Virus record (IMG/VR): IMGVR_UViG_3300047560_000283
Location: 1-46,336 of that record
From: a virus
Length of the DNA: 46,336 nucleotides
Direction: 5' to 3' (one strand)
Shown here in pieces: positions 1 to 46,336 of the stretch. Below the pieces are notes generated by a model that made no database searches, was not told the DNA's origin, and saw only the letters and a program-made list of their open reading frames with translations. How positions within the stretch are numbered: position 1 is the stretch's first letter; the number at the start of each line of letters is the position of its first letter. The position numbers and the translations under genes are program-made.

Positions 1-341
1 ATTAAGGGTGTAGAAAATCCACTAGAACTGTGAATCATCCTATCACTAATATGTTCGCCCGGTAAGTCTTCAATGTTCCAGCAATAATAACATTCCTGAG
101 GACGCTCACCTTCTAGCATCTTCTTACGCTGTTCTTTCTTCCACTTAGTATTATGCAATGCACTAGGATCAGCAGCAATTTCATCCAGTCCGATGTGATG
201 TGGACGAGGATGATAACAACTATGATTATCGCCTGTGTGAAGATATAGAGTTTGATGCAACCATTTCATTGTGCAGTAACTAGGACTTACTGCATTTAAT
301 CTATCTCTTACATTTTTAATAAACTGTACTCTATGATCCAT
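1..341 (-). CDS. Radical SAM protein, paralogue of the next gene (partial, N-terminus only)
   Basis: About 113 N-terminal codons are visible and the gene continues past the window start. The translation runs closely parallel to the N-terminal part of the adjacent radical SAM protein. Shared elements are an SP(S/T)YC-like start, the HSCYHPR motif, an ALHNTKxKKEQRK stretch, a MLEGxRPxEC segment and a CxxCW pair followed by an IED motif. In radical SAM proteins of the twitch/SPASM-like type these N-terminal cysteines probably bind an auxiliary iron-sulphur cluster. The catalytic CxxxCxxC core lies outside the window, so enzyme class is inferred only from the paralogue. The ATG at 341 overlaps the end of the upstream gene by 11 bases; an in-frame ATG at 353 is possible but has no better ribosome binding site. 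It is the last gene of the minus-strand modification cassette seen here. Confidence 0.8.
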   Translation of the reverse strand, partial: MDHRVQFIKNVRDRLNAVSPSYCTMKWLHQTLYLHTGDNHSCYHPRPHHIGLDEIAADPSALHNTKWKKEQRKKMLEGERPQECYYCWNIEDLPGEHISDRMIHSSSGFSTPL

Positions 342-1749
342 TCTTGCTCTCATTATATAAATTTTCTAATTCAGGAAACGTATTTAAAAAATCTGTTCCT
401 CTTCTTTTGTCGTGTTCTTGCCAGTATAAGTAAAAATCTTTCACGGCAGATGCTCTATCAAAAGGTGTCGATTTAATCCAATCAATTAATCGTTGAACTT
501 TACTAATTTCAAAATCTTTAAATCCTTTAAATCTAGTCTCCGGCGTTTCGTGATGCTTGGTCATAAACTTAACAGCATCTTCTAAAACATAAATCATCTC
601 CGGAGCAATTCTAGGATCCATCCACGCAGGACTAGTTAACTGCGGAACATCAAACCATACTAACTGCCTATCTGTATTATGTGTTTGTCTCAACAATAAA
701 ATATTCTCAAGATATTCTATAAAGCGAGAATAACTCAAAACGTTAAAGGTAATAATAAAAGTAAGACTATGTTTATCAGCTGTAGATAGATATTCAGTGA
801 CATTCTTATACATTACATCAAACTCTAAACCGGGGCGAATATATTCCGCTTGTTTGCCCCAACTATCTAAACTGCAAAACAACATAAAATGGTCAATAGC
901 ATTTGCGTCTGTTATTTCTTTAAGGCTTGTTAAAAATTTATTCCATTGATCACCAGGTGGACAACAATTACTAGTAATGCTTAAATGTAAATCCTCTTTG
1001 GGGTTTTCTTTTACGTAGTCAAATACCCTAAAGGTATTTTTATCCATTAAGGGTTCTCCGCCGGTCATACGGAAAGTTTCTAATGCACGATACACAGTCG
1101 GAAACCATTCCCAGAATGCTGTTAGGTAAGGATTGTCTGGACTATTGTTTGGCATTACGTTTGCATTCTGCATCCAAGCAATTGCATTATGTTCCTTTGT
1201 GTTTAATTTAAACGGACCATTACGTTCAATGTCTTGCTGCCAAGCTGTACTAAGATGCGGGCTACAATAGGTGCATTTAAAATTACAGGCTTGATTAAAG
1301 TTTACTTCGAGATATCTAGGACGAGCATTGCCTGTATATCCTAACCTCTTAGCTTCATTTATCAACCAAGGATTGTAAACATCTTTACTGCGATATGCCC
1401 TGTCGCTAAGATTGTTGCCGCTATCTTCAATTTCCCAACAGAAGCTACATTCTGCTGGACGCTTCCCTTCCAACATAAGTTTTCTTTGTTCTTTTTTATA
1501 TTTGGTATTGTGCAGAGCACTTACATCGATGACAACTTCTTCCATCGGAATATGATGGCTTCGTGGATGGTAACAACTATGTGTTTGTCCTGTTGGTATA
1601 TGTATACTAACATTGAACCATTTTGCCAAGCAAAAACTAGGGCTTACTTCGTTAAGTTCTTTTAAGACTCGTTCGGCGCTGTCAAGATAAACAGATTGAA
1701 TCTTTCCGTCAACTATTTTAATCTGGTCGCCTTTGTTATCATTCATCAT
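331..1749 (-). CDS. Radical SAM enzyme with N-terminal twitch/SPASM-like cysteines
   Basis: A predicted S-adenosylmethionine radical enzyme of about 472 residues. The [4Fe-4S]-binding motif CNFKCTYC (CxxxCxxC) lies near residues 155-162 and a GGEP motif, typical of SAM binding in this superfamily, near 228. The N-terminal 120 residues carry HSCYHPR and CSFCWEIED, the pattern of proteins annotated as twitch-domain radical SAM enzymes, which would hold a second cluster. The open frame extends to a TTG at 1779, but ATGs at 1749/1746 overlap the preceding gene far less and are preferred. The substrate is unknown. Its position behind glycosyltransferases and tail fibres suggests modification of a glycan or protein, which is inference. 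It is followed by a second, overlapping paralogue. Confidence 0.85.
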   Translation of the reverse strand: MMNDNKGDQIKIVDGKIQSVYLDSAERVLKELNEVSPSFCLAKWFNVSIHIPTGQTHSCYHPRSHHIPMEEVVIDVSALHNTKYKKEQRKLMLEGKRPAECSFCWEIEDSGNNLSDRAYRSKDVYNPWLINEAKRLGYTGNARPRYLEVNFNQACNFKCTYCSPHLSTAWQQDIERNGPFKLNTKEHNAIAWMQNANVMPNNSPDNPYLTAFWEWFPTVYRALETFRMTGGEPLMDKNTFRVFDYVKENPKEDLHLSITSNCCPPGDQWNKFLTSLKEITDANAIDHFMLFCSLDSWGKQAEYIRPGLEFDVMYKNVTEYLSTADKHSLTFIITFNVLSYSRFIEYLENILLLRQTHNTDRQLVWFDVPQLTSPAWMDPRIAPEMIYVLEDAVKFMTKHHETPETRFKGFKDFEISKVQRLIDWIKSTPFDRASAVKDFYLYWQEHDKRRGTDFLNTFPELENLYNESKNGS

Positions 1750-2866
1750 TCTTGGGCTTGTATCTATCTTTTTGAGCAACGTATGCCTCTAGCATCGGAA
1801 GCCAAGCATCGTATTCTTGCTTTAGCCAGTCAAAGTCGTTAATTTTTGAAAGTTCAGAATTGTTACCTACAAAACTATTTCCATACCTGTATCCAGCAAG
1901 TGCGCCACCGATCGCGTACAATCCAAATGGTTTATCCTTACCTACTGCACACCAAACTCTTAATCTGGCTTCTGTTTCCTGATCGTAATTTCTGTCAATA
2001 GATTTACTAGACAATTTTACACATTCTCTAAATGCACTACGCCAGGTGCTAAATTCATCTACGTTAAAAGCAGTTATGTTACTAACTTTCTTCATTATCT
2101 GAAACTTGTCACTAATGGATGTTGTCATGTCTGGCTTTGTTAGATCCATGTTAATTGTCATTTCTTTAGGCAGCAACTTAACACCACCGTACCCGTACTT
2201 TAAATGATTTATTGGATTTTTACTGGTCCACACGTGAACAGTTTCTGTTAAAGTAATTCTACGTTGCCTGTCATAGAACGGTATCTGTTCGAACTCGAAG
2301 TTAAAATCGGGAACTATTTCTGCATCTGCATCAACTACCCAGAACATATCTGTTTCTGATAATTCAGCCGCCTTTATGTGAGCCTGATGTATCCCTTTGA
2401 CACCGTGAACACGTTTTGCTCTCGGAAATCTCTCAAGTAACTTTTGATAGTTATTATCAGCAAATAATTCAGCATAAGAAATAAAGAATATATCGTAAGG
2501 CCTAGGATTAGAAGCAACAACTTCGATTTCTTTTTTTCCTGCTATAAAAAATCTATTTTTAAATTCTTTATCGGATACCGTTACTTTCTTAGGAAACAAC
2601 GAAATGCCATCATAATACTCTCCGTTTTTAAAAACGTGTATGTATTCTTCGTCCCAGGCTGGGATACGATAATCAAATAGAAAATCTTCGGACACTTCTA
2701 GGTCATCCCAGACTACCCAAAAAAACTTTGTAAATGATTTAGATTTAATGTCGTTAAATGACTTTACATTTTCTAATTTTCGAGCAGAAGGAAATCTCTT
2801 AGAAAACAGTTTCCAATGATTTTCATTAACTAGTTTTTCACTAATATAAAATATATCGTATATCAT
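1739..2866 (-). CDS. Glycosyltransferase-like protein with a degenerate duplicated N-terminal domain
   Basis: A 375-aa protein made of two related segments. Residues from about 122 onward match the neighbouring 292-aa protein: DIFFISYAE, RAKRVHGVKG, a VVDADAEI acidic DxD-like motif near residue 178, a YGYGGVKLLPK segment, then FSTWRSAFREC and LRVWCAVG. The first 110 residues repeat the beginning of this fold (YDIFYISEK, FPSARKLENVK, FWVVWDDLEV near 52, GISLFPKK), but the DxD is changed to WDDLE and the C-terminal half is missing. GT-A enzymes use DxD to hold the metal and nucleotide-sugar, so only the second domain looks catalytic. The start overlaps the stop of the upstream gene by 4 bases, implying translational coupling. 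The donor and acceptor cannot be told from the sequence. Confidence 0.65.
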   Translation of the reverse strand: MIYDIFYISEKLVNENHWKLFSKRFPSARKLENVKSFNDIKSKSFTKFFWVVWDDLEVSEDFLFDYRIPAWDEEYIHVFKNGEYYDGISLFPKKVTVSDKEFKNRFFIAGKKEIEVVASNPRPYDIFFISYAELFADNNYQKLLERFPRAKRVHGVKGIHQAHIKAAELSETDMFWVVDADAEIVPDFNFEFEQIPFYDRQRRITLTETVHVWTSKNPINHLKYGYGGVKLLPKEMTINMDLTKPDMTTSISDKFQIMKKVSNITAFNVDEFSTWRSAFRECVKLSSKSIDRNYDQETEARLRVWCAVGKDKPFGLYAIGGALAGYRYGNSFVGNNSELSKINDFDWLKQEYDAWLPMLEAYVAQKDRYKPKNDE

Positions 2867-3741
2867 TTTAAGTAGGTGTTGGTAAGTTTGACTGTTTCGT
2901 CGTAGAGATCTAAAATATATCTACTTTGCTTTTCGTCAAAATGCGGCCAATTCAATCCTAACTGCTGATTTAACTTTGTTCCGTAATCTTGTACATCTTC
3001 TTGTACAAATGTGTGGTTTACTTTCTCTTCATATATATTGCGCAATACTTCAAAATCTCTAACGTCAACATAATTCCAATCTGTGCAATTTGTCATATAG
3101 GTTCCCATTCTGGCACCTAACATTGCATAGATTCCATTTTCCTCGTGCATACCAATAGTGGACCACATACGTAATCGATGTAGATTGTGCCACCAGATGC
3201 GTTCTTTAATTTCTTGTGGAGGAACTTTTACTCCGTCAAGTAAAGTCATCTTAACACCTTCACGGAATCCTGCACGCCAGGCTTGGAATGGACTGCCGGT
3301 AATTACAGTATCACTATAACATTCTTTAAACTGAACATATCCATCTTCCCAACAGAAATCTACCTGAGCACGGTCGGAATCACTAGCTTCGTGGCTTTTC
3401 ATATTGCGTATAAAATCTTTCTTCCAGATTTTTAATCCGCCGTTACCATACATCAATCCGTTAAGTTTGTTTCTTCCTATCCAACTATACACTTGTACTT
3501 TAGGATCGTCTGTGTTAACTTCTACATTAAAGAAATTAGGGTTGACAATATTATCTGCATCAACGGTAATAAGCCATTCTGTATCTGACAAATCAGCCGC
3601 AGCTTTATGGGCAGCATCGCTGCCTTTAACTCCGTGTACACGCTTTGCCCAGGGTACCTTATTACACAAATCCGCATAATGCAAATCTGCATTAGGCTCG
3701 TCGTAACTTAAAAATATTACATCAAACTCTACTGTTTTCAT
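2863..3741 (-). CDS. Putative GT-A glycosyltransferase
   Basis: A 292-aa protein starting with a Rossmann-like strand (FDVIFLSYDEP) and a WAKRVHGVKGSDAAHKAA segment. A TVDADNIV motif near residue 60 has the form of a GT-A DxD metal/nucleotide-sugar site. Conserved blocks shared with the 375-aa neighbour follow: LMYGNGGLKIW, FQAWRAGFREGVKM and LRMWSTIG. Four-base ATGA overlaps on both sides place it in one translationally coupled minus-strand operon. No signal peptide or membrane segment is seen, so a cytoplasmic role in decorating a phage or host surface component is likely but unproven. Family assignment rests on the DxD context and the fold pattern, not on a search. Confidence 0.65.
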   Translation of the reverse strand: MKTVEFDVIFLSYDEPNADLHYADLCNKVPWAKRVHGVKGSDAAHKAAADLSDTEWLITVDADNIVNPNFFNVEVNTDDPKVQVYSWIGRNKLNGLMYGNGGLKIWKKDFIRNMKSHEASDSDRAQVDFCWEDGYVQFKECYSDTVITGSPFQAWRAGFREGVKMTLLDGVKVPPQEIKERIWWHNLHRLRMWSTIGMHEENGIYAMLGARMGTYMTNCTDWNYVDVRDFEVLRNIYEEKVNHTFVQEDVQDYGTKLNQQLGLNWPHFDEKQSRYILDLYDETVKLTNTYLK

Positions 3742-4355
3742 TTGTATTCTATTACGTAATTTTTAAACAAGCGGCGTGTATATACGCTAAACTTAGGGTA
3801 GTCAATATTGTCAATTATTTTAAAATTTTCAATTAAGTCATTTATCTTAACAGAAAACAGTTTAAACATACAGTTTGGATCATTATATTCAGTAATTACA
3901 AAGTCCATGTCTGTATCACCGTCCCAGACAACATTTCTTTTTTTAACCTTAAACGCTAACTCTTTTGTTCCATTAAATTCTTCAGATAGTTCAATCTTTA
4001 ATGTTTTATCAACAGAATTATATGTTAAGTAAATGTCGGGATTTTTGGAATCAGCATATTGTATTGAAGTTATTCTATGTAAGATATCATCAATTTTGTT
4101 TAAATTCTTAACCTCGGCAATCTCTAAGGTATTCGAATTAATGTCAACTAGGCAATTATGTATATGGAGTTCTGCAGATAAAATAGATTCTGCAACTTCA
4201 GCATCTATAGATATTTTATTCTTCTCTTGTTCAAAGGCATTCTTAGGTCCTACACTTTTTACTACACCAGTTATAGGATCAAACACGGCAACATATTCAA
4301 CAACCACAGGGGTATAATTTTTTACCCATTCGTCAAAGTCGATTACTTCTTCCAT
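3738..4355 (-). CDS. Hypothetical protein of the modification cassette
   Basis: A 205-aa protein that I do not recognise. It begins MEEVIDFDEWVKNY and is rich in acidic and beta-branched residues. The middle looks like alternating beta strands (VAVFDPITGVVKSVG, IYLTYNSVDKTLKIEL, ELAFKVKKRNVVWDG). There is no signal peptide, transmembrane segment or recognisable catalytic motif. It lies between two pairs of glycosyltransferase-like genes, overlaps its upstream neighbour by 13 bases and its downstream neighbour by 4, and has a GGAAG ribosome binding site inside the upstream gene. It is therefore almost certainly co-expressed with the transferases. It could be a beta-sandwich structural or binding protein. 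Confidence 0.6.
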   Translation of the reverse strand: MEEVIDFDEWVKNYTPVVVEYVAVFDPITGVVKSVGPKNAFEQEKNKISIDAEVAESILSAELHIHNCLVDINSNTLEIAEVKNLNKIDDILHRITSIQYADSKNPDIYLTYNSVDKTLKIELSEEFNGTKELAFKVKKRNVVWDGDTDMDFVITEYNDPNCMFKLFSVKINDLIENFKIIDNIDYPKFSVYTRRLFKNYVIEYK

Positions 4356-5182
4356 GCTAGTTCTTCCAAAATATTAATTATTTCGTCGTCAATCTTATCT
4401 TTCTCGACATAATGCACAATATCGTGTTGTTGATAATTTCCAATTTTTAATTGACCTGTTTTATTCAGATAAAATCCAATGTGGTCGCTCCAGGAGTCAG
4501 CTGGCCAGGGCCAATTCTGAATCATAGGTTTCATGTGTACTACCCTAGGGAAATCTAAATCGTGTGCTATTTCATCTGTAATATCGAGAATCTTAGCAGC
4601 TAATCCGAATGCTTCGTCTGTTCCCACGACCTTAGGGTTGTGTTCACTCATGTAAAGATTTTTAAACTCTATGGGATTCTTAATAATGTATCTGCCTAGT
4701 GAAAAGAACTCGTTAGCTATATCTGTATTCTTTTTAAAAAACGTAAACATAGAATATAGATCAGGAATATTATTCTTTGTAAATGCTTTCCTATAATAGT
4801 TGCCAGTGACCTTTTCGCCTCGATAGGTATAGGCATTGTTAGCAACAAACAGATCTTTATGTTCAATTAGATAATCAATCCAGTGGCTGTAATCTCTTAA
4901 AAATAACATGTCTGCGTCTATGCAAACTGTGTTACTAAACGGAGATAGCTTATCCATCCAACTGCGACCGTCCCAATGTTGTTCCTGATTCCACTCTATT
5001 ACAAAATCAAACACCCAGGGGCTGTTTAGTCGTTTTACAGAAAAAGGATCATCAGTAACTAATGCTACCTGATCGTATCCTGGTTTCTGTGTATTTTTAA
5101 TGCTTAGGGCCGCAGCGTATGCACATTTCAAATAATCAACACTATCATTTTTAGAAACAACAATCAAATATCCGAATTTCAT
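4343..5182 (-). CDS. Putative GT-A glycosyltransferase (GT8-like)
   Basis: A 279-aa protein with an N-terminal nucleotide-binding strand (MKFGYLIVVSKND), an ALVTDD segment, KLSPFSNTVCIDADMLFLRD with the DxD motif DADM near residues 89-92, and a late VVHMKPM motif near 216. This recalls the C-terminal metal-binding histidine (HxxGxxKPW) of GT8 enzymes. The length fits a single-domain GT-A transferase. It shares the overall plan with the adjacent 286-aa protein, so the two probably arose by duplication. The start overlaps the preceding stop by 4 bases. The reaction expected is transfer of a sugar from a nucleotide-sugar; the acceptor is not deducible. Confidence 0.65.
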   Translation of the reverse strand: MKFGYLIVVSKNDSVDYLKCAYAAALSIKNTQKPGYDQVALVTDDPFSVKRLNSPWVFDFVIEWNQEQHWDGRSWMDKLSPFSNTVCIDADMLFLRDYSHWIDYLIEHKDLFVANNAYTYRGEKVTGNYYRKAFTKNNIPDLYSMFTFFKKNTDIANEFFSLGRYIIKNPIEFKNLYMSEHNPKVVGTDEAFGLAAKILDITDEIAHDLDFPRVVHMKPMIQNWPWPADSWSDHIGFYLNKTGQLKIGNYQQHDIVHYVEKDKIDDEIINILEELAWKK

Positions 5183-6039
5183 ATCATCTCCAATAGTGCG
5201 TCTTTGTTTCGAATTATACTTTGCTTATTCATTATGTGGACATCAACGCCTGTTGTTGTTGCAGCTAAAAACTTTTCACTACCTAATGGACTATTAACTA
5301 AAAAGGTTAACTTATTGTTATCTACATTAACCATTACGTCTTTATCAAATATAGAAAATACAGGCGGCAATGTATAATGGAGTTCTGTTTCGAACCCATT
5401 CATAATATGTTTAGCAATACTAAAAGCAATGTCATTTCTAAACTGCTTGGGATTGAATCTGAATAAATCTGCATAATATTTGTAGTTGTCTTTAATAAAA
5501 TCTACTAATTTAAAAAAGAATTTACTTTCTTGACTTCTATCAAACATTACAGTTGTTGCCCAAAACATATGAATGCCAGTATCACTAACTCTGTTATCTA
5601 ATACGCCGGCACGCTCGCCTGTGATGTCATTTAAAGAACTTCCTAACATTATCGGTGTATCTATTTCCCAATATTCGTTTAATGAATTAGAAAAAATAAG
5701 ATAATCAGAATCTATCAATAAAGTTTTATCGTACGGGCTTAGATCCCAAACACTGTGTCTGTTTGAATTTTCAAAAGGAATAACCTGACTAGTCGAACCG
5801 TCGTGTAACTTTCGTGTGTTATTAGAAGAAGGTTTTTCAACCTCGATAATTTTATCAAAAATAGCTTCTGCCTTGGCATACATTTCTGATTCTTTTAACC
5901 AGGCTGTTGTTTGCTTATCAGTGACCAAAGTTACAGGCACACCTAAGTTTTTCTTAGCTAGGCCTCCCGAGATAATCGCCATTAGTCCATAATCAACACT
6001 AGTGTTGTTATGAGCAAACATTAAGATTCCGTTGTTCAT
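5179..6039 (-). CDS. Putative GT-A glycosyltransferase, paralogue of the next gene
   Basis: A 286-aa protein with GILMFAHNN at the N-terminus, a VTLVTDKQT segment, DLSPYDKTLLIDSDYLIF with a DSD version of the DxD motif near residue 109, and a late VDVHIMNKQS segment. The last segment sits where the 279-aa neighbour has its HMKP motif. This order of motifs matches GT8-like GT-A enzymes and parallels the neighbour, although sequence identity is low by eye. Its ATG overlaps the stop of the 116-aa gene by 4 bases, and its own stop overlaps the next start by 4. Both genes probably act in one glycan-building pathway. Confidence 0.6.
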   Translation of the reverse strand: MNNGILMFAHNNTSVDYGLMAIISGGLAKKNLGVPVTLVTDKQTTAWLKESEMYAKAEAIFDKIIEVEKPSSNNTRKLHDGSTSQVIPFENSNRHSVWDLSPYDKTLLIDSDYLIFSNSLNEYWEIDTPIMLGSSLNDITGERAGVLDNRVSDTGIHMFWATTVMFDRSQESKFFFKLVDFIKDNYKYYADLFRFNPKQFRNDIAFSIAKHIMNGFETELHYTLPPVFSIFDKDVMVNVDNNKLTFLVNSPLGSEKFLAATTTGVDVHIMNKQSIIRNKDALLEMI

Positions 6040-6386
6040 AGATCTAATAATTTCTCAACACTTCTGCTAGATTTAATCAACTCATACGCTTCAAGATATT
6101 CGTAAGTCGCAGTGAAATACCTATCTAATATTTCATCCCTAAAATCATTTAGATTCGGAATTAATATTGGATTATCGTTGATATCAATTAATGGAACATT
6201 TTCAACACGACCCTGATCAATTAGCATTTGGACAAATGTAATTAAGGAGCGATCAATCTTAAATAATCCGCCGTTACACCCGTAGGTAAGTTTGGCGTTG
6301 ATTTTCTCTTTAAGAGTTTTGCGTTGGATGGATAGAGTTTGCCTGTAGTTTGAAAAATCTAAGGCTTGTTTTAGACGTTCGTCCAT
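6036..6386 (-). CDS. Small conserved-looking phage protein, first gene of the cassette
   Basis: A 116-aa mostly helical protein (MDERLKQALDFSNYRQTLSIQ start, TYGCNGGLFKID in the middle, a C-terminal DRYFTATYEYLEAYELIK helix). No catalytic motif is apparent and the function is not recognised. A strong AGGAG ribosome binding site lies 8 bases before the ATG. That site is the right arm of a perfect 11-bp inverted repeat, and a late-promoter-like sequence lies in the loop. The gene therefore seems to be the entry point of the glycosyltransferase/radical SAM operon, to which it is coupled by a 4-base overlap. Its expression may set that of the whole cassette. Confidence 0.6.
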   Translation of the reverse strand: MDERLKQALDFSNYRQTLSIQRKTLKEKINAKLTYGCNGGLFKIDRSLITFVQMLIDQGRVENVPLIDINDNPILIPNLNDFRDEILDRYFTATYEYLEAYELIKSSRSVEKLLDL

Positions 6387-6390
6387 GAGA

Positions 6391-6435
6391 TCTCCTATAA
6401 AATACGCACATTATTTAGTGGTACTTTATAGGAGA
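6391..6435 (-). promoter_or_regulatory. RBS-hiding hairpin with a late-promoter-like loop
   Basis: Positions 6391-6401 and 6425-6435 form a perfect 11-bp inverted repeat. On the minus strand the right arm holds the AGGAG ribosome binding site of the 116-aa gene. The 23-base loop contains ACTAAATAA (6411-6419), a near match to the T4 late element. Initiation there would start near 6406 and leave out the left arm. The pairing is seen directly; the switch is inferred. Confidence 0.55.
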
Positions 6436-6442
6436 AGAAAAA

Positions 6443-7354
6443 TTAACTACCTGTAATAGAAGAAACTAGTGTAGATGCAGGTCCAACAATAGCAAAACTT
6501 CCGGAAGTTCCAGTTGGTTGTAAAACTCCGTATGCTCTAACTGCATCAATTGTTAGTGAAAGAGTTCCGTCAACTTCGTCACCGGGTGCTGGGCTCGGTT
6601 CTGGGCCTGGATCATAATACCCGTCAGTCCAGGTAATCCTAAAAGTAACTACATTAGCTGTGCCGGAAGAATTATCTGCTACGTTACATAACGCTTCTAA
6701 CTTAAAATTATTAGCTGCGTACGGTGAACTAGACGACAAACTATAAAATTGTTGATATGCACTAGTTAACGAAAAGAAATTAATAGCAGGAGCGCCGCCA
6801 CCAAATGTCTGGGTTCCAACGCTAGCTAATAAGTTACTCCAATCTGTATTTTGTGCTACAGATGAGCCGCCTGTTCTCGAACTTGTAAATCTAATCTTAC
6901 CGCCCGAATTAAAAAAGAATCTTGCTTGCTCAGCAGTGTTAAATGTAACAGTAGCAGTAGCAGTTCTAGATTGATACCAAGCGCCAGTTGCAGTTGCTGA
7001 TCCTAATGCATCTGTGACGAATTGTCCTGTGCCTAAGTCAAACCTATTTGTTGTTGCTGTGTCTGCCAATGTAGAATATTGTGTATTAGGATTACTAGCA
7101 CCGTATCTAATAACATCACCGGCTGCAACTTGAACAATACTAGGGGTTGATCCAGTTTGGTGTATTAGTGCGTTATAAATGTCATATCTTAACGCATCCC
7201 ATTGTGCTTTAGTTATAGTGTTTCCGGCTGCAACAGCAGAACTAAACGTAGATTGTCCATATCCACTATTACCAGAGCCAGTAGACATAACATTAATAAT
7301 CTTGTTACGGATTGTGTTATAGTCTGTACTCGAAATGATGTCACCAATTGCCAT
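6443..7354 (-). CDS. Virion structural protein (fibre-associated)
   Basis: A 303-aa protein rich in Ser, Thr, Gly and Ala with no membrane segment. The N-terminus (GDIISSTDYNTIRNKI, then GYGQSTFSSAV and ITKAQWDALRYDI) has the form of a small helical module that I associate with structural proteins of marine T4-like phages; this is recall, not a search result. The rest is predicted beta-rich (TATATVTFNTAEQARFFFNSGG, NVVTFRITWTDGYY), with a short proline linker (PGPEPSPAPGDE) before the C-terminal domain. It follows four tail-fibre genes and has a doubled AGGA ribosome binding site between the preceding stop and its ATG. It is probably a fibre tip, fibre-associated or decoration protein. Confidence 0.65.
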   Translation of the reverse strand: MAIGDIISSTDYNTIRNKIINVMSTGSGNSGYGQSTFSSAVAAGNTITKAQWDALRYDIYNALIHQTGSTPSIVQVAAGDVIRYGASNPNTQYSTLADTATTNRFDLGTGQFVTDALGSATATGAWYQSRTATATVTFNTAEQARFFFNSGGKIRFTSSRTGGSSVAQNTDWSNLLASVGTQTFGGGAPAINFFSLTSAYQQFYSLSSSSPYAANNFKLEALCNVADNSSGTANVVTFRITWTDGYYDPGPEPSPAPGDEVDGTLSLTIDAVRAYGVLQPTGTSGSFAIVGPASTLVSSITGS

Positions 7355-7363
7355 GTCCTATCC

Positions 7364-9118
7364 TTATAATACCAATGCTTCGATTACTTTTATGCCTTCG
7401 TCATCGCTTGACTCCAGGGCAACAGCAAAAACTCTGCTTGCGTGAGGCACAGCCATTGTTGCACATCCGTTATCTGCTGCAATTAAATCTTCGCCTTTCT
7501 TAATTCTTCCAATAACTTTTACCGGAACACGACCTTTTAGTGCAATATATGTGCCACCTTCTAGATCTTTGTTCATCATAAACGCTGGATTAGTACTTAC
7601 TACTCCGATAGCTCTCTGTCCCCAAACACTGGCTGTAACTTCTTTGTCGCCACCTACCATAACTACGGTGCCTGGCTCATATTCAGCATCTGCTAGATAC
7701 TTTTCTGCCAAGTCAGCATATTGTGCTGCTGTAGCAGTACCCTGGAATAAGTTTGCTGTTAAGTTGCCAGAACCGTCTCTAGCTGCAATTGTATTAGCTG
7801 TTGCTGTAGTTTTTGCTGTTTTGTAAGTAGGGTCTGTGTCTACTGCACTGTTATCTATCTTAATTCTATCAGCTTTATCGGTAACACCTACAAATCTGTT
7901 AGCTGTAATGTAACCAGATGTGTCTCTTAGTGCTATCGAATTGCTTACTGCGCCAAGTTCTCCAACCAAACTATTAAGTGTTAACGCATTAGACGCTGTT
8001 CCTGTAACAGAACCAATAACGTTACCAGTTAATGTACCAGTAAACGCACCAGTAAATGTTTGGGTTGAAGCATTAAACGCAACCGAAGAGTCAGTTGCAA
8101 GAACGTTTCCTTTATGCACACCGATTAGGTCGCCTGTTACATTACCTGTAAGGTTTCCTAAAAATGTTGTAGCATAGATATTAGCATATTTGCTGTTAGA
8201 ACTACCAATGTTAAAGAAGTTGGTACTTCCGGGAAGTATTGCACTGGAGGTAAAAATTGCAACGTTTCTTAAATCGCTGTCGGTAATTCTAACACGCATT
8301 GTAATCGTATTACCTAAACGGTTCTCAATTACTGGCTCATCGCCGTTTTCAATTCTAAATCTAATGTCGTTTTGATCGCCGATTGTAAAGCCAGCATCGC
8401 TGAAACTAATTTCCTGGCTAAATGCTACCTCGCCTGTTCTTAAATAGTCAGCCGCAGGATAACCGCCTAATCTTGCGGCATTGCTTGCTGTTCCCCAATA
8501 GTAATGATCAGTGCTGGTAACTCCAGTAGTTCCATTTGTATTAACTAATGTAACGCCTTTCTTGATAACGTCAAAACCTGTAATAGGATTGATAGTACTA
8601 TTGAGAGTAAATGCGTCTTTACTAACTACAGAAATAACATCGCCGCCTGCTTGGAACTTAACAATTGTATGGTTACTTCCTAAAGTATCTTTAACTACCT
8701 GCGAAACTACTGCGCTTGCACCTAGATCGGGTGCAGTTTCAGGTCCGATAAGAACAAACTCGGTTCCGTTCCAAGCGTGTAGTTGTTCTGTAGAAGTGTC
8801 AAACCAAAAATCGCCTGGTTGCAAACCAGCCGGAGCGTCTGCTCCTACTTCTGCACCGCTTGCCGTTCTAAAGTTTAAACCGTCATAAAACTTTAACTTT
8901 TTATTGCCGCTATCGTACCAAACTTGTCCTGCAATAGCCTTTGGGGGCTCAGATGTATTTGCAAAGTTTTCTAATAAATGTAAAAAATTCTCGTTTTGTA
9001 CTTCGCCATATCCGGCATAATTTTTACCTACAAAACGCAAATCGGTGGTAGTATCAATGGTTCCGTCGTCGACAGAGACTAAGAATGTTCCATTAAATTT
9101 GTCTACTTGATATGCCAT
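7364..9118 (-). CDS. Tail fibre protein, G2-like C-terminal domain (fibre paralogue 4)
   Basis: A 584-aa fibre. Residues 1-200 are the module common to four consecutive genes: YQVDKFNGTFLVSVDDG, then GYGEVQNENFLHLLENFAN, AGQVWYDS, a second GDFWFDTSTEQLHAWNG repeat and LIGPE. This is probably the baseplate- or fibre-docking part. The middle holds Gly/Asn/Thr-rich beta repeats (FLGNLTGNVTGDL, FTGTLTGNVIGSV) typical of trimeric shafts. The last 120 residues (YADLAEKYLADAEYEPGTVV, IGVVSTNPAFMMN, ALKGRVPVKVIG) resemble the C-terminal domain of the 603-aa neighbour and recall Peptidase_G2-type fibre ends; cleavage is not shown. A late promoter and a CGGAG ribosome binding site precede it. Confidence 0.8.
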   Translation of the reverse strand: MAYQVDKFNGTFLVSVDDGTIDTTTDLRFVGKNYAGYGEVQNENFLHLLENFANTSEPPKAIAGQVWYDSGNKKLKFYDGLNFRTASGAEVGADAPAGLQPGDFWFDTSTEQLHAWNGTEFVLIGPETAPDLGASAVVSQVVKDTLGSNHTIVKFQAGGDVISVVSKDAFTLNSTINPITGFDVIKKGVTLVNTNGTTGVTSTDHYYWGTASNAARLGGYPAADYLRTGEVAFSQEISFSDAGFTIGDQNDIRFRIENGDEPVIENRLGNTITMRVRITDSDLRNVAIFTSSAILPGSTNFFNIGSSNSKYANIYATTFLGNLTGNVTGDLIGVHKGNVLATDSSVAFNASTQTFTGAFTGTLTGNVIGSVTGTASNALTLNSLVGELGAVSNSIALRDTSGYITANRFVGVTDKADRIKIDNSAVDTDPTYKTAKTTATANTIAARDGSGNLTANLFQGTATAAQYADLAEKYLADAEYEPGTVVMVGGDKEVTASVWGQRAIGVVSTNPAFMMNKDLEGGTYIALKGRVPVKVIGRIKKGEDLIAADNGCATMAVPHASRVFAVALESSDDEGIKVIEALVL

Positions 9119-9140
9119 TGATCAACTCCGTTATAACTGT

Positions 9141-9147
9141 TATTTAT
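9141..9147 (-). promoter_or_regulatory. T4-type late promoter element
   Basis: The minus strand reads GATAAATAAC, a close match to the T4 late -10 element TATAAATA. With the T4 spacing, transcription would begin near 9135, about 17 nt before the ATG of the 584-aa fibre. Confidence 0.6.
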
Positions 9148-9162
9148 CGTAAATTCCATAAT

Positions 9163-10974
9163 TTAAATTCTGCCCACAGCCACTTCGATTACCCCCGAAA
9201 TGCCGTCGAAAGCTTCTAAAGCCTTGCCTATCACTGTTCCGACTGTAGGTGAATGGGCGGGTCTTGCAAAACCGTCACCTGCACTAATAAGCATGTCACC
9301 TTTGCATATTTTTCCCCTAACTTTGCAAGGAACTCTGCCCTGCAAAGCAATACCTACGACAAATTCTCCAGCACATTCGCTATTCATTAAGTATGCAGGA
9401 TTGGTTGTAACTACTCCTGCTACTCTGTTTGTGCCGTCTTCTGCTAAAGTTACTTCAAACTGTCCGCCAAATTCTAGAACAGTTCCTGCTTCATAAGCAA
9501 CATCTGCTACGTAGTTTTCAGCTAGGTCAGCATATCTTGCTGATGATGCAGTACCATTAAAAAGATTAGCGTAAACTGTATTCCATTTACGAGTAGAAAT
9601 ACCTAAATTAGTAGTGCCGGCAGTATCTGGCAACAATGCCGGTTCGGCAGGGCCTCCTGCTGTTAAAGATACTGTAGAATTTACAAACGAAAAACTTGCT
9701 AGATCGTCTACTAATGTAGTATCTACAATACCAATATCTATAGAACCAGTATTTCCAGTAAATGTAGGTGTAACACCTTCTATAGTTACTGCTAAAGAAG
9801 CAGTAACTGGGTTAGGTCCACCCATTGTAATAAAACCTGTTGTGCTTACATCTAAGTTGTTTAAGGTACCAAGAGTTTCTAAACTTGAATTAACAACAGA
9901 CGATGATAATGTTGTACCTGTAACGTTACTAGCACTTACAGGAACTGTAACATTAATCGATCCGTCAAATGCAACACCATTAATTGTCCTTGGTGTTGCA
10001 AATCTAGTGGCAGTGTCAGCGTTACCCGACAACGTTGCTCCGATAAATTGATTTGCGTGAATTACATTAAATGAACTTGTACCAGTTGAGGTAACATTAC
10101 CACTAACATTGCCATCTAAATTAGCAGTAATTGTTCCTGCTTCAAAATTTCCGGCACTATCTCTAGCTACAACCTTACCAATTACATTTGAAGAAGTTGC
10201 ATCAACTGCCCAAGTAACCGGAGATAATCCGTTAAAATTGCTACCTGTGAGGTACGTTCCCCTTGTTAATGTGCCTGTTGTTCCAGCAGTGATAGTTATA
10301 TCAGTGTGGCCGTCAAACACCACTCCGTTTATAGACTTGTCGGATGACAATCTCGATGCTGACGCAGCATTTCCGTCTAAACTTCCTACAAAATTCTTCA
10401 ACGAACTAACATTAAGACCAGGCTTTAATTCGTTAAAACCATTAATAGTATTAAGATCGTTTAAAATAAAAGTAGTATTAGAACATACTGCTAATGTACT
10501 TCCGTCTACAAGTAATTCTAAAATTGCATGATTAACGTTTTCAGAATCAAGAACACTGCGAGCTCTAAGTTTTGTAATTCCAAAACCGTCAACTGCTTCT
10601 GGTCCTATTAACTTCCAAACACCGTCTTCATACACCGATAACTGATCTGTAGTATTTTTGTACCAAAGACTGCCATTAAATCCGCTAGGTTCTGTTTGAG
10701 AAACTATTGCAGACCCAACTGGTGTCCAACTACTACCGTTATAAACGTTTAAAGAATTTGTAATAGTATCGTACCAGGTTTGGCCCGATAACGGTCTTGC
10801 TGGCGGTGCATCGTTGGCGAAATTTTCTAATAGATATAAGAAATTTTCATTTTGAACCTCACCGTAGCCTGTATAGTTACGTCCTAACAGGCCTATGCTG
10901 GTAGAAGTATCTAAGGTACCGTCATCTAGCACCACTAGTTTTAGACCGCTAAACCTGTTAATTATATACGCCAT
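9163..10974 (-). CDS. Tail fibre protein, G2-like C-terminal domain (fibre paralogue 3)
   Basis: A 603-aa fibre with the shared N-terminal module (YIINRFSGLKLVVLDDG, GYGEVQNENFLYLLENFAN, GQTWYDT, GSLWYKNTTDQLSVYEDG, LIGPEAVDG). A long beta-repeat shaft follows, with motifs such as INGVVFDGHTDITI and INGVAFDGSINVTV, which look like two copies of one unit. The C-terminal domain (ARYADLAENYVADVAYEAGTV, RVAGVVTTNPAYLMN, LQGRVPCKVRGKI) is closely similar to that of the 584-aa fibre. The two probably arose by duplication, with divergence concentrated in the shaft. No S74-type chaperone protease signature is seen. A GGGAG ribosome binding site precedes the ATG. Confidence 0.8.
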   Translation of the reverse strand: MAYIINRFSGLKLVVLDDGTLDTSTSIGLLGRNYTGYGEVQNENFLYLLENFANDAPPARPLSGQTWYDTITNSLNVYNGSSWTPVGSAIVSQTEPSGFNGSLWYKNTTDQLSVYEDGVWKLIGPEAVDGFGITKLRARSVLDSENVNHAILELLVDGSTLAVCSNTTFILNDLNTINGFNELKPGLNVSSLKNFVGSLDGNAASASRLSSDKSINGVVFDGHTDITITAGTTGTLTRGTYLTGSNFNGLSPVTWAVDATSSNVIGKVVARDSAGNFEAGTITANLDGNVSGNVTSTGTSSFNVIHANQFIGATLSGNADTATRFATPRTINGVAFDGSINVTVPVSASNVTGTTLSSSVVNSSLETLGTLNNLDVSTTGFITMGGPNPVTASLAVTIEGVTPTFTGNTGSIDIGIVDTTLVDDLASFSFVNSTVSLTAGGPAEPALLPDTAGTTNLGISTRKWNTVYANLFNGTASSARYADLAENYVADVAYEAGTVLEFGGQFEVTLAEDGTNRVAGVVTTNPAYLMNSECAGEFVVGIALQGRVPCKVRGKICKGDMLISAGDGFARPAHSPTVGTVIGKALEAFDGISGVIEVAVGRI

Positions 10975-10988
10975 TTTTCGCTCCCTAC

Positions 10989-10997
10989 ATATTTACT
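10989..10997 (-). promoter_or_regulatory. Weak T4-type late promoter element
   Basis: The minus strand reads AGTAAATAT, which keeps the TAAATA core. A start near 10984 would leave a leader of only about 10 nt that just includes the GGGAG site of the 603-aa fibre gene. It is weaker than the other elements, and its position just after the stop of the 612-aa gene is suggestive. Confidence 0.4.
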
Positions 10998-10999
10998 CA

Positions 11000-12838
11000 T
11001 TAACTTACAAACGCCCAAGCGTTGCTAATAATTTGGAATGTCTTAACTGTTCTCGAAATTGACAACCCAGGCGCTGCAATAGTTGCAGTCGAGAAGCTAA
11101 TGTTATTCAGTCCAAATGCAGTACCTGTTGGGGTTACAAATTCTGTAGAACCTGTAGTTACCAACGGATTAATATCTAAATTAGTTGTACCGTTAACTGC
11201 AAAAGAACATAATATACGTGCAATTGTTCCATTCCTGTACTCAGTTACTGGTGCTATTTGTTCCAGTAAAGCTGAGATACCAGAGTTAGCAATACCGTCC
11301 GATATATCCATGCTAAACACAAGGCTTCGAGTTTCAGCAATACGGTCTACATATTCCTTTGTTGCTGCATCCTGATCGATAGTAGGGTCTGCAACATTGG
11401 AAATTTTCTTTGAATTTAAATTTAACGTTCCTGTGCCATTAATGTCTAATGTTAAATCAGTGTTAGATGCTGTAACCTGAATCGTTGCATCATTAAAATA
11501 TAAATCATCAACAGTTAATTGTGTTTGAGCACCAAAGGATGTTACGCCCGGGATACTAGTAATACTTGCACCCAATGCTGTAGCAGACAAAACTGTTACG
11601 CCATTGATTTTAAATTCTTTACCGCTTGCTAAACTAATATGCTCTGTGCTGTTCCAAGCCCCACTAAACAGTTCCGGTAATGCATCGCTGTAACCATCGG
11701 CTATTGCTCCGGACGATGCGGCCTGTGATGGCTGATTAACGTCACTCCACAATAAAGCATGGCTAGAAGCTCCTTGCAATATTACTCCGCCGCCAGCTGC
11801 ATTAGCGTCAGTAGGTGTTACATCGGTTTGTTTTGCTAAAATAATATTTTTATCTTCAACAGTCATTACACTTGTATTGACTGTTACTACATCACCATTG
11901 ACTGTAAGATTACCTTCAATGACCATGTTTCCGCCAACTTGCACCTCACTTGTAGGATAGTCTTTATAGATGTTTACTATTCTACCAGCAGATTCAATTT
12001 CTATAGCAGGTTCAGCAATAACGTCACGTCTAACGTTGAGCGTCATGTTCTTGTTAGAAGCAATGTTAGCAATAATTACATTACCGTCTTGTACCTGGAA
12101 CTGGCCCTGGTTTGCATCACCAATAATCAAACCCAAGTTTGAAGAAATAATAATCTGTCCGTTAATAATGTTTGAAGTATCATTACGAACATATGAACTT
12201 GCTGATTGGTTTCCTAATTTATCAGCATTAGACGCAGTTACGTTAAACTTAATTCCAGTTAAAGTTCCTGCATTAAATCCAGGCTCGATATTTCCGCTAA
12301 AACCATCAATTGCTAATTTTGGAGTAAAGCTATCTTTGGCAAATATACCTAACAAAATTCCGTTAGTGTACAAATATGTAACAACACGATTCTGGTTTAG
12401 AGTGTCTAGAATATTTGAAACTCTTAAACCGCTAACACCCTGGCTTACTGAATAGTCCGGTCCTAATAAAATTGTATTGGTACCATCATAAAAATATAAT
12501 TGCTTATCAATGTCGTTAAACCACAAATCGCCAACACCTAATGTTGTAGGTCTTACGCCAGAGATAGTAGCAGAACTAACAGGTACAAATCCTGTTCCGT
12601 TATAAACTTTCAATTTTAATTCAGTAACATCAAACCAAATTTGTCCTCTTATTGGATGAACCGGTGCTGTTGAACTAGAAAAGTTCTCAAGCATCTTAAT
12701 TAGGTTCTCATTTAAAGATTCGCCAAATCCACTATAGTTTTTTCCGATTAACGTTAAATCACTAGACAACGTATCAATTTGTCCGTCTGCAACTGTAGCT
12801 AGAATTGTTCCATCAGTTTTATTAATTGTATATGCCAT
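11000..12838 (-). CDS. Tail fibre protein (fibre paralogue 2)
   Basis: A 612-aa fibre with the shared N-terminal module (YTINKTDGTILATVADG, GFGESLNENLIKMLENFSS, GQIWFDVTELKLKVYNG, VGDLWFNDIDKQLYFYDG, LLGPDYS). The middle has repeated beta segments (NMVIEGNLTVNGDVVTVNTS, VEDKNIILAK). A KISNVADPTIDQDAATKEYVD segment follows, a repeat seen in many phage fibres just before the receptor-facing tip. The last 110 residues form a unique beta-rich tip with no collar or G2-like domain. Only 11 bases separate it from the preceding fibre and no late promoter fits in the gap, so it is probably co-transcribed. The ribosome binding site is AAGG. Confidence 0.8.
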   Translation of the reverse strand: MAYTINKTDGTILATVADGQIDTLSSDLTLIGKNYSGFGESLNENLIKMLENFSSSTAPVHPIRGQIWFDVTELKLKVYNGTGFVPVSSATISGVRPTTLGVGDLWFNDIDKQLYFYDGTNTILLGPDYSVSQGVSGLRVSNILDTLNQNRVVTYLYTNGILLGIFAKDSFTPKLAIDGFSGNIEPGFNAGTLTGIKFNVTASNADKLGNQSASSYVRNDTSNIINGQIIISSNLGLIIGDANQGQFQVQDGNVIIANIASNKNMTLNVRRDVIAEPAIEIESAGRIVNIYKDYPTSEVQVGGNMVIEGNLTVNGDVVTVNTSVMTVEDKNIILAKQTDVTPTDANAAGGGVILQGASSHALLWSDVNQPSQAASSGAIADGYSDALPELFSGAWNSTEHISLASGKEFKINGVTVLSATALGASITSIPGVTSFGAQTQLTVDDLYFNDATIQVTASNTDLTLDINGTGTLNLNSKKISNVADPTIDQDAATKEYVDRIAETRSLVFSMDISDGIANSGISALLEQIAPVTEYRNGTIARILCSFAVNGTTNLDINPLVTTGSTEFVTPTGTAFGLNNISFSTATIAAPGLSISRTVKTFQIISNAWAFVS

Positions 12839-12849
12839 GTGTTTTTACC

Positions 12850-14922
12850 TTAGAATGCTGCTGGACCAGAACGAATGATATAATTTAATGTTAGGAACGG
12901 ATTCATAACAGAAAATTGTTGTCCCAAGCTGCCTGCTGTTTTAATACCACCGCTAGAAGGAATGTACTGACTTTGGCCAACTGTTGTAGGACCTTTATCA
13001 GACAACGAACCTGTATCAATAGGAATTGCACTATCTACTCTAGTTGCATAATATTGCTGGCCAGTTGACCCTTTCATGCTATGTTCGTGTTCTGGTAGAT
13101 TAGAAACCGTTAACGAGTTAGCGCTTTGGCCGCCACCGTCTCCTAGGTTGTCAGGAGCTGTACCCGATACCCTATCAACGTTGCCGCCACCTGCGTCTAC
13201 ATAACCCCCAGTTGAGTTTGGAACAGTAACTCCGTTGTCCATGTTATCTCTACCAAGCGGAAAACGCCCTCTTAGGTCCGGTAATCGGAATGTGTTAACA
13301 CCAACTAAAGGTGTTGATCCGTTGTATGTTGTGCCGATAATGTCATACAGGTCACTATATTTTGTTCTTTCAACTTCGCTGCCATCACACAATAGATAAC
13401 CGTAAGGGATTTCTGTTCCTGCATACGGTAAAATTCCTCCCATAGGAACTCCAAGATCACCAACAAATACGTTTCTTGACTCTTTTAATAAACCTTCAGA
13501 TCCTCTATAAACTAATACATAGTCCGTAGGCTTCGAAACATTCGGCGATGGTTCACTCTTACTACTGATAAGTCCGGAAGTTAAAGAAGTTGTAAACGTC
13601 TTAGTTGTTCCGCCAACTTGTCCGTCAAAGTTAACATTAGGTGATGTAACATCACCTTCCATTTTAAATGTCGTAACAAATTTTAAATTAGTTGCTGTAG
13701 AAGCGTTACCAACAATATTACCTGTTAAAACACCTTCAATTGTTTCAGCAACTAATGTTTTTGTTCTTACAGTATTCCATCGTTTAACAACGGTTCCCAA
13801 ATCATAAGCATCGGTAGTAGACGGTTGAACGTTATCAAGTTCGGTGGTGCCCATTGCTTTAAATCCGTCACCGACTAATAAATTCTTTGCAATTGCTGCA
13901 CCGCCGGCAGTTCTAAAAGTACCGTTATTGAAGTTAGTACTCATTGTTGTATCTGTTAATATCAATGAGCCGTTAGTCTTAATATTTCCGTCAATGTGCA
14001 ATGCTTCGTCCGGACTTGCTACATTAATTCCGACTGTGTTGTTGATTACTCGCAACACAGTTGACGGAATTCCGTCCTTGTTAATTTGCAAATCAATGCT
14101 ACTACCTGGATTAGAGTTATAAATCTTTGCTGCGGTATCACTATTTGTAACACTAAATGTTCCATCAACACCAATAGTAATACCCTGATTATTTCTTACG
14201 TTAATACCGTACTCAGTAGTATTAACAACATCCGATCTTAAAAATTTACTTGCTGCAATTTCTACATCCGAAACAATTAATGATTCAGCTGCTGTTGCTG
14301 TACCCCAAATCTTAGTAGCTGCGCCGCTTGCAGCAACATCGTTGGAAGTAATGTTTAAACCGGATTTAATTGTTACAAATCCAGTAATTGATATCTTTGG
14401 AGTAAACTCATCTTTACTAAAAATAATTACAGGTACATCTTCTACGTAGAAAATCAAAACTACTCTCGAAACGTTATCCGAGTCTATAACTGCTTCAACA
14501 ATTGGACCGCTTCGTAAACCTGTACTAAATTGCGGACCTACTAAAATCCAACGTGTGCCCGAATAAACATAAAGCTGTTGGTTAGTTGTATCAACCCACA
14601 ATTCGCCAACCGCCGACGATGCTGTAGGAGGTTCAACGCCGCCCTTTTGAATATTAGAAGCTGCCTTCCAGGTTGTGCTGTCCCACAACTTTAGAACACC
14701 GTCGCTAGTGTCAAACCACAACTGTCCTTCGACCGGATTAACCGGAGCCGTTTCTTTAGCAAAATTTTCTAACAATGCTAGAAAGTTTTCAGCAATTGTT
14801 TGCCCATATCCTGTAACGTTACGCCCAGGAAAGGTTAAACTAGTGTCAGTACTAGAGGTGTTGTCATAAACTGTAATTGGCAGTTTATTTTCTTTATCTG
14901 TAAAATTAACAATGTATGGCAT
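12850..14922 (-). CDS. Tail fibre protein with C-terminal collar domain (fibre paralogue 1)
   Basis: A 690-aa fibre. It begins with the module shared by all four fibres (PYIVNFTDKENKLPITVYDN, GYGQTIAENFLALLENFAK, GQLWFDTSDGVLKLWDS, GELWVDTTNQQLYVYSG, LVGPQ). A beta-repeat shaft follows. From about residue 490 there is a phage tail collar domain: GVPMGGILPYAG, PYGYLLCDGSEV, YNGSTPLVGVNTFRLPDLRGRFPLG, then LPEHEHSMKG and a final NPFLTLNYIIRSG. The DLRGRFPLG and HEHS motifs are hallmarks of the collar family, which forms knobs on short tail fibres such as T4 gp12. Its likely role is receptor contact or irreversible adsorption. It starts 3 bases after the 209-aa gene, with an AGAGG ribosome binding site. 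Confidence 0.88.
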   Translation of the reverse strand: MPYIVNFTDKENKLPITVYDNTSSTDTSLTFPGRNVTGYGQTIAENFLALLENFAKETAPVNPVEGQLWFDTSDGVLKLWDSTTWKAASNIQKGGVEPPTASSAVGELWVDTTNQQLYVYSGTRWILVGPQFSTGLRSGPIVEAVIDSDNVSRVVLIFYVEDVPVIIFSKDEFTPKISITGFVTIKSGLNITSNDVAASGAATKIWGTATAAESLIVSDVEIAASKFLRSDVVNTTEYGINVRNNQGITIGVDGTFSVTNSDTAAKIYNSNPGSSIDLQINKDGIPSTVLRVINNTVGINVASPDEALHIDGNIKTNGSLILTDTTMSTNFNNGTFRTAGGAAIAKNLLVGDGFKAMGTTELDNVQPSTTDAYDLGTVVKRWNTVRTKTLVAETIEGVLTGNIVGNASTATNLKFVTTFKMEGDVTSPNVNFDGQVGGTTKTFTTSLTSGLISSKSEPSPNVSKPTDYVLVYRGSEGLLKESRNVFVGDLGVPMGGILPYAGTEIPYGYLLCDGSEVERTKYSDLYDIIGTTYNGSTPLVGVNTFRLPDLRGRFPLGRDNMDNGVTVPNSTGGYVDAGGGNVDRVSGTAPDNLGDGGGQSANSLTVSNLPEHEHSMKGSTGQQYYATRVDSAIPIDTGSLSDKGPTTVGQSQYIPSSGGIKTAGSLGQQFSVMNPFLTLNYIIRSGPAAF

Positions 14923-14925
14923 TTA

Positions 14926-15543
14926 TCAAACCTCTGTGAAGCTAGTCAAACTCTGGATACGGATCGTATAATCAATCTGTAGCAATCTATTCAACGACTT
15001 TTGAACAGGGTGGAATACAACGTGTGTTAATAGCTTTCCATCGCCTAGAGGATTGTAAGAACGTAACCCTAATTCGTCGAAAACAAAATCACCGTTTAAA
15101 TCCTGGCTGTTATCGTACGCTTCCTGGCCATCTGGCTCGCCGTAATCTAAAATGCAACTAATAATAATATCGCTATAAGTTGCTCCGCTAACGTGTCTTA
15201 TTTCCATTTTGTTTCTAACTGGGTCTAAGTTTTCAGAAGCATTTTGATCTACAATTTTTTGATATGTTTGATTATAAAGGCTTGTGTTTGTACCAATAGT
15301 ATTCGGTGTTAGATACGTAATTAAACCAGTTGGGTCAACTGTTGTGCCACCATTACCAAACACCATTTCGTAAATAGTACCCTGGCCTTGATTTGACAAG
15401 GAATTTACCATTGCAATACTCATGTTTTCGTAATGAATAGCATTGCGTTTATCCTGGTGTACAATACCAGTTTCGGGTTCCCAAATCTTAATATGGCCTT
15501 CAAAATGCCATCCCATAACTTCGTTTGGTTTGTTGTTTTCCAT
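14926..15543 (-). CDS. Virion structural protein between baseplate and fibres
   Basis: A 205-aa protein, predicted beta-rich: GWHFEGHIKIWEPETG, YEMVFGNGGTTVDPTG, VFDELGLRSYNPLGDGKLLTHVVFHPVQKSLNRLLQIDYTIRIQS. It resembles proteins seen in the baseplate-fibre interval of marine T4-like phages and could attach fibres to the wedge, but I cannot assign a T4 counterpart; gp8 is a positional possibility only. The open frame reaches a TTG at 15555. The ATG at 15543 is preferred because it lies about 17 nt from the predicted late start, whereas the TTG would have a leader of only about 5 nt. A late promoter overlaps the stop codon of the giant gene upstream. Confidence 0.65.
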   Translation of the reverse strand: MENNKPNEVMGWHFEGHIKIWEPETGIVHQDKRNAIHYENMSIAMVNSLSNQGQGTIYEMVFGNGGTTVDPTGLITYLTPNTIGTNTSLYNQTYQKIVDQNASENLDPVRNKMEIRHVSGATYSDIIISCILDYGEPDGQEAYDNSQDLNGDFVFDELGLRSYNPLGDGKLLTHVVFHPVQKSLNRLLQIDYTIRIQSLTSFTEV

Positions 15544-15564
15544 GTTGTTTTCCAATTCCTTAGT

Positions 15565-15574
15565 GTATTTATTC
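15565..15574 (-). promoter_or_regulatory. T4-type late promoter element
   Basis: The minus strand reads GAATAAATAC, identical over ten bases to the element in front of the gp48 gene. The TAA stop codon of the giant 4565-aa gene lies inside it. The predicted start near 15560 supports the ATG at 15543 for the next gene. Confidence 0.65.
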
Positions 15575-18500
15575 GGGCAATTCTGTACTCTTAATTGCTA
15601 TGAAATCCGCTACCGGAGTAGTGTTAGATAGCAATGTGATGCCTTTGCTAGCAGTATTCTGCCCTCTTTCGTACCAAATTCTACCTTGTTTTCTAATAAT
15701 AGTAATTCTAGTCCCCGCAGCAACTACATTAGTTAATTTTACGTAAGCAGAAACACCGTCAACTGCAAATTCTGCTTCGATCGTAGTGTCTGCTGCTGGA
15801 CTACTTACACCGTTAGCTTCGATGTAAACATCTACAGGGTTCTTATTCAAACGCTTGCCGCCAACAAATACTTCAATTTCATCACAAGGACCGTATTCGC
15901 TGGTAATTGTTTCTCTATACCACTCTGTTCTAGAACCTTGAGACGGTACAAAATCTAACGGACCTATTAGCGTAGAAACACCGTCACTTGTAAAGTCTGT
16001 GCGATCTTGTGTCTCTAGATACGGTAATGTTTCTGTAAATCCTGCATCAACAACAAAACTGTTGATTGAATGTTTTTCAGCAATAGCTGTGCCTAAGCAT
16101 CCCCTTCTTAACTGAGATAGCACATTGCCGACCTTAGAAAAATACTCAATCCTTTCTTTGTTAATAACAATTACTCCAGGAATATTTCTAGTAGGCAACG
16201 GTGTAGGCAACCCACTTGCATCTGTTAGTTCTACAGTTGTGTCGTAGTAGTATAAATCTTTTGCCAATTTAACAGAATTCTTTCTAGAATGTCTCTTATA
16301 ATGATAGTTGTTCAACATGTCTTTGAATATTTCAAAGGCCTTTGGTGGTTCGTAAACAATATTTCCAAATTGAACAATCTTAACTTCGTCTGCTGTGGTT
16401 GATAAGTCTGTTAGATATACCACGCCTCTTGGTAAAGAGATCGAATAATCTCTATCTCGTGTTAATCTAGTACCATTTTTGTAAACCCAGATGTAATTTA
16501 CATCTAATGGATTTCTTGGTAATTGATATTGCACCTTTCCGCCAGTGTATTGTTCAGAAATAATATCCATTGTAGGATATTCACTAAACCAAGTAACGCT
16601 TATTAAATCTCCGATATTTAATACTAAACTATCAGCAAGCACAATATTTCCATCAACGATAGAATATTGTGTTCGTGTATCAGTTTCAATACGTATTACG
16701 TCCTCTATTGTTAGATTAGCGGCAGGGATCTCGATTAAGTTTTCATTACCGTTATAGGTATAATCGATAACAAATCGTTGTAATACACCATTAATGTATA
16801 CTTTAATAGCTCCCGAAGTAATAGTACCAATAGCCTCTGCTGGATCTACACCTACTTCAAGTGCATTATTAGTTCCGTCATACACAACATATGTTGTGTC
16901 AACGCCTTGTAATTGTACACCATTTACTTCTACCAAGATAGAAGATAATACAGACGACCTCGATAGTGACACAAATTTATCTAGGTCAATATTTCTATTA
17001 CCGTCATAGGTATTGGTTTGTTGATTAATTCTAATAAACGGCACGCCAGTAGAATCTGTTTCTGTACTCGAACCAAAACAAATAATCTTAACTACCTGTC
17101 TATATGCAGGTGCTTGACCAAACTGTATCAATGTCCTGTCAACGGTGTCGGTATATTCACTACTGTTAACAAATCCTGTTGGGATTTCTTCACCGTCGAC
17201 TGTGACTAATACCGCTGCTGTTTGAGAATAAACTGCTTTTGTTAAGAACAGGCTAGTAGACCCATCGGCTACAAACTCCTGATAGTCAATTAACGAAATA
17301 CCACCGATGCCTATAGAAATAATTTCAACTATGGTTCCGATAGTAGGTGCTGTTTCAAACTCAACAGTGTTGTCAATAAAATTAATATTATATTCAACAC
17401 CGATATCTTGTTTGACTTTGTCAATGTACACCATTACTGATGTAGATTCTAAAACAGTTAACCCGATATTATATACCTTAGTCTCACCATCTCCTATTAC
17501 AACTTTAGCCTGCAATGGAGTAGACCCCGGGCTTGTTGAGGTGTAAACTTTTAGACTTAAACTGTCTAATACCTGTCCTGGAAGATTCTCTTCTGGTGCT
17601 GGTACTTGATCGGGGCTAACAAACTTGTCTCCGTCTATTACAATTTCTTCAGGTGTTAACCCAGTTGCTGTAACATACGCATTGTTAATGTTAGCCAGTG
17701 TTCCGCCACTAATTCTAGTATCTAGTAAGTTAATATCTGTAATAGTTACTGACCCGTCACTCTCAATATTACGGAAAATTAATGTATCATCTGCATTTAC
17801 ATGCACGTATGCTTCATCTGTGTCAGGATTGTGTAGTTGTACAATATTTGTAGAACCGTCTCCAACAAACGACGGCATTAATGCGTCATTATTTTTTTGA
17901 TCAATTGTTCCAAATTTAGGATCGTCAATTCGTGTTGCTTTTGTTTCGCCAACACGCTTTAAGTAGATAGAAATAACTTGATCTTCTGCCGGAGTATTTG
18001 GTAATACTACATATGTTGTGCTTCCGTCAGCAATATAATAGTAATCACTATTGCTTTCAACGCTGTCCCAGTTGTCAGTAAACCAAGGAAGGGCGTCCCA
18101 TCCGCCTGTAACATCGAATGTTGTTCCTTGTACCTGAACACCACCGAAGTCAATACCAGTCATTAGTTGACCGATTTCTTTTCCTTTCATTCCTGCAGTG
18201 GGGGCATAATATTTGCTAATTCTGTTTACAGCATCTAAGTATTCATCATTTTTGTCATATTCAATAACAATAATGTCTCCGTTCTTAGGAGCACTTAAGA
18301 ATCTTAACTTTCCTTTTAATAAAGTATATCCGCTTGTTGCATCACTATACAAATCAATCTCGTATTCATTCTTTAGAATAATTTCGTCATTCTTAAATAC
18401 TCGAATTTTTGTCTTATCTCTAGTAGGAGCATAGTTTAAATTAAACACCGCACTATAACCAGTTGCAGTAAACTCTTGAGTTTGTGAAAACTCTTGATAC

Positions 18501-21500
18501 TCACCGGACTTACTGAGTCTATCAAATTTCATAGACACATCAAAAGTTCTAACAGCAGTATCGCCCATAACTGCTGCTGCCTTAGCAATGCTTTGAGAAG
18601 TTCCGTTGCCGCCAACTAGTGTAACCTTAGGAATTTGTGTATAACCAGATCCTGGGTTATCAACCCTAATGCCCGATACTTTCCCGCTAGAAATAAATGC
18701 AGTAGCAGTAGCACCTGTACCGTTTCCTTCAATTAATACTTGTGGCGGATGTGTATAGTCTGCACCAGCATAAGATACATTAATTGTAGTAATAGAATAA
18801 CCGTTATTATCTGTCCACCATTTCCAAGGATATTCATTTAATCTGTTATAATCTTGTCCTACTGGTAAAATTTTTCCGTCTCTTACCGAGTATGCAGGAG
18901 GTAAATCAAAGTCAACAGTTCCGCTATAATAGCTTTCATTTTCTGTATATCGACTTGTGTATTCACGAATGGTTGTTCTATAAGGCTTTACTTCTTCAAT
19001 GTAACGTCTAAAACTTTCTAGATTGTCATTTTTATAGTTTGGACGTTGATCCAAATCTCCAACATTATGTACAGCATTTAAGAAGCTTGTTTTAAACGCC
19101 CAGTCAACATATTGTTGTTCAGAGAACGCATATCTTACTGAACTAAAGAATAACTTATTCCATTCAACTCGTAGATCATCGATAAAGATATTTTCTTTTG
19201 CTGCTTTTAAAATGTTTCGCAGTTCTTTAATAGGTTGTAAATCATACAATGCAGCATCATAGTAACCAACGTTATCGTATCCTAGTGCTGTTGTTACTGC
19301 GTTATAGAGAGAATCTTTAATTGTAATGGTGCCGTTTTGTCTACCAACTAAATTATAATTTGACAATAAATTACCTGCACCGTCTGCTGTTCTCTCTAAT
19401 ACTGCCCACCCACCATTAGAATATTCCTTAACTCGTAATAACATACCAGTTTCTAAAATAACTGTAGGTTCCTGATAAAAATTATCAATTTCTTTGGTTA
19501 TTCTAGACTGGGATGTAAATCCGGTAGCCCACCAATCAGTGTATTCCCAATAAGCAGTGGTGTCATATCCTTGTGCTTTACTACGATAGAAAATCTTACG
19601 TTGCTGATCCCAGGAATAGATACTCCATAATCCTTTATCACTAATGTCGTTGTTAACCAATACAGAGAACGGTCTAATCTTAACTAATCCGCTAGTATAT
19701 TTTTTACCACGATTTGTTACAGTAATAGAAGAAACTCTACCCTGTGTATCTAATGTAATAGATGCTTTAGCACCCTTACCCGTACCTTGTATTGAAACAT
19801 ATGGTGCTGTTCTATACCCAAAGCCTGGCTCAACAATATCAATTGTATCTATTTCGCCGTTAATGATATTCACAGAAAACTCTGCTTGTTTTATTTTAAC
19901 AGTACCAACTTGTTCCAAGTCGACATAATTCTCTACCTGCAAATCGTATTCGTTCAGCAATGCGCTAGGAGCAACATCCTTTGCTGATAAGTTTTCAAAA
20001 TTAATAGTATCAACAAATGGTCTAGATGCTAATATTGTGTTAATATTATCGATGACAATTTTTAAAGCCTTAGACTTATCAACAAACATTGTTTGTCTCG
20101 GTCTAAATCCTAAACCGTAACGTTGCTTTAATGGTAAGTTAAAATCAGGAACAGTGTTTCCTGCTTCGTCAAAGCCGACTAAACTATCAATCCATTTCTT
20201 CTCTAAGAACTCAGAAGGAATATTATCTGCAACGCCTTCAGTTAATAATTGATATTCTCTGTGTACTGGATTTGTTTCTTTCAAATCTTTATGATACTCA
20301 ATATTCACAGATACAGTATCGCTGCTAATAACTGAAGCAAAATTATAAAATGCTAGTTTGTCAGAATCGACTAATGCAACAAACGGAATTCCTGTGCCAA
20401 CTGGATTAGAAATGTAAGATGCAATTGACGAGATAGAAACACGTCTATCTTTATTTGCAGGAATTGTTGTTTTATTTTTGACCCAGAAATAGTAGAGCGT
20501 ACTAGTTGTAGCACCAGTTGTTGGATTGTATAATACTTTTGTGTTATAAACAGTATCGTCGGCAAACTTAGGTTGTCCACTGATGCCTTCTGCAAGTCCA
20601 GGAACAGTGTCTGCTAATATACTCCATTCAGATGGCAGCAACGGAGACTCTACCCATTCGTAAACATCAATAGAGGATCCTTCTACTTGGGAGCTCCAGT
20701 TACCAACTCTATATGATAGATCGCCTTGCTCAGAATTTAAAAACTTAGCAGAACTTAAATCCCACCATACTTCACCTATGTGATTTTCAAACCATGCTTG
20801 ACTTTCATCAACTGTTTGTTCTTCAGTAGCAGTGATATATGTCGCTGGATCATATAGCGTTTTAAATTTAATATCTTGTTCTGCAACACTTAGTAGCTTT
20901 AATTTAAAGTGGTCCACTACATCGATGTCTGCAACCTTGATATTTTTCTGTGTGTTGTAAACTTCAATGTTCTTTAGGGCGTCCAGATCAACTTGCTCAG
21001 TTTGAGTTCTAATTGTATTAATGCTGTTCTTATTAGCTGTTTTCTTAAACAATCTAATTTTTCCAATCTCGTCAGTCTCGTCTTTTGCTATGTAGTTTGG
21101 CGAACCTACAACTATTACAGAATTGGTGCAATCAATAGAAGCACCGAACGATTCATAACTATATGTGTTTTCAATATCTGCAACATTTGGTTGGAGTTTT
21201 TCTGCTAAGAAATACCCTAGGTCCTTTCTTTCATAGACGTATACTTGTCCCGGGAATCCTGTTGGATTAAAGAACGTAGTTCTTCTTCTATCAAAAGTTG
21301 TTCCGTCGGTAAATGTATACGGACGATTGTATGCAGCATTTTTAGCACCTACTACAATTCGTTCTGTTGCTGCGCTAATAGATACGCTTGATCCAAAATA
21401 TTCATTTGTGTAATTTTCATAACTCTGAATCTTTTGTGCTAACCTAAACTCAGTGGCTCCTGTAGCACGTTTAAACACGTATACAGCGCCTTGATTTTGT

Positions 21501-24500
21501 CGAAGTATATCTGCGGTAGGGCTGCTAACAACTAACGTTGTTCCAGACGCATCAATATCAATAGCCGTTCCAAAGTTATCACCGGACTCAATAGTTCCTA
21601 AAGTTCCAATATCGTTGATAGAATCAAGTGACTGGTTTGTAATTGTTTGTGTTAGGACATAGATGCCGTTGGCGTTTCTTTGGTAGATGAATACCTTACC
21701 AGTTGTAGCATAGGAATCAGTTCCTTCCGATGTCCACGGTGCTCCGGCAATCGGATCTTCGTTAATACTAGTTGCTGAATCTAATGTGTAATACGAATTA
21801 TTAAATCTAACAACATCACCTTCGAGATATTCTTGATAGGTATTCCATAGTCCTTTGTAGTTAGCAATATACCTGCCGTCACTGCTTGGCGCTCCTACTA
21901 CTAGGATGCTAGCGTCTCTAGACATAATTAGGCTATAACCAAAGTTGTCGCCGTCTTTGACTAATTCTGCCAATTGTGTTGGATCCAATAACCCAACGGC
22001 CAGTGTAGAACCGTCATCTTCTACTGCAACATTAGATGGTAATGAATTTTCTGTAGTAATTGGATCTAATTGTAACCAATCTTCGGAGTCAACAGTTAAT
22101 GTACTTCCATCGCCTTGTGTATCAACTTGCGCTTGCCATAAACTGCCATCTGCCCAAACAATACTACCTGCAGGATATACAGATGCAGAATCGTTATTAT
22201 AGACTCCATAATAATTTGGATTCTCATAATGAGTCCAGGTTGTTCCATTGTAGTAATATAGGTATACTCTACCTTTACCTGTGCTATATCCAATTGACGG
22301 GTCGCATAATGATCCGATTGCAGAAATAGCCATGTAATAAGTCTTACCACTAACACCGATCGTAACCGCACTTCCGAATCGTTCGTCGGTTGCTTGATGA
22401 GGACTTACAATGTTGTAAGCAATTTCCCACTGATCGTTTGCATATGTATACAATGACACCATGCCCTGATTTACAAAACCTGTACCACGGCTTGATGTGT
22501 TTCCTTCAACCAACGTTGCTGGCTCCCAGTCTTGTGAGTTGAAATTAATAGAGCTTCCGTCAGACGGTGCTGTATTGTTTTTAGCTTTCCATAGCTTTCC
22601 GTTATAAAGAACAATTTCACCTGCAAGATAACTTCTTGTAGTTAATTCTCCCATGTATTGATTAGGAACAGCAGTAGCCGTTGGCGATGCAACTGCAAGC
22701 CATTTGTAATCCGGGCTAACTGATAATACTTCTCCAAATACTCCATTTACCGCATCTTCAAAGCCATCTGGTGCTGCAATAATCTGTTTCAACCCAAGTG
22801 CCTGGTTAACACTTGTCTGGTCGGTATATATCATTACATAACTAGAGCCAGGAATTGATGTTGCTATTTGTTTAAGATTTTCAATATAAACAACTGATGT
22901 ACCAGTGTGTAATGGTGTGGTAATTCCGTATTCGTCAGACGCTAGTTCGTAAGTTTGGTATTGTTTGATCTTTTCAACTACTTCCCAATTTCCGTTTTCA
23001 TTTGCATCAACCCAAACTTTAGAACCAGTTTGTAGCAACGCTGTAGTCTGATAGTCTAATTCCTGGAAGGTATCTGCCCTTGCTTCTGTAAAAATACCGA
23101 TTACAGCAGAAGTACTATCTTCAATTGCAGGAGTATCGCCTGTAGATGTAACAACTATAACGGTATTATCAACTGAGGTTATTTTATAGAAACCTGTTAA
23201 ATTGTAAACTTTAGTGATGCCGATAATATCGCCCACTGCAAAATTGTGAGTTCTATTTAAATTAATAGTAACATTGTTTCCAGTTTTGCTTACTGACACA
23301 ATTCGTAACGATAGAGTTTCGTTATATCGTAATACTGTCCATTTATAAGAATCAAATGTTACCCAGAAATGGTCGTTTTCATTTACTGTTAAAATGTCAA
23401 TATCTAAAATATCATCTCGTGTTTTAACAACAAATTCAACATCATCGAGATGTACATATCCTGCAGATCTCGATGCTCCATCAAACATTACAACCGGATT
23501 GATATTAGTTGTAAAGGTTGATGGTTTAATTGAAAACTTAGTTGGGTCTATTCTTAAATTTTGATCAGAAACTATAGAACTTTGAGATTCAACAATTATT
23601 GCAGGTTGTGGATTTACCTGGAGAGAATTTTTAGAAATTTCAAATTCAATTTCTGTTAATTGATCTGCTCCACCGAACTCTCCAACTTTAAATGCCCACT
23701 CTTCGTTTAAAACAACACCGTCGTCACTGGTTTTGCTAATCTTGTCAAACACTTTTGTAATAGCATTATTTGTACCTTTTTCTCTGATGAATCCCTGATA
23801 CAATCTAAATTGAGTAATTTCGTCTTCGGCTAATCCTTGCAAATATTCTCTTGGTTGGTATCCAATTGCGTGTCTAGCTAAATCGCGTTGGCTCGATCCA
23901 ACACCATCCGAGTCAACTTCGTAATAATCTTCAAACTGATTAATTCTATAATCAAAGTTTGCTAGCAGACCTTTGGTAGGTGTAGAATCTAACTTAGTCC
24001 AGAATGTATCATCAAATGACTCTGTTCCTAGTTGATTTTGTTTACTGGTCCAATAGTAGCTCTTATAGGCAACAATGTCTCCTAGTCTATAATCCGTGAA
24101 AGGTTGCCACGCTTGTATATTAACATTATCAAACATGAAACCAGGACTTGTGTAATCGCCATCCCAATCAACTGTACGGAATCCACGACTCTTGATACGC
24201 TCCTGGCGGTATCCTGTTGGCTTATCATAAATTACATCGTTGAATACTGTTCTGTCATCAAAAATAACAACGTGTTCTTTAAGAACAAAGTTTGCTCTTA
24301 CAAAATAAATTCCGCGATTTGTATTAATTGTAGATAATGCTAGTGTCTTGTAATCTCTACTTGCTTCGATAAATTCAGGTCGTAACGGTGTACCGTCGTC
24401 TTGTAAAATTTGATAATCATAAAAACTATCAAGGAAATTATCTGCAACGCCCAGCGATACTTGTATCTCAACTTTCTGCGAATTTGGGCTCAATGTTAAT

Positions 24501-27500
24501 AATGAACCATCACTCCAATTGTGTTTTGTCCAGAACATAAATTCTTTTACAGATGTAAACCAATCGTATGTGGATTGTGTTGTTGGATCGTATCCTTCAA
24601 AAACAAAACCAATGCTGAGTAGATATTCCTGATACCCTAACATAAAGTCTACAACTTCTTGAATGTTAGTTACCAAGGTACCATAATTTAATCTATATGT
24701 TCGTAACTTGTTAAAGTTCTTTCTTCTATATGCAGTAACGGCATTTGTAACTGGTAGGGAAGGTAATTTTTTCCATAGAGTAGAATCAAAGTCTTCACCG
24801 CTTGTGTGACTCTTTACGCTTCTATAATAATCCTGACCGTTCTTTACTACAACTCCGTTGCCATAGAATTTATCTGCGGTCCAGATTAGGAAATTCTCAC
24901 TTACTCCGCCTACAGAAATTAACGGATCTGTTTGGCTTATTACAGGCTTATAGTATGTAAAGTACGGATCTTTGCTGTCATAGCCTGTGATTTTCCAACC
25001 CTGGCTAGTCTTTTCAATAATTACACCGCTATATGCTAAAGAATAGATAGGAGAACTTACATTAAAAATAATGTTATAGTTTTCTTGAGGGACAAAGATA
25101 CTACTTGTCTTAGACTTTGGATTCTTACTATCCAACACATATTTTTGTTGTGCTTGGTCAACAAACCCTGCTAATCTATTTGATAGATTAACGTCAATGC
25201 CCGACAGTTTATTCTTTAATGTGTCTACTGATAGAGTCTTGCTCTTTAAATAGTTTACAACATACGACACTAATCCAGATACTGAGCTAGAATCATAAAC
25301 TAAATCATCAAGTGTGAAGAATGTTTTAGAATTCTTATTAACAGTCTGACCTAAAATATTTAAAGTTGTTTCTGACTTGTTAAAATTGTCTGTAATAAAT
25401 TCAAGAGGTTTTAGCAAACAAAGAGCTATAGTTACAGCAAATGGCCATTCAGATCCAGAGCGCCACGCAGCTTCAACAGGTCCTTGATCTCCTAATACAA
25501 ACGGTCCTTTATTGTTAATTAACGTGAAGTTTCCTGCAAGGCCAGCATCAAGTGGGCTCCTTAGATTGCCGTCTTCGTCTACTGGAATATGTTGTATAAT
25601 TGTCGGGCGTTGATATCTCTTGTAAACACCAGCACGTGATCCTTGACGAACTATACCGTCGCGAAGATCTTCCCAAAGAATTAAATTATTACTAGTGTAC
25701 GGTGCAGGACCATATTCGCTTTCCCACCAGGTTGGCTTTTCACTAAATCCCAACATCTCCCATGGACATTGGTGTGGGCGGTCAGTGTCATAAAACCACT
25801 TGTAAACGCCTCTCCAATATCCTGGCAAGTTTTGATTCCCTGTAGGATCAACCATGTTAGAATAGGTATAGGTAAAACTATTTTGACTATCAAAGAATGT
25901 ATTGTTAACGTAATCGATATTGGTATCGGCAATCCATTTTAAAAATTCAGGTGCAACAATATCATCAACAACATTCTTTTTATATTCAGCATTTCCGTAA
26001 TATCCACCGAGTACATGATCATTATTAAAAATGTTTTCGTCGTACTGTTGCTTGATGTTGTTATAAATTCTCTTTTCTAATTCTAATAAAACATCATCAC
26101 GGAAGTCACCGTAGGCAACTGTAATACTACCATCGTGGCCTTGGATAACTTCCTTCGGATCAACGTAAGTTGTATCCAGGAATTTCATAGGTGTATATTT
26201 TCTGTATAATCCTAATTTTGTAGGCGTAGGAGGAATAAAGTTTGCCGATGAAGAAACATATTCTCTAATACGAATTGTGTCACCTTCTGATAACGTAATT
26301 GTTAATTTAACAAAACCAAATGTAGAATTAAATTCGTAGTCTTTACCATTTAATAATTGTTCGTCATTATAATAAACATACACCGCTCTAGAACTAATAG
26401 TTTCTAGATCAAATTTTTCACTTAATGCAAATGTCTTGATGCCCTCGTCTTCGACAGTATAGTTTAATTCTGTATATGCACCACTGCCAATCATGTCAGA
26501 GTCAGCAAATGGGCGAGACGAATTTTGTGTCTTACTAATTTCTTCTAAAATAACATCAACATAATCAATGCTATTTTGATCATAATATAAATTGTAGGCT
26601 AAGTTAATGAACGTATTTTTAAAATCTGTGTAGGCTTTTTTAGCATACTGAATAGACTTAACGATGTTAACTTCCTTATCGCATAATAAAACTGTAGCGA
26701 TAGGTGCTACATTACTGTGTTTTAAGAAACGCTTAGACTTATTTTCATATCCAGAGATATCTCTTAGATTGCTTGTGCCTGGATAAATGCCAGAAAAGTT
26801 ATCAACTAGTTCAATCCCAGTTAATACGTGGTCAGCAGCTTGCCCTAGAGTAAACGATTTAATTTTTTCGTTTAACGGATTCTTTTCTAGTCCTAATGGC
26901 ATTTCATAATAGCCAGTTAATGGATCTAGATCAGCAAACAATTTAATAGCAACTACATCATTGGCTGCAAAATTACTGCTGAATGTAAACACGCCGTCTA
27001 CTCTTGTCCAAGTTTTTCTAGTAATAGTGCCGTTGACATAGAACAAGATTTTTCTGATTTGATCATCTGTTATAGATTTCCAATCAACTGCGGTTGATGT
27101 GATCACGTTTGTAGCTGTATCAATTACTACAGTATCAATAATCGGCTGTGTTAACGTATTGTCTAAAACTTTCCAACCATTATCGTAAGTTTCAATTCCG
27201 TTGAACTTATAGAATCCAGTATAGATATTTCTTTCATAGACTGATTGTGCAATTTTGTAATTAAACAAATCTACGTCTAAATCAAATTCAAATTGAATGT
27301 CGCCGACGTTATTAATGTTTAGGTAAGATAAACTAAATCCCAATTCTGTATCTACAACACTAGATCCAATCTTATAGCTTACAATTTCTGTACCCACAAA
27401 CGAACTTACAGGATATGTATCAGCATCAGAAAAACTTACACCGTTCTCATCATAGATGTCAAACATCGGTGCTTGATTAACTTTTGTTTTAGTTTGGCTC

Positions 27501-29266
27501 TTAATCCAGTTTGTACCATTAAAGTGGTACATAAGTCCCTTGTTGTTATTGCCTCTTCTAACTAATACACATTCTCCCAACAACGAATCTCCGTCGTCGG
27601 CTTTTTGTAAATTAATTTGTGTAACATTATTATGTTTGATAAACTTAACTACATAGATCTGGTTGTTTGCTAACGAGTCAGTGTCTGCTGTAACTAGGAC
27701 TCGGGCACCGTCAAATAAGTTTTCTCCGTCAACAATGTATCCTTTGCTACCTTCAATAACTGAAAATATATCAGTAGTAAAATCGTCTACATAATCAACT
27801 GTTTGTTTTGCGGTTCCGCCGTGATTAAACAACTGTAGGTTTGGCTTAAATTCAATAATAGGGCGCTTTGCTCTCGATGTCTCAAGTGCTTCAAAATTAG
27901 AACCATTAAATGTGTGCGAATAATCTAGAGTAGATCTATGGAACCAACGGTTATAACGACTCCAAGGATTTGAGTCGATACTAGATTTTGAAACAGTAAT
28001 ATAATCCTTAGAAGACGGATATGTTGTAGCATCGTCGTAAGGCTGGCTATCAAATCCACCGTTATCAAATAATACTTCCGGGGCACTTGTGTTTAGGTTT
28101 TCAGATACAATTAAGTCTGTAAACTTAGTCAAGGTTATTTGTGTACCTACGCCTTCAACTAACCACTTATCGTTGTTGTTAGAATATTTTGCAGGTGATA
28201 CTGAGCCAATAAAATAAATTAGCATACCATTAGACAACTCAACTCCGTTGCTGCTGGTATATGTGGTCTTGCCTACAATTTCATTTTCTACATTGATTTT
28301 TGTATTTGTTTCGATGTTAGCAATTATGAATCGTCCGAATCTATTTGGATCTGTTGAGCTCTGATAAAATAAAACATCCGGAGCGTCGAATGGTACTTCG
28401 AATGTAATAGTACCACTTTCTATGCCATTGTTGGTAACACCTTTATTGTAGTCTAACGCTGTAGTCATTTGAACATCGTCGACGTATTCCCAATCCTGAC
28501 TATCAAGGTCAATAGTGCTGCCGTCACCGCCCGTAACGTCAACTAACGCCGTCCATAGCTTGCCATCAAATACAACTAATTGCCCCTTTGTATATGGCAA
28601 CAACGGATCGTACAGCAATGTACCAGTATCAATTGTTGTTTTAAATGTAACACCGTTGCCTGGAGCATTTACAATGAACTTGTATGTTTGCCCTCTATAT
28701 AAGGTTAGTGTAGGATTGTTTGTTAAGCCGTCGGGGGTGAATAAAAATACACTACCGATGCCTAGGCCAATTCTATAGGTACTAACAATATTCTGCGCCT
28801 GTCCTAGAATTTTAACTCCGGGAGGACCGTCTGGAATCCAGTAATATTCTCTATAGTTTACAAACTTATCCCAATCAATAGGTGGGTTCCAAGAATAATG
28901 CTCTTGTTCTGTAATTGTAGAATCAAACTCTTCCTTGTTGCCAAAGAATTTAATTTGATTCTTAAAGTCTAGATAATCATAAAAATTTGTTATTGTGTTG
29001 TCTTGTTTAACAACAACGCCCGGCTCTAATTGATAACGACTTCTTAAAGTTTCGTCGGTATCTAAATAAACGTCACTAGCATTGTATGTTTTTCCATAAC
29101 GGCGACCAACGTATCCTACAGTTTTTTGTAGTACGCCCGGTTGCACTAATGGATCAACAACTGCCGATAAGAACTTTTTATTTGCCTCAGTTTGGAAAAC
29201 CTGAGGTAATAATTCTACAGTTCTTCTAATCGGTAATTGACTATCTGGAAAAAATTCTTGTGCCAT
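15569..29266 (-). CDS. Giant baseplate wedge protein (gp7 position), with beta-propeller and CBM-like modules
   Basis: A 4565-aa open frame occupying 30 percent of the window. It lies directly after gp6, where T4 has gp7 (about 1030 aa), so it is probably the wedge scaffold; gp7 homology is positional. Residues 2170-2745 hold repeated FG-GAP-type blades (DERFGSAVTIG, DNFGYSLIMSRDASILVVGAP, GDNFGTAIDIDASGTTLVVSSP, EYFGSSVSISAATERIVVGA), as in integrin-type beta-propellers. At least six segments resemble CBM5/12 modules, near residues 222-266, 1458-1503, 1717-1762, 2205-2248, 2358-2398 and 2472-2515; examples are KGQLVVFDGKLWTA and AGEIVLYNGKLWKA. Paired GxGYTxxPxVxIxGxGxGA repeats lie near 3129-3200 and 3490-3566. 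The last 950 residues contain fibre-like DGxT...VxVxG repeats. It starts 1 base after gp6 with no clear ribosome binding site, suggesting translational coupling. Confidence 0.85.
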   Translation of the reverse strand: MAQEFFPDSQLPIRRTVELLPQVFQTEANKKFLSAVVDPLVQPGVLQKTVGYVGRRYGKTYNASDVYLDTDETLRSRYQLEPGVVVKQDNTITNFYDYLDFKNQIKFFGNKEEFDSTITEQEHYSWNPPIDWDKFVNYREYYWIPDGPPGVKILGQAQNIVSTYRIGLGIGSVFLFTPDGLTNNPTLTLYRGQTYKFIVNAPGNGVTFKTTIDTGTLLYDPLLPYTKGQLVVFDGKLWTALVDVTGGDGSTIDLDSQDWEYVDDVQMTTALDYNKGVTNNGIESGTITFEVPFDAPDVLFYQSSTDPNRFGRFIIANIETNTKINVENEIVGKTTYTSSNGVELSNGMLIYFIGSVSPAKYSNNNDKWLVEGVGTQITLTKFTDLIVSENLNTSAPEVLFDNGGFDSQPYDDATTYPSSKDYITVSKSSIDSNPWSRYNRWFHRSTLDYSHTFNGSNFEALETSRAKRPIIEFKPNLQLFNHGGTAKQTVDYVDDFTTDIFSVIEGSKGYIVDGENLFDGARVLVTADTDSLANNQIYVVKFIKHNNVTQINLQKADDGDSLLGECVLVRRGNNNKGLMYHFNGTNWIKSQTKTKVNQAPMFDIYDENGVSFSDADTYPVSSFVGTEIVSYKIGSSVVDTELGFSLSYLNINNVGDIQFEFDLDVDLFNYKIAQSVYERNIYTGFYKFNGIETYDNGWKVLDNTLTQPIIDTVVIDTATNVITSTAVDWKSITDDQIRKILFYVNGTITRKTWTRVDGVFTFSSNFAANDVVAIKLFADLDPLTGYYEMPLGLEKNPLNEKIKSFTLGQAADHVLTGIELVDNFSGIYPGTSNLRDISGYENKSKRFLKHSNVAPIATVLLCDKEVNIVKSIQYAKKAYTDFKNTFINLAYNLYYDQNSIDYVDVILEEISKTQNSSRPFADSDMIGSGAYTELNYTVEDEGIKTFALSEKFDLETISSRAVYVYYNDEQLLNGKDYEFNSTFGFVKLTITLSEGDTIRIREYVSSSANFIPPTPTKLGLYRKYTPMKFLDTTYVDPKEVIQGHDGSITVAYGDFRDDVLLELEKRIYNNIKQQYDENIFNNDHVLGGYYGNAEYKKNVVDDIVAPEFLKWIADTNIDYVNNTFFDSQNSFTYTYSNMVDPTGNQNLPGYWRGVYKWFYDTDRPHQCPWEMLGFSEKPTWWESEYGPAPYTSNNLILWEDLRDGIVRQGSRAGVYKRYQRPTIIQHIPVDEDGNLRSPLDAGLAGNFTLINNKGPFVLGDQGPVEAAWRSGSEWPFAVTIALCLLKPLEFITDNFNKSETTLNILGQTVNKNSKTFFTLDDLVYDSSSVSGLVSYVVNYLKSKTLSVDTLKNKLSGIDVNLSNRLAGFVDQAQQKYVLDSKNPKSKTSSIFVPQENYNIIFNVSSPIYSLAYSGVIIEKTSQGWKITGYDSKDPYFTYYKPVISQTDPLISVGGVSENFLIWTADKFYGNGVVVKNGQDYYRSVKSHTSGEDFDSTLWKKLPSLPVTNAVTAYRRKNFNKLRTYRLNYGTLVTNIQEVVDFMLGYQEYLLSIGFVFEGYDPTTQSTYDWFTSVKEFMFWTKHNWSDGSLLTLSPNSQKVEIQVSLGVADNFLDSFYDYQILQDDGTPLRPEFIEASRDYKTLALSTINTNRGIYFVRANFVLKEHVVIFDDRTVFNDVIYDKPTGYRQERIKSRGFRTVDWDGDYTSPGFMFDNVNIQAWQPFTDYRLGDIVAYKSYYWTSKQNQLGTESFDDTFWTKLDSTPTKGLLANFDYRINQFEDYYEVDSDGVGSSQRDLARHAIGYQPREYLQGLAEDEITQFRLYQGFIREKGTNNAITKVFDKISKTSDDGVVLNEEWAFKVGEFGGADQLTEIEFEISKNSLQVNPQPAIIVESQSSIVSDQNLRIDPTKFSIKPSTFTTNINPVVMFDGASRSAGYVHLDDVEFVVKTRDDILDIDILTVNENDHFWVTFDSYKWTVLRYNETLSLRIVSVSKTGNNVTINLNRTHNFAVGDIIGITKVYNLTGFYKITSVDNTVIVVTSTGDTPAIEDSTSAVIGIFTEARADTFQELDYQTTALLQTGSKVWVDANENGNWEVVEKIKQYQTYELASDEYGITTPLHTGTSVVYIENLKQIATSIPGSSYVMIYTDQTSVNQALGLKQIIAAPDGFEDAVNGVFGEVLSVSPDYKWLAVASPTATAVPNQYMGELTTRSYLAGEIVLYNGKLWKAKNNTAPSDGSSINFNSQDWEPATLVEGNTSSRGTGFVNQGMVSLYTYANDQWEIAYNIVSPHQATDERFGSAVTIGVSGKTYYMAISAIGSLCDPSIGYSTGKGRVYLYYYNGTTWTHYENPNYYGVYNNDSASVYPAGSIVWADGSLWQAQVDTQGDGSTLTVDSEDWLQLDPITTENSLPSNVAVEDDGSTLAVGLLDPTQLAELVKDGDNFGYSLIMSRDASILVVGAPSSDGRYIANYKGLWNTYQEYLEGDVVRFNNSYYTLDSATSINEDPIAGAPWTSEGTDSYATTGKVFIYQRNANGIYVLTQTITNQSLDSINDIGTLGTIESGDNFGTAIDIDASGTTLVVSSPTADILRQNQGAVYVFKRATGATEFRLAQKIQSYENYTNEYFGSSVSISAATERIVVGAKNAAYNRPYTFTDGTTFDRRRTTFFNPTGFPGQVYVYERKDLGYFLAEKLQPNVADIENTYSYESFGASIDCTNSVIVVGSPNYIAKDETDEIGKIRLFKKTANKNSINTIRTQTEQVDLDALKNIEVYNTQKNIKVADIDVVDHFKLKLLSVAEQDIKFKTLYDPATYITATEEQTVDESQAWFENHIGEVWWDLSSAKFLNSEQGDLSYRVGNWSSQVEGSSIDVYEWVESPLLPSEWSILADTVPGLAEGISGQPKFADDTVYNTKVLYNPTTGATTSTLYYFWVKNKTTIPANKDRRVSISSIASYISNPVGTGIPFVALVDSDKLAFYNFASVISSDTVSVNIEYHKDLKETNPVHREYQLLTEGVADNIPSEFLEKKWIDSLVGFDEAGNTVPDFNLPLKQRYGLGFRPRQTMFVDKSKALKIVIDNINTILASRPFVDTINFENLSAKDVAPSALLNEYDLQVENYVDLEQVGTVKIKQAEFSVNIINGEIDTIDIVEPGFGYRTAPYVSIQGTGKGAKASITLDTQGRVSSITVTNRGKKYTSGLVKIRPFSVLVNNDISDKGLWSIYSWDQQRKIFYRSKAQGYDTTAYWEYTDWWATGFTSQSRITKEIDNFYQEPTVILETGMLLRVKEYSNGGWAVLERTADGAGNLLSNYNLVGRQNGTITIKDSLYNAVTTALGYDNVGYYDAALYDLQPIKELRNILKAAKENIFIDDLRVEWNKLFFSSVRYAFSEQQYVDWAFKTSFLNAVHNVGDLDQRPNYKNDNLESFRRYIEEVKPYRTTIREYTSRYTENESYYSGTVDFDLPPAYSVRDGKILPVGQDYNRLNEYPWKWWTDNNGYSITTINVSYAGADYTHPPQVLIEGNGTGATATAFISSGKVSGIRVDNPGSGYTQIPKVTLVGGNGTSQSIAKAAAVMGDTAVRTFDVSMKFDRLSKSGEYQEFSQTQEFTATGYSAVFNLNYAPTRDKTKIRVFKNDEIILKNEYEIDLYSDATSGYTLLKGKLRFLSAPKNGDIIVIEYDKNDEYLDAVNRISKYYAPTAGMKGKEIGQLMTGIDFGGVQVQGTTFDVTGGWDALPWFTDNWDSVESNSDYYYIADGSTTYVVLPNTPAEDQVISIYLKRVGETKATRIDDPKFGTIDQKNNDALMPSFVGDGSTNIVQLHNPDTDEAYVHVNADDTLIFRNIESDGSVTITDINLLDTRISGGTLANINNAYVTATGLTPEEIVIDGDKFVSPDQVPAPEENLPGQVLDSLSLKVYTSTSPGSTPLQAKVVIGDGETKVYNIGLTVLESTSVMVYIDKVKQDIGVEYNINFIDNTVEFETAPTIGTIVEIISIGIGGISLIDYQEFVADGSTSLFLTKAVYSQTAAVLVTVDGEEIPTGFVNSSEYTDTVDRTLIQFGQAPAYRQVVKIICFGSSTETDSTGVPFIRINQQTNTYDGNRNIDLDKFVSLSRSSVLSSILVEVNGVQLQGVDTTYVVYDGTNNALEVGVDPAEAIGTITSGAIKVYINGVLQRFVIDYTYNGNENLIEIPAANLTIEDVIRIETDTRTQYSIVDGNIVLADSLVLNIGDLISVTWFSEYPTMDIISEQYTGGKVQYQLPRNPLDVNYIWVYKNGTRLTRDRDYSISLPRGVVYLTDLSTTADEVKIVQFGNIVYEPPKAFEIFKDMLNNYHYKRHSRKNSVKLAKDLYYYDTTVELTDASGLPTPLPTRNIPGVIVINKERIEYFSKVGNVLSQLRRGCLGTAIAEKHSINSFVVDAGFTETLPYLETQDRTDFTSDGVSTLIGPLDFVPSQGSRTEWYRETITSEYGPCDEIEVFVGGKRLNKNPVDVYIEANGVSSPAADTTIEAEFAVDGVSAYVKLTNVVAAGTRITIIRKQGRIWYERGQNTASKGITLLSNTTPVADFIAIKSTELPE

Positions 29267-29267
29267 A

Positions 29268-32200
29268 TTAATTTGTACTTGTAATTACTGTGCTGCTGTC
29301 TGCTCTAATTTCTGTCGCAGAAATTGCAGTTACTATTTCAATATCGTCTACTCTTGCACCGCTGACAAATATTTCGTCTACTCTGCTTTGAATTTCAAAT
29401 AAACTTCCGAAACTCTGTGTAGGCTGTCTTGGGACTAACACCATGTTTGAAATGTCAGGAGCAACTGTGTTAATAACATAAGTTGTTAACTCGCTAACAT
29501 AAAATCTATCACCGAAGTCCCAGTTGTTTACATCAAAGAACTCGTTAATAGCATTGATGATCCTAACCTTTAAATCATTGTCATTAATTAACTTATTAGG
29601 ATTCTTTACAACTTTAAATTTTGCCTGTAACTTAGGATCTGCCATAGATCCAAACAGTACCTTATATTGTACAGGATGATAGATAATTTCGTCGCTGATT
29701 GTTTTAATCTGAGATAACTTAGATCCAAAACTAATTCTTAAACTATCACTATTTGGTGCTTCTGGCGCTGTAACTAATCCGCCTGCTAGATAATTTCTAA
29801 AATTTGTATCATAGCTTCTAGTTAATATGTAAACATCCATTATGTTACTTGCACTAGGATCAATTCTTCTATCAACGTTAGCATTGTGAACATATTGGAA
29901 TTTTAATCCAGCACGACCGATGTGTGCAGAATACGTACTTTGTAATTCCAATGTATTTGTAGTTCTGTTAACTCGCTTAACCTGGTCTTCATCGCTTGTA
30001 TAGAAATAAATTAAGTCGCCGTCGGAATAGTCATTGACGTTAACTAGACTTTCTTTTTGCACAATAGAAATGTGTCCATCTGTATTATCGATGTACGCTT
30101 TTACCTTGTTGCCTAATTCGTCATTAACTTCCTGGAAGAACAAATATTTGAAATCTAAATCCTGCCCTGCAACCTGCTCAAATGCTTCTGGGTTATCGAT
30201 CACCCCGTCGTCGTCATTATCAAAGAACGCAATTTTAATTCTGTCAACGCTTTGATATCCATCGTCGAATCGAATAGTATCACTGATTTCAAATCGAACA
30301 TCTTGCTTTAACGGATCAATTAAAGTCCAGTCTGGGTTAACCCCTAGAATCTTAATTTGATCCTTTACTACTTTTCCTGTTTTTCCATCATAAGTCTTTG
30401 CCTTAGAATCAAAATAAAATCTATTTTGTTCTATGCTTCCAAAGATATAATCTAGACCTCTAATTCTTACAACATACTCGTCGGCTTCTTTAACAAAAGA
30501 AATAATCCAGGAAGCATCTAAACTGCTATTTGTAGTGTCTCCGGATTTACCTAAACTAAAATTACTTAATAAATTTAAATTAGAACTTGTGATTAATTTC
30601 CATTCAGAATCAATGACGCTGTATCTTAAACCAAAGTTTAGGTTACTTGTCATCTGATTTGCCATTTCTGTAATCAATGCTTGAGAGAAACTTGTAGCAA
30701 ACTTTGGCACAATTCTAGTTGCAATTGCTCCTGTAGGAACAGTGTCACTGAATTGAATTGCACCTAAACCGGAAGTTAGCACACCTTTGCCTGCATTTGT
30801 TCCATCACCGGTAATCTTTACAACTTTTGTCCAGATTCGATCTGTTTGATCAGGATCGGAAGAATCAGCTGTAACCATTTTACCTTTCTTAAATGCTTTG
30901 CCTGCGGCTGGCACAAACTTTATTAATGCTCCTGCTGCAAGATATTTTAAGGTGCTGGTGGTATAGGTACCAACTTTTAAAATTAAATTAGCATCGTCCG
31001 CTTTATTAAAATAACCTGTGCAGAGATTCACATCTGTTGTAACTTGTTTCCAAAGAGTATTTTGGTCTGTAAAATTAATCTTATCAAACTTAGTAACATA
31101 ATAATTGTAAACATCGGTATCATTAACAATCGGTTCTATGGTATTTCTAATGAAGTTTAAAATCTCAATCCTGTTAGCGTACTTGAATGCTACAGAACGT
31201 TCTGTTTCTTCTTTGTACATTAAGCCATCGTCTGCAAAGACGTTAACGCTGCTATACTTTCCAGTAGCGTCGATAATTTCAAAGTTTCTGCTGATACCGC
31301 TAGATGTTCTGTTAATAGCATTAATTTTTAAAATGTCTTGTGATGTTGTTAACGGGGCTAGATTGTAATCTTCACCGGTAACCATCCTGTTCTGTGTATA
31401 ATACTGAGCAGGAGCATTAGCTCTAATAGATGCTAGGCTTTCTGAAGCCGCAGAGCTACTAACGGTATACTTCAAGCTCATAGTAATGTTTAAAGTATGG
31501 CTAACTCCTTGCTTGTTAACATACGGCACAGCAATATTAATGCCGCGCATTTCGTTAGGAGCAATCTGGTAAACTAATCCGTTGCTTAGTCTGTAATAAA
31601 CACGGAATGCTCCTTGAGGTAGGTTACCGTAAACACCGTCTGCAAATGCTAAGTCTACTCTGTCATTTTCTTTTGTAATTACAGAATAGATATTTCTAAT
31701 ATTAGAAGAAACGCTATTATAAGCAATATTGCTACCTACTAAACTACTGACCTTAGTCCATTCATTTAGTTGGGCACCTGTGGAACTTAAAGCAAATAAC
31801 CAAACATCGTCGTTATTAATGTTATTACTATCAATTGCAATTGTTTCATTAGTTGTAGGAATTGCAATAGAAAAATCAGCAAGTTCTAAGCTACCTTGTT
31901 TAAACATTAGATAAAAACCTGTGTTAGCACTTGTGCCACCACGACCATCATTTTTGTAAACAAAACCAATCTGGTTTCCTGGAGTTGGCGCTTCTTCGTA
32001 AATTTCTTCCTTACCTTTAAAGCTAGTACTAACTAGTTCAAACGGCATTTGACGTCCAGCAACTACCTTGCTGAAAGTAAAAATAGGCACATCAGTTGAT
32101 GCTGTTCTAAATCTATACTGCTCTGTTTGAATTCCTTCAATTGTAGCAGTACCTTGGCTACGGCCAAATTCTGTGTTGTCTGCCATTGCAGCATTTAAAA

Positions 32201-32675
32201 CTGTAACAAATTGTTCTGCCCAATTTTGATTTGTAGGATCGTTCCAAACAATAGTCTGTTGAGATAGATTTTTACCGTTGCTATCTAGGATAGACTCTGT
32301 AGTTGTTACAGTATCAAACTTCAATAATCCCTTGGCTGCAACGTTTCTTTTTGCATTATAAGAAAGCATACGAGCTAGGCGCAATACGCTGTCTTTGCGT
32401 TCTGCAAGCTCAATAAAGTTTTCACGGCTAGCTAAATCAACACGGAATGCAAGGCTTTGTCCAAGGAATGCAATGGCGTCGATAAGGGCCAAATATTCAC
32501 TAGACTCAATGTAGTCGTTAAAATCTTCTGGGTAATTTTCACGGAAATAAGAAATGATAACACGACGAAGGTTTTCAAAGTCGTAGCTTTTAAAATCAGC
32601 ATTCTTAAATGTCTGATAAATTCTGGTCCAATCTTCGTTTAAAATAAGATTATTTTGTCTTGAACTTGTTGTCAT
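29268..32675 (-). CDS. gp6: Baseplate wedge subunit gp6
   Basis: A 1135-aa homologue of T4 gp6 (660 aa), the wedge protein that forms the dimeric ring around the baseplate hub. The N-terminal region is diagnostic: LNEDWTRIYQTFKNADFKSYDFENLRRVIISYF, then ESSEYLALIDAIAFLGQSLAFRVDLASRENFIELAERKDSVLRLARMLSYNAKRN. The remainder includes a gpJ-like core (QYYTQNRMVTGEDYNLAPL) and a C-terminal wedge segment (LKVRIINAINEFFDVNNWDFGDRFYVSELTTYVINTVAPDISNMV). It is longer than T4 gp6, with extra beta-rich insertions in the middle. It follows gp25 in the classic wedge order. An AGGAA ribosome binding site and a late-promoter-like element lie upstream. Confidence 0.93.
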   Translation of the reverse strand: MTTSSRQNNLILNEDWTRIYQTFKNADFKSYDFENLRRVIISYFRENYPEDFNDYIESSEYLALIDAIAFLGQSLAFRVDLASRENFIELAERKDSVLRLARMLSYNAKRNVAAKGLLKFDTVTTTESILDSNGKNLSQQTIVWNDPTNQNWAEQFVTVLNAAMADNTEFGRSQGTATIEGIQTEQYRFRTASTDVPIFTFSKVVAGRQMPFELVSTSFKGKEEIYEEAPTPGNQIGFVYKNDGRGGTSANTGFYLMFKQGSLELADFSIAIPTTNETIAIDSNNINNDDVWLFALSSTGAQLNEWTKVSSLVGSNIAYNSVSSNIRNIYSVITKENDRVDLAFADGVYGNLPQGAFRVYYRLSNGLVYQIAPNEMRGINIAVPYVNKQGVSHTLNITMSLKYTVSSSAASESLASIRANAPAQYYTQNRMVTGEDYNLAPLTTSQDILKINAINRTSSGISRNFEIIDATGKYSSVNVFADDGLMYKEETERSVAFKYANRIEILNFIRNTIEPIVNDTDVYNYYVTKFDKINFTDQNTLWKQVTTDVNLCTGYFNKADDANLILKVGTYTTSTLKYLAAGALIKFVPAAGKAFKKGKMVTADSSDPDQTDRIWTKVVKITGDGTNAGKGVLTSGLGAIQFSDTVPTGAIATRIVPKFATSFSQALITEMANQMTSNLNFGLRYSVIDSEWKLITSSNLNLLSNFSLGKSGDTTNSSLDASWIISFVKEADEYVVRIRGLDYIFGSIEQNRFYFDSKAKTYDGKTGKVVKDQIKILGVNPDWTLIDPLKQDVRFEISDTIRFDDGYQSVDRIKIAFFDNDDDGVIDNPEAFEQVAGQDLDFKYLFFQEVNDELGNKVKAYIDNTDGHISIVQKESLVNVNDYSDGDLIYFYTSDEDQVKRVNRTTNTLELQSTYSAHIGRAGLKFQYVHNANVDRRIDPSASNIMDVYILTRSYDTNFRNYLAGGLVTAPEAPNSDSLRISFGSKLSQIKTISDEIIYHPVQYKVLFGSMADPKLQAKFKVVKNPNKLINDNDLKVRIINAINEFFDVNNWDFGDRFYVSELTTYVINTVAPDISNMVLVPRQPTQSFGSLFEIQSRVDEIFVSGARVDDIEIVTAISATEIRADSSTVITSTN

Positions 32676-32691
32676 TTTTCATTCCTATCTT

Positions 32692-32700
32692 GTATTTACC
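32692..32700 (-). promoter_or_regulatory. T4-type late promoter element (moderate)
   Basis: The minus strand reads GGTAAATAC, keeping the TAAATA core. Initiation near 32687 would give a leader of about 12 nt that barely includes the AGGAA site of gp6. It lies between gp25 and gp6, the only gap of any size inside the baseplate block. Confidence 0.45.
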
Positions 32701-32716
32701 CAAGAAAATTATGTGC

Positions 32717-33151
32717 TTACTTTATAATGTTGTTTTCTCTATCAAAGTCAAACATCATACGCTCATTGATATTAAATGGCAAATACGTAATGTCTGCTTG
32801 TATTCTAATTCCCATGTCTGTACTGTCAATTATTACACCGTTAATTGCAATCCTTGGGTCGTAGTTAATAATGGCTTCTACGTCATCTGTGATTAATTTC
32901 TTAACTTCTTCCGTAAAAGGTTCGAATAATAAATCCCAAATCACAGTACCGAAATCAGGATTCATTAGTTTTTCGCCTTTACGGATATAAAAGTGATTTA
33001 CAATATCTTGCTTTACTAAATCAATATCGTTTAATTTAAAAGAATTTTTAGTTTCTTTAGAACTAAATCCTTTGTAGGTAAAAGATCGTTGACTGTCATT
33101 AACGCTAGCCGTTAACGAAGATACTGATTTCTTGTTATAAATTCTTGCCAT
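32717..33151 (-). CDS. gp25: Baseplate wedge subunit gp25
   Basis: A 144-aa protein of the GPW/gp25 family, which links the wedge to the sheath in contractile tails; T4 gp25 is 132 aa. The diagnostic stretch is LVKQDIVNHFYIRKGEKLMNPDFGTVIWDLLFEPFTEE, containing the conserved KGEKLMNPDFG motif, followed by ITDDVEAIINYDPRI. An N-terminal extension of about 35 basic and Ser-rich residues (MARIYNKKSVSSLTASVND) precedes the family core. The ATG is 2 bases after the stop of the spike gene, with an AGGGA site inside it. Position between spike and gp6 agrees with the call. Confidence 0.93.
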   Translation of the reverse strand: MARIYNKKSVSSLTASVNDSQRSFTYKGFSSKETKNSFKLNDIDLVKQDIVNHFYIRKGEKLMNPDFGTVIWDLLFEPFTEEVKKLITDDVEAIINYDPRIAINGVIIDSTDMGIRIQADITYLPFNINERMMFDFDRENNIIK

Positions 33152-33153
33152 AA

Positions 33154-34770
33154 TTAAGCATCCCTATCTGTATTTTCCGGAGTAAAGAACTCAGGAGCTT
33201 GGTTTTCATGCAGGGCCCAGGGCTCGTGCATCGGTATGCGTTTCATAATACTTTTTAACGGTTCTGATTTAGCGTACCTATTTTTACCTTCCCACTTCTC
33301 GCTAGAACTTGTAGCGATATTATCGTGTATTTGTAATTCTTCTGTTACTGCTGCTTCCGCTGCTTCTGCTGCGGCAGGTGCTTGCGGACCATTTAAATCA
33401 ATGCTTCCACCAGATAACACAAGTGCTGCGCCACCGATGCTAGCATTGCCACCGGCAGTCCATTTACTTTCGCCGCCGCTCTTAATATTCAATCCTGCTG
33501 CTGCGGTTGCATTAACATCGGCACCGCTCTTAATATCCATAGTTCCTGTAGACGTTACTTTAGTAGTACCTGTTGTATTAACATCTAAATTACCTTTAGT
33601 TGTAACTAATCCGTCGGCACCTATGACAATTTCTAAATTTGTAGCAACGTCAACGTGGAATCTGCCTTCCTCTGAACGCATATTAATATTGCGACCTGCT
33701 TCAAAATTAATGTCTCTATCAGCACGGAAGTTTAAATCATTTTCTGTATGAATGCTGATACTATCTTCTGCATAAATGTCTATCTTACCATTGCTGGTCA
33801 TTTCAATCCAAGTGGTGCCTTTAGCATTACCTATGTAGATTAAATCTTCGCTGTTGTGCAAAAGAATCTGATGTCCTGTTCTTGTGCGCACTCTAAAATA
33901 TTCATTGTACGGAATATTAGGATCGCCCTTCTCACCGTTTTCTGTATCAGCATATTCAACAGGGCCTTCACCTGCTGGAGTTTTTCTTTGATAACGATCT
34001 TCACCGTCATCAAATACCATTTGTGTTCCGCCCAGTCTGCTAACAGGAACTGGCTTTGGCGTTTGGCTCTGTTTTGTTCCAATAAATTGACTCTTAGATC
34101 CAGGGCCTCTGTTAAAAGGGCCAGGTGTTAAAATTCCAAATACAGAGTTAGGAATATCTCGTCTGCTAGTAGTTGTGGGAACTCCGCGAACGTCATCTTC
34201 TAACAAACCTTGTTCTAAGAATCTATCAGCTATCGGATGAATTGCTTTTTTATTTTTATCAATACTTAGACTCTTTTCTTGCTCATTTGCTTTTCGATTT
34301 ATTTCAGCAACAGGCAAAGCGTTTGTTGTATCGTATTTCTTTTTTTGTTCAGCAGAAGCAACAAACTCCGTTGATCCGCCGATTGCCGGGATCATCTGGT
34401 TAATAAATTTGCTAGGAGCACAGGCAATAAAATAACCGTTGTCTGGATCACCGTTAATAAAAGCACAAAGAATTGTAGTACCAATTTCTACCGTCGGAAA
34501 CCACATACCATAACTTTTTTGTGTGTCGTTATAGTCGTCTTTATTGAGCCCCATAAACTCATAACCAGTGGCGCCGTAGAACGGACTTGCATACTTTACA
34601 GGAAATGACTGGTTTAAATCGCCAATCGTATTTCCGTTTTCTCTAAGTAAGGTAACCTGGAGGCCCGACATAAAAGTAGGATCTAGAAAACCAACTACCT
34701 TAGCTGTCATAATGCCTGTTGGTAATTTTCCTTCGCCTTCTTTAACCGGGGTTCTTGTTTCTTGTCCCAT
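33154..34770 (-). CDS. gp5: Baseplate central spike protein, gp5-like without lysozyme domain
   Basis: A 538-aa spike at the tip of the tail tube. Residues 1-130 form an OB-fold like that of gp5/VgrG (VEIGTTILCAFINGDPDNGYFIACAP near 93-117). A linker of about 200 residues leads to a repetitive region, near 320-458, of short alternating strands (WIEMTSNGKIDIYAEDSISI, NLDVNTTGTTKVTSTGTMDI, GGSIDLNG), the signature of the intertwined triple-stranded beta-helix. A C-terminal tail carries IPMHEPWALHEN. T4 gp5 carries a lysozyme between the OB-fold and the helix; no such domain or catalytic pattern is apparent here. Murein cutting must therefore come from another protein or be unnecessary. It follows the hub gene by 3 bases. 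Confidence 0.88.
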   Translation of the reverse strand: MGQETRTPVKEGEGKLPTGIMTAKVVGFLDPTFMSGLQVTLLRENGNTIGDLNQSFPVKYASPFYGATGYEFMGLNKDDYNDTQKSYGMWFPTVEIGTTILCAFINGDPDNGYFIACAPSKFINQMIPAIGGSTEFVASAEQKKKYDTTNALPVAEINRKANEQEKSLSIDKNKKAIHPIADRFLEQGLLEDDVRGVPTTTSRRDIPNSVFGILTPGPFNRGPGSKSQFIGTKQSQTPKPVPVSRLGGTQMVFDDGEDRYQRKTPAGEGPVEYADTENGEKGDPNIPYNEYFRVRTRTGHQILLHNSEDLIYIGNAKGTTWIEMTSNGKIDIYAEDSISIHTENDLNFRADRDINFEAGRNINMRSEEGRFHVDVATNLEIVIGADGLVTTKGNLDVNTTGTTKVTSTGTMDIKSGADVNATAAAGLNIKSGGESKWTAGGNASIGGAALVLSGGSIDLNGPQAPAAAEAAEAAVTEELQIHDNIATSSSEKWEGKNRYAKSEPLKSIMKRIPMHEPWALHENQAPEFFTPENTDRDA

Positions 34771-34773
34771 TTA

Positions 34774-37119
34774 TTATCCCATAAAATCGCCAAGTGCGGC
34801 GTTATTTGCAGCAATCTCTGCATCTGACAATTCAGACGGAGTATCTGCAGGCGACGTCTTCGGTGGCTCAACCTTAGTTGTGTCGTACATTGTTTGATTC
34901 TGTTTACTAATTGTTGCTTGACCTTGATAATCAATTTCCTGATTAACTTGACGAGCTAGATCTAATGTTTGTTGGAACGTACCATTAGAAAATCTATTCT
35001 CTATACTCTTAACATGATATATTCCGCTGAACGGAGTTACTGCTCCGCCATCTGGAAATCCCATTAGACCGCCCTGACCTGTTGTGCCTAGATTAGGCTC
35101 TAACGGATTTCTCCAGGTAATATAAACAAATATTTGGCTTCCTTCCCAATTCATAGAACCATCTGAATTAACTTGTTCGTTAGGACCGTATTCTGCGAGA
35201 TAGTTAGAATTGATTCCGCTGTCTGATAAGAAATATAAATCACCCAATATTTCAATTTTTACAGATGTTAAATCGCTGCTGGCCTGGAATGCTTTGTTAA
35301 ATGAATCCGCAATAACTTGTTCAACTGTTTTTTCACCAGACGCTGTAGGCGATGCTAATTTAGGATCACCTTTTACAGACGGGGATCCTGACGCCGATGT
35401 TGCACTCTCTGGTGCATCACCTGTTTTCAATCTTGCTTGAGGGGTTGCATCAGGTGCTGCATTTTGTTGGTCTGTGTTTGCTATTCGAGTATGTTGGCTT
35501 GGAGGGCGTGGCATAACTCCAGTGTAGAACATTCCGTTAAAAGTTAAATCAAATTTTAAAATGTCGTTGTTTTGTCCTGTATACAAATAGTCGTAACGTT
35601 TAGCTATAACTCTCTGTAGATTACTCTCTCCGGCTGTAACCGAACTAGGATTTTTAAAAATTGCGGCACTAACTTTAAAAGGCACAACTCTATAAATGAA
35701 TCGTTTAGCTCTTATGTTTCTAACTTTATCGTAATCTAACAACTGTATTTGCACGTCAATTCTAAACCAGGAGATCATGCCTTTGTCGTCAATCTGTTCA
35801 CCTTTTAATTTGTTAACACAATATTCTGATGACAGCACTACCATTTTAATAATTTCTGTAATCTTTGTTCCTTGTGAAAAAACAATCTCACGTTGCTTAG
35901 GATCAATAGACATACTATCGCGTTTGATTCTTCCTGTAGTTTCGTCGTAAACATCGCCTTCTAGTTTAAAGAGATAGTTACCGCCCGATGATTCAGAGAA
36001 CCCCATGCTAGAATAACCTATTTCGCCTTCACCCCAGTTATCCTGGGCTGCATCTCGGTCAACTGATTCAATGCGCTGTGTTTTTTCAGCCTTAGGATCT
36101 GCCATTGCTCTTAAAACTTCTGCTACAGAATTGTCGTCTAGTCCAACACGGTCACTTGCATCTACAGGAAATACAACTTCGTATAAATCAGGAAGCTCTG
36201 CTTGGCCAGCATCTACTTTTTCTAATTGTATTGTATTCAACGCAGTACATAAACTTTGTGGTCCCGAAGTTAATACTTCGTTAACTGTCATTCCTGTAAT
36301 TTTTAAATCTGTTGTTAAATTATTAACAACATCACTAAAGCCCTGGTGATGGAAAGGAGACGCATCTACTTTATATTTGCTGCCGCCTTCGTTAACATTA
36401 AACTCAACTTTAGTAATTTTAATTGTAAAATATTTTGTTAATTCGTCTGAGGATGCAAAGATTGCACCATTGTCTTGGAAACCTGCAAATTCTAATTTTA
36501 ACAAATATGGTGTGTCATTTAAGTATGACGGAAATCCAGCATCCAATGCTGCTGCTTGTAGACTTTGTAAAAACAACCCCAACGAATAAGGTTCATAAAT
36601 TTCAAAAGTAAAACTACTGACGTTGGTGTTACCTGTTTTTGCAGACCCGCCCAACTGAGCATTCATAACAACGTTATCAATAAAATATTCAGGGGCGCCG
36701 TATGCTGTGTTTGCTCGTTCAGAGTCGTATCTCCCAGCAGAAGACATTACTACGTGTTTTAATGCCGCAGGATTTCCTCTGTAAGTAGTTGGATCATTAA
36801 ACTGATTAGGTTCAAGACAACATAAAGTCCACAACGGAGTGTATGAAGCAAACTGCTCTAGAACGTTAGGATAAGGAGGACCACCTGCAGGCGGTTTCTG
36901 AAATGCAAAACTTTTAATTAAAGGAATCTTAGTTGTGTCTGAAACAATTTTATTAAGACTATTAAGATTTAGTGTTGCCGCAGATTCAGATATAGCGTTA
37001 GTAATATTCCTAACACTTCCTATGTTTACATTAACAGCATTGGCAATCTGTGATATTGGATTGCCGTCTGGCCTTAATAAATTTCCAACTGTTTGCCCTA
37101 GATCTCTAAACAATGACAT
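34774..37119 (-). CDS. Baseplate hub protein (gp27-equivalent)
   Basis: A 781-aa protein immediately before the spike gene, the position expected for the hub that joins the tail tube to the spike. Residues about 170-290 contain FTFEIYEPYSLGLFLQSLQ, TPYLLKLEFAGFQDNG and TIKITKVEFNVNEGGSKYKVDASP, consistent with the tube-like barrel domains of gp27/gpD-type hubs. Later blocks (KRFIYRVVPFKVSAAIFK, YDYLYTGQNNDILKFDLTFNGMFY) look like the second barrel. A Ser/Ala/Pro linker near 545-600 separates a C-terminal domain with VFVYITWRNP-like strands. It is about twice the length of T4 gp27. Assignment rests on position and fold pattern. The ribosome binding site is AGGAG, with a 1-base gap to the preceding gene. 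Confidence 0.75.
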   Translation of the reverse strand: MSLFRDLGQTVGNLLRPDGNPISQIANAVNVNIGSVRNITNAISESAATLNLNSLNKIVSDTTKIPLIKSFAFQKPPAGGPPYPNVLEQFASYTPLWTLCCLEPNQFNDPTTYRGNPAALKHVVMSSAGRYDSERANTAYGAPEYFIDNVVMNAQLGGSAKTGNTNVSSFTFEIYEPYSLGLFLQSLQAAALDAGFPSYLNDTPYLLKLEFAGFQDNGAIFASSDELTKYFTIKITKVEFNVNEGGSKYKVDASPFHHQGFSDVVNNLTTDLKITGMTVNEVLTSGPQSLCTALNTIQLEKVDAGQAELPDLYEVVFPVDASDRVGLDDNSVAEVLRAMADPKAEKTQRIESVDRDAAQDNWGEGEIGYSSMGFSESSGGNYLFKLEGDVYDETTGRIKRDSMSIDPKQREIVFSQGTKITEIIKMVVLSSEYCVNKLKGEQIDDKGMISWFRIDVQIQLLDYDKVRNIRAKRFIYRVVPFKVSAAIFKNPSSVTAGESNLQRVIAKRYDYLYTGQNNDILKFDLTFNGMFYTGVMPRPPSQHTRIANTDQQNAAPDATPQARLKTGDAPESATSASGSPSVKGDPKLASPTASGEKTVEQVIADSFNKAFQASSDLTSVKIEILGDLYFLSDSGINSNYLAEYGPNEQVNSDGSMNWEGSQIFVYITWRNPLEPNLGTTGQGGLMGFPDGGAVTPFSGIYHVKSIENRFSNGTFQQTLDLARQVNQEIDYQGQATISKQNQTMYDTTKVEPPKTSPADTPSELSDAEIAANNAALGDFMG

Positions 37120-37120
37120 C

Positions 37121-37420
37121 TTAGACTCCTATGTATTTTTCTAGGTTTGACTTTTTAGGACAATAGATAACCGTACCCGGTTGGAAATCAAATATAGGAT
37201 CTTTAAGAACACTCATGTTGCGTTGTACAAATACCCACCACAATTCAGAATTTCCATACAGGTCAAATGCTAACAAGTCTGGTCTATGCTTGTAATGTGT
37301 TTCAATAGTGTAGGCGTAATCGTCGGCTTCGGCTGGCACGGGACGAATCGACAATAATTCCAAATGGAGGTTGTTTTCTTTAGTGGTATAGTACGGGGAC
37401 GTTTTTTTATATCTAGCCAT
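37121..37420 (-). CDS. gp53: Baseplate wedge protein, gp53-like/LysM-like
   Basis: A 99-aa protein with YAYTIETHYKHRPDLLAFDLYGNSELWWVFVQRN followed by DPIFDFQPGTVIYCP. The pattern of a short helix-rich unit, YGNxxLWWV and PGTxIxxP is shared by gp53-type wedge proteins and LysM-like tail proteins. T4 gp53 (196 aa) has the comparable YGNPQLYWVL; this one is about half as long and keeps only that core. In T4, gp53 clamps neighbouring wedges together. The start codon overlaps the gp48 stop (TAATG), with a GGAG site inside gp48, so the two are translationally coupled. Confidence 0.72.
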   Translation of the reverse strand: MARYKKTSPYYTTKENNLHLELLSIRPVPAEADDYAYTIETHYKHRPDLLAFDLYGNSELWWVFVQRNMSVLKDPIFDFQPGTVIYCPKKSNLEKYIGV

Positions 37421-38535
37421 TATAGAACTCCTTGGCCGCCTGTCATGCCGCCGTTAGCATAAGTCTTCAGATCAAATTGTCTTAGGCGTGTTCTATTATA
37501 GATAGGAGCAACAGTAACACTAATTGTTGACATAATAGGAACCCAGGTTGGTGTTGGTCCTTTTGTATATTTCAAATAATTTACGTCGTCTTTAAAATCT
37601 ACTGTAAAACTTTTTACTATAACTGGAACGTTATTAAAAACTCTTGCACCGTAACCAGACAGGTTACAAACAACCGGCGGATTGCCAACATTAGCTCCTT
37701 GGCCGTAAAACATCTTAGTTGCTGTTTTTAAAAATGTCGTTGCCTGGATCCAGTATTCTGCATCCAATTCATTTTCTACAGAAAATTCTCCAGTAATTTG
37801 AATATCGTCAATTTGGCTATTCTTGTAAGCATAGAACGGTTGAATATTATGCACGGGATCAATTTGTGTATAGTTGGCTTTCGAGCTTACAGAGATACTT
37901 GGCAAATAGGGCCACACAAATCCGCCTGTTTCAGAAAGTCTAGAAAATGCTCCGCCAAACAAGCCAAAGTTACAATTTAATTTTACACGCCAGTCATCTG
38001 CTGCACCCGATTTTAGCTCTACAAACGACCCCTGTTGCTTAAATAACTCTGCACCACTAGGTAGGTTCTTGCCCCTTGCCATGCTGAGAAGGTTGTTTAC
38101 CATTCCAGCAGCTGACGAAATTTGTCCAGCAATTTGCGCAAGTCCGCCACCTAACCCACCACTGGCCAAACCTAATTTGTTTAAACTAGCACCTATGGCA
38201 GCACTGGCATTACTAATCGATCCTGCTACGCCGCCCAAAGCACTAGCAGCGCCTCCTAATGCACCTTGTGCGTTTGATACAAGACTTTGTACAGGATTGC
38301 CTACGCCCCCTAACGCTGTGCCTGCTTTGCCTACCATTTCATTCATTGCTGAAGTTGCACCGTTTAAACCGCTGCCAATTTCGCCCCCTAATCTACCAAC
38401 CGTAGAATCTACGTTAGCTTTGAGAGAATCAAAGTTAATACTTTTTAGTGTACCTTCTGCCGAGGCTGCGGCTGCGCCTACCTGTTCTGAAACAGAGGAT
38501 ACTAATTTAGCCAAAGGGTTTGTAGATAATGCCAT
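37420..38535 (-). CDS. gp48: Baseplate tail tube cap gp48
   Basis: A 371-aa protein; T4 gp48 is 365 aa. The first 150 residues are low-complexity Ala/Gly/Ser/Leu helix (repeats such as GGVAGSISNASAAIG), and the C-terminal half is a tube-like fold: DWRVKLNCNFGLFG, YWIQATTFLKTATKMFYGQG, CNLSGYGARVFNNVPVIVKSFTVDF, STISVTVAPIYNRTRLRQFDL. In T4 gp48 sits on the hub and starts tail-tube assembly. The Ala/Gly-rich N-terminus probably reaches down to the hub. It is the first gene of the late minus-strand block, with a strong late promoter and an AGGAAA site 11 bases before the ATG. Confidence 0.8.
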   Translation of the reverse strand: MALSTNPLAKLVSSVSEQVGAAAASAEGTLKSINFDSLKANVDSTVGRLGGEIGSGLNGATSAMNEMVGKAGTALGGVGNPVQSLVSNAQGALGGAASALGGVAGSISNASAAIGASLNKLGLASGGLGGGLAQIAGQISSAAGMVNNLLSMARGKNLPSGAELFKQQGSFVELKSGAADDWRVKLNCNFGLFGGAFSRLSETGGFVWPYLPSISVSSKANYTQIDPVHNIQPFYAYKNSQIDDIQITGEFSVENELDAEYWIQATTFLKTATKMFYGQGANVGNPPVVCNLSGYGARVFNNVPVIVKSFTVDFKDDVNYLKYTKGPTPTWVPIMSTISVTVAPIYNRTRLRQFDLKTYANGGMTGGQGVL

Positions 38536-38560
38536 TTTGAACGAATTTTCCTGTTATCCA

Positions 38561-38570
38561 GTATTTATTC
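38561..38570 (-). promoter_or_regulatory. T4-type late promoter for the baseplate operon
   Basis: The minus strand reads GAATAAATAC. With T4 geometry transcription starts near 38556, giving a leader of about 21 nt that contains the AGGAAA site of gp48. It lies in the 63-base divergent gap between the baseplate block and the gene for the late sigma factor that would read it. Confidence 0.68.
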
Positions 38571-38581
38571 TTGACAAAATG

Positions 38582-38590
38582 TGCTATTAT
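38582..38590 (+). promoter_or_regulatory. Extended -10 promoter candidate for gp55
   Basis: TGCTATTAT (38582-38590) matches an extended -10 (TGnTATAAT) with one mismatch. The expected start is near 38597, only about 2 nt before the gp55 ATG, and no ribosome binding site precedes that ATG. No good -35 is found at proper spacing. Confidence 0.45.
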
Positions 38591-38598
38591 ATTAACTA

Positions 38599-39471
38599 AT
38601 GGAGAAACCACCGGAGATGAACACTACAGTACCTAAAGTAAAATATCTAACAAACAAGGACTTATTAAAAGAGATTCATTTAAGCAAAAATACGTATTGC
38701 TCTTATACTGCACCCGAATACGCAGATTACGATCTCATCCTTCCTAACCTAGGTAAACTTAATATTAGAACAATAGCAGAAGCTAAAAGAAATAGGGCTA
38801 CAAAACTATCAAAACAAGCCCACGAAACTGCTGTATTAACAGGCGGAAAAAAGTTACCCGCAAAAGACTTTGAAGTTGATTATAAAACTATTAAAAAATC
38901 AGATGTTGTGTTTAGAATAATGACATTTGAGCATATTCCTTTAGCGCCTGGTCGAAAGAAGACTTTAAAGAATACAGCAGATAGTCACGAGAAAGTAAAT
39001 TTCCCCCCGTTCCAGCATTACAAGTTTGATGACAATGATAACATTGTGTTAGTTGGAAAAAGTCATTGGAAGGGCGATTTAGAAACTGGCTCGTTTAACA
39101 AAGAGCACGGAAAGATGACTAACAACTTAGCTCGTATGTTTTTGAAATTATGTGAGCGTTACGCAACTAGAGGAAACGTTCGTGGATATACTTACAACGA
39201 TGAAATGCGCGGTCAAGCAATACTTCAGCTCACCCAAATTGGTTTACAATTTGATGAAAGCAAATCCGATAACCCGTTTGCTTACTATACCGCTGCTGTT
39301 ACTAATAGTTTTGTTCGCATCATTAATATCGAAAAACGTAATCAAAATATTCGAGATGATATTCTTGAAATGAATGGCATGAACCCTAGCTGGACTAGAC
39401 AGAACAGTGGAGGGAGTAATTATGGTGGACCTGTTAGCTCTGGTGGGGGAGATGGCGGTGACTGGGATTGA
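38599..39471 (+). CDS. gp55: Late-transcription sigma factor gp55
   Basis: A 290-aa homologue of T4 gp55 (185 aa), which directs host RNA polymerase to late promoters. Residues 195-260 contain the family hallmark: NDEMRGQAILQLTQIGLQFDESKSDNPFAYYTAAVTNSF, then IINIEKRNQNIRDDILEMNG, corresponding to the sigma region 2 helices that contact the -10 element and core polymerase. The first 150 residues, including NKDLLKEIHLSKNTYCSY and VVFRIMTFEHIPL, extend beyond T4 gp55. A Gly/Ser linker ends in the acidic-aromatic tail DGGDWD, a plausible sliding-clamp-binding end like that of T4 gp55/gp33. The start lacks a ribosome binding site and may be read from a near-leaderless RNA. A second in-frame ATG lies 6 codons further. 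Confidence 0.92.
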   Translation: MEKPPEMNTTVPKVKYLTNKDLLKEIHLSKNTYCSYTAPEYADYDLILPNLGKLNIRTIAEAKRNRATKLSKQAHETAVLTGGKKLPAKDFEVDYKTIKKSDVVFRIMTFEHIPLAPGRKKTLKNTADSHEKVNFPPFQHYKFDDNDNIVLVGKSHWKGDLETGSFNKEHGKMTNNLARMFLKLCERYATRGNVRGYTYNDEMRGQAILQLTQIGLQFDESKSDNPFAYYTAAVTNSFVRIINIEKRNQNIRDDILEMNGMNPSWTRQNSGGSNYGGPVSSGGGDGGDWD

Positions 39472-39497
39472 CCTTTGTGTTGTAAAAATAGTACAAT
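39468..39497 (+). promoter_or_regulatory. Sigma70-type promoter for gp47-gp46
   Basis: TTGACC (39468-39473), an 18-base spacer and TACAAT (39492-39497) make a good host-type promoter whose -35 overlaps the gp55 stop codon. The gp47 gene follows with an AAGGAG ribosome binding site. This would let the recombination genes be expressed before late transcription. Confidence 0.6.
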
Positions 39498-39512
39498 AGT
39501 AAAGGAGAACCT

Positions 39513-40523
39513 ATGTCATTATTCAAGAAAGTAGCGTGTTTTACCGATATTCATTTCGGTTTAAAATCAGGCAGCAGAACGCATAATCAGGATTGCGAGG
39601 AATTCGTTAATTGGTTTTGCGATACTGCACAAAAGGAAGGTTGCGAAACTGCAATCTTCCTAGGCGACTGGCACCACAACCGTAGTACTACTGATGTTAG
39701 TACAATGAACTATACAGTCAGTAACCTAGAAAAACTTAACAATAGCTTTGAAAAAGTATATCTCATTATGGGCAATCACGATGAGTTTTACAAAGACAAA
39801 CGCGAAATTCACAGTTTAGAATTTGCTAGACTGTTTCCTAACATCCATGTTGTTAACCAAACCCTAACACAAGGCGATGTTACTATTATGCCCTGGCTTA
39901 TTGCCGATGAATGGAAGAAGATCCCTGACATTAAAAGTCGTTACATCTTTGGACACTTAGAATTACCTAGCTTTTACATGAATGCAATGGTACAGATGCC
40001 TGACCACGGGCAAGTGCAGAGCAGTCATTTTGTAAATCAGGAATACGTGTTTACCGGACACTTCCACAAACGTCAAAATGCACAAAACATTTGGTACATT
40101 GGAAATGCGTTCCCTCATAACTATGCTGATGCTGGAGATGATGAACGAGGCATGATGATTTTAGAATGGGGTGGTACTCCTGAATTTAAATCCTGGCCTA
40201 ATCAGCCCGTATACCGTGTTTATAAGCTAAGTCAGATTATTGATAACCCAGAGGCACTACTTAAAGAAAAAATGCACTGTAGGGTTACAATTGACTTGCC
40301 TATTACATTTGAAGAAGCTAACTTTATCAAAGAACAATTTATTCCACAATTCAACTTGCGAGAACTAATGCTAATTCCGGAAAAGGTAGAAGTAGAATCA
40401 AATAATGTACCTATTGATATCAACTTCGAAAGTGTTGATACAATCGTTATGAATCAAATTAACGCAATCGAAAGCGAGAGCTACAACAAAAGTTTGTTAT
40501 TGGATATCTATAAAGAACTATGA
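39513..40523 (+). CDS. gp47: Recombination endonuclease subunit gp47 (SbcD/Mre11-like)
   Basis: A 336-aa metallophosphoesterase, equal in size to T4 gp47 (339 aa). The ordered metal-binding motifs are complete: FTDIHFG (D12, H14), FLGDWHHN near 49-56, MGNHDEF near 86-92, FGHLEL near 146 and TGHFHKR near 181-187. With gp46 it forms an Mre11-Rad50-like nuclease that resects DNA ends for recombination-dependent replication and helps degrade host DNA. The C-terminal region (from about 250) should bind gp46. The gene has its own sigma70-like promoter and a strong AAGGAG site, and its stop overlaps the gp46 start by 4 bases. Confidence 0.95.
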   Translation: MSLFKKVACFTDIHFGLKSGSRTHNQDCEEFVNWFCDTAQKEGCETAIFLGDWHHNRSTTDVSTMNYTVSNLEKLNNSFEKVYLIMGNHDEFYKDKREIHSLEFARLFPNIHVVNQTLTQGDVTIMPWLIADEWKKIPDIKSRYIFGHLELPSFYMNAMVQMPDHGQVQSSHFVNQEYVFTGHFHKRQNAQNIWYIGNAFPHNYADAGDDERGMMILEWGGTPEFKSWPNQPVYRVYKLSQIIDNPEALLKEKMHCRVTIDLPITFEEANFIKEQFIPQFNLRELMLIPEKVEVESNNVPIDINFESVDTIVMNQINAIESESYNKSLLLDIYKEL

Positions 40524-42298
40524 TAAAAATTAAGAATTTAACTGTACGTAATTTTATGAGTGTTGGTAATCAAACTCAGGCTATTGGGTTTGATAAAGGA
40601 CATCTAACATTAGTATTAGGCGAAAACTTAGACCTAGGCGGAGATGATAGCGGTGCTCGTAACGGTACTGGTAAAACTACAATCATTAACGGATTGAGTT
40701 ATGCTATTTTTGGAACAGCATTAACAAATATCAAGAAAGATAACCTTATTAACAAAATTAACGGCAAAGGAATGCTTTGTACTGTTAGTTTTGAAAAGGA
40801 CGGTGTTGATTATCACATCGAACGTGGACGCAAACCCAATCTCTTGAAGTTTAGTATCAACGGTCGTGAACAAGAACTTGCTGACTTAGACGAATCACAA
40901 GGTGACAGCAGAGAAACACAAAAAGCAATTGACGAGCTTTTTGGTTTAAGTCACGATATGTTTAAGAACATTGTAGCGTTAAACACTTATACAGAGCCGT
41001 TCCTTTCAATGAAGGCTGCTGATCAACGCACTATTATTGAGCAGTTGTTAGGTATTACTCAGTTATCTGAAAAAGCAGAAGCATTAAAAGAACAAATCAA
41101 AACAACGAAAGAAGCAATTGCTACAGAAAATACAAAGATAGAAACAATTAAAATTTCTAACGAAAAAATTCAACTGAGTATCGATTCTCTAGAACGTAAA
41201 CAACGGTTGTGGTCTGAGCAACACGAAACATCTGTTGCTAATCTAGCAAAGGCTATCGAAAAGCTATTGCATATCAACATCGATGAAGAGATTCTAGCAC
41301 ATCGTGCATTAGACGCTTACAACACAAAACGCAAAGCAATCAACGATGTTAACAATTGGATCTCAAGATGTGAACTAGACGAGGCTAGAGAGCAAAAGTT
41401 AATTGATACACTAAAAGCAGAAATTGCTAGTTTAGAAAATCACACCTGTCATAGTTGTGGTCAAGCATTCCACGACGAGAAACAAGTTGCATTGCTAGAA
41501 AAGAAACGCAAAGAATTACAAGAAACTGCATTACAAGCATTAGCAACAAACACACAGTGGATTGAACATAATGATACCTTGAAAGAATTAGGCGAGTTAG
41601 GTGACATGCCTGTGGTAACCTACGACACATTAGAACAAGCACTCAATCACAAAAACACACTAAGCAGTTTAGAACGTGATTTAGAAATTAAATGTGCAGA
41701 GACTAACCCGTACTTAGAACAAATCGAAGAGCTACGCAATACTGCGGTACAAGATATTAACTGGGATGCAGTTAACGAACTAGTTAAACTCAAAGATCAC
41801 CAGGAGTTTCTGCATAAGCTATTAACAAACAAAGATAGCTTTGTTCGTAAACGCATTATTGACCAGAACTTAGCTTTCCTAAATCAACGATTAACCTACT
41901 ATCTCGATAGGATTGGACTCCCACACATTGTTGAATTTCAAAACGATCTAACTGTTATAATCACGCAGTTAGGGCAAGACCTTGATTTTGATAATTTAAG
42001 CAGGGGTGAGCGTAATAGACTTATTCTTTCAATGAGCTGGGCGTTTAGAGATGTATGGGAAAACTTGTACACTTCAATTAACCTGTTGTTTATCGACGAA
42101 TTAGTCGATAGCGGCATGGACGCAAGCGGTGTTGAATCGAGTATTGCTGTTCTAAAGCGCATGAGCAGAGAACGTGATAAGAACATTTTCCTAATTAGTC
42201 ACCGCGATGATTTAACTAGTCGTGTAAATCACGTACTCAAAGTTATTAAAGAGAACGGATTTACCAGCTATTCTAACGATGTTGAAATTGTAGGATGA
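40520..42298 (+). CDS. gp46: Recombination endonuclease subunit gp46 (SbcC/Rad50-like ATPase)
   Basis: A 592-aa SMC-like ATPase (T4 gp46 is 560 aa). Walker A is GARNGTGKTT near residues 45-54. Long coiled-coil arms flank a zinc hook HTCHSCGQAFH near 308-315 with the CxxC that joins two subunits. The ABC signature LSRGERNRL lies near 492 and Walker B LLFIDELVDSGMD near 521-533, followed by an SHRDD switch. It powers the gp47 nuclease. The ATGA overlap with gp47 ensures equal translation, and another ATGA overlap couples the small basic protein behind it. Confidence 0.95.
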   Translation: MIKIKNLTVRNFMSVGNQTQAIGFDKGHLTLVLGENLDLGGDDSGARNGTGKTTIINGLSYAIFGTALTNIKKDNLINKINGKGMLCTVSFEKDGVDYHIERGRKPNLLKFSINGREQELADLDESQGDSRETQKAIDELFGLSHDMFKNIVALNTYTEPFLSMKAADQRTIIEQLLGITQLSEKAEALKEQIKTTKEAIATENTKIETIKISNEKIQLSIDSLERKQRLWSEQHETSVANLAKAIEKLLHINIDEEILAHRALDAYNTKRKAINDVNNWISRCELDEAREQKLIDTLKAEIASLENHTCHSCGQAFHDEKQVALLEKKRKELQETALQALATNTQWIEHNDTLKELGELGDMPVVTYDTLEQALNHKNTLSSLERDLEIKCAETNPYLEQIEELRNTAVQDINWDAVNELVKLKDHQEFLHKLLTNKDSFVRKRIIDQNLAFLNQRLTYYLDRIGLPHIVEFQNDLTVIITQLGQDLDFDNLSRGERNRLILSMSWAFRDVWENLYTSINLLFIDELVDSGMDASGVESSIAVLKRMSRERDKNIFLISHRDDLTSRVNHVLKVIKENGFTSYSNDVEIVG

Positions 42299-42525
42299 GC
42301 ACAGATAGCCACGATAGAATGATTGCTGCTTTCCAGGAATATTTTAAGTGGCAAACTCAATTTGAATATACAGGCACAGACAACGCAGGCATACAGGCAC
42401 GATATTGGCTTTCGGAAATACGCAACGAGGCAAGCATTAGGCGAGTAGAAATACAGGAAAAAAGGGACATAAGGAAAAAAGCCAGAAATGGTAAGCCGGG
42501 GAGACCACGTAAACTAACTACGTGA
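42295..42525 (+). CDS. Small basic protein with an AT-hook-like tail
   Basis: A 76-aa protein. The N-terminal 50 residues look helical (DRMIAAFQEYFKWQTQFEYTG, ARYWLSEIRNEA). The C-terminus is highly basic and ends in RNGKPGRPRKLTT, whose PGRPRK core matches the AT-hook that inserts in the minor groove of A+T-rich DNA. It overlaps gp46 by 4 bases and is likely co-translated with it, so it may act with the gp46/47 nuclease as a DNA-binding accessory or loader. That role is inference. No other domain is recognised. Confidence 0.7.
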   Translation: MSTDSHDRMIAAFQEYFKWQTQFEYTGTDNAGIQARYWLSEIRNEASIRRVEIQEKRDIRKKARNGKPGRPRKLTT

Positions 42526-42959
42526 TGACGTGGACTTATCAAAATACATTAGTAGAAACCTTACCCGAAGAGTGCGTAGGATTCGTATATTTGATAACCA
42601 ATGTCGTCTCTGGCAAAAAGTATATAGGCAAAAAACTTGCTAAGTTTTCAAAAACCACGTACAAAACCGTGAAATTGAAAAACGGAAACAAGAAAAAGAA
42701 GAAAATTCGTAGTAAAATTGACAGCGACTGGCGCGATTATTATGGCTCTAGTCCAAATTTAACCAAAGACATAGACACATTAGGCAAAGAAAACTTTACA
42801 CGAGAAATACTATATTACTGCACATCCAAGGCGCAATGCTCTTACATAGAAGCCAGAGAACAATTCCATCATAAAGTACTAGAATCAGATGATTGGTACA
42901 ACGGACACATACAAGTTCGTGTACACGGATCACATATTATTAAAAATACGCTACCGTAG
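42525..42959 (+). CDS. GIY-YIG-type nuclease
   Basis: A 144-aa protein with GFVYLITNVVSGKKYIGKK, the paired GIY- and YIG-type strands of this nuclease fold, then DSDWRDYYGSS and FTREILYYCTSKAQCSYIEAREQF. The glutamate in YIEAREQ would be the metal ligand. A very basic insert (KLKNGNKKKKKIRSK) lies between the first and second motifs. Free-standing GIY-YIG enzymes in T4-like phages include Seg homing endonucleases and DNA-degrading nucleases; which kind this is cannot be told. The ATG at 42525 shares a base with the stop of the AT-hook gene (TGATG); a GTG at 42522 is also open. It ends the recombination operon. Confidence 0.8.
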   Translation: MTWTYQNTLVETLPEECVGFVYLITNVVSGKKYIGKKLAKFSKTTYKTVKLKNGNKKKKKIRSKIDSDWRDYYGSSPNLTKDIDTLGKENFTREILYYCTSKAQCSYIEAREQFHHKVLESDDWYNGHIQVRVHGSHIIKNTLP

Positions 42960-43140
42960 GCACACCCTAGGCTCAACAAATCCAGGCAAAATATCGCCAA
43001 AAAAGCCCGCACAGGCGACTATATCGTGCCCAAAATCCGTTCTGATGTGTGACGGTAAGGAATCTCTAGTTGGCGAAGAGTAGCAAATCACTATCCTTAA
43101 CAGGACGACGATCGGATATGCCTTCATAAAACCGGTTTGA

Positions 43141-43458
43141 TTTGTAAGAAAACGTATTTTACAAGGCTAAAAGAAGGGAGAAAAACCCTTAGGCTAGTGC
43201 ATATGTTAGCGTATGTGTATTAGTCCACCGTCAGAAATTAAGACGTAGCTCGTGGTACCGGCTGACCGCCACTGTAATGCTATAACGCTAGGTGTATTGT
43301 GCAACTCACATAATGCTATCTTAACCCGGTACAGGGTTAAGTGTGACTGAACAATCTACATAATACTTAAAACTGCTTCGCAGAAACTATAAATCACTGT
43401 TAAGAAGAAAGAAAATTCGTTGAGCGATAGCGAAAACGAATACGAGCTTTAGCTCGTA
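43141..43458 (+). ncRNA. Candidate structured RNA, unknown class
   Basis: Consecutive inverted repeats read on the plus strand are: TTGTAA/TTACAA (43142-43147 with 43159-43164); CGTC/GACG (43229-43232 with 43242-43245); GTGG..CGG/CCG.CCAC with a CTGA loop (43252-43272); TTAACCC/GGGTTAA with a GGTACA loop (43321-43340); CTGC/GCAG (43373-43383); ATTCGTT/AACGAAT (43415-43421 with 43435-43441); and TACGAGC/GCTCGTA with a TTTA loop (43441-43458). TAATGCTAT occurs twice (near 43275 and 43311). The last stem can compete with AGCTCGT at 43247-43253 for long-range pairing. No known RNA family is recognised. Strand is assumed from the flanking genes. Confidence 0.35.
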
Positions 43459-43463
43459 ACTAC

Positions 43464-43473
43464 AATAAATAAC
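43464..43473 (+). promoter_or_regulatory. T4-type late promoter, plus strand
   Basis: AATAAATAAC contains the ATAAATA core at 43465-43471. The predicted start near 43477 gives a leader of about 18 nt to the ATG at 43495. It follows directly after the TACGAGC hairpin, an arrangement of stem-loop then late promoter that is common in T4. Confidence 0.6.
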
Positions 43474-43494
43474 AAATATATCTTCGAGTTGGAA

Positions 43495-45357
43495 ATGAGA
43501 CTACAACAATTATCATCTAATAGCAAACCCTATCTATATGAAGGCCTTGACTTCTCTAGCAGAAAAACAATGGCTTTATGGGAAAGTGCCGGGTTACAAT
43601 TAAAAGAAGCGGCCCTTACACCTGATCAAATACAAAGTCTATTTCAAGAAATAGAAGCACAATCCACAGCAGCAGGTGGTAATAGAACAGCTTTAGGCAT
43701 GGGTAAAGATGCTATCAGTGCTGTTAACAAAGCCTGGGAAGATCTAAAGACAAAGATTCAAGATAGCGGCCCTATTAAGGCTGTAGATCAAAAATATGAT
43801 GAAGTTGTTGCTAAAATCGAAGCAGGTCTGGGCGGACCTGACAATGCTGTCAACACAGTAATTCAAAAATATCGTGCATTTGCTAAAGCACACCCTATTG
43901 CACAAGGTATAATCTACAGCGCTCTTATTGCTGCTGCTGGTATTAGCGGTGCAGGATTAGGTGGCGCTGCTGTTCTTGGCTTGTTAAAAATGACTGACAA
44001 GCTATTACAAGGTGAAAAATTTAGCTCCGCAGCCTATTCAGGCGCTAAGACAGGAGCAATGGCCTACGGTGCAAGTAAGATTGGCGATATGGTTAAAGGC
44101 AAAATAGCAGATAAAGATGCTTATGATGCCATGGGAGATGCACAGGATCTTAGACAGCAGCTAGGCGGTGCAGATACAGGAGCAATTGAAAAAGGTCTTG
44201 CAGCCGATCAAGCATTCCAGGATAGTATGCTTAACAAATTTCCACCTGACCAGGGATATTCTTTTGCTTCTAACGGCAAAAGTCTACAGGTGCTTGACGC
44301 TACAGGTAGAAAAGTATTCCAGGGTGATATCCCATTGAAAACAATGGACATGAAGACGTTTGCCGATTTAACTAATGCTGGACAAATGGCAACTCCTGGT
44401 ATTAGTAGCGGTGCTGTATCAAGCGATGCAATGGCTGGCGTGGCAGACGCTGCTAAATCTGTTGGACAAGCAGCTACTGATGTTGGATCAACTGTTGATG
44501 CTGCTGCAAACGTGGCGACTAAAGCTGCTGACGCAGCCACTTCGGCACCGTACGGTGCAGGCATGAGTCCAGAATATCTGCAACGTGTTATTGATGCGGG
44601 TGGCAAGAGCGGTGTACGATTTAAAATTAGACCAGAAGATGCACAGGCTGCATTAGACTGGCAAGCACAAAATGGCGGACAAGCGGCTAGTGCCGCAGCA
44701 AATGCCGCTTCGACTGCCGGAAAGGCTGCTGGCTATAGCGCAGATTATCTACAAAAAGTTATTAACGGTGAGTTACCTCGCCCGATGCTCAGCAAAGAAA
44801 AAGCTGCCGAGCTACTAAAAGGAATGTCTAGCGAAAGCATAGCTAAGATTGGCACAGCACTCAGTGAAGGGCAAGTATACCTAGTACTCAACAGAGTATG
44901 CAAACTAAACGATTCGATGTTGTCCGAAGGACGATTAGTCGAAGGGCCAATGGATGCAATCAAGGGCGCTGCGGGCAAAGCAATGAACTGGGCAGCAACT
45001 AAAGGTAAGAATCTTACAACTAAAGTTACCGCTGACAAATTAAATTCTGCTTGGCAGAAAGCTGGAAGTCCTACCGACAGCGAAGAATTAAAAGCATTTT
45101 TAACAAAGCAAGGTGTGGCAGCAAACGTTATCGATGGTGTTTATAAATCGTTAAGTATTGCAGCAGGTCCGGAAAAAGGAAAAGCAGCAGCTGGCGCATC
45201 AATGGACTTTGAACAAGTTAAGAAACTAGTATCGTCACTGCCAACTGATCGAAAGGCAAGATTATTAAAGTATCTAGAAAAAAGTGCAGGCAAGGCAGCA
45301 CCAGCGGCTCCTAGCAGAGATGCAGGTGACGGTCGCATCGAACCAACAATGGCATAA
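43495..45357 (+). CDS. Ala-rich probable internal head protein with protease-type cleavage sites
   Basis: A 620-aa protein of unknown family. The N-terminus MRLQQLSSN leads to YLYE|GLD and LQLKE|AAL, which fit the T4 prohead protease rule (L/I)-x-E before a small residue. Two more, MLSE|G and RLVE|GPMDA, lie near residues 475-485. A hydrophobic Gly/Ala segment near 135-165 (IIYSALIAAAGISGAG) could insert in a membrane. A SxxYLQ(R/K)VI unit occurs twice, near 358 and 418. The C-terminal third (KVTADKLNSAWQKAGSPTDS) is helical. It is transcribed from a late promoter. The open frame begins at a TTG (43489), but the ATG two codons on is preferred. A matured capsid-internal or co-ejected protein is the best guess. 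Confidence 0.6.
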   Translation: MRLQQLSSNSKPYLYEGLDFSSRKTMALWESAGLQLKEAALTPDQIQSLFQEIEAQSTAAGGNRTALGMGKDAISAVNKAWEDLKTKIQDSGPIKAVDQKYDEVVAKIEAGLGGPDNAVNTVIQKYRAFAKAHPIAQGIIYSALIAAAGISGAGLGGAAVLGLLKMTDKLLQGEKFSSAAYSGAKTGAMAYGASKIGDMVKGKIADKDAYDAMGDAQDLRQQLGGADTGAIEKGLAADQAFQDSMLNKFPPDQGYSFASNGKSLQVLDATGRKVFQGDIPLKTMDMKTFADLTNAGQMATPGISSGAVSSDAMAGVADAAKSVGQAATDVGSTVDAAANVATKAADAATSAPYGAGMSPEYLQRVIDAGGKSGVRFKIRPEDAQAALDWQAQNGGQAASAAANAASTAGKAAGYSADYLQKVINGELPRPMLSKEKAAELLKGMSSESIAKIGTALSEGQVYLVLNRVCKLNDSMLSEGRLVEGPMDAIKGAAGKAMNWAATKGKNLTTKVTADKLNSAWQKAGSPTDSEELKAFLTKQGVAANVIDGVYKSLSIAAGPEKGKAAAGASMDFEQVKKLVSSLPTDRKARLLKYLEKSAGKAAPAAPSRDAGDGRIEPTMA

Positions 45358-45366
45358 GGAATCAAA

Positions 45367-46336
45367 ATGAGAATTCAAGAATTATTAGTAGAAAACGAAC
45401 AACTAGACGAAGGACCGTTGAGTGCCATTGGTACTGGACTTGGAAAAGTTGCCGGCGGCGCAGCTAAAGCCGTTGGAGCAGTAGCAGGTGGTGTTGCAGG
45501 ATTAGGCAGCGCATTCAAGAAAGGTTATCAAAGCGGGAAGTCTACTGTTGCAGGAGATGAAGAACCGGCAGCGGATGCAGGAGCAGCACCAGAAGCACCT
45601 GCGGCAGAACCAACAGCGGCTGCGCCAGCACCAGCACCAGCACCCAAGGCAGCACCAAAACCACAATCGGCATTTGGTAGATTAAACACAGCAGCAAACA
45701 GTGGAACAAAGGCACCAGCAGGTGCAGCAGGAGCAGAAGCGCCAACGGCAGAGCCTGCAGGCGCTAATGCATCGCCTGCAATGGGGCAAATGGCTAATCA
45801 GCTAGCCGGTGAAAAACCAAATACAATGGCTAATGCTCCTGTTAGCAAAACAAATACAGCTAAACCGGGTAACCCAAATGCACCGGCACCAGCAGCAGAT
45901 CCTGCGGCAGCAGCAAATCCTAAAGCAGACACTGCATACGCTCAGGCACAGAAAGCAGTTCAAGGACTACCGCCAGAGCAGCAAAAAGAAATTGTAACAA
46001 TGCTACAAGCTGATCCTAAAGTTAAGGCAGCAATGACAGCAAAGCCTGCTGCAAAAGCAGGAGCCAAGGCAGGAGCAGCACCAGCGGCTGAACCAGCAGC
46101 ACCTCAAGAATTTCCAAAGAAAGCTAATGGTTCAACATTAAACTATCATCCAGAGACTGGCGAGAAATTTGCAACGCCAGCTGATGCACAGGCATTCTTA
46201 GATGCAAAATTAAAAGCAGATCCTAACTACGGTCAACCTAAAACAGCAGCGGCTGCACCAGCTAAACCTAAAAACTTTGATGCAAAGACTGGTGAACCAC
46301 TTTCTGACAAAGCCAAAGCAGATGCAGCGTTTGATG
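45367..46336 (+). CDS. Ala/Pro-rich probable internal head protein (partial, 3' end outside)
   Basis: About 323 codons are visible and the frame is open at the window end. The N-terminus MRIQELLVENEQLDEGPLSA resembles the capsid-targeting peptides of T4 internal proteins, with prohead-protease-like sites LLVE|N and QLDE|GP. GTGLGKVAGGAAKAVGAVAG follows, then a long Ala/Pro/Lys linker (residues about 60-250, including PAPAPAPKAAPKP). Two related units near the end (YHPETGEKFATPADAQAFLD and FDAKTGEPLSDKAKADAAFD) suggest tandem repeats continuing beyond the window. An AAGGAA ribosome binding site lies at the end of the preceding gene, 9 bases before the start. A fibrous, disordered linker protein is an alternative reading. 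Confidence 0.65.
   Translation, partial: MRIQELLVENEQLDEGPLSAIGTGLGKVAGGAAKAVGAVAGGVAGLGSAFKKGYQSGKSTVAGDEEPAADAGAAPEAPAAEPTAAAPAPAPAPKAAPKPQSAFGRLNTAANSGTKAPAGAAGAEAPTAEPAGANASPAMGQMANQLAGEKPNTMANAPVSKTNTAKPGNPNAPAPAADPAAAANPKADTAYAQAQKAVQGLPPEQQKEIVTMLQADPKVKAAMTAKPAAKAGAKAGAAPAAEPAAPQEFPKKANGSTLNYHPETGEKFATPADAQAFLDAKLKADPNYGQPKTAAAAPAKPKNFDAKTGEPLSDKAKADAAFD

Follow-up and report, generated by a model that had tools for sequence, protein, structure and literature searches.

In the phages that have been studied, one copy of the gp7-type wedge protein BW3 joins two of BW2 in a heterotrimer, and BW3 carries the receptor-binding proteins (PMC10811340). Giant size at the gp7 position is already known: gp7 of Prochlorococcus phage P-SSM2 ('baseplate wedge initiator'), encoded after gp25-gp6, reaches 5195 aa. 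Giants of the family phrog_10938 are encoded by PA5oct (gp355, 3857 aa, flagged ESI-MS/MS in its database record), Atu_ph07 (gp180, 4449 aa), 121Q (gp582, 3323 aa) and Vibrio 2.275.O (3771 aa), in each case next to a gp6-like gene. So far, annotation of the gp7-position giants of marine and jumbo phages has not gone beyond 'wedge initiator' or 'virion structural protein'. We describe a further giant, a conserved, modular baseplate protein in which small domains are nested within a propeller that is itself an insertion.

The window, i.e. the whole stretch of 46,336 nucleotides that was analysed, is a 46-kb fragment from IMG/VR. It contains a 13.7-kb frame on the minus strand, open throughout from the ATG at 29266 to the stop at 15569; the uninterrupted 4565-aa frame of the preliminary description is confirmed, with the strand now added. 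The giant and the structural genes around it are:

7364..14922, minus strand: four tandem fibre genes (690, 612, 603 and 584 aa; phrog_14394/15511) with a common N-terminal domain
15569..29266, minus strand: giant BW3/gp7-position baseplate protein of the phrog_10938 family, 4565 aa
29268..32675, minus strand: gp6-like baseplate wedge protein (BW2), 1135 aa (phrog_10646, phrog_219)
32717..33151, minus strand: gp25-like wedge protein (BW1; phrog_261, phrog_43)
33154..34770, minus strand: hub/tail-lysozyme-like protein (phrog_13211)
37121..37420, minus strand: candidate gp53-type wedge subunit (phrog_7145, baseplate wedge subunit)

The start of the giant adjoins the end of the gp6-like gene, preceded by the phrog_7145, hub/lysozyme and gp25-like genes, and on its 3' side lie the genes for a 209-aa protein and the four fibres. 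As with T4 gp7 (BW3), the gene therefore lies between gp6 and the fibre genes, and the proposed location matching T4 gp7 holds: the giant directly follows gp25- and gp6-like genes, and its family supports the placement as well. The last two fibres (603 and 584 aa) also have a C-terminal domain in common. The fibre N-terminal domain is kept in 3-4 copies in all aquatic relatives searched, and no CBM unit was found in the window's own fibres. Late-sigma and SbcCD genes occupy the opposite strand within the window.

Two other elements were observed. A radical-SAM-like gene lies near the fibre cluster (window 331-1779, minus strand), and radical SAM genes are also found downstream of the giant in Atu_ph07. 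The Rfam Polynucleobacter-1 RNA (RF01718) was detected at window 43004-43147 on the plus strand (71.9 bits). Of 16 contigs from related phages, 11 have this RNA, whereas 14 control genomes all lack it; phages of this group thus appear to carry the RNA themselves.

The profile of phrog_10938 matches the giant with 1091 bits (E reported as 0), which places it in this family, and the order gp25-gp6-giant is the same in the window, PA5oct, Atu_ph07 and 121Q. In IMG/VR, 338 stretches encode relatives; 41 of these have a closed giant frame, spanning 3825-4930 aa with 45-82% identity to the giant of the window. An assembly artefact is thereby ruled out. No near-identical phage DNA was found in GenBank, and the giant has no match in the PDB by sequence. 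Two giant frames end early, in the relatives L009 (4049 aa) and L068 (3825 aa), while their close relatives, L010 and L057/L049 respectively, are full length; the early ends may be either real truncations or assembly/frameshift errors.

Homology to T4 gp7, which is 1032 aa long compared with 4565 aa here, was not detected by any of three approaches. The T4 gp7 Pfam domains (PF21427, PF21428 and PF21456) gave nothing significant against the giant or its sub-fragments, nor did profile-profile comparison using 21 gp7 sequences. Searching the PDB by fold with the AF2 model of residues 1-1200 retrieved no match with E<=0.001. A T4 gp7 homologue by sequence or fold was accordingly rejected. With no homology found in either sequence or predicted structure, the label 'gp7' is positional, and it is gene position and family membership that speak for a wedge role. 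Proteins of the gp7/BW3 wedge family contribute N-terminal helices to a bundle with two gp6 copies; in the same model the N-terminus of the giant is predicted with short helices (16-41) and a region of low confidence (43-120), which would fit, without proving it, a part of the chain whose folding requires its partners.

Comparison with relatives divides the giant into a conserved scaffold and discrete modules:

28817..29266, minus strand: N-terminal conserved block, residues 1-150, with an LLP motif and predicted short helices (16-41 and 101-108)
28007..28816, minus strand: insert, residues 151-420, with weak fold matches to cupredoxins; in 121Q and Vibrio 2.275.O shrunk to about 11 aa
28484..28600, minus strand: CBM5/12-like unit 1, residues 223-261, inside the cupredoxin-like insert; L160 has the insert but not the unit
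25307..26296, minus strand: most conserved scaffold core, residues 991-1320, 28-42% identical to five isolate phages
24764..24874, minus strand: CBM5/12-like unit 2, residues 1465-1501, common to PA5oct and Atu_ph07; neither 121Q nor Vibrio 2.275.O has it
23990..24103, minus strand: CBM5/12-like unit 3, residues 1722-1759, a clean insertion of 50 residues that five isolate phages lack
21044..22891, minus strand: seven-bladed FG-GAP beta-propeller, residues 2126-2741 (PF14312, AF2, Foldseek)
22523..22636, minus strand: CBM5/12-like unit 4, residues 2211-2248, within blade B (2-3 loop); L160 lacks it
22067..22177, minus strand: CBM5/12-like unit 5, residues 2364-2400, in the 4-1 loop leading from blade C to blade D; L050, L056, L060 and L160 lack it
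21731..21838, minus strand: CBM5/12-like unit 6, residues 2477-2512, within blade D (2-3 loop); L050 and L160 lack it
19676..19897, minus strand: GxGYT repeat pair 1, residues 3124-3197; a module also found in cyanophage gp7
18587..18799, minus strand: GxGYT repeat pair 2, residues 3490-3560
15572..18484, minus strand: C-terminal fibre-like beta repeats, residues about 3595-4565, with weak similarity to the T7-fibre N-terminal domain (PF03906)

The slots for these modules vary in content and length while the scaffold stays conserved. Besides residues 1-150 and 991-1320, a scaffold block corresponds to residues 3350-3420. The propeller slot, for instance, comprises 641 aa here and 102-301 aa in 121Q, Vibrio 2.275.O, PA5oct and SCTP-2. 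The giant is a widespread conserved scaffold at the baseplate rim; its inserts are a propeller and six small domains that resemble sugar binders. Several modules had been anticipated from the open reading frame. The paired GxGYT repeats are present, at about 3148/3186 and 3501/3539; the C-terminal fibre-like series is weakly supported by profile, the match to PF03906 (E 1.8e-4) being below Pfam's cut-off, and a profile self-alignment of these repeats gave no match.

The propeller was detected by the FG-GAP_2 profile (PF14312; 56.6 bits, cut-off 23) and is predicted in the AF2 model of residues 2125-2765, built with 35 sequences (mean pLDDT 80.8, pTM 0.84), in which seven blades can be traced, with three strands predicted for the last. 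The blades originally placed at about 2170-2745 do form a propeller according to both profile and model, although it starts earlier, at about 2126. The solved structures that Foldseek ranked best were integrin alpha heads, with E 5.6e-10 and probability 1.0, but the TM-scores against them are low: among the matches listed, 0.2-0.36 query-normalised and at best 0.49 target-normalised. The inserts are probably the cause. Viral matches comprised FG-GAP phage proteins and a separate protein of Atu_ph07. As read from the sequence, none of the 1-2 loops has a visible DxDxDG calcium motif of the kind found in integrin-type FG-GAP repeats. No link between FG-GAP and phage baseplates was found in the literature searched. 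In four relatives (L034, L037, L083 and L016), the propeller region is enlarged to 759-879 residues by extra domains.

CBM_5_12 (PF02839) matches the whole giant with 35 bits (cut-off 26.2), and a model derived from the window's own units finds exactly six in the giant and none in 44 shuffled giants; the 'at least six' units of the preliminary description are exactly six. They belong to CBM5/12 by their conserved core, Y...G...[YW]...W, the aromatics of which are retained in 93-100% of cases across 42 sequences, and retention of the units at their sites is near-complete in the same set. Each unit is a discrete insertion, since empty sites were found among relatives for all six. 121Q and Vibrio 2.275.O have closed the slots of units 1 and 2, leaving 2-11 residues, and all five isolate phages lack unit 3 at one and the same junction. 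L160 has the same propeller, there at about 2150-2564, without units 4-6 and the cupredoxin-like domain without unit 1, and the propellers of L158-L160 carry no unit at all. Units have also been lost in the single lineages L050, L056 and L060 with flanks intact, and the L157-L160 clade has related units at other sites. The cupredoxin-like scaffold insert carrying unit 1 represents a second nested layout, which the earlier reading did not include.

Three units had been described as lying between propeller blades. The nesting is confirmed, complete with natural empty sites, but only unit 5 is located between blades (4-1 loop, C to D), whereas units 4 and 6 are inside a blade (2-3 loops of B and D). 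In the propeller fold, the 2-3 and 4-1 loops share one face. All inserts and most of the length variation fall into these loops, which reach up to 89 and 171 residues, respectively, among 35 sequences; in the same set all seven 1-2 loops are constant in length and the 3-4 loops vary little. Moreover, in each of the 41 relatives compared the scaffold is better conserved than the blades, and the propeller is among the fastest-diverging parts of the giant. Loop lengths and blade divergence together suggest that one face would be packed and the other exposed.

The alignments and the model establish a conserved scaffold, discrete insertions with empty sites, a predicted propeller and one-faced loop variation. 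The best explanation is that the giant, a scaffold with plugged-in domains, is probably the gp7-position (BW3) protein of the baseplate periphery in a T4-like giant phage from the relationship of PA5oct, 121Q and Atu_ph07. An old conserved scaffold would build the wedge and the rim beside the gp6-like protein, and its surface loops would accept a cupredoxin-like domain with one CBM5/12-like unit, two further units and a seven-bladed propeller bearing three units on one face. The 1-2/3-4 face may pack toward the scaffold and the 2-3/4-1 face look outward, where the inserted units could make weak multivalent contacts. We tentatively consider that the units contact the host surface (a glycan or another envelope component) as an accessory to the four fibres. 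A point on the other side is that the C-terminus of the 690-aa fibre is itself well conserved, so that host range could be set by this fibre or by another component.

Alternatively, the CBM5/12-like units could be devices for protein-protein docking or clamping rather than sugar binders, attaching fibres or tying neighbouring wedges together and so holding or positioning both; we regard this as possible, if doubtful. Among the matches to a profile built from all six are the N-terminal module of the Milano tailspike gp124 (8fqc), the tail fibres of phage 7-7-1 (9rkv) and the contractile-system protein All3316 (7b5h), a segment of the Milano tailspike module contacts BW3 (PMC10811340), and in A-1(L) a wedge insertion domain holds a fibre (PMC10966104). 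Furthermore, while the core aromatics are kept, units 1, 4, 5 and 6 have no conserved aromatic between the second and the last of them in the 42 sequences, and units 2 and 3 have F in that stretch. This stretch, the position not being aligned, is presumably where the chitin-binding Trp of ChiA1 sits. Against docking, the chitinases 2rts and 1ed7 are also among the best solved matches of the six-unit profile, and the units come and go with the scaffold unchanged. In addition, the fibre N-terminal domain occurs in 3-4 copies both with and without units 4-6; as it persists in L158-L160, these units are not needed to dock that domain. Weighing variable-face display, multivalency and gain and loss against the missing aromatics and the docking precedents, we favour accessory surface contact only slightly.

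A stronger form of surface contact appears unlikely, namely that the baseplate wedge is a multivalent lectin, with a propeller per wedge presenting three units on one face and three more on the same chain. If true, each baseplate would hold dozens of weak glycan sites, swapped by domain insertion and acting before or together with the fibres. Less probable still is that the giant is the main built-in receptor-binding arm, with putative direct contact of surface glycans through its CBM-like units. Six carbohydrate-binding-like units, half of them on the variable face of a fast-diverging propeller, speak for it; however, four tandem fibre genes follow the giant, the isolates 121Q and PA5oct infect without the propeller and most units, and a conserved ligand aromatic is missing in four units. 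Of the receptor-binding arm first proposed, the variable one-faced display stands, and the missing aromatics, the Milano docking and the phage's own fibre genes weigh against the rest; such a putative role is plausible. That the inserted domains are neutral or bulk-adding passengers kept because loops tolerate them is very improbable: single-lineage losses with intact flanks and related units at other sites in the L157-L160 clade would agree with it, but not the constancy of the core aromatics and the near-complete retention at the sites.

Because relatives that have a given insert and relatives that lack it occur in nature for every one of these domains, the part that serves assembly can be told apart from what decorates it, and the role of each domain is therefore testable by clean removal in culturable relatives; 121Q and PA5oct are culturable members of the family.

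Among known systems, the phrog_10938 giants of jumbo phages are the closest, following a gp6-like gene and sharing 28-42% identity across core residues 1000-1300. Unlike the giant of the window, those of PA5oct, 121Q, Atu_ph07 and Vibrio 2.275.O have no propeller detected there, the slot of Atu_ph07 included, and have at most unit 2 in common with it. In Atu_ph07 an FG-GAP propeller is instead encoded in a separate 409-aa frame (NC_042013.1 243045-243311). P-SSM2 gp7 shares the GxGYT modules and one weak CBM-like unit, but has a YHYH domain and no FG-GAP match; colinear homology with cyanophage gp7 was rejected, as only the GxGYT modules align. T4 gp7 matches the giant neither by its Pfam domains nor by its profile. 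The Milano gp124 module is of the same CBM5/12-like family by profile and touches the wedge in the tail, but there the module is in the spike and the units are fewer, whereas in the window they reside in the wedge-position protein itself. Finally, the integrin alpha head is, by fold match, a seven-bladed FG-GAP propeller like that of the giant. Integrins carry their alpha-I domain as an insertion on the ligand face, where it separates blade 2 from blade 3. The integrin inserts are I domains, whereas those of the giant are CBM-like and accompany 1-2 loops devoid of visible DxDxDG. With a layout that recalls alpha-I insertion, the propeller is a one-faced mounting platform for small domains in a phage baseplate.
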